Shown here piece after piece: positions 1 to 64,000 of a stretch of 64,000 nucleotides of DNA; the stretch's first letter is position 1; each line of letters begins with the position of its first letter. Position numbers and translations under genes: made by a program. This stretch comes from Naegleria lovaniensis (lineage: Eukaryota > Heterolobosea > Eutetramitea > Acrasida > Naegleriidae), in assembly GCF_003324165.1 (NCBI RefSeq), contig NW_025407851.1, positions 310,001 through 374,000 on the forward strand, read 5' to 3'. The notes under the pieces were generated by a model, which was not told the origin of the DNA, searched no databases, and saw only the letters and a program-made list of their open reading frames with translations.

Positions 1-3000
1 AGCTCTTAATTTCTGAAAAAACTGCTCTAATTTGAGAGAGTGAGAAGGAGTCTTCAATTTCTTCCTCAACATCTAAATTAAAGTTAAAAAGTTCAAATAC
101 AGCATTATCGTTTAAACCTTCCGTTCCGTTGAAATATGAAAGCACTTCAAAACCTTTCGTTAGAGTACCCAAGGCGCTTTGGTTGTCCATACATAAATAT
201 AACAATACAGTTCTAATATTTACAGTGGTTGACATTGGATCTGGTTTGAAAATGTTAAATAACACTTTGGCAACTTCGTCTTCGTTGGTTGAAAGACTTG
301 TTTGTGCAATCCATCTGACTATGATTTCTGTAAATTGTTCTGACTTTAAATCCAATTCATTTTCTGAGACCAAGGGATGAACAATAGTTAATAATTGCCT
401 AATATCCTCAATGGTTGGAATGTTATGGAAAAAGGAGAACAATGCAGACAGTAGGAATACTCTCCAATTAATATATCCCTTCTTGAATGGATCAAATCGG
501 AATGCAATCGATTTAACCTTTTCATTGTCGTAACCAAGCCATTGAGGAGGTAATTCCATTGAGCCAAAAGTAGAATCAATTAGAATCAACAAGGTAGTCG
601 TCATTTCTTCAATCTCAGAAAATCCACTCGGACTTGGAGCTTGTAACCTCTCAAACAATGAGTAAACTTGGTGTGGTGTAAATGCTTTCGAGAGAGAGGT
701 TGGTACAAAATGATCGAGTTGTTGCATCTTTCGAGATTGTGACAATGAAACCAATGGTAGTGGTGACGTAGTTTGCACACTATCATCCAAAATACACTTA
801 TTGCCCTCTATTCTTAATTGATGAATGATTGGAGTCTCCTTTTCAATGTAATCTTGAATGGTCCTCGTGAGTAAGGCAATATTTGCCATGTCTGTTCGAT
901 ATCGCTGTCCAATCCAATCTTTCATTGTATCAAATATGTGCTGAGATTTGTTGTCGATTTGTTCTCTCACGGCATTGGTGCATCTTGACTTAATGATAGT
1001 AATTCGTTGCATGAAAAGCTCTTTTTCTTTTTGGAGGACTTCTTTCAATTCTTGAGGTACGTCAGGATACATTTCCTTGGTTTTGCTTGCTTCCTTCTTC
1101 TTTTTACTATTCTTGTCAATATAGGTTTGAAGCATTCCAAGGAAATCAATGGTTTCTGCTGCATTCTTTGCTCGTTCAAAACATTCTTCAATATTTGCAT
1201 CGACTGAATCTGCGGAAAAGGCACTCTTTGGTCGAGCGCTGGAGGCATTAGAAGGAGGTTTTGAGGTTTTCTTTGCCGTGGGACTCTTCATACCTGTCGC
1301 ACCAGAAATCACGTCTACAAACAGCTCTTCGACATTCACAGACAGTAAGCCAGCTGCCACTGGTTTTTTGGGATCAATTGGTGCCTGATTCAAATCAGTA
1401 CCGAGGTATTGTTCAACCAAGTAGTCGAACACAAATTTTGCTTGTTCAATATATCGATTGAGCTCGAGCTGAATGAGTTGCATGTGCTGTCTTATGACAA
1501 CTCTCTTGTGTGTCTGTAACCAAGATTCCTTCATGTGCTCGCTTAGCTCTTTTTCTGCCTCCATTTTCTTTTCGTCACACAAATTCCACAAGTTTTCTTT
1601 AAGCTCATCAGTTCGTCTATGAAGTTCTTGTTTCAGCTGTTGGTTGCTTCTCATCTCATAACTAAAACGATTGAAGTCGGTTTGAAACGCAGAAATATAA
1701 TTTTGCTTGTCGTCAGGTCTGAGTAAAAAATTCATGAACTGTTCTTTGAGATCAGAGAATTGCTTGAAAAATGTTTTTCTAAAGTCTCTCAAGTTTCTAA
1801 ACACAATTTTCACTCCATCCACATAATGTTGCTCAAGCTCCTTCCATTCTTTAAGGAATAATTTACAAAAATCAATTTCAAGCTCTTTCTTCTGAAGTTC
1901 TGTGATTTCTACTTTTGACATTTCTGCCTTCTCCCAATTTTCACCATGTACTCGAGAGGTGTCTTCGGATTTTCGCTTCGTTTCTTCCAGTATCTCGACA
2001 CAAGTGTTGATGAGATTGTCTAAGTTTTCCTCTGAAACTTCGAACACGTTGTCAAAGATCTTGTAGAATGACAATAATTGTCTTTTGGTCTTGTTATAAG
2101 TTAATAACTGAGAATTAATTTGGGCTCTATCCAAGTTGGAATGCTCATCAATAGGTACCAGACGACTCAAAATTTCAATATTGTCTGGTGGAGAGTATGT
2201 CATGTGATAAACTTTACCAGATACTGGATCCACCTTTTGATTGACAAGCCTCTCAAAAACTTGGTCATCCTCGACATCAATAAATAGTACGGAGGTAAAC
2301 GATTTGAAAGGAACTATTGATCTCATAATTTCGTATTGGTTACTTGGCTCTTTAAATTCTTTCACCAATAATGAATTAAAGTTTCTTCCCATTCCATCTT
2401 CACTATGTTGAAACTCTTCAATTTTCTCGTTTTGAATATATTCTTCAATTGTTGAGGCAAACCCAGAAATCTTCTTTTCAAGCAACTGGGCGGCTTCTAA
2501 ATTAGTTGGAAATCCTTCAATGATCCATCCTTGATACTGGGAATTTTCGAGCTTTTCAATCTTTTCAATTTCCAGTACAATCAAATCTACGATCACTGAA
2601 AAATCTACCTCTTTTCCTTCTTTCAAACATCCTTTGGCTTTTGTTGCAATTTCTTGATATTCTTGTGGAGCGCTTTGAGGCTGGTTTGGAAGTGGTTCTA
2701 TTAAAGCCTTCAACATTTTCTCTGGGTTTATAACGTACAGAGAAAGTAGAGCTGAGAGTTTTTGACATACCGTCGTTTTTCCGCTCATTGGTTTCCCACA
2801 CACTACAACATTATAAGGGTACTTTGATTTGATATTTGGAGAGGTTTTTGGAGCAGGAAGAGGATAGACCCTGTGATGAATTTCTTGAATTGCTCCACTC
2901 ACGAAAGGTGATAGTATTTCTATTGAAGAAGATGACTCATTGTTAGTTTGTTGTGGAAGCAATGCAATTACCTCTTCTTCCCACACTCCCTTGTAGTTGA

Positions 3001-4131
3001 AATAATCTTTGAATTCTGCAAAATCGATCACGTCTTGATTGAACGTCGAGGGTATTTTTGAAGTTTGCTTCTCAGGAACGTCTACTTCTGAAATTATTGA
3101 TTGTTCCTCTTCATTCAATGGGGCTCCCTTAACAAACATTTTTTTCCATTGACTCACATCTGCAGAAGAAGGAGGTTCTCCCTCTGTCGTTTCTATGTAA
3201 CCTATTTCTTGCATGGCCAGGTCAACCAAATGATCAGTGACCTCTTTGCAGATACTAGTATGTTTTTCTTTCTTTTTTTGAGACCGCTCCTCAAGAAGAA
3301 CCTTGTGTTTCTCAATGAGTTCCTTTTTCTTTTGTTTTCTCTCTTCTCTTTCTTTTTCCATTAATTCTTTCTCCCGTTGCTGTTTTTCTTCAAAATCTTT
3401 TCTTCGCCTCTCAGCATATTGTTTTTCTCTCACTTCTCTATTTTCTTTCATCACTTGTTTCAGTTGTTTAATTTGGTTCAACTCTTTGGCAAGATTTCTC
3501 TCCTCAGCTGATTTTTTCATGAGCTTTTCAAGAAGTACTTCTCTTCTTCTGGCATCCTCCAGATCCTTGAACACTTGCTGTTGCTCCATTAAAACTTTTC
3601 GTCTGCGTTGCTCCTTCTCTTTTCGGCTTGCATTCTCATCTTGTTTCTTTGATTTGATCTTTTTTAAATATGCAGTGGCATCATTGCCAATTGTTTGGTG
3701 AAGCTCTGGAGTATGAAGTGTGTCTTCCTTTGTTGTTGGTTTAACTTCTGCAGTGACAGGTTTTGGTTGCTGGTCAAGACGTTCGAGAGTTTTCTCAAAT
3801 TCTTCAATCCCACCAAGAGCAATATTTCTCATTGTCTTTTTCTTCAACTACACATTCCGATCAAACGCACAAAGCATTAAAAATTCCGAATCATCAGATG
3901 AAATATTTATCTCTTCATCTTTCCGATCGTACATACCTCTTCTTGTCTCTTTTTCATGAGGGTTTGAGTTGTTTTAATTTTCATGTCGATACTCTCTCGT
4001 TGCTTTTTCAACTCCATGTTCCGTTTATGTATCTTTTCATTTTCCTCGTTCCACGTTTGTTTGAAGGTCTTGTTGTCTCGGATGGCATCAAGTCTCGCTT
4101 GACGCATTTGCAACAGCTCTGTATCTTGCAT
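1..4131 (-). CDS. SPEF2: SPEF2/CPC1-like flagellar central-pair protein with adenylate-kinase domain (3' end cut by window)
   Basis: Exon 1 is 4131-3937 (65 codons, phase 0); a GTATGT...TAG intron occupies 3848-3936; exon 2 runs from 3847 past the window edge with no stop in about 1280 codons. The N-terminal part is a long charged coiled coil. Around residue 414 (near 2800-2770) a Walker A motif GKPMSGKT opens an adenylate-kinase-like domain, recognisable by later segments such as GWIIEGFPTN. More coiled coil and a helical C-terminal region follow. This order matches vertebrate SPEF2/KPL2 and Chlamydomonas CPC1, a central-pair projection component of motile axonemes. Known family members carry an N-terminal calponin-homology domain; none is visible here. 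An alternative start in an upstream exon is possible: ATG at 4217-4219 is followed after one A by a GTAAGT donor, and a TTAG acceptor lies just upstream of 4136, giving M-K-K-M-Q-D. Family assignment is confident; the exact start is not. Confidence 0.85.
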
Positions 4132-4204
4132 TTTTTCTAAGAGAGAAAATTGTAATTCTTTTTGGCGGGCAATGTAACGGGAGAGGGGTTGTGTTGCGTC
4201 GACT

Positions 4205-4299
4205 CGTCACTTACTCATGGAATAGCATGAAATCACTCTTTATGTTGTTTTTGTTGTTGTAGCGTTGAAAAACCACGTCACTTACTCATGGAATAGCAT
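4205..4299. repeat. 24-bp direct repeat (4205-4228 and 4276-4299)
   Basis: The 24-mer beginning CGTCACTTACTCATGG occurs twice, identically, with starts 71 bp apart. Read on the minus strand each copy contains ATGCTATTCCATGAGTAAGTG: this is the last five codons plus stop of the gene at 4282-5190 (copy 2) and also a perfect GTAAGT splice donor. Copy 1 lies in the leader of the SPEF2-like gene. The flanks of the two copies are not obviously similar, so this looks like a short local duplication. Confidence 0.9.
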
Positions 4300-5190
4300 C
4301 TCATTGATAGACATTACAATGACAGTTACACATGCAATGAGCCCAGTGTTAAGGAATAAGGAAAAGTGAGAACTTGTGGGAATAATGAGAACATCCATCC
4401 AGGTTGGACTTGACATATCTACGTTGAGAATCGAAGAAGAGGCAGTGTTGGCCATGCTGTGAATAGATGGTATGGTTGTGGTTTGTTGTGAGGGTTGTAC
4501 TGATTCTCCAACACACGAGAGTGTTGTTGAGGTAATCACCGAAGAACTTGTCTCAATAGTTGCAGTGGTCGTATAAGACTCATTGTTGGAAACATCAATT
4601 AATTTTTCATGTTGTGGAATGAGAGTGATGGGTTCCCTCGCATCAACAGCAGCAGGCAGTGCTTGGTCTTCATGCAAGCTGCTTTCGCTTTCAGTGTCAA
4701 TCTCAGCTGACTCCTCAAACACTGATGAGTGAGGATGCAAACTTGTTGATTGACTCTTTGTGCTTTCATTCAAGAAGGATTGAACCATGACAGAATCTTC
4801 GTTCTGCAAATTATGAAGAGAATGGACCATTTCCTGAGATGATGATCCCGATTTGGAATGCTCTTGATGTTGTGAATCAATAGCAGCAGTTGATAATGTT
4901 ACAAGAGTAGTGGTTGGAGCAAGTTGCGGAGATTGAGTATTGGCAGTGATGAGCACAAAAGAGCTCGTATTAATATCTACAGAGGAGGGAGTAGTGTTTT
5001 CGTTTACATCGGTAATATTACTGATGCCTGCAACTTCTTCCAGTGGCTCGGATGGTGATGAAGATGGAGAGGATTCATCGCTAAGATAATGTTCTCTGAG
5101 ATTGGCCGTTAGAGGAGATTGGGAAGAGGCTGTCCGATTTTCTTCAGAATCACCAAGATAATCTTCTTTTACGTTAATTCCGGCAAACAT
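4282..5190 (-). CDS. Ser/Thr-rich tail-anchored membrane protein of unknown function
   Basis: Single-exon ORF of 302 aa starting MFAGINVKEDYLG. Nearly all of it is Ser/Thr/Glu-rich low complexity without a recognisable domain. The only structured signal is a hydrophobic stretch close to the C-terminus (about residues 275-296, containing SLFLNTGLIACVTVIVM) followed by a short polar tail ending MLFHE, so the protein probably is inserted in a membrane by its C-terminus with the disordered part facing the cytosol. There is no N-terminal signal peptide. It sits upstream of the SPEF2-like gene on the same strand, about 150 bp away. The stop codon lies inside one copy of a 24-bp repeat that also holds a GTAAGT donor, so an alternatively spliced C-terminus cannot be excluded. 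I do not recognise the family. Confidence 0.6.
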   Translation of the reverse strand: MFAGINVKEDYLGDSEENRTASSQSPLTANLREHYLSDESSPSSSPSEPLEEVAGISNITDVNENTTPSSVDINTSSFVLITANTQSPQLAPTTTLVTLSTAAIDSQHQEHSKSGSSSQEMVHSLHNLQNEDSVMVQSFLNESTKSQSTSLHPHSSVFEESAEIDTESESSLHEDQALPAAVDAREPITLIPQHEKLIDVSNNESYTTTATIETSSSVITSTTLSCVGESVQPSQQTTTIPSIHSMANTASSSILNVDMSSPTWMDVLIIPTSSHFSLFLNTGLIACVTVIVMSINEMLFHE

Positions 5191-5972
5191 GATGATGAGA
5201 AATGAAAAAGGAACAGGAGGCTGTTGTTGTTGTTGAATTTAGGGGTGTGTTGACACAACAGAAGAAAGGCTTGTTAGTGATGATGAAAATTCACGCAGCA
5301 ACAAGTGAGAGATTTTTGATCGTGTTCGTTAGAAATTGGTTGCAACTTGATATCTATTTTGCTGCAATTCTGTCCACTAACACGTGTTTACGAAATATTA
5401 TAATTTTTCTGAGAGTTTGAAAAAGGCCAGAAACGTATGAAGATGATGATTGCACGTCTTGTCTTGGGAAATTATAAATTAATTTCTTCTTCTTTGAAAA
5501 ATACAATGTGGCTGATTTCTTCTTCTATATTACAACCACCACTGCTACAGAATATGCAAGTATGGTACAATTTCAAATGGTTTGAAATATGATACACGAT
5601 AATTCTCAGCCTATGACTACAACGACGTTTCCGAAACTCCACTCCGTATGCGTTGTTGTGATGATTTTTTGGAAAGTATTTGGATTTCCAGCTATTTTTA
5701 AGGCTTTGGTTGAAGAGTGCGAGTGGAATGAAGGAAACTTGTACAAAAGCATATTTAACGACTGTGGCCAATAATTCTCAAAGCAAAAGTTCTGAACGTG
5801 TGTGCTTTTTGATTAGAAATTCCCTTAATCAGTCAAAAGAGGCACCATCATCTTTTCTCGTTTACAATGAAATCAGGTTCTTTGGGTTTTGTTGATGACC
5901 AATACATGATCTTCCATCTCAAATGATGACCATTTTAAGACATTAAAAGATTTCGTCCCGTTTTCGCAGTTT
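5191..5972. other. Intergenic region between divergent genes
   Basis: About 780 bp separating the start of the tail-anchored gene (minus) from the mitochondrial carrier (plus). It must hold both promoters. Only short ORFs of 60-99 codons on both strands are present, overlapping each other and lacking recognisable domains. No RNA gene or repeat was seen. Confidence 0.5.
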
Positions 5973-7305
5973 TTGCCTTTCAAGCTCGAAAAAAATTACT
6001 TTAACTTTCATGAGTACATTTCTCTCAATTTCCATCAACACGACTCTTCCGATTCAACATTAACAGCAGTAGTGGACGGCAAAAACATGCATACTCAAGT
6101 TTCCGAAAAACCTTCATCATCCTCTTCTCCTCAAGGAGCTTCCACCTCGCGTACGCTTCCACTCGGATCTTTCCAATATATGGCTCGAGTCTTTCTGGCT
6201 GCTGGTTTGGGAGCAAGCTTAGCCACAGCAGTTGTAAATCCATTGGAATTAATTAAAACAAGAATGCAGACTTTGGTTGTGAAAGGAGGAGAAGGAGGCT
6301 CTTCATCCATGTTCCGAGTTGCTTCAGATATCATCAAACAAGAAGGAGGAATTTATAAATTATGGACTATTGGATTGGGAGTTTCATGTATGAGAAGTTT
6401 ATTATATTCAAGTGTGAGGATTGGAATTTATGATCCTGTGAAAGCATCTTTGATGCATTTAAGGGAATGGACGAAAAATGAAAGTCAAGATTCCACAAAT
6501 ATGAAGGAATTGCCATTGTTTTGGAAAGCTGTGTCAGGATTGATTTCTGGAGCATTGGGGAGTGCCTTGATGAATCCGTTGGATGTTGTGAAAATTCGTT
6601 TTCAATCTTCTGGAATTAGTGGAGTTTCGAGTGATCATAGACCTGTTTACAAGAATACATGGGATGCTTTATGGAAAATTTCACAAAATGAAGGATTTTC
6701 AGCATTGTATAAGGGTACTATTGTGACCATGATTAGGTAAGAGTTTACTTGAAGCATTTCAATTTTTCTTAATGAATGGCACTTAAAGAGCTTCAATATT
6801 GACATCAGCACAATTGAGCTCATACGATCATTCAAAATATTTATTACTCAACAAAATGGGAACAATTTTTGGATACAAATTCAAGGATGATCACGTGACA
6901 CATGTCACTAGTGCGTTTGTTAGTGGTCTAGTGACAGCAATTGCAATTTCCCCCGTGGATGTCATAAAAACAAAATATATGAATGATGCTAAATTAAAAA
7001 TTGGCGACCAATTAACAAGCACAGGCCTCAACGGAGGATACAATGGAGTTGTAGATTGTACAGGTAAGTTTTTGAAGAAAGTACATCATGCTTAACAATG
7101 ACAATTACCAGTCAAAATTATCAAGAATGAAGGTTTTTCAGTTTTGTTCAGAGGTTTTTCAGCCTCCTATTTGCGTCTTGGTAAGTATTCTTCGAAAAGA
7201 ATTTCAGGTTCAATTTGAACTCAAAATGCGAAAGGCCCTCACTTCTTGTTGAGCTTACCTCTGTATGAGCAGTTCAGGAAATTGTTTGGAGTCTCTTCGT
7301 TTTGA
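5973..7305 (+). CDS. Mitochondrial carrier (SLC25 family, UCP/dicarboxylate-oxoglutarate type)
   Basis: Four exons: 5973-6736, 6789-7063, 7112-7180, 7235-7305; introns are 52, 48 and 54 nt, all GT-AG and frame-preserving. The product has the three-fold carrier repeat; each odd helix ends with the signature Px[DE]xx[KR]: PLELIK, PLDVVK and PVDVIK. Other typical segments are MRSLLYSSVRIGIYD in repeat 1 and, across the first intron, RASILTSAQLSSYD. It ends LYEQFRKLFGVSSF, matching the conserved C-terminal YEQ. These features place it with uncoupling-protein-like and di/tricarboxylate carriers of the inner mitochondrial membrane; the substrate cannot be read from sequence. The first about 70 residues are a Ser-rich extension, so the true start may be a later ATG (6087 or 6180). 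It converges on the kinase gene with only 71 bp between stops. Confidence 0.9.
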
Positions 7306-7376
7306 GTTGCGTGTTCGATAAATCCATACATTACAGAGTAAAGGCTTGAAGAAAATATCCCCTATCATTAACTTTA

Positions 7377-10300
7377 TTACATGTTCGAAAAATTGAGAGA
7401 TCTCACCACGCTTCCTGTACTTTTTGTACTTTTCTGAGAGGTTTGAGAATTATTGTTTGACTTTTTCACATACTCATTGTACTGTTGCATGTTGAGTTCT
7501 TTGAGTGCGGCAGTGGAGGAGCTGAATGAAAAATCTATTGAGGTAGAAAGAGTATGTGATGAATTTGCCATTGGGCTCATCAAAACCTGAGAAGATGGAA
7601 CTATTTTGACTGGACTTGGTGAGTCTACAGAGCTAGCATCGCTATTAAAACTTGTTCCTCCTGCTTCAAATGGACTCAGAAATCCGTGAGTAGTTGGTGT
7701 GACAGGATATTGATGCTTTCTTGGCGAGAATTTAGATGTATCTTCCAGCTCAGTAGTTGGAGTAAATAGTTCCTCATTCAGTAAATTATCCCAATCGATT
7801 GGCTTTAAAAACTCGTGATCTTTGATGTCTTTTCCTCCCAATCTTGTTTTTGGATTTGGATCAAGCAAGCGTCTAATAAAGTCCTCAACACCAGAAGTTT
7901 GTATTTCTGGAGGTAAATCTTCTGGCCACTCGTATTCCCCTGAGAGAATATTGTCGAAAATTTCTTCCACAGTGTCAGAATTAAATGGAGGCACGCCAAA
8001 CAATAATTCATAGGTAATGCATCCTAGAGACCAATAATCAACTGCATAATCATGCTCTGCTCCCAAAAGTAATTCAGGAGCAATATAATCAGGTGTTCCA
8101 GGAACAGTCACTAATCCATCAGACGTTTCACTTTCGGTGCTGTTGTTTGGACTTGAAGCAAGATTCTGAAGTTGAAGTTGGGGTGGTGAGGATGGATGTG
8201 GAGTGGAAATGCGTGGCTTACTCGTTGCCTTTTCTTCTCTGTCCATAATACCAATTTCGCTCAAACCAAAATCTGTGAGTTTCAATCTTCCGTTCCTGTC
8301 AACGAGCATGTTATCAGGTTTCAAATCTCGGTGCACAATATTGTTGGAATGCAACTCTAACAGAGCTAGGATAATCTCTGCCACAATTTTTCGAACCTTT
8401 TCAACATCGAATGCACTGTCATAGGTGTTAATGTGTTGCTCAAGCAGACAATCCAAACTACCACCTGGACAATATTCCATCACAATATAGAAATACTTTT
8501 TTCCGGCAAATGAATAGTAAAAGTTAACAATGCATTTTGAATCGTGATTACTTTTCATCAATTGGTGCAATACGTTTCGTTCTGTGAGAAGTTTGTCCTT
8601 ATTTTTCAGAGTTTTTGATGACAAATTTTTGTGATTGTAAATATATTGCTTTTCAATCACTTTGATGGCATAAATATCAGGTGTGGAAATCTTTCTTGCC
8701 AAATAAACTCTACCGTATGCTCCTTTAGATATGGGCTTGATCAGTGTAAAATCCATGATGGACACTTTTTTGAAATTTTCCACATATTCGTGCAAGGTTT
8801 TGTTTTTTTCTTCTGCCAAATCAATACAAACCGAGACAATTTGTGTCTCAGTGGACATGTCCTTGTTGCGCTCTTGATCTTTTTTCTTCAGTTTTACCTC
8901 TAGGCGTTTGAGATTATCAGCACAATCATAGAGTTCATGTTTAGTTTTAGCTTTGTAACAAGCCTTAACAAGAGAATAAATTTCTCCGAAAGGTTCCTCT
9001 CTTCGTCTCTTTTTGATCTGATGCATGAGCTGTTTAAATTTCTGCTCACACCCAATACGCTTCATGTTTAATTCATGAGATCTAGCACATGATTGGGTAT
9101 GCTCTTCAAAAGTGTCAACATCAATAAATTTTTCACATATCTGCAAAAGAGAGTATCTTGAGGGGATTTGGGAGTGGAAGTGACTGATGAAGAAGTTGTG
9201 TGGGTTGGAGAGGACATGGTTGATTGTTCAGATCTTGGAGTAATGACAGTACTTTCTTCTTGCCACTTTTTCAATAAGTTAGTAATTTGTAGATTTTGTT
9301 TGTCGGCTGTGGAGGGATTATGAAGAAGATCAATCGATGATCCAGATTTTTTGGCTAAGGTAGAATCAAGATTCAAGCTTAGCTTTTTGAGATGGGCAAG
9401 CTCAGTAACAGGAGGAGTGTTCACTCTGGGAATACCTTTTGCTTCGCTACCACTTCTTTTTCGTGCTTGAGGAAGGTTCAATACCTTGAGATGCTCAGGA
9501 ATCCTATTATATACTGCAATGATTCTGTTCACTCTACTGTAAATGAACAATAGCTTCTTCAACTCCTTAAGAGAAAAATTGATTCGTGGTAAATCTTGTT
9601 CATCTGCCTCAGCATGTAAATCACGAAGGCTAACAAGCAAATCGTTGAGATCTTTCATGTATACTTGTTTGATAAGTTCTGAAAGTCCGGCTTCAATAAT
9701 CCTATGAGCAATCTCTTTCATTTCCAAAACAAAAGAATCTTCGCTCAAAGAAGGAAACTGAAGCGCTGCAGCCTCTTCTAGCTCAATAATGAAAGCTTTC
9801 AAATCTGTGTGCAATTGGTCGAGTGATATCATCATTTTTGATGTTAAAAAGCGTGCAATCTTTTCGTATGACTTCTTTCCTAAAAAAATGGTTTGGTCCT
9901 GAGTACAACTTTCAAAACTATCATCTTCAGAAGTGGGATTCTTATCAAATTGTTCTGTGTATACCATATCAGAGAAAGTCATTTGATCAATCTTTCTGTT
10001 TCGTCTCATGATGTTTGTTTTTGCCTCAATAAAATCTTCACGCAACAGATTGAGCTCATCCTCCATTACTGATGAATCTTTGTCTGTGATCATCATCAAG
10101 TACCTTTTTCTTCGCCTTTCATAAAATTTAATATGACCAAAAGAAGAAGATAGAGTTTCAGCTTTGGTTTTTACAGCCACAGGAGTTTGACATTTTCGCA
10201 TCATGGATAGAGGAGACGATAAATCGTTAAATGGTAAAAAAGGTTGACGTATCAACCTGAAATTATCTGTTTGTGGCTCTGTAATGGATACGGTACGAAT

Positions 10301-11011
10301 ATCAGATGGTGGTGTCACATAGTCGCTATCAACCTCTTCGTCATCAGAAATTCCGTCATCCCTCGAAAAGCTTTTTCTTTGAGGAGGCGTCACACAATTG
10401 TCATCAGTATCTTCCTCATCTTTTGATTTGACTGATGTTGGAGTTTTAGTTCCTACCGCTTGTACAAGAACACTGGGAGATTTCTTCTCAGTACTCATTG
10501 GTGTTTTCTTTTTATGGTGATGTGAGAATAGAGATGTTGTTGGTGGAGGAGAAACAGATCTACTTCTTACAGGATATTCTGAAAGAAAATCATAAACATC
10601 TTCTTCATATAAATTAGGCCTCATAAATCCCTTAATCGAAACTTGTTGTTGTCGACCCTTATTATGAAACTTGTCAATTGTCGGAGTATTTTCGGAAGCT
10701 GTTGTATGCTTGACATTTTTCGATCCAATTAGGGTCTCTAATTGATTTACAACGTTAGAGGGATTCATGGTTGATTGTTGTTTTGTAAAAGGAGAATTGT
10801 TGTTGGGTACATGAGCAAGAGGCACTGTTTTGTTACTTCCAATATCAATTCGAAGATTTGGTTTTTTCTTCGATGATGAAGTACCTGTAGAGGTAGTGAG
10901 AGTTGATGGTGACGTCGATGAATCTTCCGAATCATAACTCAGCTCTGAAGGTGAGAGTCGATTCGTTGTTGGTGACTTATTACTACCAGTAATGTATTCA
11001 GAGTGTGTCAT
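7377..11011 (-). CDS. IRE/Rim15-like AGC serine/threonine kinase, reading frame interrupted at about 9141-9152
   Basis: Two long overlapping frames make one gene. The 5' frame (11011 to about 9150) encodes a Ser/Pro-rich region, then a helical domain (SEDSFVLEMKEIAHRII through LKVLNLPQARKR). The 3' frame (to 7377) starts within a C-x2-C...H-x5-C finger (ICEKFIDVDTFEEHTQSC) and continues with a kinase domain: KGAYGRV glycine loop, YAIK lysine, HRDLKPDN, DFG, an insert of about 45 residues, then GTPDYIAPE and DYWSLG. Finger plus AGC kinase is the architecture of plant IRE kinases and the related Rim15/Greatwall group, nutrient and cell-cycle regulators. The finger's first Cys (TGC) is in the 5' frame and its second in the 3' frame, one base out of register. 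Either a base is missing or a 45-nt intron with a weak GTCACT donor and a strong CTCTCTTTTGCAG acceptor removes that Cys. Kinase identity is sure; the junction is not. Confidence 0.85.
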
Positions 11012-11114
11012 TTTGGGGCGTCATTGTTTTTGCTGGAGAGTGTATTGTTGTTGTTTTTTACGTCATGGTTATCACTACAAACAATACTATCATGCTGTTG
11101 TTGTGGAGTGACAA

Positions 11115-12209
11115 CTATGGGTGCTGTAACAAATGGAAGGTTGGATTGAATCGGTTGATGGTTAATACTATTGCTGTCCTATGGTTGAATAGTCTGTGCT
11201 GTATTATGCTGTTACCTATCATGGAAGTTGTTGGAGGATGATAGTGCTCCATGATGGCATGGATATCAAACGAAGAACTCCTCTGATGGCCAAGGTGATT
11301 ATTCAATGGAGAACCTTTGACTCTACCATGTGACCTTTTCGGGACTGGAGTGGTGGCAGTGCCACGTAAAGGATTATTGATATTGTTTTTTGGAAATTGT
11401 GATGACGAAGGAAACGAGGTAAGTTGCTGAAAAGGCTGTTGTGGGTTCAACAGACCGTTATTGGACTGAGATATTGGGTCGGAATAGGTGCTAGGCTGTT
11501 GTTGTTGTTGTTGGTAATACGGATTATTGCCTCCAGAGTGTATGGCGTTCATGAAAAGAGGAGAAGGTGGTCGTGCAGTGCTGCGATTGGCATAATGGGA
11601 TTTACCAGTATTATTGTTATTATTATTAGTGCTACTACTACTACTGGTGGTGTTATTACTGACATTGGAAATGTTGCTCGAGTGATCGGAAGTTACGGCA
11701 TTCAAAAGTTGATGATGATTTTGGAGCGAGTTATTTGGTGAAATGTTGTTGTTGGATATTGATGTAGGTATTGGTATGCTGGGTGAAACTGATCGTGTTG
11801 TTGCACGATAAGATGGATCCTCTGTATCGGAATTGGTATTATCTTTACTGGAATAGATATGATGAAGATGATGGATAGGAGAAATTCCAGGAATGAGGCC
11901 GAGAGGTTGATTCATGGTTGTTGTTGGCGAAGTGATGTTGTGAGGTGAAACTGGCCTTCCTGAACTGATACCAGAAGAAGAAAACAAACTCGCAGTTGGA
12001 GAAGATGTGTTGCTACTATTGTTTGAAGAGCTCGGCGATTTTCGTTTCGTGTTGGTGGTGTTGATTTGAAGATTGGATGATGTTGTCCGTGGATTCTGAG
12101 AATTGTTGATATGATTCCGCTCCTGATGAGATGAAGAAGAGGATGACACATAGGGCCCTTGTTGCGACAAAGAATGATGAGGCGGCCCTTCATGTTGTTT
12201 GGACGGCAT
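11115..12209 (-). CDS. Asn/Ser/Gln-rich low-complexity ORF, probably the N-terminal part of the IRE-like kinase
   Basis: The likely start is ATG at 12209 (MPSKQHEGPPHH); the open frame extends further upstream but only antisense to the Nudix gene. The product is dominated by Asn, Ser, Gln and Pro runs, with basic-Ser patches such as KRSHGRVKG and RSSSFDIHAIMEHYHPP that look like phosphorylation sites. If unspliced it stops at 11115. A likely intron (11124-11215, GTAACA...TTACAG) extends it to a TGA at 11008-11010 that overlaps the ATG of the kinase frame. Same-strand eukaryotic genes overlapping by a few bases are implausible, so this is probably the 5' part of the kinase gene, joined by another intron or a frameshift. 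A possible join is an A|GT donor near 11070 to the acceptor CTCACCTTCAG near 10955. Confidence 0.5.
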   Translation of the reverse strand: MPSKQHEGPPHHSLSQQGPYVSSSSSSHQERNHINNSQNPRTTSSNLQINTTNTKRKSPSSSNNSSNTSSPTASLFSSSGISSGRPVSPHNITSPTTTMNQPLGLIPGISPIHHLHHIYSSKDNTNSDTEDPSYRATTRSVSPSIPIPTSISNNNISPNNSLQNHHQLLNAVTSDHSSNISNVSNNTTSSSSSTNNNNNNTGKSHYANRSTARPPSPLFMNAIHSGGNNPYYQQQQQQPSTYSDPISQSNNGLLNPQQPFQQLTSFPSSSQFPKNNINNPLRGTATTPVPKRSHGRVKGSPLNNHLGHQRSSSFDIHAIMEHYHPPTTSMIGNSIIQHRLFNHRTAIVLTINRFNPTFHLLQHP

Positions 12210-12387
12210 TTTTTGCTGGAATTTCTGGTGGTTTTTTGTAATGTGAGTCCTTTCCTTATGGCCAGTGTCAATCATGTGAATAGTTCTTTCTAAATATGTG
12301 GCCTTACTTGGTCCATTTTCTTGCTTCATCCAATCACTCGGCCAAATAAGAGTGTTTTGTAAAGATGACGGAATTGCAATCAAAAAA

Positions 12388-12978
12388 ATGGCTCCGCAAA
12401 CCACAGTCATTAATGACACGCCTGACAAGTACTTCAACAAGGAAAAACTCTCTCACAAGAAAATAAAGCCTCTCACTCTCGTATTCATTCAACAACATGA
12501 TAAAAAACGATTATTGTTGGGATTGAAGAAACGAGGATTCGGACATCTCAAATATAATGGCTTCGGAGGGAAAGTCGAAGAACAAGATAACTCCATCATG
12601 CATGCAGCTCAGCGAGAATTATTGGAAGAATGTGGAATTCATGCGACACATTTGATAAAGAGAGGTTTAATTCTATTTGAATTTGATCCGCAATATGAAA
12701 CAAGCGTCTTGGAAGTACATGTGTATTCATCAAGTGATTATACTGGAGAAATATCGGAAAGTGAAGAAATGAAACCCGAATGGTTTGACTATGATACCAT
12801 ACCGTTTGAAAAGATGTGGGCCGATGATGCCGTATGGTTTCACTTGCTCCTTGAAGGCCCTGAAACCAAATTCAGAGGACACTTTTTCTTTTCCGATTTT
12901 TCAACCATTGTGGATCATCATTTGGAAAGAGTTCGATCAGACAATGAGTTACATTCATTTGTGTTGCCCAAAGAATGA
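12388..12978 (+). CDS. NUDT1: MTH1/NUDT1-like Nudix hydrolase (oxidised purine nucleoside triphosphatase)
   Basis: Single exon; the start MAPQTTVIND at 12388 is chosen because MTH1 proteins begin shortly before the first beta strand (LTLVFIQ), although the frame is open from 12298. The Nudix box is recognisable: FGGKVEEQDNSI followed by RELLEECGI, with the metal-binding RE-x2-EE. Compared with the canonical Gx5Ex7REUxEExGU it has one extra residue between G and R. The MTH1-specific substrate segment is kept as MWADDAVWFHLLL, corresponding to the W-x-DD of human MTH1 that recognises 8-oxo-purines, and the C-terminal FxGxFxF strand is present as FRGHFFF. The enzyme should hydrolyse 8-oxo-dGTP and similar nucleotides to monophosphates, cleaning the nucleotide pool in cytosol or mitochondria. 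It is transcribed divergently from the Asn-rich ORF. Confidence 0.9.
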   Translation: MAPQTTVINDTPDKYFNKEKLSHKKIKPLTLVFIQQHDKKRLLLGLKKRGFGHLKYNGFGGKVEEQDNSIMHAAQRELLEECGIHATHLIKRGLILFEFDPQYETSVLEVHVYSSSDYTGEISESEEMKPEWFDYDTIPFEKMWADDAVWFHLLLEGPETKFRGHFFFSDFSTIVDHHLERVRSDNELHSFVLPKE

Positions 12979-13455
12979 GTATTATTATTCAAGAGACATG
13001 TTTTTCACAAAATATATAATGTCCATCAATTTTTGTATTTGGTATGAGGCCATTGTACGAGCTCTTATAGTGCTCCTCCTTGTGGCAAATCTGTGATTTG
13101 TTTACCATTGGCCAAACTCGGTGATGGGTATTGTTGTTGGGAGTTTTTTCAAGTAGTCCGATTAAGGCAAGTTGCATGCCCTCAAGAAGCCCTGAAAAAA
13201 ATTGTTGCCGCCAACGTTAGTGTTCGTTTGAAAACTTCCAAACAACAATCGAGTGGAGCTGTAGCCTCATCCTCTCATCATCAAGCTCTCCCACAATATT
13301 GTTGTTGGTTGAAGAGAATAATTTCTGAATTGTAGTAACATTTGCTGAACAAGTTGCCCGTTTCTAAGGATTGTTTCTGATTTTATATATTTTTAATTGG
13401 AACTGCTAGTTGAAGCCTAATTCTGTATTCAATAATTCTTCATCAGCAAGACACA
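12979..13455. other. Intergenic region
   Basis: About 480 bp between the Nudix gene and the phosphodiesterase, both plus strand. It contains an 80-codon ORF (13093-13335) rich in Ser and Cys without a domain; I do not consider it a gene. AT-rich DNA directly precedes the phosphodiesterase ATG. Nothing else was seen. Confidence 0.5.
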
Positions 13456-16185
13456 ATGGGGAGTGGTGCTTCTAGAACCTCATCCAATCATTTTAAACCT
13501 CATCATCCCAATCACCACCGCCATCACAATGAGGACAATCACTCTCTCTTGATCATGGATAATGACTCAAAGATTGAGCTCGTTATTGAGGGAGTATCAA
13601 GCACTCCTCAGAGTGCTGGAAATGGAACAATCCGAAGTAGTATTGCAACACCACAGCGACATCAACAACAACAACAACAACGCCACTCGCAAGGTCGTCT
13701 CAATAGCGTTTCACGCTCGGTCAGCAGTAGCAGGAGAGGTTCCATCAAACCAAACGGCACCGTTGAAATAAGCAAGTCCATGGATGCTGATTTTCTAGAT
13801 GGATCTGTAAGCGCTCGACGGCAGTCTGAGTATAGATCTCTCTCTGCGAGCAATATAACAAGAGCGTCCCTAGTTACAATGCTAGGACGATCCTTCTCGA
13901 CTCGGCATGCCGGAGATCATGATGAAGATGACTCCTTTATAGGGTCCATGCTTCGAGACAATAGTACACAGTCTCTCAGTGCCTCCTCATTGCTTAAGGG
14001 AGACGATTTATTGAGCTTTCATGGCGACATTTTATTAGATGGAAAACCATTACTGGTTAGTTTAATGATCAACAATATGGATGAATTAGTAATATTTACA
14101 TCAGACTTGAAATCCAAATTTTACGTATATGAAACTTCTTACCAAAGGTTTTTACAACGGTTTTACAGCAATGACGATTCCGCCGCATCACTGTCGGCCC
14201 AATCTCGACACAGAAGAATGCTAGATATGTTAACTTCTGCTTTTAGCTCTCAAAGCTATTCTATTGCTTCTGACTTGGAAGCCTCCTCGTCCTTAAGAAT
14301 GACCCTTACTCTAAGATATCCTCCTGAAGACATTGATAAGACTGTCATTTTCAGGTTATTTGAACATGTTCCTGATTTGACGGATTTATCGAGTCAAATG
14401 GTGAACAGTTCTTTTTGTAAATTGGTAACTTCGTTTTATGCTTATTATCAGGGATTTTCAAAGCATGTCCGAGCTACTTTTCATCGTACCAACATTGTCC
14501 CTAGTTTTGCTGTAAACACAGACTATGGAACTGTAGGACCATTAGAAGAGAGTGGAAACAGTGAGCCCTCAGAAGATGGTGTTGTTCGAATAGAGAAGGA
14601 TGACGAAGACAAGCAGAACCCGACAAAAACACACAACACCTCTACACCTCCTACATCTTCAATCGAACCTCTTACTCCCACAACACAAAATACCACATCA
14701 GATAGAGTTAATCTCATGTCTGTGATACACCCACAAGATTCTATGTTGATGTCCAACCCACAAGACCCTATGACCACCTCCTTGTCACTGCAGCAACCTG
14801 AAGAACCTCCCACCTTACAAGTTCAAGAAGTCATAAAATTCTTGCAACAGATACTACAAAATGAGTCAATCACATGTATAGACAAACCAAAGCTCTTTCT
14901 GGTAATTCAAACAATTGCAAAAACGTTAGATGTTTCAGAGGAGGAGCCAAAACCTGCTCAAGTAAGCCATGACACCGAAGTCAATGCATTCATTTCCACT
15001 TTTGTCAAACCAAGAACAAGAGAAAAAGCTGGATGGAAAACCATTGCAAATTTAATACGAGTAGGAAATATTTTCAAAAGACAACCCATCGAAGGTGCAT
15101 TATCGTTACTTGAAAGTAATCCTGATGTCCAAGAGTGCATGAACAATATTGAACGATATGATTTTGATATTTTTGTTTTGAATGATGCCTCTAAAGGTAA
15201 TCCTCTTTACGTTGTGGTTCATTACTTTTTGAGGAAGTACAACTTGATAGAACATTTTAACATTGACAAAGAAATTTTACACACTTTTTTACGACATGTC
15301 GAACTCAACTATGGTACAAATCCTTTTCACAATCACATTCACGCTGCAGATGTTTTACATACTTTCATGTTCATTCTGGAAACTACAGGAATCATACCCT
15401 TGCTGTCCTTAGAAGAATTATTGGCAGTGATTTTGGCTGCTGCTGTACATGATTTTCAACATCCAGGAACAACAAACCAATTCCAAATTCAGTCATGCTC
15501 TGACCTTGCAATTACGTATAACGACAAATCGGTTCTTGAGAGCCACCACGTAGCATCTTTTTATGACCTGCTAAAGAATGAAAAATATAATATTTTAAAA
15601 GGGCTTACGCCAAAGCAAAGGAGATATGTCAGAGAAATAGTGATTGGTCTGGTAAGCGCTACAGACTTATCTTTTCAACAGGGCTTCATGAATCAAATGC
15701 AAGCAATGATGGACGTAGGAAAGCAAACCTCAGATTTGGAGCAAGAGAAAATTTTCTTTTTAAAGATGTGTCTAAAGGTTGCCGACACTTCTAACACATC
15801 CAAACCTCTATTTTTACATCTGCCTTGGATTAATAGATTGCAACAAGAATTTTTCTTACAAGGTGACAAAGAAAAGGAACGTCAAATGGATGGTAGCCCG
15901 TTTATGGACCGAGAAAAGAGCAACGTTGCTAAATGTCAATATTCTTTTATTGAATATGTTACCTTACCATTAGTAACCTTATTTGTGCAAAAATTTAAGG
16001 AGTGTCATATCATACTGGAATATTCAATTCTTGTAAAGGAGTTTTGGGCTTCTCATATTGGAGTGACTACCCTAGCAGAGGTTGAGCAATTAATACGGAA
16101 AGAGTTTGAAAAAAATGGACGAGAGCCTTCATACAGCCATCTCAATATTTATCCAATCAATCCTATCGCTCCTATGCATAATTAA
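13456..16185 (+). CDS. Class I 3',5'-cyclic-nucleotide phosphodiesterase, probably N-myristoylated
   Basis: Intron-free ORF of 909 aa. It starts MGSGASRTSS, which fits the N-myristoylation pattern (Gly2, Ser6), so the enzyme is probably membrane-attached. Residues 1-600 are mostly Ser/Thr-rich with some structured segments. The catalytic domain covers about 600-890: FHNHIHAADVLHTF (His625 general acid, His629 metal), HDFQHPGTTNQF (His665-Asp666; PROSITE PDE signature HDx2HxGx2N satisfied), the later metal Asp777 in VADTSN, and the purine-clamping Gln828 in VAKCQYSFIEY. All core catalytic residues are therefore present. It should hydrolyse cAMP and/or cGMP to 5'-monophosphates and switch off cyclic-nucleotide signalling; specificity cannot be decided. 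No GAF, UCR or transmembrane segments are visible. Confidence 0.93.
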   Translation: MGSGASRTSSNHFKPHHPNHHRHHNEDNHSLLIMDNDSKIELVIEGVSSTPQSAGNGTIRSSIATPQRHQQQQQQRHSQGRLNSVSRSVSSSRRGSIKPNGTVEISKSMDADFLDGSVSARRQSEYRSLSASNITRASLVTMLGRSFSTRHAGDHDEDDSFIGSMLRDNSTQSLSASSLLKGDDLLSFHGDILLDGKPLLVSLMINNMDELVIFTSDLKSKFYVYETSYQRFLQRFYSNDDSAASLSAQSRHRRMLDMLTSAFSSQSYSIASDLEASSSLRMTLTLRYPPEDIDKTVIFRLFEHVPDLTDLSSQMVNSSFCKLVTSFYAYYQGFSKHVRATFHRTNIVPSFAVNTDYGTVGPLEESGNSEPSEDGVVRIEKDDEDKQNPTKTHNTSTPPTSSIEPLTPTTQNTTSDRVNLMSVIHPQDSMLMSNPQDPMTTSLSLQQPEEPPTLQVQEVIKFLQQILQNESITCIDKPKLFLVIQTIAKTLDVSEEEPKPAQVSHDTEVNAFISTFVKPRTREKAGWKTIANLIRVGNIFKRQPIEGALSLLESNPDVQECMNNIERYDFDIFVLNDASKGNPLYVVVHYFLRKYNLIEHFNIDKEILHTFLRHVELNYGTNPFHNHIHAADVLHTFMFILETTGIIPLLSLEELLAVILAAAVHDFQHPGTTNQFQIQSCSDLAITYNDKSVLESHHVASFYDLLKNEKYNILKGLTPKQRRYVREIVIGLVSATDLSFQQGFMNQMQAMMDVGKQTSDLEQEKIFFLKMCLKVADTSNTSKPLFLHLPWINRLQQEFFLQGDKEKERQMDGSPFMDREKSNVAKCQYSFIEYVTLPLVTLFVQKFKECHIILEYSILVKEFWASHIGVTTLAEVEQLIRKEFEKNGREPSYSHLNIYPINPIAPMHN

Positions 16186-16300
16186 AATAAGTTCTGTTGG
16201 AATCAATGAACGTGAGGAATTTGTTTATGGAGACCCCACACAAGACGGCCGATGTGGAGGCTCAACATTTTGCTATTACCAATGTCCTACCTAAGAATTT

Positions 16301-17128
16301 CTATTTTTTCTTGAGCGACTTGGATTTCCAATTCATTTCAAGCTCATCATCACTTTCGTCAAGTTGTTCCGTTGCTTTTGGTTCATTCTTGTCCGTAATA
16401 TTATTACCGTCCGAGTCCTTATTAGATTTAGTTGACACTAGAGCTTCTGTTTGTTTGCGAATTTCTTCAATTTTCAAAAACTCTTCTAATTGGCGTTTCA
16501 TTTCTTCGGCGTCTTCTCGCTCATCCAACTCTTGTTCAAGTGTCTCCAAATTTCTCTCTGCTTTTGTTTGACGAGTGGAGACGACTGGTTTTTCTGCATT
16601 CAATCCCGTTTTATCAATCTTCTTCTTGATCACTGCAGAGTTCACAATTTTAGCAAATCCTTTGTCTTTAATGATGGATTCAGCTCCAATTCCAGAACTC
16701 TTTCCACTCTTTGTCAAATCTTTATAACCCTCTTGAATTTTCTTTTTATCATATTCCGATGGTGCTGTATCAAAAAAGTTCGCTGGAAGTGGCTTAATAT
16801 AATTGGATGATGAAGAATCAGAAACAGCTTCGGGTTTTACCATGGAGGCTCTCATCATGGATTCTGTTACTCTTCCAACATTCGGTTGTTGTTGTTGATC
16901 GGAATCCTTCTTCTTCTTTCCCAAAGGATAGGATGTGAATGAATCATCGGATGATGAAGTTGTTGTTGTTTCAATTTTTCTCTTTTTTTGATCTTCTGAT
17001 GATTTTTTAGATGATGCTTTGGTGCCCGATGATGATCCTTGATCCTCATTAACAAAACTTCCAATGACTTTTTTTCCTTGTGCCGTGTTGGAGACTTTCT
17101 TCGGAGCAAAAGGATTTTGTTTTTTCAT
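16301..17128 (-). CDS. ZNF830-like nuclear protein lacking the zinc finger
   Basis: Single-exon ORF, 275 aa, very rich in Lys, Ser, Asp and Glu. After a basic N-terminus (MKKQNPFAPKKV) and Ser-rich stretch come LPANFFDTAPSEYDKKK, then a predicted coiled coil (TKAERNLETLEQELDEREDA, LEEFLKIEEIRKQ) and an acidic tail ending DESDDELEMNWKSKSLKKK. The combination of an LPxxFF motif, a coiled coil and a C-terminal DSDDE...W(K/R)xK(S/G)xL motif resembles the C-terminal half of ZNF830/CCDC16, a spliceosome/XAB2-associated factor. The C2H2 zinc finger that begins ZNF830 is absent. Similarity is by motif memory, not by search, so the assignment is tentative. The gene is convergent with the phosphodiesterase (116 bp between stops). 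Confidence 0.5.
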   Translation of the reverse strand: MKKQNPFAPKKVSNTAQGKKVIGSFVNEDQGSSSGTKASSKKSSEDQKKRKIETTTTSSSDDSFTSYPLGKKKKDSDQQQQPNVGRVTESMMRASMVKPEAVSDSSSSNYIKPLPANFFDTAPSEYDKKKIQEGYKDLTKSGKSSGIGAESIIKDKGFAKIVNSAVIKKKIDKTGLNAEKPVVSTRQTKAERNLETLEQELDEREDAEEMKRQLEEFLKIEEIRKQTEALVSTKSNKDSDGNNITDKNEPKATEQLDESDDELEMNWKSKSLKKK

Positions 17129-17331
17129 TTTTTTTTATTGTTTTTTTTGTTGAACGAGTGGACAATTTATTACGTTCATCAATGTAAGAAAGAAATCTTT
17201 TTCTTGATAATGAAAAACATTAAGGCCATGAATTGAGAAAAAACATGCAATCAATAAAATACATGATATCAAGAATTTTTCATTATGACACTTGACAGGT
17301 GGATTCATTACGATAACCATTCCAAAAAAAA

Positions 17332-17970
17332 ATGGCCACAACAACAACAAAATTCATGATCCCCTCAAGGCCATCTCCATTCCACTCTTCTCGGAGTCTT
17401 ACTCTCTTCCTTCTCGTAGTACTAATACTCATTTCCATCCTTTTCACTTTTTCACACGCAGAAATCTCCTCTTCCACTCCATCACTGCAACAGTTACCAA
17501 GGATCCAACCAAAAGTTCAACAACAACAACAACCACAGCATCCAACCACTCGACGTCGACCCAATATTCGAGATCGAAAACATCGCATTGATGTTTGGGA
17601 TGTGTTGACTCGTTATTTAAACATTTTGAAAAAGAACAATCACGATCAACCACATGAACAGGTGGTGAACCATCAAAAATTACAAAAATCTTCTTCTTCT
17701 CCTCGAAGAATTACGATTCAACAAGAAGAAGAAGAAGAAGAATCACTTGCGGATGGTCAACGATTGAAATTTTCACAATTGAGTCAATTGTTAAAACTCC
17801 GCAATGGTGAAGAATCCAATTCACTTCAAACTTCACAAGCATGTCAGAAATGTCTGGATGTTTGCATTCGAGAAAAGAGAGGACCTGTATGTTATGGAAA
17901 TTGTGCATCGAGACCATATTGTCGATTTGAAGATATTAGTTTGGCTCCTAATTTACTGAATCATGATTAA
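17332..17970 (+). CDS. Secreted or type II membrane protein with C-terminal six-cysteine module
   Basis: 212 aa, no introns. After a short Thr/Ser-rich lead there is a strong hydrophobic segment (about residues 22-42, LTLFLLVVLILISILFTFS) followed by HAEISS, a plausible signal-peptidase site, so the protein probably enters the secretory pathway. The middle is Gln-, Arg- and Glu-rich low complexity (runs of Q and E). The C-terminus carries a compact Cys module with the spacing CX2CX3CX8CX3CX5C (residues about 172-199) that could form three disulphides. Similar small Cys-rich modules occur in secreted toxins, inhibitors and matrix proteins of protists, but I do not recognise this spacing and assign no function. 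Confidence 0.6.
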   Translation: MATTTTKFMIPSRPSPFHSSRSLTLFLLVVLILISILFTFSHAEISSSTPSLQQLPRIQPKVQQQQQPQHPTTRRRPNIRDRKHRIDVWDVLTRYLNILKKNNHDQPHEQVVNHQKLQKSSSSPRRITIQQEEEEEESLADGQRLKFSQLSQLLKLRNGEESNSLQTSQACQKCLDVCIREKRGPVCYGNCASRPYCRFEDISLAPNLLNHD

Positions 17971-18152
17971 AAATATTTGAATGATTTTGTCATGGCCATC
18001 CATATTTCATCTATTTAATTATATATTTTTGGAATCATTGTCGATCCCTAATATTAGGATCACATCAGGTGAAATGTTTTTTTTTAAAAATGCTTTAGTC
18101 CTAAGATCTTTGAATGTCAATGTTTTTTTTTTGAAAAATGTTTGACATGCCC

Positions 18153-19702
18153 TTAATGTTGTGGATAAAAAATCTTTGATTCTCCATTCAATAAGGTAAT
18201 TGTGAATTGTCCATTCACAACCGTAATACAATCTTGTGGCCAAAACACATCACATAACACCTGTCCATTCTGATACGGATGATACGTAATGGTAAATTGC
18301 AATTGATTGTAATTGGAACCCACATTGGTCGTTGCCACAAAAATCTGACCTCTCGTGAATGCATAAAAATTATTGGCAGCATATCTTTCGACTTGTAATG
18401 GATTTTGAATCAATTCTTGAATGTGTGAATTTCTAAAATTGGTAATTTTCTGAACGAATAGATACAGATAGGAATTCTCATTGAAATTTGTGGTCCATAA
18501 AGGTTCTCTATTTTGAGGATCTGCACCACCAGAAAATCCTTGTTCGGATCCATAATAGAAAATTGGAATTCCTTCTGACATTAAGACATAGGTCAATGCA
18601 TTTTGATACAATTTGTAATCCGAGTTGAAATTTAAAAATCTTGGATTGTCATGATTATCAATGAATATTCCCAACACGGAGGTGTCTTTCACCAATGATC
18701 TTGCTTGTTGCATGATATTCCTAATTTGGTACATGGATCCAGATTGAGCGAAAATATTTCGTAGTGTGAAATAGAGAGGATAATGAAGAGTACTTCCTAA
18801 AATATTGGCATATGGAGCGACATAGTTTAAATCTCCATTAAAAACTTCACCAATGGCAAAAATATTTCCATTTTTAGGAATGAGAATATTTTGTTTCAAG
18901 TTGGACCAAAAGGATTTGGGAACTTCTGCGACAGTGTCTATTCTAATACCATCAAAACCAAAATAATCGATAATATAATTAGAAATCCATGAATTTAAAG
19001 TGTTAAAAACAAATGGATTACTTTGATCCAAATCAGGTAAATCAGCAAGTCGACAAATTTCAACTTGTGTTTGATTGGTCCAATCTGAAATTTCACAAAA
19101 TGCATGATAATGTGAAGATTGATTGAAGGGTGAAATTTCTGCAAAATCAAAACCAACAGGTCCCTAAAAAGTTTAAAAAAAATTTCCAAAAATGTCACAC
19201 CATCAACATTGTTTGTTCATAAAAATGAATCATGTTGAGATCATCTTCTTGAACTTACCGCATGATTAAACACAACATCGACCATCACCCAAATATCCAT
19301 CGATTGAGCTGTCTTGACCAATTTCAACAAATCACTCTCTGTTCCAAAATGTGGATTTAATTTAAATAAATCCTTCATCCAATATCCATGATAACCATTT
19401 GGTAAATTCATCACGATTGGACTGATCCATATGGCATTAAATCCTAAATTTTTAATATATTGTAAATGATTGATAATTCCAGTAAAAGTGCCTCCACAAT
19501 AGGTATATAAAAGACATGATTGATTAGGATTGGAATTGGTGGGACTGAAACGATCGGTGATGATCTGATAGATGGATCGAGTTTTCCATTCTTGTGGAGT
19601 TCGGGTGGCAGTGAGAGTCATTGACATGAGTATCGTCATCATCATCATCACGATCCACACGAGCAGTACGACTCGGACATGGTTATTATTGAGGACTTTC
19701 AT
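18153..19702 (-). CDS. Secreted alpha-amylase (glycoside hydrolase family 13)
   Basis: Two exons: 19702-19259 (148 codons) and 19163-18153; the intron 19164-19258 has a G|GTAAGT donor and a CTTTTTAG acceptor. The start MKVLNNNHVRVV is chosen because it is directly followed by a hydrophobic signal peptide (VVLLVWIVMMMMTILMSM). All four GH13 signature regions are present in order: I, DVVFNH (about residues 142-147); II, GIRIDTVAEV with the nucleophile Asp (about 222); III, IGEVF with the acid/base Glu (about 251); IV, FIDNHDNPR with the transition-state Asp (about 316). The early YQIITDRFSP and CGGTFTGI match fungal/protist extracellular alpha-amylases. It should cleave internal alpha-1,4 bonds of starch or glycogen from ingested or external material. 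Length (484 aa) is usual for the family. Confidence 0.93.
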
Positions 19703-19824
19703 TTTTTTTTGATGTTGTTTAGAACGTGACAACAACTCCTGTGTCAGGCCAATCAAGGAGTTGACCTTGTGTGAAATTGGTCGTGAGGGCGGCGAGGGGA
19801 GAGGACGAGCAACAAACCATGGTT

Positions 19825-22800
19825 TTATTGGAAGGCGCCTCGGTAATTATTGGCATTGGATAAATATTGGGAGTGTTGTGGTTGTGAGGGTGGTTGCTGT
19901 TGTGAAAAGAGTTGCTGCTGTGAATTGGTGGCTTGATTCTTTAAGAAAGAGGAAGAATTGTTGGATGACATTTGTTGGTGAGACATACCGGATGAATAGT
20001 GCTGTTGATGTTGAGATGGATAATTTTGAACGTGTTGCAGTGTTGTTGGACTGCTCATGTTGATCTGTTGATGGAATTGCTGTTGATGTTGTGACAGCTG
20101 TGACGCTTGTTGTTTCATAAATTGTTGAGACGATGGCTGTTGTTGAGACATGGAAGCAAGTAAAGAGCTTCTGTTAGCAGATGCGTTTGTAAAAGAGTCA
20201 GACATTGAAGGTAATTGTCTTTCTGCCATGATTGAGGCTCCAAAATTATTGTACTGTTGTGCACGCATTTGTGTTTGATGTAGCTGTTGTTGTTGTTGAG
20301 GATATGGTTGATGCATATTACTTGCAACATTGGTGTTGCGTTGTTGTGGGAGGTTGCTCTGTGGTGTTTGGATAAATTGTTGCTGAGAGTAAGTGTTGGA
20401 TGTTGGCTGATGAATTTGTTGCTGTTGTGACACCATTTGATAGTTACCAGACGTCACAACACTGCTGGGATTGTGCTGCATAGAAGCATTGGAAACATTT
20501 CGTTGTTGAATGAATTGGGTTGGATTAAATGTTTGCTTCATTTGTTGTGACTGGGCAGAGAGAGGAGTTGCTGGCTGTGGAGGATCACTAAGCTTCCGAG
20601 GAGCCATGTACTTGCTAAAGGAATCCACAAATGTATCTGCGTTGCCCAGAGAACGCTCAGAAAATTGCTCTGTCTGATCATGTCCTGACAGAAACTGCGA
20701 ACTGCGTTGTTGTGAATGTTGAGTTTGTTGATGATGCGACTGAGCTGTCAATAACTGGTTGAATTGAGCTGGATTATTCATTAAATTACTCTGCATCGTT
20801 GATGATTCGATTTGATTTGCATGAATATTTGTTGACAAAGATGACTGAAGTGGTTGTGAGTAAGAAGGAGTAGCAGTTGGAGGGCTTAGCAATAGCTCAC
20901 GGAATGACACTGGAGCAGTATATTGTTCTGTTCTGGATGATGAAACGTTGGTATTTGTGACTGGTTGTTGCTCAGACAAATTATGGAATGCATTTAGCAT
21001 GCTCGTTTCTTGCATTGAAGCAAACTTTTGCTGTTGAGATAATGTACCAGTAATTTGATAGTTTGACATGCTTGTGGGTTGATTGACTTGTTGAGAATAT
21101 GATTGTTGAGGATGCACATTTAGCAACAGACTTTGGAAGCTGTTACTCCTAGATCTAATGGATTCTTGCGATTGCAGATTCGTGTCGAATGTTGTCGTAG
21201 TTTGATTTTGTTTAAGTAGCATATTGGGCATAAATTGTTCAACATGCTGCGATTCTTGCCGAATTGTCTGCTGTTGTTGTTGTGAGTGAGGTGCTTGTTG
21301 CCTTACGTTAGGCGTAGTAGCTTGATCCATATCCAAAATTCTCTCGCTTAATTGTGGTTCCAATTGTTGCAACTGAGGTGTCATGTGGTGTGATTGTTGC
21401 TGAGCTTGTTGGTGTGATGTCTTGGAAGCAAAACTACTGCTAGTATCAGTGTTAGTTCGTTGTATTGAAGCCATCTCTGAAGCACGAACCGGTTGGTTTT
21501 CGAAAGGAGGTTCATAAGGAATTTCTTTGCTTGTTTTTCTCTTCTTATTCGATGGAGAAAAATCATCAACAGTACCACTAACTGTTAAATGTTGTTCAGG
21601 AGCTTCTAATGTAATATTGGAGCCATCCTCGAGGGTCTTGGTGTTGACATCACCTGAGGACGACGCTGCTGTCACAGATAGCGATGGTTTCGATGAGTCT
21701 TCAGGTTTTTTCTTTGGGGTGGGTTTAGGTGGATCTACGAGCTTAGTGGTGTGATGATGAACAGCAACGTGCTCTTCCTCTTTCGAAAGCGAATTCTTCC
21801 TTTTAAGAGGTGTTTTGTTTTGAACAGTTTCATCCTTTTTGTTTTTCAATAAGCCAATTCCCTTCTTGGGGTTATGATCCACCTGTGTTTTTCTGGCCAT
21901 CATCATGAGAGAGCTTTCAGCTTTGGCTGTTTTGGATTTTCGTTCCTTAGTTGGTGTTGCTGTGGATTGAGCCAAAGGTTTGTCTGACATGTTTGTAATG
22001 TAAGTGGAGGAGGTAGCAGCAGAAACAAGAGGAACCACTGGTGGATGTGACGATGTTGTTATGGTAGCTGCTGGCATTGTTGATGGAGTGGAAGCCGATG
22101 AGGACGAGGCGGGAGTGCTTGAGGGAATGACATGGTGTTGTTCGTTAGGAGTCATGGAAGACGCTGCTGTCACAGATAATGATGTGTTTGCTGCTGATGC
22201 TGGAGGAGTTTGAGGCAAAAATGAAGAATTTCGTGGTGATGTCTCTGCTTCAGGTTTTGGAGTTCCCTTCTTGTGGTGCTCAACTGGTTTTGAGTCCACA
22301 ATAGGAGGCTCCTTCATATTTGAGATGGCAATTCCTAGTTGAGCAAACTCTTCTTGTAGAGTGACCGTTGTTGGTACCTGATTCATAGAGTTGTTGATTC
22401 CATTGTCTGTCATGACAGAGTCATCTTGTTGTGTCATTGACCTCTCTTCTAAGGTGGTTGAAGGAACGTTTTCTGGCTCCTTCAATATTGCAGATTTGTC
22501 TTGTGGATTATGTTCTGTTGTGTGTGATTTTTCCATCTTTGAAGGTTCACTTGAGCTTTGATGACTCTTCTTTGTTTTTTTCTTTTCAGTATTTTGTGGA
22601 ATGGTTATCGCCGCACTATTGTCAACCCTAGCACTATTTAAAGCAATATCGTTTTTGGAACTTATTGGATCAATATTTGCCCTCGTTGGTGTACTGCTCT
22701 GCATGGAAGAAACAGCTTCAGGACGATTGTTCATTTGGGTATGACTCGCACTGAGGGTGGTTGGTGGCATGGCAGTAGTATTAGTCACATCTTTTGTTTC

Positions 22801-24493
22801 TGCTCTCTTGTTGTGTTTAGAGGAAGATGATTTTTTTGCTTCACCTTGGTGATTCGTAGTGACTGCTTGTTTTGGTTGTTTGGGATGAACCGAACTTGAC
22901 TCTTTCTTGTTCTTTTTGTGTTTTTTAGATACTTCATTGTGGAGCGGAGTTGATTGTGTAGAGGCAGATGCAATTTTTGAATGTCTTGGATTGCTTGGGG
23001 AGGAGTGTAATTTTCTTGCTGCCTCTACCATGCTTCCTGTGGTGCTCTTTATAGCTTCTCTATGACGTGGTTTTGGAGCCTTAAACTCGCCACCTGTGCC
23101 AGTCACCTCTTTGGAGGGTGTGCTTGGTGGTTTTTGTGGAATCTTGGTACGTTTTCGTAACTCTCCAATAGCTTTCCAATTTTTGTTCACAACTTCAGGA
23201 TTACAGTCATGAGGATTGTACTGAAATTGATGTGCCTCAAATCTAACTGTGACACAGGCATTCATGTAGAGTGAAATTGCTGGAAAATATGCTCCAAACA
23301 TAATATCCGAAAATGCTATTCCTTGGTATTTTCCATTTTTAAAGAAAACTATTTTGCTTCCAATAACTGGCTTTTCATCCAAAGTTGCAGTGAATTGTTT
23401 GTACTGTTGGCCGTCATCACCAAAAAATGCAGACTCAATATACTTAATAGGTGGAGTTTCAACTTTGGGAATTTCAATGTAGCAACCAATGACATCTCCA
23501 GCTTCCCCAAAAGGTTCTCCGTATGGAATTCCTTTCGATTTATAATATACCTTCCCATCTTTGCTACCATACCCATACGATAATTTATCAAATCCACATG
23601 GACCTTTGTCAAACGCTCCTTTCAAACACCATCCTACTCGATAATGAGGTTTTCTTGCATAGTCAGGCACAGAATTATTTTCCATATTGTTTTCAATTTT
23701 CACTTCGTAGTAATATGCTCCACTTTCTAAACAATGAGTTGCATGAATCATGCAATAACCCTATTTTGATTTTGTTCAAATGAAGTGATAATTTGCAAAA
23801 TATAACAGTTCCATTGTCATATAATTATACGTGATATTTGACTGATCTTGCATCGAATAAAACACTTACTGATACTCCGATGGAGCATTTATCATCTTTA
23901 ATTTTGATGGGAAAATCTTGTTTCTTTTCTTGAAATGTAACTGGTGTTGTTGGATTTTGATCTTCACCTCTATTGTGACAAGGTAGAAAATGGGAATTAA
24001 AGCGAAAATGAAAAGTATTAATTTCCAGAATTCTAAATTACAATCATTGAACATACATGTGCTTGTACTTTCTAATCACAACATCTTCTCCATCTCGTTC
24101 TTCTACACTCCAATCGGAATCGTCTACATTTTCAATAATTAAAGGCAAACGTTTGAATACATCACACAATGAGATTAAAAATTATTTCAAAATTAGTTTC
24201 GGTTTAAATTTAAACATACCATCATCACTCGATGATGATGAAGAACTAGAATCGTCATCATCATCATCTCTATCACTATCTGATTCATCGGAATGAGTAG
24301 TGCCTTTACTTCGGCTATTGGTTGGTCGTTTTGGTTTTGTTGGAGCATGAACATGTTGGAAATCTGTCATTTCTTCTTCTTCACTTTCTTCATATTCTTC
24401 TTCCGATGCTGATGATGGTAAATGTTGCTCATCATCTTCGTCAATCACGACTTTATTCCGCCTCTGTAACGGAGGTGTATGCAAAAGATTCAT
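19825..24493 (-). CDS. ASH2: ASH2-type SPRY protein (COMPASS H3K4 methyltransferase subunit) with very long Gln-rich tail
   Basis: Four exons: 24493-24220, 24123-24057, 23969-23870, 23760-19825; phases 1, 2, 0 all fit and give 1458 aa. The N-terminus is acidic/Ser-rich (MNLLHTPPLQRRN, then D/E runs). The SPRY domain spans roughly residues 95-330: KIKDDKCSIGVSGYCMIHAT, GAYYYEVKI, YRVGWCLKGAF, GFDKLSYGYGSKDGKVYYKS, GDVIGCYIEIP, IVFFKNGKYQGIAFSDI and YFPAISLY. These match ASH2L segment by segment, including the long loop before IVFFKNG. ASH2 pairs with RbBP5 to activate MLL/Set1 methyltransferases on chromatin. The remaining about 1100 residues are disordered, first Lys/Ser-rich then Gln-rich. 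The PHD-like and winged-helix domains that precede SPRY in animal ASH2L are absent. Confidence 0.85.
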
Positions 24494-25100
24494 TTTTAAT
24501 TGAAACGTTTATTTTTGTTTGGACCAACGATGATCTCGTCTTGTTCCAAGTCTGTTTTTGTCTTTTGATCGGGCCACAACGTTGTCGTCTAGTTGTAGAA
24601 ACTTTAAAAAACAAGCTTGAAATTTGCTCAAAATGACAAAAAAGAAGCCTTGTCGTTTTGCTCCCTTTCAGAGTTGTGAAATACCACAGCCTCTATGAGC
24701 TCCACTTTCGGCTCGTACAATAAGTAAAGCGAAATGGAACAGTATTGAGGGTATGGAGCAAACAATGGTTGTTAGAGTTTTGGTTTACAATAACAAACCC
24801 AACAATTATTTGAAGTTTAGCAAAGAATGGTATTATGCCAAATTTGTCATTTGACACTTTCTGCAATTCCTTGCGGAGTAGGTAGAACTCAAAACACACC
24901 CTCAGAGAGCTGTATTCAAACGATCTCAATTAATGGCACCAAATGTGATGAGCTGGTTGGTTAGATTGTTACAAAATATCTTCTTACATTTTCCTTCATT
25001 TTGAAGAAAATCGCAACATTTCATCACTTCAACAAGCGGATCTTGCGATGAACATTTTGTGAAATTTCGAAAAAATTAAAAACCAACCACTCATCACCCG
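24494..25100. other. Intergenic region between divergent genes
   Basis: About 600 bp between the ASH2-like gene (minus) and the first BTB gene (plus). It must contain both promoters. It holds only short unrelated ORFs, including a 78-codon minus-strand one without a domain. No RNA gene or repeat was recognised. Confidence 0.5.
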
Positions 25101-28100
25101 ATGGCATCCAACGAAAGCAAGAAGAGAAAACAAGATGAGGAATATTCATCATCATGTGCACAAGAAAATGATTCCTCCATGTTATCCTATGAAATTCCAT
25201 CCGAAGAGAAGCAAACCAGCGAATTGATCGATCAAGTAGCAGAGTCCTTTCATCAATTGACTTTGCAACAACAGACCGAAACCATGATCAAGCGTTTAGT
25301 GGACCAATTCCAAAATGGTTCATCATCCTCCAGCAGCACTCCGCTCTCATCTTCCACGGCCAATGATTTTTCATTTGTGGACTCATCGGCATCCAAGCTG
25401 AATCTTGTTGCTCTCGAACAAATGCAAACCGATGAATTGGTTGTGTTGAAAGTAGGGTCTCGTTTCTTTCAAACCACATTAAAGACCTTGTTGGGTCAGA
25501 GAGGTTCCAATGTTCAATCTAAAAAGATTGTCATTAGCGGACAAGTTGCTTCGGGACCAAAACCAAAGAAACGAGGTCCTCCCGGAGAAGGCGACGAAGA
25601 GGAAGAAGGAGGTGATGAAGAAGAGGAAGGAGGTGATGGAGAAGAGGAAGAGATGCAAGATGATAAAGAACAAGATGGAAATGCCGCCAAAGATAGCTCC
25701 TCAGCATCAGGTGCTTCTCTCGAATATGTTTGTGCTCAAGACAATTTATTCAAGGTCATGTTTGATAGCGGTTTTGGTATTGAGAGAGAGGAAAACAAAT
25801 CAGCCATCTCTTTCGAGGATAGAAATCCAGAGTATTTTGAATACATTTTGGAACATTTGAGACAAGGAGGAAGAGTAAAATCATTGGGTATTGAAAAGTT
25901 GAACATTACAGAGCTTGAAAATATTTTGGAAGAGAGTAGATTTTTCCTTACCGAGAAATTGTCAGAATACATTTTGTTCTTGCTCGACAAGTATCACAAG
26001 TACGACTCTTCATTGACTAATTATGATGAAGTTGGAATGAATATGGATGATGATCAGCAAGATTTTGGAGTGACCTCTTCTATTCCTGTTGAAAAAGTCA
26101 AGCAATACATTAAGGAAACCAATGAAAAGGTCAACCAATCCAAGCTCAATGTTTCGACACTTTCTCAAAAATTGGTTGAAAGTTACAAGAACTTTTTGGT
26201 TGGTAATGATGTTGAGAGTGACTTGAGTGTTCGTGTCGATGTCGCTGGCCAAGTTTTTACCATTCCATTCACTGCATTGAGAAAGTATGAAAACTTTTTA
26301 ATTACCAAGTACATGTTATCTGGTAATTTCAAATTGAATCAAGATGGATGTATCTTTATTGATAGAAGTCCTAAACTCTTCAATTTTATTCATGGATATA
26401 TTATTTCTGGAGGAAAGTTCTATCACTTCCCCAAGTATTTATCAAATGAGAAGAAACTCCAACTCAAGAAGGAAGCTGAATTCTATGGAATGAATACCTT
26501 GATTCAAGAATACTTGGATCCATTGCGTTATCCAGTAGAGTTATTGGGAAAGGACAATATTAAACTCAAAGAGCAAGAGGACAAGTTGAGAGAACTGTTT
26601 GCAAAGAGAAGAGATTCTCCACTCTTGGACGATCCATATCTCATGTTAACTCCATTGTTCAGCAAATTAGATGAAATCAATTTGAAAGAGAGGTTTAGAG
26701 TTGATTTTGGCAAGTGTCCAAAACTGTTGGATCTCAGTGACAAGACGAAATATTCAAGACATGTTTCTCCTCCTCGTCTTGTGAATAATGTTCAAGCATT
26801 CAAATTGAATTGGCATAGATTCACTCAGGGAGTTTTGGAAGGTCTAGATTGGAAGGGAGTTTTTGCTGCAGGTGGTGGAGGTATGTGTGAATTTTTTTTG
26901 AAGATTGTCTTATTCTACAAATGTAATGATTTTTAACATCATTTCACTTTAAAGTTTTGGGATGTCTCTTAAAGGATGGTGGTGACCCTTCCGCTCAAAC
27001 TCCTGTCTCTACAATTTTCCCCATGTCAAGTGAGGAACGTGCAAAGAACAACACTTCAAGATCCATCTCCACCATTGATGATGACGATGACGAAAATGAA
27101 GCAAGTGATTTCGGCTTTTGGAGAAGATTCACTAAAAAGGATACAACCACTCAACACAATGATTCTATTATCAAATATCCAGTTTCTGCATTCCACAATT
27201 TGGATAGTATTGGAAATAGCTCAGTATTTTCAAAGTTCAGATATGGCAACACCTATGAGGGTTATGATACAAGAAGATCAAACAAGCAAAAGCAAGTAGA
27301 TATAAAGTCTACTGTTGCAGATACTTCCAACGCCAGAGTGATTCCAGAGCCCAACATTCCAACCAGTTTCAAAAAGAGTGACATTGATTTATTTTTGTAT
27401 GCCATGACTGAAAAAGAAGCTGAAGAGAAAATACGTCATATTTACCAAACTGTAAAGAAGAACATGGCTCGTTTATTATTGCCTGACACCAATACTGAAA
27501 AGTTGTCATCCTCTGGATATCACTACTACAGAAACAGGAATCAAAACCAAGAACAAAAGAAGTTATTCGAAGATGGAATCTTGAAAACAACAAATACTGT
27601 TGTGAATGATGACATTTTGGTTGTGAGAACCAAATACGCTGTCACATTTTATGGTTACAGAATTAGACCAATTCAAGTTGTTTTGAGAATTTACAAATCT
27701 CCTGCTGAAGTCTTACTTGGATTTGATATCGACTGTGCATGCATTGGTTATGATGGTAAGACTGTATGGAGTGCTCCAAGAGCAAGAAGAGCTCTTGCCT
27801 TCAATACGAACTTGGTCGATGTTGATCGACAATCCACTACTTATGAGTACAGACTGTACAAGTATGCAAAGAGAGGATTTTCTGTCTCCGTACCTGGATT
27901 TGATTCTAACAAAGTCCAAAATCAATTATTACAATATCCAAGAAGATTCCCTTTCACTTCCATGGAATACTTGATGCATGGATTGGCACGTATTCTTGCA
28001 ATGGACTTGGCATGTCAATCTAAAAATCCAAAGCACGTGTTGGGCCCCTATGATGCTCCCAATTCCAACAAGGCACAAGAAAAGGAAGAACGTAAAGCTC

Positions 28101-29116
28101 TTATTTTAGTTGGAGAGGTTAATGTGAAATCAGACTATATGGATTTATCCATCATTAAGAGTGATCGATATCCTCCATCATATTTGTTTGATCAACTTTC
28201 AAAGGTACACAACATGGTTGCTATGATCAATATGAAAGAAGAGAAGACTGAGGGCGATGATAATAATAACACCAACCAGTCTGGAAGAGGCCAAGGATTA
28301 TCACATTGGCGTCGAAGTTATCGAAAGCGTCTTGATGAAAGAAAAGGATTCAGAGAGAGAGAAGCCATCACCCTTGATTCAAGATTAACTGCACTCAAAT
28401 TACAACCACCAGTTCAAGAAAGAAAACCAGACTGGAAACCATTCTTCATTTATTCTTTGAACGATATTGAAATGATTATTTGCAATGAAAAACAAGAATC
28501 AAGAGTGAGTAAGAACATTGAATGGATCACAGTTGATCCTGGTACACAATCTATTGGTAGTTTCCATCCTACCTCTCTCAACTTTTATAGAGATGCCTAC
28601 ACTTCCATTCCATTCAACAAGTTGCCTCTCTTGAAAGAATCAACCTCAAGAACTGCTTGGTATAGAGCTATGAGCCAACAACCTCCTCCTCATGTTATTC
28701 AAGAGTCGGAAAAGACGGCAGAAGAACGAAAGAAGAACCCTTATTACAATTACTACAATAGAAAAAATAATAATAACGAAACGGAGCAAACAGAAGACAG
28801 ATACAAGTTGGTCACTTTGAAAAATGTTTATGGTACTTTGGAACAAATTTGGTTTGAAGCTTATCCACCAGAAATTTCCAACAAGATTGAGCAAATGTTT
28901 AGAGGATTCGTCACATATGGTAATCCTATTGAATTTTGGATTTCCAACACTGAAAAGATTGACTTTGATTCATGGCGTCACATGAATGATACCACTCACG
29001 CTTCAGAACCAGGCAAAAGTTTCCGATTGCATCGTGATACCTTTGATTATTCATATCCTGGCGAAGAGGTTGCCAAGACTGCCATCACCAGACTCAGTTT
29101 TCCTTCCTTCTATTAA
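25101..29116 (+). CDS. Tandem BTB/T1 protein with nucleotidyltransferase-like domain, paralog A
   Basis: Two exons, 25101-26880 and 26955-29116 (intron 74 nt, G|GTATGT...AAAG), giving 1313 aa. A Ser/Gln-rich N-terminus leads to BTB/T1 domain 1 (about residues 113-255: VVLKVGSRFFQTTLKTLL, then FEDRNPEYFEYILEHLRQGG), split by an acidic insert of about 70 residues. BTB domain 2 is at about 374-470 (VRVDVAGQVFTIPFTALRKY, FIDRSPKLFNFIHGYI). The second half has AAGGGVLGCLL, which spans the intron, and after about 140 residues KSDIDLFLYAMTEKEAEEKI, then RIRPIQVVLRIYKSPAEVLL and VDVDRQSTTYEYRLYKYAKR. A Gly-rich hGG motif followed by DhDh suggests a polymerase-beta-type nucleotidyltransferase fold; this is inference. 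Paralog B lies at 35801-39267. Function unknown; KCTD-like BTB domains usually oligomerise or recruit cullin-3. Confidence 0.75.
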
Positions 29117-29244
29117 GGCGTTGTTGAGCAATTGCATTAATCCCAATTTCGTTCATAAAATAAAAATTCAAAAAAAATTTGGCAATTTAAAATTCTTGCA
29201 CAAAAATTTCTGAACGTTCTCAAAGTAGTATCGAACAACATATC

Positions 29245-32200
29245 ATGTCATCACAATTCCGACAATGCGTAGAATGTGGTGCTCCGATGGGTTCATCAAA
29301 AGTGTGCAGTTATTGCGGCTTCGGAAGTAAACACAACAAAACCACATACTATCTTGAAATTGGAGACCAAGAGGGAGAAGATAATAATACATTTACATTT
29401 CAAACGGGCCAACAAAATGCTGGTCATGTCAGTCGAGATATTTTCACCTTTACTGAATTTGGAGGAACACAATCGTTGGATGAACAATGCGAGCAAAATA
29501 GTGGATATGCTTTTATATTTTGTTTTCAGAGAGTGTTGCAATGTCAGGTGGACTTTTTAGTGGAACGAATGAATTTTCCACCAATTTTGAGGAAGGCCAT
29601 TGCTGATCTTTGGTTGGATTTTGTGGATGAAGTTAAATTGTATGTGTTGAAGTATTTTTGAAATTCTTTTGAAAAACATTTGACAATTGAAAATAATTAA
29701 TTTTACAATAATAATATTATTTAACATATTTTGGACTTCATGGATTGACGTTAATTTCACAATGTAGCAAAAAGCCACTCCTTCGTAGCAAGGTCAATAA
29801 GAAACAATTACATGTCAACGTTAGAAACACTCTCCACAGATTTGTTAAAGTCAATGCAAGAGCGCTTCGAAGATTATATTTACAAAAAGAATTGAAATTT
29901 GTTGGATTTTTACTACCGAAACTTCAACCCTATGATACTTTGGTGTTTATTTACTTGGCATGTGCAACCATTGGACATCCAGTCATGCTTCCAATTTTGA
30001 GACATTGGGCCATGACTGGAACCATTCCATATCGAAAAGTGTGTACGGAACTCTTTTCAAATGATCCTCGATTTAGAAAATTTAGTAGTAATACCTTTTC
30101 ATTTAACATGTACACTGAAGATAATATGGCTTCGAATGTGAGTAGTAGTTATTCTAGCATTGTGGTGTTTTAAATCACTGACTCACTCTAACAATGTTTT
30201 TTTTTTGATGCTTCATTGATGTCATTATTTCATGAATTATTTCATGAATGAAAATAGTTTCGAGAAGGAGTCATGCCAGACTCGAGAGAATTATGGAAAC
30301 GTGTGAAAAAACTCTCTCAACGAAAACAGACGCAATCTGCTCCATCTCAAAACGAACAAACAGAAGAGCACAAAGACATGTTCAAACAAGAAGGATCTCC
30401 TGCAACACCCTTCTCACGATACATTCCCATTCCAGATCTTAATTGTGAAATCATGCTTCGACCATTCTTTCCATTATTCATTCCTCAAATTCCACAACAA
30501 GAATATGATATTCTGATCACTTACACGTGTCGACTCATTCAGGCGTTTACAAAAATTTCTCAACCTTCCATTTATCACGACTGTGAACCTTCAGTAACGA
30601 CCTTACCATTTTGGAAAAATCCACTCACTGAAAGCCACATGTCTCCATGCATGTTCGTCATGTGTTTTGTGTGTATGACTTTGAAATTGTGTTTTGGACT
30701 CAATCGACAATACGATCCTCGCACCAATAATTCCCTAATTCACAATCCATCGGCCATAACGATGGCCACTGGAACTCATCCCAAATGGGCTCAATACATG
30801 ATTCGTATGAATGAACAATTTTCACGTCAACATGATCGAGGTGGAATTCTCATTGATCACCAGCCCATTCGATTGGCATGCCCCGACGATCGAATGTTAT
30901 TATCGACCTTTCTCGAGATGACCATTCATGAAAAGACTTTCCATCACACTCTCCTGAAAGGTTCTCTGCATCGACAATTATTTATGGGAAATAATTTACA
31001 GGCAGGTATTAAGGCAAATACCATGTTTTTGAATGAGATGAATATTCAAGGTTTACAGCCATTATTGAATTCACTACTGAGAGAAGAGTCATTGAGTGAT
31101 ATATATATGAATGGAAACACAACAGGAAGGCACACACAACTTGCATTTCCCACACTCAAAGATATGGAAATGAGAGCCCGACATTATCATCTCTTATTTG
31201 ATGTGAATGGAAATGTTCATGAAGAAGAAGAGGCATCAGATGTAAGGACACTCTTTCCTTCTTCTGCAACTTCTTTTATTGACATGTCCTTCTTGTTGCA
31301 GAGCATGAGTTGGTTCATGGGAGTGGATCCACAGAGTTTAATATCTTCCTATAGTAGCGGCAGTGGCAGTGGTGGATCGATCTATGGAACGAGTAGTCAT
31401 GGTTTTTATGGTGGCAATGATCGGTGGTGGAAGCATGGTTCGCAACAAGATGTTACTTCACCGGCAATGACCTTCCAAACTCTGTTGTCGAATATCATTG
31501 TTATTTTGGAGAATGTATTACTTGGAGTTGGAACGAGCCAGAATCAACAGGGAAGGAAGAATGATGGTACTAGTAGTCCTGGTGATCATGGCCATCTTTC
31601 AACAATGAACAATGACCCCTCATCGACTTGCTTAATGATGGAATTAGGAATTTCAAATATTTCCAAATGGAGTAGTATACGAAAGCACATGCAACACAAT
31701 GGAGTGATGTATCAACTCGAAAGACTCAATTCTCAACTCTTGAATGAAGGTAGAAAAGAATTATGGGAATTATGTTTGCCATCGTATCAACTCTTGTATC
31801 CGCAAGTATCATTCCGAAGGAGTGGTGTAGCAGTGCGAGTTCTTCATTAGAATTCTCACATCTGAGAAGAAGGAACAAGAAGAATAGAAATGATCCATCA
31901 ATGGATTTACAAGATGATAATGATGAAAAAACTCTTGGGGATGTAATCATGGAGAAGGATCAAGATGAATATGGGGATGATGATGAATGGTTAGAGGATG
32001 TTTCATCAACATTCAAGGATGGAGATCGGAATCGATTCATGTTGTCTCTTCCATTTATTCAATTATTGGAACGTCTCATGGTTCAGCAACAACAACACAA
32101 CGAATTTGATGAATACATGGATGGAGTGCTGGATCGACACTATTACAGGTGTGAGGGATCGTCCGTGCATGAAATTCTCAATACCAAGTCCATACAAAAG

Positions 32201-32254
32201 ACGGTCCTAATGATGCGTTCCACTCTACAAGCACATCATCCTATTATTGAATAA
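29245..32254 (+). CDS. TAF1B: RNA polymerase I TFIIB-like factor (TAF1B/Rrn7)
   Basis: Exons 29245-29639, 29768-30137 and 30258 onward. The N-terminus is a zinc ribbon with Cys8, Cys11, Cys21 and Cys24 (QCVECG...VCSYCG). A B-linker-like region leads to a first cyclin-like fold (QCQVDFLVERM, LRKAIADLWLDFVDEV), continuing across intron 1, with PYDTLVFIYLACATIG and LRHWAMTGTIPY, the segments I associate with TAF1B/Rrn7. These proteins take the place of TFIIB in rRNA gene transcription by Pol I in the nucleolus. The 3' end is unresolved: the frame of exon 3 stops at 31850 after SYQLLYPQVSF, while a second coding-like frame (31763-32254; acidic, then FMLSLPFIQLLERL) runs on. Candidate last introns are GTAGAA (31749) to CATTAG (31849), or GTATCA (31805) to an AAG about 70 nt later. 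Confidence 0.7.
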
Positions 32255-32355
32255 TCGAAGTCTGAGAGTGGTGATCATCAAAAGCATCTGGATTCAGTGT
32301 TGTAAAATTTTGGCGGGGTGTGGAACACGAAAAACATCGAGCCCACAAAAAAACA

Positions 32356-35300
32356 ATGAAAAAACGAAAGACCATCAATGCCCGATCGATCAAACAAGTC
32401 CTAGAGAAACTACAACAGAGGTATAAGGTGTTTTCATTTGATGATTTTGATCGGAAATTGGAATCGGATAGTGTTGAGAGGGATTTATTGTCGATGGAGA
32501 GACTTGATGCTCAGTTTCATGTAAGTGGGTGTTGGAAGCATTACAGTTACTAATATGAAGTGAACTAAATGAATATTATTACGAATTCTGATCATACAAT
32601 AATTATCTAATAATAATTGGTTTGATTCCATTGAATGATCCTTTTCCGATTCACAGAAATACGACATTGTCAGTGCAATACTATCTCAAATAGAGAATGT
32701 TTTTACAAAGGATGTCATACAAAAAATTAATCAACAAGGAGAAGATTCTCTACTCTTTGACATCATGACAGGCAGCGTAAATTTTGGAGAACAATTAACA
32801 AGCTCACCCAAATTCGAGCATTTATTGCTACAAGTATTAGCTGAAGTTGACAGAGCCATTATTGAATTTAAGGAAAATGGATGGACAAAAGAACCAAAAT
32901 CTAGTCACACTTCCACTCGAGATACTACCTCTCCTTCTGCCGAGTCTGAGTTTTACTGGGAAAATTTTGTCAACCAAAAATCACACATGTTTGAAAGCAG
33001 CGATCGACGAAAGGAGCTTGCTCTAACCATTGGAAACAAACTCTTGGAAATTAACACACGAGTGGAGGCAGCCAAAGAACTTCACAAAATGTTTGCAGCT
33101 GATATTGTGTCGAATGAACATTGGAATCTTGTGCTAGAAAATGTCACCCTAGGATTATCGGATGAGAATGACGAAGTACGAAATTTATGCGTAGCCATGT
33201 ACAAAAATTTCTTCAAAGTCTCACCACCAGAAGCTACTGCAGAAATTCATATTAATTTACTGAATCATCTCATAGAAAGAACAAGCCAATATCAGGAATT
33301 ATCTACACTTCAATTGGAAGCTATAGAAAGTAATCATGGACTTTTGGATTCTTTTAAAGTGTTAATCCAATTTAACTATGAAGTTCCAAAGAATTGGCTT
33401 TGCTTCTTTGGCGACACCTCCAAAACATTGCTAGAGAAAACATTTGTACTTCTCTCCAATCGTGCAGCTTACTATTTTTTAAGCTATCTTGACACAGAGA
33501 ATGAATGGTTTGGCAGCTGGATGAAGGAGTTCAAAATTCGGAAAAAGGTTATCAAATTAATACCAAAATTAGAATTTTTGAGCCGAGTTTACGAAGGTCT
33601 TTCATCAACCTCCAAGGATCAGAAAACAATGACCTATTTTGTGTTAACTCATAGCTCGGCCATATGCTCTCGCCTTCTTCAGAACAAGGATTGCAAATCC
33701 ATTATTGACTACAAGTTTATGATCCAAAAATTATGTGAATCCTTTTTGACAGCAATTAGGGAACAAGAGGAGGCTGTTATTGACTCAATGCATTATCGGA
33801 GACTCTTGTCAATAACCAAGCAGGCCTTAATTAATATGAATTCTGTTTATTTCGACGTGGATTATATTGCATTTTTGATGTCATCCTTTGTGTCCTCGTT
33901 TGAGATTAACATGTTCACAGAGCAGTTTATTACTGCTATATGTGAAATTTGCAATAGTGCACTCGTTAACCATGCTCAGCAAGTGAGCTCTAATGAATGT
34001 ATTATGGATAGGTTGTTTACTTTTCTCACTGAGATTTTTTCGTCAGAATCTTTGCCACACACTATCAAGCTTCATGGATTAGATATATTTAAGTCTATCA
34101 CTAAGAACGAGAATTTATATGACAAGATCGAGTCTACCCACATGTTGGATTTAGTCATTGAACAAAAGAAAAATTTATATGACAAGGTCATGCACATATT
34201 ATTGCACATGACACACAAGACGAGAGGATTAGTCCTTCTTTCAAAATATGAAATTTTAGACGAATGTTTGGATCATCTCTTCTCAAGGTAAGTGAATGGA
34301 TTGATGGTCTTACAATATATCATTAATTATTACGACAATATAATACACACACCATATTGACAGCTCTCAGCTATGCCTTCCTTATCACTGCTACACGCTC
34401 TCTCAAGTTGGATGCGTTCGAACATCATATACAGATATTGCCATCAATTACCTAACAGACCTCATTGAAAAAGAAAAATTAATTTATGATCAGTTTGACT
34501 GGACACCTGAAACTGAGAGAAAAGATTTAGATCAATTCAGATATGACATTACTCAAATATTACTGCTTTCTCCTTTCTCCTATGAGATCTCAAGTATTGT
34601 TGATGAGATTTGGTCATTTGTAAAACAAGACTATGAATGTGACTGTGTGGTAAGTATTTGTTCTATGCACGCTTTTAAGCCTAAAATTATTATCATGTGC
34701 AATACCACAGTTTGGATTACAATTATTTTCTAGCCTTATTAACAACTTAAATGCAGCAGCATCTCTTTACAGCAGCAATTTATGGAAGGAACTGTTGAAA
34801 ATTTCCTTCTCAGAGGACACCTCCATCATTGATGAACCTTCATACATACGGAACTCGATTGTTCAATTTTGTACCACGGTTGGAGGTAAATCAGAACGAA
34901 GAGAACAACAGCTATTCCCCTTCTCTACATGTAAAGCATCGGTAACATTTGATGGGACAGACTTTGAAGGCGATCCAACTTTAACAGAAGTGTTGCAAAG
35001 CCATTCAATTCTCGAGTACAGATCTTTCATTACAAATACATGCTTAGTTTCGGTTACAGTTCCGTCCAAAGACCTACATGAATGCCTCAATCAAAATATT
35101 GGATCATTTGGATTGAAATATCTAGCTTCCTATTTTAAATCTGTATATGGAGAGGAAAGACATTTTGATGCATCTCAAAGCTGGTCAAAAATTCTGGCCA
35201 CTCTTCTTTTCGGAAACGACGTAGAAAAAGTCAAAATATTCCTTGCCAATAATCCATTTCTTGACTTGATTAGCAATCATCAAAATTTTATTCTAGAAAT

Positions 35301-35700
35301 TACTTCACATATTGAAACCATATTATGTGAAGAATTTCCTATTCAGTACAACTCATTTGTCATGTGTGGATTAAGCATTTCCAATATTATCACTCGATGG
35401 TTGAGACAATTATTTTTCAACTTTTTAGATTTGAGATGTATTTTTCAAATACTGGCTCTTTTGAAAGAATTTGGGTTGAACGCATTGGTCATTGTTTGTG
35501 TTCTGTTATTGAAACATCAGGCATCGTTTGATAATTGTCAAGAATACAAATTGAAAGCGTGGACCATGCATATTTTCGAACCGCTTCAAGTCGATGGTGA
35601 GTGGTTTAATGCTCTCATGGATCCTTCTTCAGAATTCTTCAGGTTAAAAAACAAGCACAAGGGCTCTTTGGTTTCATTTGAAAATTCGAACAATTATTAA
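32356..35700 (+). CDS. TBC1D32: TBC1D32/BROMI-like ciliary protein
   Basis: Four exons: 32356-32520, 32657-34287, 34364-34649, 34711-35700, joined in phases 0, 2, 0; product 1023 aa. The frame is open upstream but the first ATG is 32356 (MKKRKTINARS). The protein is almost entirely helical, ARM-like (FYWENFVNQKSHMFESSDRR, NEHWNLVLENVTLGLSDEND, VRNLCVAMYKNFFKV), and closes with a degenerate TBC-like domain containing ISNIITRWLRQLFFNFLDLR. Helical repeats plus a C-terminal TBC fold with WLxQxFLNYLD-type sequence is what I recall for broad-minded/TBC1D32. That protein works with CDK20/CCRK in cilium assembly and length control. The Rab-GAP catalytic Arg and Gln fingers are not apparent, as in other BROMI proteins. 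A flagellar role fits a Naegleria-like amoeboflagellate. Confidence 0.7.
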
Positions 35701-35800
35701 ATGAGATTGTCTGGTGTTCTCGAATGTACATGCAACTGCATGCTCTTACAAACTTTCTTGCAGCAACAACGAACAAAGAGAGGAAAAAGCACAAAAAAAA

Positions 35801-38800
35801 ATGCTTCCTTCACCAACTCTTCAAGTGAAACGCAAGCGTGAAGAGAACTCTCACCCGAGCAGCAATGATCATCAAGAAGAAGGGCATTCCGAAGAACCAG
35901 CTCATCTTCTCATGAGAGAACAACTCGAACGATTCCGAATTGAAAAGTTAATGAAATTAAAAACAGAAAAGGAGCGTTATGAAGCAAGAAAGAAGGAGCT
36001 TGAAATTTTGGAAAAGTTCATGTACAGCAGCAGTAGTGGTAGTAATGATGATGAAACTCGACCACAGGAAGTCTCACATGAGAAGCAACAACAGGATCAT
36101 GAGCCACAAGATCAAACCATTGATCCAATATTAGATGATATTCTGTCTTCGCAGAAAAATTTAGTTCACATTCACGTGGGTGGAAAGAATTTTGTGACCA
36201 CCCTTCAAACGCTCACAAAGAGAGAAAATATGATCAAAGTCATGTTGAATTCAGATTTTAAAATTGACAAGGATGAAAATGGTGCAATTCTTTTCAAAGA
36301 TCGAAATCCTGATTACTTTCCTCACATCTTGGAACACTTGCGTACAGGTATGTGCACACAATAAGTGATTTCATTGTAATATTTAACATTGATTTTTTAA
36401 AACCATTCAACACTTCCAAAGGCTCAACAACACATATTGGTTTGTGGGAAGAACATGGTGCTGAATCGATCCAACATTTGAAAAATTTACTGGAAGAATC
36501 TGATTTCTTTGGAACAACAAAATTGAGCGAAAGAATTTGCCAACTGCTCACAGAATTTGGAGAACAGCCAGAAGGAATGCAAGAGGACGATGACGACGAT
36601 GTTCAAGAGGTAACCATGCCTACAGTTTTCAACGACACGATGGTTAGTGAAAATCAGCATTTAGCAGACGATGAATGGATTTCAAAATTCAACCAATTGA
36701 CCGTTCAAGAAAAGTCTCGAGTTGAAAAGTATTTCAATGAACATGAATCGCTCTTAGAGCAAGAAAAGCAAATAGTTTTAGAAAAAGAGAGCAACTTACA
36801 ACCTACCTTTATTACTTTCAATGTAAGAGGTGTCAAGTTTTCAATCAACATTGAAAAACTTGTGAAACATTCAGAAAGTATTTTCATTGACATGCTTCGC
36901 AAAATGGACAAGACTTCCTCCATCTTTCTCGACCGTGATCCTGACGTGTATGGAGTCATATTTAATTATTTAGAATCTGGAAACACCTCATGCATTCCCA
37001 AAGAGCTTCCTAAACAGAAACAAATATATAAGGAGGCAAAGGAACTCAGATTAAGAGAATTGACTGAATATTTTGACCCATTTCGATATCCTATTGAGCT
37101 ACTTGGAGAAAAGCTTATTAAGATGAAGCAAGAAGAGGATTTACTACGAAATTTATATGTTGTAGATAGAGACAACAGCATGCTTGATGATCCATATTTA
37201 CATCTAGTTAGCGTTTTTGGAACTGATCATCAACTTCGAGATTTTTCCAGATATGATCCTCCCAAAGGAATTGGTTTACTCTTTGACTTTGAGGATCCAA
37301 ACGAAGCAAGTGCTTTTTCAAGCAAGAAAAACTCAATTCCTTCAGTACCTAAATTGTGTGAATCACGACAAGATTTCTTTCGACAATTTAATGCCTTCAC
37401 CTATGGCTTGTTCAAAGATATGGATTGGAATAATTGTTTTGTTGCAGGCGGAAGTGTATTGGCAGCAGCACTCCAAGTTGAGCAAATCAAGTTGCGTGAT
37501 CATTTCAAGAATCCCACACATTCCAATACAGATCTAGATGAACCCAACGAAAACTTGCTTTACAATTGGGACAATGACGATGGTGATGTTGTTATCGAGC
37601 ATGAGCATAGCAAAGATGAAAAAGTGTTGAATAGTGATGATGAATATGTTACTGATTCAGAGGGAGAAAGTGAAAACGAATCAGACTATGATTCAAATGT
37701 CGAGTTAGTGAAACCAGAAATGTTTGACTGTCGTTTGGCTCGATATTACACATCTTCCAATACATGGAAAAACAGTGATATTGACCTTTTTTTCTATGGA
37801 CTCTCTGAAGAACAAGCAGAGAACAAGATTATTGAAATTTTTAACTTGTTTAAGAAGAATTTAAAGAAAATTCCCCATCAATTTTACAAGGTACCCTCTT
37901 TGGGTAAATTTACCATTGACGACATTGTCACATTCAGAACTGAACATGCTATCACTTTTAGATTTAACAATCCCATTCGACCCGTTCAGATCATTTTACG
38001 TATCTACAAGAATCCAGCTGAAATATTAATGGGCTTCGATGTACCAAGTTGTTGCTTTGGTTTTGATGGAAATCAATTGTATTGTTTACCACGAGCAAAG
38101 GAAGCTATAAGAATGAGATGTAATTGGGTCGATCCAGACCGACAATCCACAACGTATGTACTGATTACTTGAATTCAAGGATTCTTAACCATGCAATTCA
38201 AACATCATTCTGTTCAATTTGTAATATTATTTTAATATTTACATTACTCCAAAAATAGGTATGAAGTGAGACTTGTGAAATATGCAATGAGAGGTTTTAG
38301 GATTGGTGTTCCTGGTTTTTCTTTCAAAAAAGTAAGAGACCCAATATTTGTTCGACCAGACAAGTTACGAGTGTTCTGTGCTAGAAATTCGAAAGCTGGA
38401 ATAGCCAAATTCACAGGACTTGCCAAGATCTTGATTATGAGATTGACGTATCGATGTCCCTTTGTTCATTCCATATTGCAGAGGGCCATGACAAGAGCAC
38501 AAGTTTCCAAAGCAAGGGATATTCTCAAACCGAATGAAAATCATGACTATGCTCAAGTGTCCTTTGTAAGAACGAGACGTGAACGAGCAATTAGTATTTC
38601 ACGTGATTGGTCAAAACGAGAAGCTCGTTTACAATACGTGATACATGAACTACACAAACAACCCTTCTTTGTTCAAACGTTGAATGATATTGATGGAATT
38701 TTGAACATCACACATTGTAAGGAATATGCTCTGCCTCAAAAAATCAAATGGATCACCATAGAGCCAGGTCGACAATATGTTGGTAGTTTCCACCCAAGCA

Positions 38801-39267
38801 CCATTAATTTCTTTGCAGATGCTTATTCAAAAGCAGCTACTTGTGTCTGGAAGAGCAAATATGTATGGGAATGGCGTAAAGACAACTCAACATATGAAAA
38901 ACAACAATTTGATGTTGATACGAGTTGTGAACTCGAAAGACGGTTTAAAAAGTTTTTTAAGGAAGAAACATTGTCAAAAAAGCATTCTCCAACTCGATAC
39001 TACCGCATCAATGAGTATCAGTATGTTGACTTGTTGAAAATGGTACTTGTTGACAAATCTGGACCAGTGGAAAAGAAAAAAGCTGTACAGCGAAGACGAA
39101 CAGCACGTAAATTGGTGAAAAAGAGCGTTCGGACCGAACACAAACATCGTTCCCTTAGCAAAGAACCACAGGAAAATGAAATTGTGGAAGTTTCCAGTGA
39201 TGACAGTGATGTCGAACACTTTCCAGAATTAACACAAAACAAGCTCAGTGGTGTTTTCTTTTTTTAA
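35801..39267 (+). CDS. Tandem BTB/T1 protein with nucleotidyltransferase-like domain, paralog B
   Basis: Exons 35801-36347, 36422-38153, 38259-39267 (phases 1 and 2), 1095 aa. The start MLPSPTLQVKRK follows an A-rich leader. A charged coiled coil precedes BTB/T1 domain 1 (about 120-215: LVHIHVGGKNFVTTLQTL, then FKDRNPDYFPHILEHLRTG, interrupted by intron 1). BTB domain 2 is at about 308-405 (ITFNVRGVKFSINIEKLV, FLDRDPDVYGVIFNYLESG). Then VAGGSVLAAALQVEQ (about 524), an acidic spacer of about 100 residues, NSDIDLFFYGLSEEQAENKI (about 633), PIRPVQIILRIYKNPAEIL and VDPDRQSTTYEVRLVKYAMR. The conserved WITIEPGRQYVGSFHPSTIN has a counterpart in paralog A (WITVDPGTQSIGSFHP). The GGS...DID pattern is complete here, whereas paralog A has GGG. 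The C-terminus is basic then acidic. Function unknown. Confidence 0.75.
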
Positions 39268-39442
39268 CGAATAGATGTGCATGCTGGCTAACTGACTCTT
39301 TTAGTGCACACGTGAATCAACCTGTTCACACAATCATTAAGCAATGTTACAACGTGGCACCTCTTTCGAATAAACTTCATAAGGAAATAACCACCATTGC
39401 CACCAATAACGGGTAAAGACAAGACTTCAAATTTGAAGAACT

Positions 39443-41023
39443 TTACTGTACAATGTTGGAAACCATATTTCTTGATTCTTGTGGGGTCTCAATGCTGCCA
39501 CATTTCACATGTTGTTCAGCATTTGACTGCTGAGTCAGTCGTTCCAAAGCTTCTGCCTCTCGCTCCTCTTTTTCGAGTTTGTCTGCGATCTTGTTTAAAT
39601 CCTCCACATAATGTTGTACAAATCTCTCAAAGTAAAAAGAGGCTCCATTGTAAATTGAACATAAAAACACGCCTGAAAGCATGAGAGCATGAAGGTAGAA
39701 ATTGTCAAATGCAAATTTCACGGGAATGAGTGTAAGCATATGATAAATAAATTGAAGAGTAATAAATCCATAAGGACGATATTTAGGTCCATAAATCTTG
39801 TCACTTAATATCTGAATGTACGATTTTGATGTGAGATAACGATACGTGGTTTGTAAGTGTTCTCTTCTCTGTAAATACGACTTGTCAATTACTGTTTTTC
39901 ACCATGAATAAAAGTTCCATGGAAACAATTATATATAATGAACATACCATTGGTTTTGATCGTGTATCCAATTTGCCAAAAACAAAAGAGTACGATATGT
40001 GTATAAAACACGTCACGAAACGATATCGTACATTTTTCATCATTGCAAATGTGATATTCTTGCCTTGTAATAGGAAACTTGACAATTCCATCTTCATGTT
40101 TCACCATCCATCTCAACACAAAAATCACTAAATTTGGATAAATATGAATAAAGACTGATGTGACTTTTTCAATGGAATGAAACACCAAACTATTTCTCCA
40201 CATGATGACTGCAAATAACAATGGACCAGTACAATTCACAAAATTCATCATGAACAAGTGTGGACTCGTCGGATACAAGGTCAAATAGAAAATTAGAATT
40301 AAATTTGCCAAGTAACAAAAATCGAGCATAAAGTAATGATAACCTCTTCCATGATATGAAAAGAATCTCACAACCATGAATATCACACACAAGATCATGT
40401 AATAATTGGGAAGAAATTGAGGGTATTTGGCAAGTAAAAAGGTCGATGAGGTCAAAATGATTACTCCCAACGTAAAGGCTAACTTGTCCTTAAATTTGAT
40501 CGTTTCAGGTCTTTTCCGTAGTGGATATGTTCATAATGATCATATACATGTTGAAAGAACAATAAATGTTATGATATATATAAAAACTTCATGCAAGTTC
40601 TCACCTTCTTAACTCTCGTTCTAATTTTTCCTTTCTCTTCTTCAACTCGAGTTTCCGATCATCCACTTGTTTCTTAATATTGGAGGATAAATTTTGAACA
40701 CGGTCCATGAGTGCATCTTTACGATGTTTGAAAACGTTTTGAATTCTTTTCCAAACTTTGACTAATTCTTCTTCTTCATCTAGTACATCAGCTAGAGATT
40801 CATAATTGTACATGTCTTCATAGAAATCATCAGAATCGTCTTCGGAAGAGTCATCGGTTGTTTGCTGCTGCTGCGATTCTGCTAAGGTTCCATCTCCTGT
40901 AGTATTGTTGAAGCTAGGCGAGGGAAAGGGTGTTGCTGTGGTTGTACTGATCGTGATCACGTTCTCATCAAGCTGATCATCATGATCCTTCATAACGTCT
41001 TGCTCGGAAAGGGTTTTCTGCAT
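39443..41023 (-). CDS. GPC1: Glycerophosphocholine acyltransferase (Gpc1 family, DUF2838)
   Basis: Three exons: 41023-40605, 40510-39948, 39891-39443; introns 40511-40604 (GTGAGA) and 39892-39947 (GTATGT) preserve the frame and give 476 aa. Exon 1 encodes an acidic, Gln-rich N-terminus and a charged coiled coil (RRKDALMDRVQNL-type). From residue 140 on the protein is polytopic: LAFTLGVIILTSSTFLLAKY, YYMILCVIFMVVRFFSY, then the family core GRGYHYFMLDFCYLANLILI, and MMNFVNCTGPLLFAVIMWRN followed by SLVFHSIEKVTSVFIHIYPN. This core is characteristic of Gpc1 from yeast and plants, an ER-type membrane enzyme that acylates glycerophosphocholine with acyl-CoA to make lysophosphatidylcholine. Some eight membrane spans are seen. 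It ends with a charged cytosolic tail. Confidence 0.85.
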
Positions 41024-41223
41024 TTTTAATTTTTTATTTGAATTTCCAAATCTGGAATCAGTTCAATGATGATCTTCATTCTTGCGGTTTTAAAGAGCTC
41101 TTGTTGAGAAATGACGAACAATTAATTTTGTTGTTCTCCAAATAATAACATTATAAATCTCATGACACGTTTTCTTGATTGGCATCATCATCGGAAAGAC
41201 CTTTAATAAAACCTAGCAATAAT

Positions 41224-41505
41224 TTAAATAGAAGCCAACAAAACAGCTGTAAATATACATCCTGGAACCCATCCGAGTATGGTCAGAATAATGGCACACA
41301 CATCAACCATACTACACAAAAAATAATAATTATTACAACATCCGATACCCGTTTGTGTTCCCTCCTCCTCTACTTTTCGTCTCTCCCATATCATGATGAT
41401 ACATGGCACCACTGGAGGAAACAAGAAGACGAATAGCCATCCCAAGGCCAGTAATCGCGTTCTGAAGATCTTTAAATCGCCTTTGATTTCCCATTTGAGA
41501 GTCAT
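41224..41505 (-). CDS. Pmp3/UPF0057-like small membrane proteolipid
   Basis: 93 aa, two predicted membrane helices. Helix 1 (LLALGWLFVFLFPPVVPCIIMIW) contains the FPP motif of the Pmp3 family; after a charged loop with a Cys pair (GIGCCNNYY) helix 2 is VDVCAIILTILGWVPGCIFTAV, matching the family's DhxINILLTxLGhhPGxIHA signature. Pmp3/RCI2 proteins influence membrane potential and salt/cold tolerance in yeast and plants. The family is usually about 55 aa; the longer polar N-terminus and loop are unusual. No intron is needed. The gene sits upstream of the Gpc1-like gene on the same strand. Confidence 0.65.
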   Translation of the reverse strand: MTLKWEIKGDLKIFRTRLLALGWLFVFLFPPVVPCIIMIWERRKVEEEGTQTGIGCCNNYYFLCSMVDVCAIILTILGWVPGCIFTAVLLASI

Positions 41506-41726
41506 TTTTTTTTTGTGTGGTTTTCACAAGATGAACTTGGAAGTCGAGTTCGTCTTTGATTTCTTTTCAACAAAGGTTCACTGTTGTCTTTGCTGCATTC
41601 TAAACGACAGAATTCACAACGTTTTTGTTTGTTTAAGAAACCTTAATTAGCTGTTGGGACAATTTTAAAAAATACTTATACATCAAATAATGATGTTTTA
41701 AATTTATAATTAATCATCAAAAAAAA

Positions 41727-44700
41727 ATGAAAAGAATAATAACGAACAACATTGTTCAACAGATGCTGTTTTACCCGAAAAGAAATTCCAATTCTTCTCT
41801 GTCAATTAAATCAAATACAATTATTACGAACAAGAAATTGTTGTATGATCCTACAACAACAACATCGGCATTTGGCCAAATACGTTCGTACATCACCACA
41901 AATTGGTTGAAAGAAGCATCATCAGCACCAAAATCCTCCCAACAAATCACTCTCAATTTGACTGATTATAAGAAATGGAGTGCCCAACAAGTAGCATCAG
42001 TACTGACCTCTCCTGAATCTTTGGGTGGAGCTGATTTGTCAGTTGATGATGTGAATTCTTTGTATGAGAATGATTTTGATGGCTCAGCTCTCCATAACGT
42101 TGTTGAGGATATTCAGAAGAAGGATGAATACTTTGCTCTTGATCAATTCAAGAACATTTTAAAAGACAGTGGTTTTAAAATGACTTTTCGACTCTCCAAC
42201 ACTTGCCAAACTGTTGTACATTGGGTGCTCGATCAATTAATGACCAGACAATATTCACTATGGCAATTGGAGCCAGTGATTAAGCACATCAAGCAAAAAT
42301 TGGGCGAACCAATTGCAAAAGGAGGTGCTGATTTGAGTCTTGATCAAGTTTCTTCATTAGATGATAAATCTCTCTACACCATTGCACAAAAAGTAGTCTC
42401 TTCCGAAGGTGAATCTGTGGTCATTGGAAATCTTGACTTGAATTTGGACACAATAGTTGTCGAATGGGTCAAAGAATTTCTCCTACAAAACAATAAGATT
42501 CAAATTGAGCTAAAGAAATTCACTAAGGCTCCGAAACGTTTTATCCGATCAGTTTTGGACGATTTTGCTAACCATGTCAAAGCTTATTCAACAAATGAAA
42601 AAGAATCAGTATTGCAGTTCAATGAGAAGATGAAACAATTTCAACTCGACAAAGCTGATTCCCCAATCTATTTGTTCGAGAATGAGGGACCAAATAACAT
42701 GGAAATAACTTCTTCAAAGGCCATATCGTGCGATTTAGGTCCCACATTCCCTTCAAACAAGTATGACGAACATTATGAATTTATTACTTCACGTTATGTT
42801 CTTAATCCATTGTTGGTATTAATTGAGGCTACAGGAACTGGAAAAACTCATTTTGCTTATCACTTAATTTCTCGGGGACACATTGTATTGAAAATTTCAG
42901 TTCTTCACAAAGTTATATTGAAGAGCTATTTGAACACAATACTTAACGACTCACAAAATAGTATGGACTTGAGATGTTTATTAGATACAGTAATACGCCG
43001 TTTCATCAGGTCATACTTATTTGTGGCTGATATTATTATTAGTAATATGGACAAATTGAGCACTATGGAAAACATTGAAAATATTAATCTGTACTTGTAC
43101 AAATATATCTTGAATGAGGGTTTTAAAATGGTAGAAGAAGTTTTTAAACAAAAATATGAACAGTATACTTTTTCTCCTCAGTTAGAACAAGTTATGTTTT
43201 TAATTGACGAAGCTCACAATTTTGACGACTTTGACAACCAAATTCCTCTAAGAAACGACGTAAACAACGGCAACCTGCTAACTCTTCTCACTTCCAACAT
43301 GAGATATTTTGGCCCAGTAATATTAACAACAACCTCTGCAAATGCTATAGAGGACAAAATTGAACAACCTATTTCGCACGATTGTTCAAAACCACGTTTT
43401 GAAAAATTTTCCTACCACTTTAAAAAACCGCTTCCAATATTGCATGCCAAACAAGTAACAAATTTTTTAGACATGTTTATAGATACCAGTAGAAAAGGAA
43501 ACGATAATTCAGAAATTTGGAATATTGTTGCAACATTTTTACAAGGTCCGATAAGACTATGTGAAGAATTTCTTCAACAATTATTTTTAGTGTTGTGCAA
43601 ACAGTCAGCTCTTCAATTTAGATCTTTTACAGACTTGATATATACAAATCTTTGCACTCTCGTTTTTCGTAAAGAGAATTATGGACAAACAAAAATTCAG
43701 AAATCCTTATACAAGAGTTTATTCTACAGATTAGCCTTGCTTGGAGAGGTAAATTTAACAAAAACTAACGATATTATTTCATCACGACCATGTGTGTTAT
43801 CTTTTGAGGAACAAAATGTTGCAAAGTTTTTGTTAACACATGGTTTGAGTTATACCTATGATAACACTAACAAAATATATAAGATTATCAGTCCAATAGA
43901 AAGAATGAGATTGCTGAAGACTCTTCAACAAGAGGGATCTGAGGCTAAAAGTGATTGGTTTTTATATTCGCACAAACAATTGAGCGAAATTGATGATATT
44001 TCACCTCTCTCTGAAGTGGCTGCTGTATATTTTATTTTGAACCATTTTGAATTCTTTAAACAACAATTCCCAGGGACTTATTTGCAAAAATATTATTCAC
44101 CTGCAAAGTATTATATTGAAGATTCAGAAATTTCCAAAGATTCATTGGGCACTGATTTCAAAATTTCATCTCTTCTTATTAACACAATGCATTGCAATAT
44201 GAAAGGATTTCAAACAGAACGGTATCCATTAACAGGAAACAATGACCTTTTGTCACAGTTTTTAGTACGCCCATGCCACCATGCAGGACCTGATGTATTG
44301 GGAATGTTAATACGTTCTTCCAACGTTAAAGATGATACAATTCCTTTTTGTATTCCAATTGTTGCAGCTGTGACTAGGACAACAGGAGACAATGTAAAAT
44401 TCAAGAACAACTATGATACAACTGATCTCTCCAATTTGTATTATGAGAAAGTGGCAACAACAATCTCTCCACCAACTAATGACCTTGCAAGGAAAGAAAG
44501 AAATTCCTTAAACACAGCTATTACTGATATTGTGAAAACAGGAAACATGTTGAGAATATTATTTCATCCCAATGAAACTTTCAACAGCTCTCTTGGTGAC
44601 AGAATTCCACAATACGATAATGATGATGCAGTTGAAACAGTATTCTCTGATCATGCAGTCCTGACTAAGAAGGGACATTGTATCTATGAAATTTCGAATA

Positions 44701-44768
44701 ATAATTCAGTATGGAAAAATTATCTCAACAGCAATAATATGTCTGTGGTAGCTGATTTGTTCAAATAA
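41727..44768 (+). CDS. SAM-like / P-loop NTPase / REase-like protein resembling Crinkler (CRN) effectors
   Basis: Single-exon ORF, 1013 aa. The basic, Asn/Ser/Thr-rich N-terminus (MKRIITNNIVQQML, later IRSYIT) could be an organelle signal. Residues about 78-130 look like a SAM domain (WSAQQVASVL, DVNSLYENDFDGSALHNV); a weaker second copy follows near 185-230. A P-loop NTPase has Walker A EATGTGKTHF (Lys373) and Walker B VMFLIDEAHNF (Asp494-Glu495). After a helical region comes CHHAGPDVLGMLI (Asp856), a spacer and IPFCIPIVAAVT, resembling the PD...(Q/E)xK core of the restriction-endonuclease-like domain that follows the NTPase in CRN and RHS proteins; the expected Lys is missing. The NTPase-REase pairing with a variable N-terminal module is the described CRN-like architecture. 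Assignment is by motif order only. It borders a pseudogene-containing stretch. Confidence 0.55.
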   Translation: MKRIITNNIVQQMLFYPKRNSNSSLSIKSNTIITNKKLLYDPTTTTSAFGQIRSYITTNWLKEASSAPKSSQQITLNLTDYKKWSAQQVASVLTSPESLGGADLSVDDVNSLYENDFDGSALHNVVEDIQKKDEYFALDQFKNILKDSGFKMTFRLSNTCQTVVHWVLDQLMTRQYSLWQLEPVIKHIKQKLGEPIAKGGADLSLDQVSSLDDKSLYTIAQKVVSSEGESVVIGNLDLNLDTIVVEWVKEFLLQNNKIQIELKKFTKAPKRFIRSVLDDFANHVKAYSTNEKESVLQFNEKMKQFQLDKADSPIYLFENEGPNNMEITSSKAISCDLGPTFPSNKYDEHYEFITSRYVLNPLLVLIEATGTGKTHFAYHLISRGHIVLKISVLHKVILKSYLNTILNDSQNSMDLRCLLDTVIRRFIRSYLFVADIIISNMDKLSTMENIENINLYLYKYILNEGFKMVEEVFKQKYEQYTFSPQLEQVMFLIDEAHNFDDFDNQIPLRNDVNNGNLLTLLTSNMRYFGPVILTTTSANAIEDKIEQPISHDCSKPRFEKFSYHFKKPLPILHAKQVTNFLDMFIDTSRKGNDNSEIWNIVATFLQGPIRLCEEFLQQLFLVLCKQSALQFRSFTDLIYTNLCTLVFRKENYGQTKIQKSLYKSLFYRLALLGEVNLTKTNDIISSRPCVLSFEEQNVAKFLLTHGLSYTYDNTNKIYKIISPIERMRLLKTLQQEGSEAKSDWFLYSHKQLSEIDDISPLSEVAAVYFILNHFEFFKQQFPGTYLQKYYSPAKYYIEDSEISKDSLGTDFKISSLLINTMHCNMKGFQTERYPLTGNNDLLSQFLVRPCHHAGPDVLGMLIRSSNVKDDTIPFCIPIVAAVTRTTGDNVKFKNNYDTTDLSNLYYEKVATTISPPTNDLARKERNSLNTAITDIVKTGNMLRILFHPNETFNSSLGDRIPQYDNDDAVETVFSDHAVLTKKGHCIYEISNNNSVWKNYLNSNNMSVVADLFK

Positions 44769-45443
44769 ACTGTTTTGTCGAAAATTGAATTCAAGTAAGA
44801 GCCTTAGCAAACCCGTAGCCGCAGCGAGCATTTGTTCAGCCAAAATGGTCCTCACTATACAAACCAATTGTTCCAACTCCTCGCACTCATTATTATTCAA
44901 ACCAACCACTGGCAAAGGCGACGAGAGAAACAGCCAGGGTTGGTAGGTTGTGTCAAAATATTCCTTACAATCCATTTTCAACCTGATTCAAGAGGATACT
45001 GAATTTCTACAAATTTTTAAAAGTCACCAAGAAGTAACAGCCAGGATATTTGAATGTTCTTTGCGGCTGCTGAATGGTCAGGACTCTCATTCAAGTGGTG
45101 CTTATTCATGTCTAATTTAACCACATGTTCATGCATATCACTTATTCATAACCTGAAATAAATGAAATTGGAATTGTTAAATCAAGTCATTCCTTCAAAT
45201 CCACACTCTCTTCCATAACCACTTTCTTTCACCAAATGGACATTATGATGAGAAATTATGAACCAAAGTCATTAGTAAAGTTCAAATTATTGGTTTGAAA
45301 ACAAACACCATCCTACTCATACTTCTTCCATAACATGAATCCTCATCATGAAACAAAAAAGGATCATGCAGAAGAAAGAGAATTGAATGGAGGAGTTGTT
45401 CGGCCTGCCCATCATGATGATAATGTTGCCAAATGTTTTCTCA
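44769..45443. other. Gene-poor stretch, start of accessory region
   Basis: About 675 bp with no convincing gene. A 91-codon minus-strand ORF (44706-44981, containing LEQLVCIVRTILAEQML) overlaps the 3' end of the preceding gene; it has no domain and is probably chance or a relic. The remainder is AT-rich without visible repeats. Confidence 0.4.
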
Positions 45444-45686
45444 TTAACAAATTATCATTGTCAAAGAAATGAAATTCTTCAAAAATTCACTCGTATCAAT
45501 ATATTTAACATCATCATTGCCAATTCTATTGTCAAACAGATCCAAAGAAGTCAAATTCTTCAAACGGTTCACAATATGCAAAAAGCGTGATTGATTTACG
45601 AACTTATTGGACGTGATTTCGTTTGAAAGATAATCAAAGGAATTTGATATGACACTTGTTTCCATTGTTTCAAAATTTTCATTCAA
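45444..45686 (-). pseudogene. Leucine-rich-repeat gene fragment
   Basis: An 80-codon open frame includes FLHIVNRLKNLTSLDLFDNR then IGNDDVKYI, which fits one complete leucine-rich repeat (LxxLxxLxLxxNxIGxxG/D) of the kind expanded in Naegleria genomes. A second partial repeat follows (FLKNFISLTMI) and the frame then stops. Upstream the frame is closed by stops, although a neighbouring frame (45688-45888) contains more Asn-rich repeat-like sequence. The isolated repeat with broken flanks indicates a degraded LRR gene, not a functional one. Confidence 0.5.
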
Positions 45687-45959
45687 ATTATTGACAATGA
45701 TTCAAGGAAATGAAGAATTCAAAAATAATATCATTGTTCTCGTTTAAATTTGTCGGAGAGCAATTATCTTTTTCAGCATTATTGTTGATGATGAATTTGT
45801 TGCTTATCATTTTCACCAAATTTGAATGTTTTTCAATTTGCCCAAAAGTTGAATTTAAATAATGATAATTAAAGATAAGACAAAACAACTCGACACATTT
45901 TTTTTAAGAATTAAAAACTCTCGATGCTTGTGTTGCGGTCTAAGAAGCAGTGAAAAAAG

Positions 45960-46740
45960 GTGACTTGAGATCAATTGGTAAATGTAGTAGTCATGTGTTA
46001 TGGCCAAATAGGAATCAGCAAGAAACAAGTGTAAATGCAAGATAGAATAGTTATGTCAAAGATGAAAATGGATGTCAAACTTGTTCATGCAAGCCACAAA
46101 CTGAATGTCCGTTGAGAAAACGTACAAGTCATTGCAGGAATGGTTGTGCCACATGTACTTGCATTCCAGATACCAACAGATGTCCACAACGAAGATGTAA
46201 GAGACACGTTAGGCAGGATTCAAGGATTGACAAGTTGGACCTAAACCAACACCAAATACTTGTTGTCGTCCATTCAGATGTAGTAAGGTCTGTCCAGGTG
46301 GATATCGTTTGGATGCAAAGGTTGTCCTACCTGTAGATGTAAGCGAACCATTCCTGTAGTAAGTCCTCCAAGACCACCGGTAAGACCACTTGCAGAAGTC
46401 TTTATCTTGCACGATTCAAGTTTGATTTGGATCTTCAAATCGATGCTCCTGAAGAAGTTGAATTTTCAAAAGGATTGATTGTGAATGGAGAGGATTGTGA
46501 CAAAGCCAGTGGTTTGTTCCGTACTCATAAGAGTCGAAGAGTGAAGAGAAAGACCACAATTGATATTCCTCAATGCCGGCTACTGATCAATGTGCCAAGA
46601 GAGGATGGACTGGTCAGAGTTAGAAGGATTGTGATGCAGCTGTGACTGGAAAGGAACATGCAAGTGAAATTGCAAAAGATGAAGCTAAATTCAAGATTAG
46701 ATCGGACCGAGCTGCCAAGAAGAGTCATTGAATCGTTGTT
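45960..46740 (+). pseudogene. Decayed Cys-rich (antistasin-like) repeat gene
   Basis: Coding-like pieces lie in several frames. One frame gives ENGCQTCSCKPQTECP, then HCRNGCATCTCIPDTNRCPQ and RRCKRH; another gives TCCRPFRCSKVCPGGYRLD; a third GCKGCPTCRCKRTIP and a Pro-rich linker. The repeated GCxxCxCxP pattern with spaced Cys pairs resembles antistasin-type modules of secreted proteins. Downstream, 46427-46740 holds KDCDAAVTGKEHASEIAKDE with an in-frame stop just before it. No start codon with signal peptide and no splice pattern joins the parts, so several frameshifts and stops have broken the gene. Sequencing error alone seems unlikely because neighbouring genes are intact. Confidence 0.6.
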
Positions 46741-47736
46741 GTGTTTTCAAATGTAACAAGAACTCTGTTAAAGTTTGTAAAAAACAATTTATTTGTAATA
46801 AACAAAATGAAAGATCTCATCACAAATCTATTCAATCCACCGAAGAACACTATGAGAAGAAATCTCAGCGTAGAAGAGCATGATAACCATCACAATTCCT
46901 TCACGTAAACGCGCTTGCTTCAACAGTACTTTAGATTTATAATTCTCTTAATTGATAAAAAAGGAACCAATCTGCATGTTCACCTGTTCCCCATTCGCAA
47001 TCCATGGCAAGGAAAGGAATGCAGCAATCATCTATGAACGAGGAAACCTGAATCAACATGTCTCCAGTTCGATATCATGCTCAGAACAAGTGACTACAGA
47101 GTCGTCATCTTGGTTAACCTCAAAGGTCAGATTGACTCAAAAGTCGAGTTTAAGTAATCCTACAGAAAAGATCCTGTAGAAGTACAGTCAATGGTTTTTC
47201 AAAAGCTTGCCATGGTCGTGTGTAGATAAAGCTCGGAAAACTTTGGAAACTCATCCGATCCTATTATGGTTTTTCAAGGAACAGTGTTCGCGCGAGTGTT
47301 TTCGTTGAGGCTCTATTTTTTTGTTGAACCATTCAATGGGGAGTTTCATTTTCTATGAGAGAAAGGAGAGCGAGGATCGAACAAGGAAAGAAGATTTGGT
47401 AATGTTGAATCATTCCAATGAAAGTATCTACACCTTTCCTTCCCACATGTCAAACCGGTAGACGTCGTTTGATGCAAGACCCTTCAATCAAGAATGGGAA
47501 GAGAAAGCATCTCAAAAATCGTTTCAAAAAATTTTTCTGTTGCCCTTTCTCAACGTTCATCTTCACTTTGTGTCTGGTTGCTGAATTATTATCATCATCA
47601 TCATCAGAAAAGAGATATTAATCAACAACACAACACTATCATCAACAAGTATTGGTTTTAGCAACAACCTCACTCCGTATACGCATTTATAAATTATTAT
47701 CATTCATTTACACGTAATCAAGCGAACAACAACAGG
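46741..47736. other. Gene-poor stretch upstream of the KH gene
   Basis: About 1 kb without a convincing gene. Short ORFs (46952-47179, 47418-47621) have no domains; the latter contains a hydrophobic patch (STFIFTLCLVAELL) but no family resemblance. The last 100 bp are AT-rich and likely carry the promoter of the KH-domain gene. No RNA gene was identified. Confidence 0.4.
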
Positions 47737-49500
47737 ATGGCACATTTGGAAAAGGCTGTAATCATTGAAGATGATTCAAATCAACAAGAACAACATCAAG
47801 AAGAGGATTCTTCTGATTGGAGTGTAAGCACCAAGAAGCAAAGAGGTGGTAGAAAACAAAAGGGAGCAGCAACCACAACTGCTCCAATTAGTAGTAATGC
47901 TGCCTTCAGCTCCATGAGCTCTTCATCATCAAGAAAGAAGACTACTCCTTCCAGCACAACTGGTAGTGCTGCCAGTGTGAATCTTCCAAAGAAGAAGACT
48001 CCAGGCTCAAATCCAAACTATGAAAGGAAGCTGAATCAACAATTTGGATCCACTCCAGCAAACGCTTCTTCATCAACCGATAAAACAATTCACCCTCCTC
48101 ACTACTCTCACGAACGAACAATTACAATCCCAGCTAAAGTCGATCCACGTTTCCTTGTCGGAGAAAAGGGCTCGTTTGCCAATGAAGTCAAGAAACAATC
48201 AGGCATTACTTGGTACAGCGTCAAGAATATGACCGTTGTTCTCGGAGGTAGTTCGGAGGAAAGCGTTCTTAAAGCAGAGGAATTGGTTCAAAACAGAATT
48301 GGACACTTTTCCATGACACACTTTTCTGAAACCTTCAGTACTTTGGTGATTCCAGAACTTTCTGAACGTTTAGATGCTGAGAATCAAGAAGAAATTGATT
48401 TGAGCGAGTATGACATTGCTTTGAGACCATTCACATCTTTGGCTGTTTATTCAAGCCAACCAAATTCTACATTTAGTAGAATGATTTTGAAGAAGGAGGG
48501 CGAAAGTGAGGATCATCACGATGCTCATGCAACCTCTCACGTCGTGAGTGATGCTCATCATGATGAAGCTCATGCTGGTGGAGAGCACAATACTCATCAC
48601 AAGGAAATGACTTTAATGAACAAGAAAACAAAGGATGACATGTTGGAAAAAATTGCTACCAAACTTGTTGACATTGAGTTGAGAAAGAACGAATCTGAAG
48701 TATTGAGTGTGAAGGCTTTGTACGGTCAATTATTGGCATACAAATCAGCTAAGGACACTATCAAGATTCCAGAAATGTTGGAAATGAAGCACGGAAAAGA
48801 TATTAGATATCATTTTAATAGAATTGTTGACAAGACATTCTACGAAAAGCTCAAGTCAAATCTCAAATACATACCAGATGAAGACGCAACAATTGTGGCT
48901 ATTTACTTTGGTAAACCAGGCGACAAGCCAAAAGAGGAGGACAGCTCTCAACCTTCAGAAAAGAACGAAACCATTACTTTTGAAGTTAACAAGGCAACAG
49001 GAAAGTTGGAACAAATCAAGAAGAATGAACATACTAGGAATTACTATACTTTGAATTATGTTACACCTATTACAAAGGAACGATCAAATTTGAATGATTT
49101 CAAGATTACCATTGCAAGTTATGTTCCTAACGATGTTGAGCAACAAGATAAGAATAGAACTGAGATGGACTCGTTCTTAAACGAATGTGCAAACTTGTGG
49201 AACAATGAAAAGAATGAATTTACTAATCCTGAATTTTTGAAGAACCCACCAAGCCCTTACCGATTCAAAGGAACCATTGTCAAGTTTAAGAAACACTACC
49301 ACTCTGAAGATGGTACTATCAAGGTCACACTTCATGAAATTCACGATCTCGATACAAAGGCTGTCAACTTTGAAGTTGTTGTGGTGAGCGAGGAGCTTTA
49401 TAGATCTTTGGATGACAAGGAATTAAAGTCTTCCGACAAGAAGAAGAAATATAAGGAAAGTCTTGAAAAGTTGACTGATTGGTTGTTCAATCACCAATAA
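47737..49500 (+). CDS. KH-domain-like RNA-binding protein of unknown function
   Basis: Intron-free ORF, 587 aa. Residues 1-120 are disordered, with a basic RGGRKQKG patch and Ser/Thr runs. At about 130-195 a KH-like domain is visible: TITIPAKVDPRFLVGEKGSF, NEVKKQSGITW and VVLGGSSEESVLKAEELVQN; GEKG is the GxxG loop that contacts nucleic acid. A His/Ala/Asp-rich linker (about 265-300) separates it from a folded C-terminal half (KDDMLEKIATKLVDIELRKN to LTDWLFNHQ) that I do not recognise; it alternates predicted strands and helices and may be a separate binding domain. There is no signal peptide or membrane segment. Likely cytoplasmic or nuclear RNA binding; the role is unknown. Confidence 0.65.
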   Translation: MAHLEKAVIIEDDSNQQEQHQEEDSSDWSVSTKKQRGGRKQKGAATTTAPISSNAAFSSMSSSSSRKKTTPSSTTGSAASVNLPKKKTPGSNPNYERKLNQQFGSTPANASSSTDKTIHPPHYSHERTITIPAKVDPRFLVGEKGSFANEVKKQSGITWYSVKNMTVVLGGSSEESVLKAEELVQNRIGHFSMTHFSETFSTLVIPELSERLDAENQEEIDLSEYDIALRPFTSLAVYSSQPNSTFSRMILKKEGESEDHHDAHATSHVVSDAHHDEAHAGGEHNTHHKEMTLMNKKTKDDMLEKIATKLVDIELRKNESEVLSVKALYGQLLAYKSAKDTIKIPEMLEMKHGKDIRYHFNRIVDKTFYEKLKSNLKYIPDEDATIVAIYFGKPGDKPKEEDSSQPSEKNETITFEVNKATGKLEQIKKNEHTRNYYTLNYVTPITKERSNLNDFKITIASYVPNDVEQQDKNRTEMDSFLNECANLWNNEKNEFTNPEFLKNPPSPYRFKGTIVKFKKHYHSEDGTIKVTLHEIHDLDTKAVNFEVVVVSEELYRSLDDKELKSSDKKKKYKESLEKLTDWLFNHQ

Positions 49501-49738
49501 ATTTGTTCGAGACATTTTTGAACCCAATAAAATATTTTGCTGAAAGCGAATTCCAAGTGGCCAAAAATAATTTGCTTTCTCAAATATTTTTGCAAGACAG
49601 TCGATGCTTTGAAGGGGTAATAAAAATTTCGTTGCAAAAAAATATCTAAAAAAACAAGACGAATTCTTTGCTCTCATTTTCGCTCTTTTATTACAAAACA
49701 AGGCTTCTCCATCAAAAAACAGAATTCTTCAGATCCTA

Positions 49739-51775
49739 ATGTCTGCCGAAGAAGAACCAAACTTTGATGAACTCAACGACACTGAGGAAGCAAGTCGTCT
49801 TGTAAAATCTTCTCCACCCGTAACTGTTACATCCTCTCCTCCAACAACACAAAGAAATGATAAATCATCAATTCCACCACCTTCATCATCATCGTCTTCC
49901 TCCACAACAACAACGACGATGGTAGGAGCATCTGCTAGTACTCATCCAACTCCTGTTGGCAAATCATCTTCACCAACAACACCTCCCAAAACACCATCAT
50001 TAAAGCAACCCGTGCAGCAACAAGTGGTGGTGGTAGATTCTAAGCCTCCTCCACCTCCAAGTAACATGATGATTGGTCCCAACAAAACTGCAACAACAAC
50101 AACGTTTCCTCCATTTCCACCTACAAACAGCAAGATCCTTCAACAACAACAACCAACGACCTCACCTTCCGTAGCAACCACAACACCATCATCATCGGGA
50201 GCAACAACTACGACCAGTAGCAGTAGTAACAGTAGCAGTACTGGTACTACCGTTGCAGCCAATACGACTTCCAGCTCTCAATCATCATCAACCCATGTTG
50301 CAGCCAATACAACAGACAAGAAGCCTTGGGGAAAACTTGTCCTTGCAAATACCAATTATACAGACATTCCGAAGGAATTTTCTCTCACTGAGGACGTCAT
50401 TACCATTGGACGATTACCCGATAACAATGTGAGAATATTCTCAAAGCAACAAGCCAAGTTTGTATCGAGGCATCATGCCAAGATTTATCGACACGCCGAT
50501 GTAACGTTTGAAATTGAGGATTTGAAGAGTTTGAATGGAACGCTTGTGAATGGTAGAAAAATCTCAAAAGCATTTCTCAAGTAAGTAGTAATGATGATGA
50601 GATTGTCGTATTATTGAATCATCACCTTTTTATTGAAATATATATATTTATTCAGACATGGCGATTTAATTATTATCACTGGTGGAACCACAGCAACTAC
50701 GAATGGTTTTATTACATTGGGAGACAAGTCACGACACAATTTTGCAACCGAGCAAGAATGGAAGACTGTGTTAGTGGATCAATTGAAACAAGCTTTTATC
50801 TACAGGTTTGAATTGTTGGATCCTGTTGCCATCATGAAGACTTTGAGCAGTGCCAATTTGAACAATTTTAATTCTGTGGGTTCTGTTGAGAATGGATCTG
50901 TCGATCATGTATTTGTGAATAGTAGTAGCAGTAGCGGTGGTACTAGTAGCACTGGTGGTGGCAACAATAGTAATTCGAACTCAGCGGATCAGTTGAAGAG
51001 AACTTTGGAGACGGCTCAACTTGACTCGGCTTCTACATCAGCCAAACGAGTGAAAGAATCTCATGCAAGTAATGGATCTGAGCCAACTGTTCTGCAAACA
51101 CAAGGTACAGAATCTGATACGCAAAAGTTAAAGCTAATGAATGACACTTGTCAAACTGAGCTCACATGTTGCATTTGTTATAATTGGTTTGTGGAACCAA
51201 CCATGTTGCAATGTGGTCACAACTTTTGTAAGAAGTGTCTCTATGATTGGCTTGCCAAGAATCAATCTTGTCCTCTATGCAGAAAGAAAATGTCGAAAGG
51301 CTCCTATCCAAATCGCCAGCTTGAGGGCATTTTAAACACTGCCGTAAAGACAATGCTTTCAGAGGATGATCAATTGTTGAGAGAGGAACGAATTAAGGCA
51401 ATTAAGCAAAAGTTTGACGAAGATTTGGCAAAACTGTACGGAATGATTGAGAATGCCAAAGTAAAGAAGATTAAATTCCTCAACATTAAGGATCGATGGA
51501 AGTTGGAAGAAAAGAGAACCTTCAAGAATGGCGCTAAACAATATTTTGGCAAGTGTCGAGAAGTTTTCTGTGAATTGGTTGGTCTCACAGAAGATTTTGT
51601 TAACAAGTGCAATAATGAAGAACTCGTCATTGCTTGCGACAATTTAGAAATTCCAGTAGCCTATATTATTGTAGGTCAGGAGGTGAAGACCATGAGAAGA
51701 GTGATCGATTTTGATCAAACAAGACAGCGACTTCAAGACTTTTGGAATGCTGAGGATAACTTATTTTTCTACTAA
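49739..51775 (+). CDS. FHA-RING E3 ubiquitin ligase (CHFR/RNF8/Dma type)
   Basis: Two exons, 49739-50580 and 50656-51775 (75-nt GTAAGT intron inside the FHA domain), 653 aa. The first 200 residues are Ser/Thr/Pro low complexity. The FHA domain lies at about 203-300: VITIGRLPDNNVRI, KFVSRHHAKIYR (phosphothreonine-contacting Arg, Ser and His) and DLKSLNGTLVNGRKI. A Ser/Gly/Asn-rich linker leads to a C3HC4 RING at about 450-490 (CCICYNWFVEPTMLQCGHNF, then CKKC and CPLCRKKM), followed by a helical C-terminal domain. FHA plus RING in this order is found in CHFR, RNF8 and yeast Dma1/2, which bind phosphothreonine partners and ubiquitinate them in mitotic checkpoint and DNA-damage signalling. The substrate is unknown here. 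Confidence 0.85.
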
Positions 51776-51896
51776 AACTTGTTCGTAGTGATTTGAAACA
51801 TGTCACATGTGGTTTTTAGTTATTTTTGACTCGTTCTTGAATCTGCCCTTCTGAAATAAATGAAACGTTGCTTTATTATTTGGCGTTAGCATCTTA

Positions 51897-53289
51897 TTAA
51901 ATGGTGAAACCCACTTTATCACGGAATTGGTTTTTGTCCACCACTCTTGTAATTATTTCCTTAACTATATTGTTAATAATTATTGATGGTTCTCTCTCTT
52001 TCTGGATCGAAATAATGTTCTTATTCTCTTGTGAATGGGATTTTATCACACCAGCAACAATGTGAGAAACCACCTTTTGAATTTCACAACGTGTAATTAT
52101 ATTTTGAATAATGCCGTTAACAATTTGATGAATTGCTTGTGTAGCGTCGGAGGCTGTTTGTGAAGCTCTATGATTGCTTTCTTCTGAAACGATATTATCT
52201 AGATCATTTTTACTTTCTTCAACAACACTATCATTGTGTGTTGGTGGTTCCATCAAAAGCTGTAGTTGTTGCTTCTCTTCTTCCTTCCTTTGTCGCTCCA
52301 ACTCTAACAGTCTTTCATTTTCCAATCTCTTTTGCTCTTTAATTGCTTCAAGCTTGTTAATTTCATCTTTCGTCAAGAAGAATACTTTCTCATCTGGCAT
52401 TCTCTTTACAACTTTACAATTGTTACAAATTCCAATACTAAACCATGATTAAACAAAAAATACTCACTGTTGACAGAGGTTAGCACTGTTCGGGGTGAGC
52501 CAAGATCGAGCTCAATAGGTTCCGAATTGCTATGTGATATATCATTGATCATAGATGTGTGGCTGGTATTCACAGCCTTCTCGATCACAGAAGAAACAAT
52601 CTCTTCTTTCATGAAATTCTTCATTTCTTCTTCATAGTACTCGTCCTTAAACAACGTTAATTGCCCATTTTCAAACGCCTTTCTTCTTTTGTATTGATAT
52701 TGTAGAAGCCGCTCAAAGGCATCCAACGAAGCACGTTTTTCCTGAACTCGCTTTCTTATTGTACATCTCTCTTTTGCTCTGAACAGCAGAACGATAATCT
52801 CTTGTTGGTCCATCTCCGAAAATCAGAAACTACTTACTCTAACGTTGCCAGTTTAATGAGCTCTTCCTTTTTCTTTTCATCATAGTGAACTGAAGATTGA
52901 GTAAAGCACGGAAGAGAATTCCTCAACTTGTCCTTCTCTTTCATGTGGTATTCTATCGAGTGCAGAGTCCAAGAGTCAATGGAGCTGATCAGACGATTCC
53001 ACTTCTTCATTTTGGATGCTTGTCTTTGGTACATTTCTGTTTTTGCTTCCTGTTGATTCATCTTCTCCGTTTCTAGATGCTGATGTAATCGATGAACAAT
53101 ACTCTTGTATCCTTTACTTGATTTTTCCTTTAGTCGGTCTTTGAGTCGTCCGGCATTGCCTGTCGGCAAAGAGAATGTACGGATGGGAGATGAAGAAAAT
53201 TTAGGTTGGAATGATGAACTACCAAGCTCATCATCGCCAGTCCCCGAAAGCGATAGATGGACCTTCTTTTCTGATAGCACCGGAAACAT
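51897..53289 (-). CDS. Coiled-coil protein of unknown function, three exons
   Basis: Exons 53289-52838, 52778-52468 and 52411-51897; introns are 59 nt (GTAAGT...CTGTTCAG) and 56 nt (GTGAGT...GTAAAG), with phases 2 and 1, yielding 425 aa. Splicing is needed because each exon frame ends soon after its donor. The protein starts MFPVLSEKKVHLSLSG, is basic and Ser-rich at the N-terminus, then mainly alpha-helical with long charged coiled coils (RVQEKRASLDAFERLLQYQY, DEINKLEAIKEQKRLENERL, LLELERQRKEEEKQQ). No catalytic or membrane domain is visible. Its composition resembles axonemal or basal-body proteins, but no family was recognised. It is followed upstream by another coiled-coil gene on the same strand, 154 bp away. 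Confidence 0.65.
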
Positions 53290-53443
53290 GATGGAAGAAT
53301 TGTACTACTCTATCCGTAGAATGGCTCGAATATACCAAGAGAGAAGAACAAAAGCACAACAACTAAGGGAGAATAAGGTGAAGGCAAAATTTTTTTTGTT
53401 GTTCTCATCATCAAATCAACAACACCTCAAGTAATCGCCTCTC

Positions 53444-54091
53444 TCACAGTTGATTTTGAATGGTGGATTTCAATTTTCGATCCAAACTCTTGTAATGATG
53501 TACATCTTCTTCCAAATCTTCCACTTCGTTTTGAATTCGGTTGACTTGCTGTACAATGTCTGTGGTTTTCGATTCGTGTTTACGCAAAACTGCTTGTTCT
53601 TTCTGGAGTCTCCATCCTTTTCGTAGGAATTCATTTTCTTTAGCTTCTCGAATTTTGCGGAGATGTTTAATTTCCTTTTCGTGCATTTGTCTCTTTCTGC
53701 ACTCGAGTTCATACTCCAATTTTGCTTTGATAAACTCTAATTTCAGAGCCTCTTCATCCACTTGTAAATAAGATATTTGAGCATGGTGGTCAGCTATCAC
53801 CCGAGTGACTTGTGTAATTTGGTGTTTCAATTCTTGTATCTTGTCAATCTCGGTAGCAATGCGCTCGTCGTATCGTTTCAGTTTTGCTCGTCCCATACTC
53901 AATTCTCGTTGTTCTACTGGGTTAATGAAAAACTTGTTCATGTTGAAGGATGACTTGCCAGTTGATCCGGTCATGAATGACAACCTGTCACTTAATTTAT
54001 CAAAATCGGCATCATGGAATCCAACATGTTTCTCGGGATCTTCTTCTGTATCATCATCGTTTGTGAATCGTGTTTGTTTTCGGCTAGACAT
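53444..54091 (-). CDS. Small coiled-coil protein of unknown function
   Basis: Single exon, 215 aa, starting MSSRKQTRFTNDDDTEED. After an acidic N-terminal 60 residues, nearly the whole protein is one long coiled coil (KLKRYDERIATEIDKIQELK to VEDLEEDVHHYKSLDRKLKS). It lacks a signal peptide and membrane segments. The reading frame is clean and its amino-acid pattern is strongly heptad-like, so it is likely a real gene. The upstream neighbour is the large ankyrin gene; promoter space is under 100 bp. No family assignment. Confidence 0.65.
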   Translation of the reverse strand: MSSRKQTRFTNDDDTEEDPEKHVGFHDADFDKLSDRLSFMTGSTGKSSFNMNKFFINPVEQRELSMGRAKLKRYDERIATEIDKIQELKHQITQVTRVIADHHAQISYLQVDEEALKLEFIKAKLEYELECRKRQMHEKEIKHLRKIREAKENEFLRKGWRLQKEQAVLRKHESKTTDIVQQVNRIQNEVEDLEEDVHHYKSLDRKLKSTIQNQL

Positions 54092-54175
54092 TTTTTATTA
54101 ATGTCCGTTTGTAATTTTTTGGCGCAAAAGATGCCCCTTGTACTCAGGATGTACTTTCTTAACAGCAGAGGTATG

Positions 54176-57100
54176 TTACTTGGAAATCTCATCAGACCTT
54201 GCCATGGAAAGTTGTGGAAATGAAGGAGGAGTCAATACTGTCTGATTTGGGACATATTGAAAGGTGGGCATGCTAGTATTAATAGTACTATTACCCATCT
54301 GATGATTTTGTGAAGAAAGGCTTGCTGTCTCTTGTATCCACGGGTGGTGGTTGTTACTACCTGTCTGCAACATACTCAATGAGAGACTGTTGCTATCAAG
54401 CTGATGTAAAAGTGGTAATGGAGATGGAGAGGAAGAAGCTGGAGAGAATTGACCTTGAAGCTCTGTAAGAGGTGACTGATCAGCAGAGAAGGTGTCGAGA
54501 TCTCCATTCGCTGAAGATTCATGAAAAGAGTCCTTTTTCTTTCGTGCGACAATGTAAAACTCTTCAGACTCAAAAACAACCGTGTTGTCTGGTAAGCAAA
54601 CCTTACCATCCGAATTTTGAGTCAAATATTCATGGTGGATAGGGTTTGCAGTTGCAGGATTCATATTTGTATTGTAAATAACCCTCAGCTTGAAAGGTTT
54701 TCTACCGTAGTGGAATGAGCATACCTTGTACATGAGCCTCCATTCAATTTCTCGGAAATTAAGTGGAAACATGGTTCTCAAATACTTGACAATGTCGACT
54801 GCTTGTTCAGTAACTGGAGTCCAGTTCTTATCAGCTCCTTGAATCATGAGATGGAATGTAAAATTGCTCTCATTAAATTGGTTAGTGTAATTAAGAGGTA
54901 TCCTTAAGAGAATGTCATACTTGTAAGGACTCGAGCATAACTCTTTAGGAAAGCATGAAATGTAGGTTCTTTTTTTCCTGCTAGGTTTGATAAAGAGCTC
55001 CATACGCTGTGAGAGAGGATTAGAATTTGCTGAAGATGAAGGCAGAGTAACTGTAATGGGTGAATCTGTGTTGTATGATGAGCTTGGAGTCAATTTTGAT
55101 GAGCTGGTTTGCTTCCTGCCAGAAGTTGGGGGTGGACTCACTAATTGTGTTGTTGCAGCAGTTGTTGGGCTGATCTTATTTTCACCTGGTTTTTTCTTTG
55201 ATCTAGATTCAGTATTCTTGTTGCTGAGGTTAGTATTGACACTCATTGGTTTCACCTTATTATTATGTGAAGGGATCTTTAAATTTTGAGGAATATTGTC
55301 GTTAGTGGGAGGTGTAGACCATTCAAGTGGTGGATTTGGTACTTTTGGTCGTTGCTGTTGTGGTTGAATAGCCATGTTGTTGTTGTCTGATTCTGAAACA
55401 TGGGCGTACAAGTCAAAAAGAGCCGAACAGGCATGCTGTTCCAGTTCAAATTCAAGCTCCTCAACAAACTGTTTGTGATTTTTGGCAGCAGCAATTTCAA
55501 TTCCTGTGGCCATGTGAATGTTTCTTCGTGTTGTGCTTGCTCCTTTGCTAATCAGTAGCTTTGCTGTGGAAGGCTTACATGCAAAGCATGACCAATGATA
55601 TGGAGAATATTGATAATTGTCAGTAATATCGATGGACATGGAGAGGGCTTCATGCAAAAATTCAATGGCATTATTAAATCCGTACATGGCTGCAATGTGC
55701 AACAAAGAGAATCCACACCTATCTCGAAAGCTTTTAACGTATTGTGAAATACTTGCCATATTCATGTTGTTTTGATTGTGACCACTTTTTGCTCTTTTGG
55801 AGCCGCTGGGACTGACACAAGTTGAAGAACCTGCTTTTTCATCATCAGCAGAGTAGGCTCTCTTGCAACTGCGTGGAGACTCTTCTGAAAATGGAGGAGT
55901 GGTGGATCCAGGGGAGAAGACACTGCTTGTATTTGAGGATACGCTATTTGGCTCTTCTGACAATGATGTTGGAGCGATTATACTAAGTTTGAGCCCTCCT
56001 GAATTTACAGTTCCCACACAATTATTAAGCATTGTAATCTCCAATTCCTCACACAAAATTTCTTGGCCTCTATACACTGAAACATGTTGATACATGGTGT
56101 GGGAGGAAAAATCGACCAGTAAACGATCTATATAAATGCTCTTGGCAGATGCTCTTTTTCTGTCATTACCTTTTCCAAATTCAATCACAAAGTCGATATC
56201 AGACTTGTCTCTTGTTGGAGTGACAAAAAAATCTCTACTAAAATGTAACACTACAACTCGATTCTTTCTTTCGGCTGACACAATACGTAATGGTGAGAGA
56301 TCGTGAATGGTTCGGCTTGAAGGTACGCCATCAACAGATACATCAATAATGGTATTGCTATACTTGGTAATTGTTAAATAGTTGGACATTTGAACGGAAA
56401 GTTGAAGTCTGTAGGATTTAGGTTGAGTAGGCTTATTCAAAGAATTCACAACGCCCATTTCCAGCAAAAGTTGGTCAAAGGAAGCAGACAATTTTTCCTC
56501 TGCTACTGATTTGAGCTTGACATTATTCATCGTGTTTTGTTTTACGCTCAGGACATATCCAGTGTCTTCATCATCGCTCTCATCACTTTCGTGGTGGGAT
56601 ACGAGATCTACTCTAAATCTTAATTTGCTCTCTATGGCATCCATCTCTAAGATGAATTGCTCCCATGACATGGAGCTAAATATCTTCTCGTTCACGCTTA
56701 ATGAGTTAATGTCCAAGAATTCCTCAAAAGAGCTTGTATCTTGGAAACAGCTGCCGCTGCTCAATCTGTACAGCAAAAAGAAGATACAAATTTTGAGCCG
56801 TAATAATCTAAGATTAGCCTTAAAATCAATAGAGAAATATCTAGGCACGTTGTTCTCCTCATACAATCTCTCTCTTACAATATCAACCTCAGATTCTTCA
56901 GTCAACATCCCGTATAAGCAATGCAGCATTTGGGGCAATCCTTCTAAACGTTTTCCAACAATGAAATAGTCGTTCACTAGTTTGTTCCACTCATCTTGTA
57001 GTCTGTTCTTAGCTTCTGTATTTTTGGAAGTTTTCTCATCGAATGCCAAAATGCATTCCATAATACGATGAGCTACAAGTTTCATGAGGCCTTCATAAAT

Positions 57101-58312
57101 CATGGGATTGCTAGGTAGTGTGAAGGAATTGGTTAGCTTTTCTGGAGAATTTAGAGAGGTAGGAGTTGAGTTCATGGGAGAAGGGCTGTTGGTTGTAAAT
57201 TGCTGTTGGTTGACACTTCTAATAGTATTCGAGGTGGCACTACTATGAGGGAAATGTTGGTGTGATGGCATTGAAATGTTGGATACATTCTTGAGAGTAG
57301 CTACAGATGGAGGAGAAGATGCAAAAGCATTTCTTTGTTGGTGCTTTGTACTATTTGATGGTTGTTGACTTTCTGTCGTTTGTTGTGATTGCACCAATAG
57401 GTTCAATATTGGGCTCGTATGAAGAGAATTAGGAGTTGGGGTTGGAGGACTTGCGAATTTTAGTTGTGAGTTGCCATTGTTTTCATTGTGAATGGATGAT
57501 GCAATAATATTGTTTGTTGTTGGCACTAGATGTTGTTTATGGAGAGGAGACATGTGTTCTGAAGTGACGCTGCTACTGCCATGAATGTTGGATGGATGTG
57601 CATTTAAGGAATGGCTGAAAAGAAGTCCGAATTGTTGAAGAGAGGGAAGACCGTCGTTGGAATTTTGTAAATGCTGTTGTGAAGCATGCTGATAGGTATG
57701 CTCTGACAATGAGTGGTGTTGTTGTTGCTGAGCCATGAATGTGTTGCCCACCATAGATGGTAATTGGGTATGGCCCATGATACTCGGGTTCTTGTTGGCA
57801 TGAGTATTAATAACTGTCGTCGCTTGTGATTGAGTCATACCTCCCAATACGGGCTTGTTGTTATTAAGGAGAGAAGGAGCTGAGGAATGAAAATTTGGAG
57901 AGGGTGTTTTGCCTAGAGAATTGAGAGGAAAAGCCTCCATTTCTTGTGGAGGTTGTTGGAATTGTTGAGTCAGATTTGAGCTGTTGTTGGGATTAATGAA
58001 TGTACCTTCAATATTGGGAGATGGAATACTACTGATATGTTGATTGTTGTTTGAATTGTTATGATTGAAATGTGGAGGAATGGTTGAGTCTGTTTCCATC
58101 ATGGTAGAGTGGTAAGTATTATTATTGTTAATGTTGTTACTGATGTCCTTGTTGAGCATGATACCGAGTTTATCCGAGCTTGAATTTAAACTCATCATTT
58201 CTGAAAGACTGTTGTTATTGTTGTTATTCATGGCCGTACTCGTTGTTGTTGTTGGTATTATATTTCCAGAGGTATTGTTACTATTATTCATCATCATGGT
58301 AATCATCCACAA
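54176..58312 (-). CDS. Large Asn/Gln-rich protein with ankyrin repeats and uncharacterised beta-rich domains
   Basis: Intron-free ORF, up to 1378 aa; the true start may be one of the Met codons at the very N-terminus (MMMNNSNN). Residues 1-400 are Asn/Ser/Gln/His low complexity. A helical domain at about 410-570 (LMKLVAHRIMECILAFDEK, RLRLLRLKICIFFLLYRLSS-like) is followed at about 630-770 by a beta-rich unit (YRLQLSVQMSNYLTITKYS, RKNRVVVLHFSRDFFVTP). Two to three ankyrin repeats occur at about 862-960 (GFSLLHIAAMYGFNNAIEFL, SPYHWSCFACKPSTAKLLIS). A second beta-rich unit lies near 1110-1220 (FNESNFTFHLMIQGADKNWT). Beta-sandwich plus ankyrin and low complexity is reminiscent of transcription regulators such as Rel or CAMTA types, but no DNA-contacting motif could be confirmed. 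Confidence 0.6.
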   Translation of the reverse strand: MWMITMMMNNSNNTSGNIIPTTTTSTAMNNNNNNSLSEMMSLNSSSDKLGIMLNKDISNNINNNNTYHSTMMETDSTIPPHFNHNNSNNNQHISSIPSPNIEGTFINPNNSSNLTQQFQQPPQEMEAFPLNSLGKTPSPNFHSSAPSLLNNNKPVLGGMTQSQATTVINTHANKNPSIMGHTQLPSMVGNTFMAQQQQHHSLSEHTYQHASQQHLQNSNDGLPSLQQFGLLFSHSLNAHPSNIHGSSSVTSEHMSPLHKQHLVPTTNNIIASSIHNENNGNSQLKFASPPTPTPNSLHTSPILNLLVQSQQTTESQQPSNSTKHQQRNAFASSPPSVATLKNVSNISMPSHQHFPHSSATSNTIRSVNQQQFTTNSPSPMNSTPTSLNSPEKLTNSFTLPSNPMIYEGLMKLVAHRIMECILAFDEKTSKNTEAKNRLQDEWNKLVNDYFIVGKRLEGLPQMLHCLYGMLTEESEVDIVRERLYEENNVPRYFSIDFKANLRLLRLKICIFFLLYRLSSGSCFQDTSSFEEFLDINSLSVNEKIFSSMSWEQFILEMDAIESKLRFRVDLVSHHESDESDDEDTGYVLSVKQNTMNNVKLKSVAEEKLSASFDQLLLEMGVVNSLNKPTQPKSYRLQLSVQMSNYLTITKYSNTIIDVSVDGVPSSRTIHDLSPLRIVSAERKNRVVVLHFSRDFFVTPTRDKSDIDFVIEFGKGNDRKRASAKSIYIDRLLVDFSSHTMYQHVSVYRGQEILCEELEITMLNNCVGTVNSGGLKLSIIAPTSLSEEPNSVSSNTSSVFSPGSTTPPFSEESPRSCKRAYSADDEKAGSSTCVSPSGSKRAKSGHNQNNMNMASISQYVKSFRDRCGFSLLHIAAMYGFNNAIEFLHEALSMSIDITDNYQYSPYHWSCFACKPSTAKLLISKGASTTRRNIHMATGIEIAAAKNHKQFVEELEFELEQHACSALFDLYAHVSESDNNNMAIQPQQQRPKVPNPPLEWSTPPTNDNIPQNLKIPSHNNKVKPMSVNTNLSNKNTESRSKKKPGENKISPTTAATTQLVSPPPTSGRKQTSSSKLTPSSSYNTDSPITVTLPSSSANSNPLSQRMELFIKPSRKKRTYISCFPKELCSSPYKYDILLRIPLNYTNQFNESNFTFHLMIQGADKNWTPVTEQAVDIVKYLRTMFPLNFREIEWRLMYKVCSFHYGRKPFKLRVIYNTNMNPATANPIHHEYLTQNSDGKVCLPDNTVVFESEEFYIVARKKKDSFHESSANGDLDTFSADQSPLTELQGQFSPASSSPSPLPLLHQLDSNSLSLSMLQTGSNNHHPWIQETASLSSQNHQMGNSTINTSMPTFQYVPNQTVLTPPSFPQLSMARSDEISK

Positions 58313-58564
58313 TCCTATTCAAAACTCATCCGATACGAATCACACACAAAAGTCTCTCACCAAAAAACGAACTTCAAATATCTATCACACACGCTCTGGT
58401 GATGAAGAGAAAAGGGATGAATATCTCCGAAAAAACCTCCAAATATTTTTTTTAAAACAAGGCTTTAAAAATATCATTCAACAAATTTCCTTCACTTTCT
58501 TACAAGCGAAAGCCAACAATCACACCGAAGAAGAATTGAAAGAACAACCCTCTCGAGTACCAGG

Positions 58565-59191
58565 ATGAGACAAGCTAAAAGTAGGATAATTGGTATGGGT
58601 ATAGATTTAACATCTATATCAAGAATGCATAAATTGTTGATGAAACATGGAGAAACGTTTGTGAAAAGAATTTATCATCCGATGGAAATCGAGCAATGTC
58701 CTTTCAGTTTTGAGAGTGCATTTCATCATCAAATTAATGATAACATTCATACAAACGATACCAATTCGTTGCATGACGATGAATTACATAATTTTGTATC
58801 AGATCATACCACTCAAGAATTCAATCAAAATTTATCATCTCAACAGCAATACAAAGTCATGCAAATGAAAATTGCACAATACTATGCATCGAGATGGGCT
58901 GCAAAGGAGGCTACCATAAAAGCATTAGGGGTGAGTGGAATTGGTAGCAAGCAAATGTATGTTCACAAACAACAAAAACCAACCCAAACAGATATTGCTT
59001 CCAAAATTCCAAATAACTACAGGACTCGATTATTCCCTCCTCTTCTCAAGCTGGAAGGTGAAGAAATTTCAAAAATATTGAAAGAAATTCTGGATGAAAG
59101 AAATGCTAGTGATTATGTTACTCATCTTTCCCTCTCTCATGAAGGTGACATGGCAATTGCTAACGTAATTATAGAGGCTATCTATGAGTAG
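58565..59191 (+). CDS. AcpS-type holo-[acyl-carrier-protein] synthase (4'-phosphopantetheinyl transferase)
   Basis: 208 aa, single exon; ATG at 58565 is the first in frame after a stop about 100 bp upstream. Diagnostic motifs: GMGIDLTSISRM (metal-binding Asp), FVKRIYHPMEIEQC, YASRWAAKEATIKALG (catalytic Glu and Lys), and the C-terminal HLSLSHEGDMAIANVIIEA. These define the small AcpS subgroup, which moves 4'-phosphopantetheine from CoA to a Ser of acyl carrier protein. In a mitochondriate protist it probably activates mitochondrial ACP for type II fatty-acid and lipoate synthesis. Compared with bacterial AcpS (about 120-130 aa) there are two extra insertions, of about 50 residues before YASRW and about 45 between ALG and the C-terminal strand. 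No clear transit peptide is seen. Confidence 0.9.
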   Translation: MRQAKSRIIGMGIDLTSISRMHKLLMKHGETFVKRIYHPMEIEQCPFSFESAFHHQINDNIHTNDTNSLHDDELHNFVSDHTTQEFNQNLSSQQQYKVMQMKIAQYYASRWAAKEATIKALGVSGIGSKQMYVHKQQKPTQTDIASKIPNNYRTRLFPPLLKLEGEEISKILKEILDERNASDYVTHLSLSHEGDMAIANVIIEAIYE

Positions 59192-59435
59192 CTACTCGTG
59201 GAATTACTTGTAACGTTAAATAATATTATTGGATAATTGATCAAGAGACGTTCGTTCTCTAACATGGTTTTCTAACAGCAATTTCACAGGTAGCAACTGT
59301 TTGAGAACCGTCTTACGAAAATTCAAGAAATCTAGATTACTTTTAGGGAATTTTAGATGATAACTGAAATGATTTGCTTACATGCTGACAAATGAGAGTC
59401 TGGCCCTTGGGCTAACCATTGATATTTCTGTGATG

Positions 59436-61247
59436 TTACTTTTCACTATCCCTCTCTTCTTCTTCCTCATATTCCAACTTGGCATGTTCCAATCGTGTTT
59501 GTACAGTTGTGAACAGAAAAAGCCACCATTCTTCAATGGGAATTTCATTGGAAAGCATGTAAGAGTAAATCTCTTCACTATCAATATCACACCATATTTT
59601 GTACCATACTGTATTTTGATATCGAGGTTCCTTAGATAACAGAATTTTTACAGAAAGTAGTGTCAACCTAAAATAATCTTCAAGCAATGAACTGGAGGAC
59701 TCATATGAGCGATCGTGCGAAGAATTCATAGCATGTGCTCTCTTTTCATATTTCACTACCTGCTCCTTGAGTATTTGAAGATTATGGTCAAATTTATCAG
59801 CTAATAACTTGGTCCATTCGTCCATAATTTTTGAATCCACACTCTCACTTTGGTTTGATCGATCTGAGGAGGGTCTTTCAAATTCTCTTGGTGTTGACAG
59901 CCTAGGGGTTCTCGGTGATGACAGCGTAGATTGTATCCTCAATAATTGAAGATCGTCCCGTGTATGATCTAGAATTCGTTGTAGCTCTTCAATTTGTGCC
60001 CTTAATCTTTGGTTTTCCTTTTCAAGAAAAACACTTTGCTCTTCTCCTTCAAATATTTCAGTAGACATAAGACCGATATGGTCTGAGAGGGCATCCACAG
60101 AGGGCCAATCGGTATTTTCATTCTCATCTTCATGCGTAGATATGACATCCTCTGAAGACGAATTGTGAATTGTTTCATTTTCTGTAGTATGATTCGTATC
60201 ATCAAGGCGAAAAGATATCGAGTCCTTTTTCGATGATTTAACAGCCTCCAATTTTTCACAAGATTCAAAGTATAGCTGCTCCATTTGCTCAAACTTGTGA
60301 AGCAGTGCTTTTTCATTTGCTCGTGCATTTTCCAACTGAATTTCCAACAATTTGTTTTGTTGCAGACTTTCTTTTAGAGATTTTTCACTTCTTTCCAACT
60401 TGACACTCAGCTCATCAACTTTGTCACACACGCTATGATAATTATTTTTGAGCTCTGCTGTTGTGATCCATCCTTTTTCTTTAGGCTTAGCATTGTTATT
60501 CGAGTATGGAGGCTTGATACCCGAGTCTTCTTCGGTGATTGAGCTCTCAGCTGATGTATTACCCGACGAATTTTCTTCCTCATCAGAAACATACTCCTTA
60601 TCTCCAATAATGGAGGCTTGCAGCGAAGAAGCTCTGATTTTTATAGCCTCATATTTTTCTGAAAGAGAGCTGAGCTGACCGTGATACCGATCTCTTTGAT
60701 ATTTGAGTTTGTTACTTTTAGATTCTAAGGCAGAAACTTTTTCTTTAAAGGCTGCTAGTTCATCATGTAAAAATTGGTTCTCCTTCTCCAATATTTGATT
60801 CTGCAATTCTCTGCCTGACAAGCTTGTTTTTAGTCGTTTTACTTCTTCCGTGAGTTGAAGTGACATGGTAATAACTTTTTTAATTTCTCTATCATCAAAC
60901 AGCTGACTATCATTTGGTTTTTGAGGAGTATGACTTAGCGAAGAGGGTGACGATTCGTTTGAGGCTGTTGAATTGTTGAGAGAATGATTTTTCCAAACAA
61001 ATGAAAAAGCTCTCCTTGGAGAAGGTCTTTCTCGGACGTTCCTTTCTCCTCCTGTTCTAGAAATTTCTTTTGGTGTACTCGGAGATGTGAGCGTGATTGA
61101 CGCTGAATGGATTTCGGGGATTTGCAACGAAACACTTGTATTCAACAATGGAAGGAAGGGTTTGGCATCTTTTCTGATATTAAAACCATTATCATTATTA
61201 TTCTCTTCATGATCAATTGAAGAAGTAAGAGAGATTGGAGATTCCAT
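59436..61247 (-). CDS. Coiled-coil protein of unknown function
   Basis: Intron-free ORF, 603 aa. Residues 1-120 are Ser/Pro-rich with SP/TP sites. Three long coiled-coil stretches follow: about 122-215 (VITMSLQLTEEVKRLKTSL, LEKENQFLHDELAAFKEKV), about 265-345 (LKNNYHSVCDKVDELSVKLE) and about 410-440 (LEKENQRLRAQIEELQRILD), separated by acidic Ser-rich linkers. The C-terminal 100 residues look folded, with a Trp-rich segment (NTVWYKIWCDIDSEEI, IEEWWLFLFTTVQTRLE) before an acidic tail. This layout suits a cytoskeletal, centrosomal or trafficking adaptor, but I do not recognise the family. It is divergent from the STI1 gene. Confidence 0.65.
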   Translation of the reverse strand: MESPISLTSSIDHEENNNDNGFNIRKDAKPFLPLLNTSVSLQIPEIHSASITLTSPSTPKEISRTGGERNVRERPSPRRAFSFVWKNHSLNNSTASNESSPSSLSHTPQKPNDSQLFDDREIKKVITMSLQLTEEVKRLKTSLSGRELQNQILEKENQFLHDELAAFKEKVSALESKSNKLKYQRDRYHGQLSSLSEKYEAIKIRASSLQASIIGDKEYVSDEEENSSGNTSAESSITEEDSGIKPPYSNNNAKPKEKGWITTAELKNNYHSVCDKVDELSVKLERSEKSLKESLQQNKLLEIQLENARANEKALLHKFEQMEQLYFESCEKLEAVKSSKKDSISFRLDDTNHTTENETIHNSSSEDVISTHEDENENTDWPSVDALSDHIGLMSTEIFEGEEQSVFLEKENQRLRAQIEELQRILDHTRDDLQLLRIQSTLSSPRTPRLSTPREFERPSSDRSNQSESVDSKIMDEWTKLLADKFDHNLQILKEQVVKYEKRAHAMNSSHDRSYESSSSLLEDYFRLTLLSVKILLSKEPRYQNTVWYKIWCDIDSEEIYSYMLSNEIPIEEWWLFLFTTVQTRLEHAKLEYEEEEERDSEK

Positions 61248-61694
61248 TTGTGTTATAAAATAGATATTGAACGTTATAATAATAAGTTGATGACAATATT
61301 ACTAAGGCTCCGAAGCATGAAAAATCTATACCCTGCAGCTGCTCTCTGCCATCCACAATAACAATATCCAAGCTATCAATGACCGTATGAACACAGCAAC
61401 ACTCTTGATGGCTTTTCAGAGAAAGAAGCAACGCTTTTAATAATCAAAGTGGTTAATGGCTGTGTTTGTTTCAATTTTTTATCTCTAACACTTAAAAAGT
61501 CCTATACCTTATCAAAGGAGAGAGTGTTCATGAGATAGGAAACGTGCAATGAATTACATGACGTTCCATATGTTGTCTTTTTCATTACCAACCTTTTCAT
61601 TTGATTTACTCTTCAATTCGGAAGATGATTCCGAAAAACTGAAAACACATTCCGATCGGCCTTCCAGGAATTCAACAAGAGAAAAAAATTCACC
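61248..61694. other. Divergent promoter region between coiled-coil gene and STI1
   Basis: About 450 bp shared by two divergently transcribed genes. It has only short ORFs. The 80 bp before the STI1 ATG contain clustered TTC/GAA triplets, described separately. No RNA gene was seen. Confidence 0.45.
61617..61635 (+). promoter_or_regulatory. Inverted repeat resembling a heat-shock element upstream of STI1
   Basis: TTCGGAA-gatga-TTCCGAA is a perfect 7-bp inverted repeat with a 5-bp spacer, 60 bp before the STI1 start. Its TTC/GAA triplets, and another cluster (TTCCAGGAATTC) about 35 bp downstream, recall heat-shock elements, though spacing deviates from strict nGAAnnTTCn. STI1 is heat-induced in other eukaryotes, so the placement is suggestive only. 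Confidence 0.3.
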
Positions 61695-63419
61695 ATGAGT
61701 TCTGCTGAGGATTTCAAAAATCAAGGAAATCAAGCATTGAAGGAAGGCAAAGATGAAGAAGCTGTGAAACTCTACACGAAAGGTCTTGAGATCGATCCTA
61801 ATCATCATGTTTTGCTTTCAAATCGTGCTGCAGTCTTTTTAAAGTTGAGTAAATTCCCAGAAGCTTTGCAAGATGCTACCAAATGTGTCGAGGTACAACC
61901 ATCATTCTCCAAAGGCTTCTTGAGAAAGGGACAAGCACTCTATGGTCTCGGAAGACTCGAGGAAGCATTTCAAGAATTAACGAATGGACTCAAACTTGAA
62001 CCCAACAATGAGCAAATTAAGAATTTAATGAAGGAAGTGGAGACTGCCTTGATCAACTCTGGCTTTTCATCATCGGATCAAGATAACATGTCAACAGATC
62101 AAGAAGGTCCTATGGGAGCAGATGCAGCATTACCTCTCTTGAAAGTATTCAACGATCCAAATTTATTTGGTAAAATTGAAAATCATCCAGAACTCGCCAA
62201 ATATTTACTCGAGAAGGATTATGTGGATGCTCTCAAAGACCTCCAAAGTAATCCACAAAGCTTACAGAAATATATTGCCGATCAAAGAATTATGCAAACC
62301 ATGATTTTCTTGATGCAAGTGAATCCCGAAATGGAGGAACGTATGAGAGCTGAGAGAGGAAAGAGAGAAGAAGAAGAACGACAAAGACGAAAGGAAGAGG
62401 AACGTAAAAAACAAGAAGAAGAAAAGAAGCGTTTGGAGGAATTAAATCAACAACCAGCCATGATTGAGAAGAATCTCGGAAATGAATATTACAAAAAGAA
62501 GGAATTTGACAAGGCTCTGGAACATTATGAGAAAGCCATTCAATTGGATCCAACCAATATGGTTCTCTATTTGAATAAGGCTGCTGTGTATATGGAACAA
62601 GGAGATTTTTCGAAATGTATCAAGCAATGTGAAGAGGCTATTGAAGTTGGAAAGACCAATCATGCCGATTTTAAAGAGCTTGCCAAAGGCTATGCTCGAA
62701 TTGGTAATGCATATTTTAGACAACAAAACTATACACAAGCTCTTCACTACTATACAGAGTCAATTACAGAGCATAGAAACCCAGAAGTTGTCAAGAAGAA
62801 GCAAGAAACTGAAAAGCTTATTAAAAAATTAGAAGAAGAGGCCTACATTAGCCCAGAGATTGCTGCTGAGCACAAGAATAAGGGTAATAACTATTTCAAG
62901 GAAAAGAAATTTCCAGAAGCCATGAAGGAATACAATGAAGCCATCAAGCGAAATCCTAAAGATCCAACACTCTACAGTAACAGAGCTGCATGCTATATCA
63001 AATTAGCAGAGTTTGCCTATGCATTGAAAGATGCTGAGAAGGCAATTGAGATGGATCCAAATTTTGTAAAGGCCTACATTAGAAAAGCACAATGTCACAT
63101 GGCCTGTAAGGAATATCATAAGGCCCTCACAACCTATGATCAAGCAAGCAAGATTGACCCAGAAAATGAGGAGGTGAAGAATGGTATGAGTGCTGTCATG
63201 AATGCCATTCAAAATAGTGCTGGTGAGAGAGATGAACAACGAATTCAAAATGCCATGAAGGATCCAGAAATTGCTGGTATTCTTCAAGATCCAGTCATGC
63301 AACAAGTGTTGAGAGATTTCCAAACTGACCCAATGGCTGCACAAAGGCACTTGAGAAATCCTGACATTTACGGCAAAATTCAAAAGTTAATTGCCAGTGG
63401 TATCATTCAAACCAAATAA
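61695..63419 (+). CDS. STI1: STI1/HOP co-chaperone (Hsp70-Hsp90 organising protein)
   Basis: Intron-free ORF, 574 aa, with the complete HOP layout. TPR1 is at about residues 4-110 (FKNQGNQALKEGKDEEAVKL, VLLSNRAAVFLKLSKFPEAL); DP1 at about 150-215 (FNDPNLFGKIENHPELAKYL); a charged linker follows. TPR2A is at about 258-375 (GNEYYKKKEFDKALEHYEKA), TPR2B at about 390-500 (KNKGNNYFKEKKFPEAMKEY, SNRAACYIKLAEFAYALKDA) and DP2 at about 515-574 (NAMKDPEIAGILQDPVMQQV, RHLRNPDIYGKIQKLIA). TPR1 and TPR2B bind the EEVD tail of Hsp70 and TPR2A that of Hsp90, so the protein bridges both for client transfer in the cytosol. It is slightly longer than human STIP1 (543 aa). The intron-free structure and compact promoter fit a highly expressed gene. 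Confidence 0.96.
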   Translation: MSSAEDFKNQGNQALKEGKDEEAVKLYTKGLEIDPNHHVLLSNRAAVFLKLSKFPEALQDATKCVEVQPSFSKGFLRKGQALYGLGRLEEAFQELTNGLKLEPNNEQIKNLMKEVETALINSGFSSSDQDNMSTDQEGPMGADAALPLLKVFNDPNLFGKIENHPELAKYLLEKDYVDALKDLQSNPQSLQKYIADQRIMQTMIFLMQVNPEMEERMRAERGKREEEERQRRKEEERKKQEEEKKRLEELNQQPAMIEKNLGNEYYKKKEFDKALEHYEKAIQLDPTNMVLYLNKAAVYMEQGDFSKCIKQCEEAIEVGKTNHADFKELAKGYARIGNAYFRQQNYTQALHYYTESITEHRNPEVVKKKQETEKLIKKLEEEAYISPEIAAEHKNKGNNYFKEKKFPEAMKEYNEAIKRNPKDPTLYSNRAACYIKLAEFAYALKDAEKAIEMDPNFVKAYIRKAQCHMACKEYHKALTTYDQASKIDPENEEVKNGMSAVMNAIQNSAGERDEQRIQNAMKDPEIAGILQDPVMQQVLRDFQTDPMAAQRHLRNPDIYGKIQKLIASGIIQTK

Positions 63420-63559
63420 AGTGACCAATTTAAATTATTATTTTACATCAATAACCATTGGGAGACCAAAGAGGGTGTACCTTAATTCATGTCATGAGCC
63501 TTTCACATTACAATCCATCTTTGCAACTTCCAAACATATTATAATGAACCAAATTTCTC

Positions 63560-64000
63560 ATGGGTCGCTCTTTGCTGTTGATGGATGAAAACGAGAGAAA
63601 AATGCCGCAAGCTTCATCTTCTTCTTCCACAATTCAAGTTGTTCAACCCAAGCAAGCGTTTGTGGCCATTCATGATGAAAATTTACTTTCCGAGCTTTCT
63701 TCATCCCCTTCTTCTTCAACAACGAATGGTACTCATTCGGAACCATCCAACAACAAGTTATTAGAAAAGGTGAATGTATGTGTTCATTCAATTGTTATTA
63801 ATCATCATGATTGAGACTCGTATTTCTTCTTTGATGATTTCATCTATGAATGTTTATATTCATATTCTTACACATTTAATGATCATGTATACCCGATGAT
63901 TTTGGAAATTTCAGAAAGTAGACCCTCATTATGTTCCTCATTTACAAAACCACCAGACCAAACAACATCATCAAAAACATCTTTCCGATGAGCATACAGA
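63560..64000 (+). CDS. 5' part of a gene of unknown function, cut by the window end
   Basis: Exon 1 is 63560-63769 (70 codons, phase 0), beginning MGRSLLLMDENERKMPQ; a later ATG at 63584 or 63602 is also possible. The intron 63770-63914 has a GTGAAT donor and a TTTCAG acceptor. Exon 2 starts at 63915 with KVDPHYVPHLQNHQTKQHHQ and runs off the window. The visible protein is Ser/Gln/His-rich with QVVQPKQAFVAIHDENLL as its most structured part. MGRS at the start could permit N-myristoylation only if position 5-6 rules are relaxed. No function can be given. Confidence 0.5.

Follow-up and report, generated by a model that had tools for sequence, protein, structure and literature searches.

Two Naegleria lovaniensis paralogs combine tandem KCTD-type BTB domains with a probable nucleotidyltransferase-type core and a WWE-like C terminus

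The window analyzed here, a 64,000-nucleotide stretch of Naegleria lovaniensis contig NW_025407851.1, contains two paralogous genes, A and B, which, like all features described below, lie on the + strand. Paralog A (25101-29116; exons 25101-26880 and 26955-29116) encodes a protein of 1313 aa, and paralog B (35801-39267; exons 35801-36347, 36422-38153, and 38259-39267) one of 1095 aa. The gene models are predicted, with splice sites placed by eye at frame-keeping GT..AG borders, and from their sequence both look like real multi-exon genes. The interval 25101-39267 also takes in further genes between A and B (29245-35700). Recent tandem duplication was rejected as the origin of the pair, A and B being placed in different subclades. 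Each protein had been annotated with two KCTD-type BTB domains, and this is borne out by Pfam BTB_2 matches above the cut-off on two stretches in exon 1 of A and on one stretch each in exons 1 and 2 of B. In A, the first BTB starts at about 25437 and is interrupted by a low-complexity, acidic insert, and the second (residues 377-468) lies at 26229-26504 (E 2.3e-15, two stretches); in B, the first occupies 36164-36349, running on into exon 2 (E 2.3e-9), and the second 36811-37041 (E 1.1e-7). By Pfam, A and B share this BTB sequence with KCTD proteins (KCTD10/13/17 and others), and the predicted BTB fold is shared by homologs of the paralogs; unlike KCTD proteins, A and B have two BTB domains followed by a large enzyme-like core and a WWE domain.

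The core motifs of the initial annotation were all located in both paralogs, whose cores have GG, SDID, Q, and FD as conserved motifs. Paralog A carries AGGG at 26868-26879, directly followed by the intron (26881-26954), then SDIDLF at 27377-27394, a RPIQVVLRIYKSPAEVLLGFD block at 27665-27727, which holds an invariant Q and D and in which RPIQVVLRIYKSPAE begins at 27665, RQSTTYE at 27827-27847, and GSFHP at 28556-28570 as part of a conserved W..PG.Q..GSFHP block. The counterparts in B are AGGS at 37444-37455, SDIDLF at 37774-37791, the RPVQIILRIYKNPAEILMGFD block with the same invariant Q and D at 37978-38040 (its RPVQIILRIYKNPAE begins at 37978), a RQSTTYE block at 38140-38265 interrupted by the intron at 38154-38258, and GSFHP at 38782-38796. 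The spacer from the second G to the first D, put at 100-140 residues in the initial annotation, counts 143 residues in A (26955-27376) and 108 in B, where it is acidic (37456-37773). On sequence grounds this motif set is not a product of chance, since 56 homologs were retrieved at E <= 0.001 and relatives occur at at least 13 further loci of the same genome (L033-L045).

In an alignment of 112 sequences, among them ones from amoebae, fungi, algae, a ciliate, and a virus, the second G of GG is present in 101/103 and D309 and D311 each in 106/107, counting only sequences that have a residue at the position, and nearby D378 is invariant (112/112). At the position of the apparent third carboxylate, as assigned from the predicted strands in a model of a relative, all 111 of 111 sequences have Gln. 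A divergent compact F-box subfamily keeps GG, DxD, Q, and FD at 4/4 loci; the same-genome paralog L036 entirely lacks the stretch holding DID, Q, and FD. The long spacer had been regarded as a weakness of assigning the core to nucleotidyltransferases. This is answered at the level of the family, where 60/101 relatives have 12-30 residues between GG and DID and 21/101 have more than 60, although A and B themselves remain at the long end; because most relatives are compact, the Naegleria spacer is read, by sequence comparison, as an insertion.

The signature hGG...DhDh is that of polymerase-beta-type nucleotidyltransferases, in which the usual third carboxylate sits on a later strand. In the predicted model of a relative, whose core pLDDT is mostly >90, GG is preceded by a strand and itself lies on a helix, and DID lies on a strand. 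Pfam scans of 101/110 relatives (nine were omitted as too long, three of them being scanned separately) gave weak matches to three nucleotidyltransferase families, all far below the cut-off (best E per family 0.027-0.17), and all four of those whose positions were listed start 1-2 residues ahead of the protein's SDID. In hhalign comparisons with bacterial CCA/PAP and GlnD heads, the motifs fell in register but the score was not significant, with 7, 33, and 12 of 200 column shuffles scoring at least as high as the real alignment for the three targets; an E. coli Cca query returned only close copies among the matches listed and was of no use as a diverse profile. No nucleotidyltransferase match was obtained with NCBIfam in 30 family members, and the PDB sequence profile search yielded no match for A3, P0092, or L049 and one weak, unrelated match for P0046. 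PDB fold searches with two models, both of BTB-containing proteins rather than of the core alone, had no nucleotidyltransferase among the matches listed, an outcome that counts neither for nor against the fold: judging from their titles, the 50 Foldseek matches listed comprised BTB-type proteins or designs with the same kind of match, and of the VIA matches listed, all but two to TRIP12 WWE fell on BTB stretches. The polymerase-beta assignment is well supported, though not proven, by the conserved signature, its short spacing in compact relatives, the strand/helix/strand order, and the weak in-register Pfam matches; profile comparison gave it no significant backing. Together, sequence and model make a polymerase-beta-type nucleotidyltransferase fold the probable structure of the core, with an invariant Gln apparently taking the place of the usual third carboxylate. 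With CCA-adding enzymes, poly(A) polymerase, and Pfam Polbeta/NTP_transf_2 it shares hGG..DhDh, the spacing (in compact members), and the strand-helix-strand order, whereas it differs from them in the seeming Gln substitution, in profile similarity that is insignificant, and in its BTB, WWE, and PARP fusions.

The joining of tandem BTB domains to this core had been thought undescribed, a view that proved incomplete: it is not unique to A and B, and the core already bears a Pfam number, PF26128. This label is found on 56/56 homologs of one search and 66/67 of another, and it is through these relatives that the core of A and B is assigned to PF26128. The literature search found no paper under PF26128, none joining nucleotidyltransferase or polymerase beta with PARP/ADP-ribosyltransferase, and none on Naegleria BTB plus WWE. 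The search beyond Naegleria found relatives in many eukaryotes and giant viruses; a prokaryote genome scan gave 134 stretches that fit a single peptide pattern and no relatives, and seven phage records matched P0018 solely upstream of the core. In several Heterolobosea, the core stands between tandem KCTD-type BTB domains and WWE, and in the same genome it is also fused to F-box. Elsewhere it is fused to WWE, PBZ, ankyrin, BTB, TPR, or ubiquitin and, in 11/110 relatives, to PARP, the enzymes that write ADP-ribose. In P0018, P0063, and P0064 the core lies behind a PARP1-like half, and it is through these proteins, not through A or B, that the family resembles PARP1-type enzymes (WGR-PARP_reg-PARP); A and B had no PARP domain match in the Pfam scan. 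A gene-prediction artefact is an unlikely source of the PARP-core fusion because it recurs across several sources and clades.

The initial domain list was right about the BTB domains and core motifs but overlooked the C-terminal WWE, which belongs to a type of domain that typically recognizes ADP-ribose marks. In B it lies at 38860-39060, just above the cut-off (PF02825, E 3.4e-4; 21.4 bits against 21.1). In A, the Pfam scan gave no WWE match, and a degenerate WWE-like domain (residues 1227-1276; 28853-29002) was found with a family WWE profile whose seed excluded A and included B (i-E 6.6e-8). In the alignment column that we take to be that of the adenine-contacting glutamine, the residue is present in 6/15 aligned WWE segments and absent from A, B, and seven others. 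Because this glutamine is missing, ADP-ribose reading by A and B themselves is doubtful and may have been lost. That a WWE pocket glutamine contacts adenine, and that the E3 ligases RNF146, HUWE1, TRIP12, and Deltex carry WWE, is described in PMC11269756; the A/B family likewise pairs WWE with ubiquitin-system domains but has BTB instead of RING/HECT, a nucleotidyltransferase-like core, and, in A and B, no WWE-pocket glutamine.

Directly observed are the architecture, the conserved motifs, and the repeated fusion of the core to ADP-ribose- and ubiquitin-system domains; the fusions with WWE, PARP, PBZ, F-box, and ubiquitin point to ADP-ribose and ubiquitin biology. For fold, catalysis, substrate, and cullin-3 binding, we infer a nucleotidyltransferase-fold module acting where ADP-ribosylation meets ubiquitin-ligase adaptors, a reading to which we give, with BTB, WWE, and core acting as proposed, a probability of roughly 0.42. 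The BTB domains would oligomerize and may recruit cullin-3, an intact WWE would dock on ADP-ribosylated partners, and the core would hold a nucleotide and metal through GG and DxD and carry out a nucleotidyl transfer in which a target that is ADP-ribosylated or ubiquitin-linked is the acceptor (or the donor).

A tentative but realistic alternative is that the core has the nucleotidyltransferase fold without transferase activity and is a scaffold or reader that binds a nucleotide or ADP-ribose and is oligomerized by the BTB domains. Such a role would fit the Gln seemingly in place of the third catalytic carboxylate in every sequence and the tolerance of long GG-DID inserts, but the near-invariance of GG, both DxD Asp, and D378 exceeds usual scaffold needs, and even the compact F-box subfamily retains its motifs at all four loci. 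It is unlikely that the core is mainly a host-virus conflict module, swapped between giant viruses and protist hosts to modify or counter ADP-ribose/ubiquitin-based defense. The viral protein P0106, the multi-copy expansion in Naegleria, and fold matches in pithoviruses, Fadolivirus, Bodo saltans virus, pandoraviruses, and mimivirus relatives speak for it; however, these fold matches may partly rest on BTB/ankyrin regions, IMG/VR gave one confirmed locus in one scan, and PARP-fused relatives occur in cellular organisms. Host-virus conflict is also compatible with the ADP-ribosylation/ubiquitin-adaptor reading, and occurrence in giant viruses would link the core to it. A nucleic-acid nucleotidyltransferase (CCA-adding or poly(A)/oligo(U) polymerase-like) modifying RNA is very unlikely: the annotations of two viral structural matches read CCA-adding enzyme or tRNA nucleotidyltransferase/PAP, and GG..DxD is in register when the core is aligned to CCA heads, but the profile score falls short of significance and no RNA-binding domain is prominent among the partners (BTB, F-box, ankyrin, TPR, PARP, WWE, PBZ, and ubiquitin, with C2H2-type finger matches in 6/30 members of A3 also listed). 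That the fold is another one and the GG and DID likeness fortuitous, as the lack of a significant profile, PDB-sequence, or listed PDB-fold match might suggest, is highly improbable given the compact spacing, strand/helix/strand placement, invariance, and weak matches to three nucleotidyltransferase families.

No described function was found for this conserved enzyme-like domain adjoining PARP, WWE, PBZ, BTB, F-box, and ubiquitin, and the core could be part of a branch of ADP-ribose/ubiquitin signaling that is as yet unstudied. Should it be an active nucleotidyltransferase, as the module reading proposes, ADP-ribose signaling would gain a further modifying step. Quite unlikely, but chemically new, would be a fold that works without the third carboxylate in protists, fungi, and giant viruses, with ADP-ribose conjugates (perhaps ADP-ribosylated ubiquitin) donating or accepting a nucleotidyl or phosphoribosyl group and BTB or F-box providing delivery. 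The clearest hint toward such ADP-ribose/ubiquitin chemistry is P0059, in which PARP, two ubiquitins, and the core follow one another in a single chain (PARP-ubiquitin-ubiquitin-core).

Both paralogs lie on the forward strand. A (exons 25101-26880 and 26955-29116; 1313 amino acids) and B (exons 35801-36347, 36422-38153, and 38259-39267; 1095 amino acids) each carry two BTB_2 stretches above the Pfam cut-off, bearing out the tandem BTB domains proposed in the initial annotation, and B ends in a C-terminal WWE domain (21.4 bits versus a cut-off of 21.1). The Pfam scan gave no WWE match in A; a family WWE profile built on five segments (from B and the database relatives P0002, P0004, P0005, and P0012, with A left out) detected a degenerate copy at residues 1227-1276 (i-E 6.6e-8). 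In an alignment of 112 sequences (110 relatives plus A and B), leaving out those gapped at the site concerned, the GG motif glycines are conserved in 102/102 and 101/103, each Asp of DxD in 106/107, the Gln of RP.Q..LR in 111/111, and F377 and D378 (numbering of the relative P0044) in 112/112; the second Asp of FDxD is replaced by Pro in B and in the genomic paralogs L033, L034, and L035. The hGG..DhDh signature, from which a polymerase-beta-type nucleotidyltransferase core had been proposed, thus holds across the family. The long acidic spacer between GG and DID, named at the time as the weakness of that proposal, does not count against it: it measures 143 residues in A and 108 in B, with a minimum of 12 and a median of 27 over 101 sequences (>60 in 21, 31-60 in 20), and because 60 of the 101 have 30 residues or fewer there, the long form is an insertion. 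After the core, many relatives share a conserved block, W....PG.Q..GSFHP (its GSFHP at 28556-28570 in A and 38782-38796 in B), whose Q, G, S, F, and P each reach at least 90% in the alignments A2 and A4; a C.C..C cysteine cluster directly precedes it in P0059 and P0063.

An AlphaFold2 model of P0044, which has BTB and the core, was built from a 31-sequence alignment and has a core pLDDT mostly above 90. Its predicted order is a strand (271-274), a helix on the GG motif, a strand carrying DID (310-315), a helix (319-336), and strands at 340-344, 348-353, and 360-367, with Q361 on the last; the order in a model of P0012 is the same. A strand-helix-strand order of this kind is expected of polymerase-beta-type enzymes. 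Weak Pfam matches to Polbeta occur in 2/31, 2/30, and 3/53 members of the relative sets A1, A3, and A4, of which A1 and A3 overlap and which together cover 101 of the 110 relatives; NTP_transf_2 was weakly matched in P0091 and P0092, and NTP_transf_6 in one member. The four weak matches with positions (P0001 632-693, P0094 249-291, P0092 287-333, and P0091 301-333) all start 1-2 residues ahead of SDID. A BFVD search with the P0044 model matches giant-virus proteins, including a CCA-adding enzyme at rank 22 (E 1.4e-10) and a tRNA nucleotidyltransferase/poly(A) polymerase at rank 29 (E 1.4e-9), both being database names and not tests. Other results speak against the fold: no match was found in a PDB profile search and no nucleotidyltransferase match in NCBIfam, and hhalign scores against bacterial heads lacked significance, being equaled in 7, 33, and 12 of 200 shuffles. 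We put the probability that the core has a nucleotidyltransferase fold at about 0.85. Judging from strand order in the P0044 model, the strand of the third carboxylate would hold Q361, and because Gln apparently stands in for that carboxylate, a non-transferring reader remains the main rival; catalysis by the core is slightly more likely than not.

The initial annotation had suggested a search of other amoebae and large DNA viruses. Among the named sources of relatives are Willaertia, Acrasis, Anaeramoeba, and a virus, as well as Naegleria fowleri, algae, a ciliate, and fungi, chytrids among them; IMG/VR yielded one locus, and one prokaryotic scan with a single pattern found no relative. Two protein searches gave 110 relatives, all labeled PF26128 except P0107. 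By precomputed labels, BTB_2 occurs in 17, ankyrin in 15, WWE in 4, TPR in 4, and PBZ in 2, and PARP fusions number 11/110 overall (5/56 in the first search and 10/67 in the second, which was seeded with a PARP-fused protein that is itself counted). Local Pfam scans confirmed PBZ in P0075 and P0091 and ubiquitin in P0059. They also confirmed PARP_reg in P0018, P0021, P0059, P0063, and P0064, of which P0018, P0063, and P0064 have WGR as well and P0064 also has BRCT. In P0059 a single chain holds the core together with PARP, PARP_reg, and two ubiquitin-like domains, and P0076 additionally bears PF00627 and PF22562, which we take to be UBA. The PARP H, Y, and E patterns are present in 8 of the 11 fused proteins; the H part is missing in P0017 and P0068, whose PARP domain begins near the N terminus, and the pattern search did not find E in P0077. 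In an approximate FastTree tree of 121 cores, PARP-fused proteins are scattered over several positions, which suggests that the association is old or repeated. A, B, most Naegleria paralogs, and Acrasis and Willaertia proteins form one clade (local support 0.988), with L039-L041 just outside (0.971 with their neighbors); A falls beside P0001 (0.997) and the group formed by N. fowleri P0002 and L038, B is nearest L035, followed by L033, L034, and L036, and the N. lovaniensis protein P0009 (C9374_007401) is sister to L033.

Across the genome (30.69 Mb, 97 contigs), nine more loci (L033-L041) are hit by the full-length family profile along both their BTB and their core stretches, the BTB assignment here being a profile match and not a Pfam scan. 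All but L036 have GG and DxD; L036 (G000:C17:472000-477500) stops inside GG and is missing the stretch that bears DID, Q, and FD, so it looks like a deleted or broken paralog. L040 (C29) and L041 (C87) are nearly identical, one of them lying on a 21.8-kb contig, and are possibly haplotype copies in the assembly. The family WWE profile matches L034-L038 and, weakly, L033. Four loci (L042-L045) carry a divergent compact core, and L046 and L047 are short fragments. This compact form (GGSLLHTLTGCGCGDIDIF) is joined to an F-box above the Pfam cut-off in L042 (G000:C46:74000-80500; 1789-4167) and lies beside an F-box-like match below cut-off in L044 (G000:C26:468000-474000); together with the BTB paralogs, one core is therefore combined with two kinds of cullin-ligase adaptor in a single genome.

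Alongside the observed architecture, motif invariance, and recurrent domain partners, the most likely reading is that the core is a nucleotidyltransferase-fold module that BTB, or F-box, ankyrin, or PARP, partners would bring to ADP-ribosylated or ubiquitin-linked targets. A tie of the family to ADP-ribose is probable; a cullin-3 link is somewhat less likely than not. Because PF26128 exists, the core is not an undiscovered domain. A literature search, with most subscription journals outside its reach, found no paper on it, and the words nucleotidyl and BTB are absent from the main text of a 2010 study of PARP evolution (PMC2964712). We believe that the nucleotidyltransferase assignment with the spacer resolved, the BTB-core-WWE architecture, and the repeated joining of the core to ADP-ribose and ubiquitin domains are new.

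The genome contains 18 PARP-catalytic matches, which are exon pieces and not 18 genes, one of them sharing an open frame with WWE (C14:15359-16918); its ADP-ribosylation system is possibly expanded. A separate locus, L049 (310-2226; G000:C19 near 656900), encodes a protein with a head domain of the poly(A)-polymerase type (PF01743, E 4.5e-8) and, by eye, several PBZ-like zinc fingers, one with a weak Pfam match (E 0.078), and is flanked by two PARP loci (C19:652045 and C19:660600). In the window, the neighbors of A and B are genes for a protein kinase (7377-9146, reverse strand), a cyclic-nucleotide phosphodiesterase (13456-16185, forward), a SPRY protein (19825-23751, reverse), and a BROMI-like protein (32765-34291, forward).
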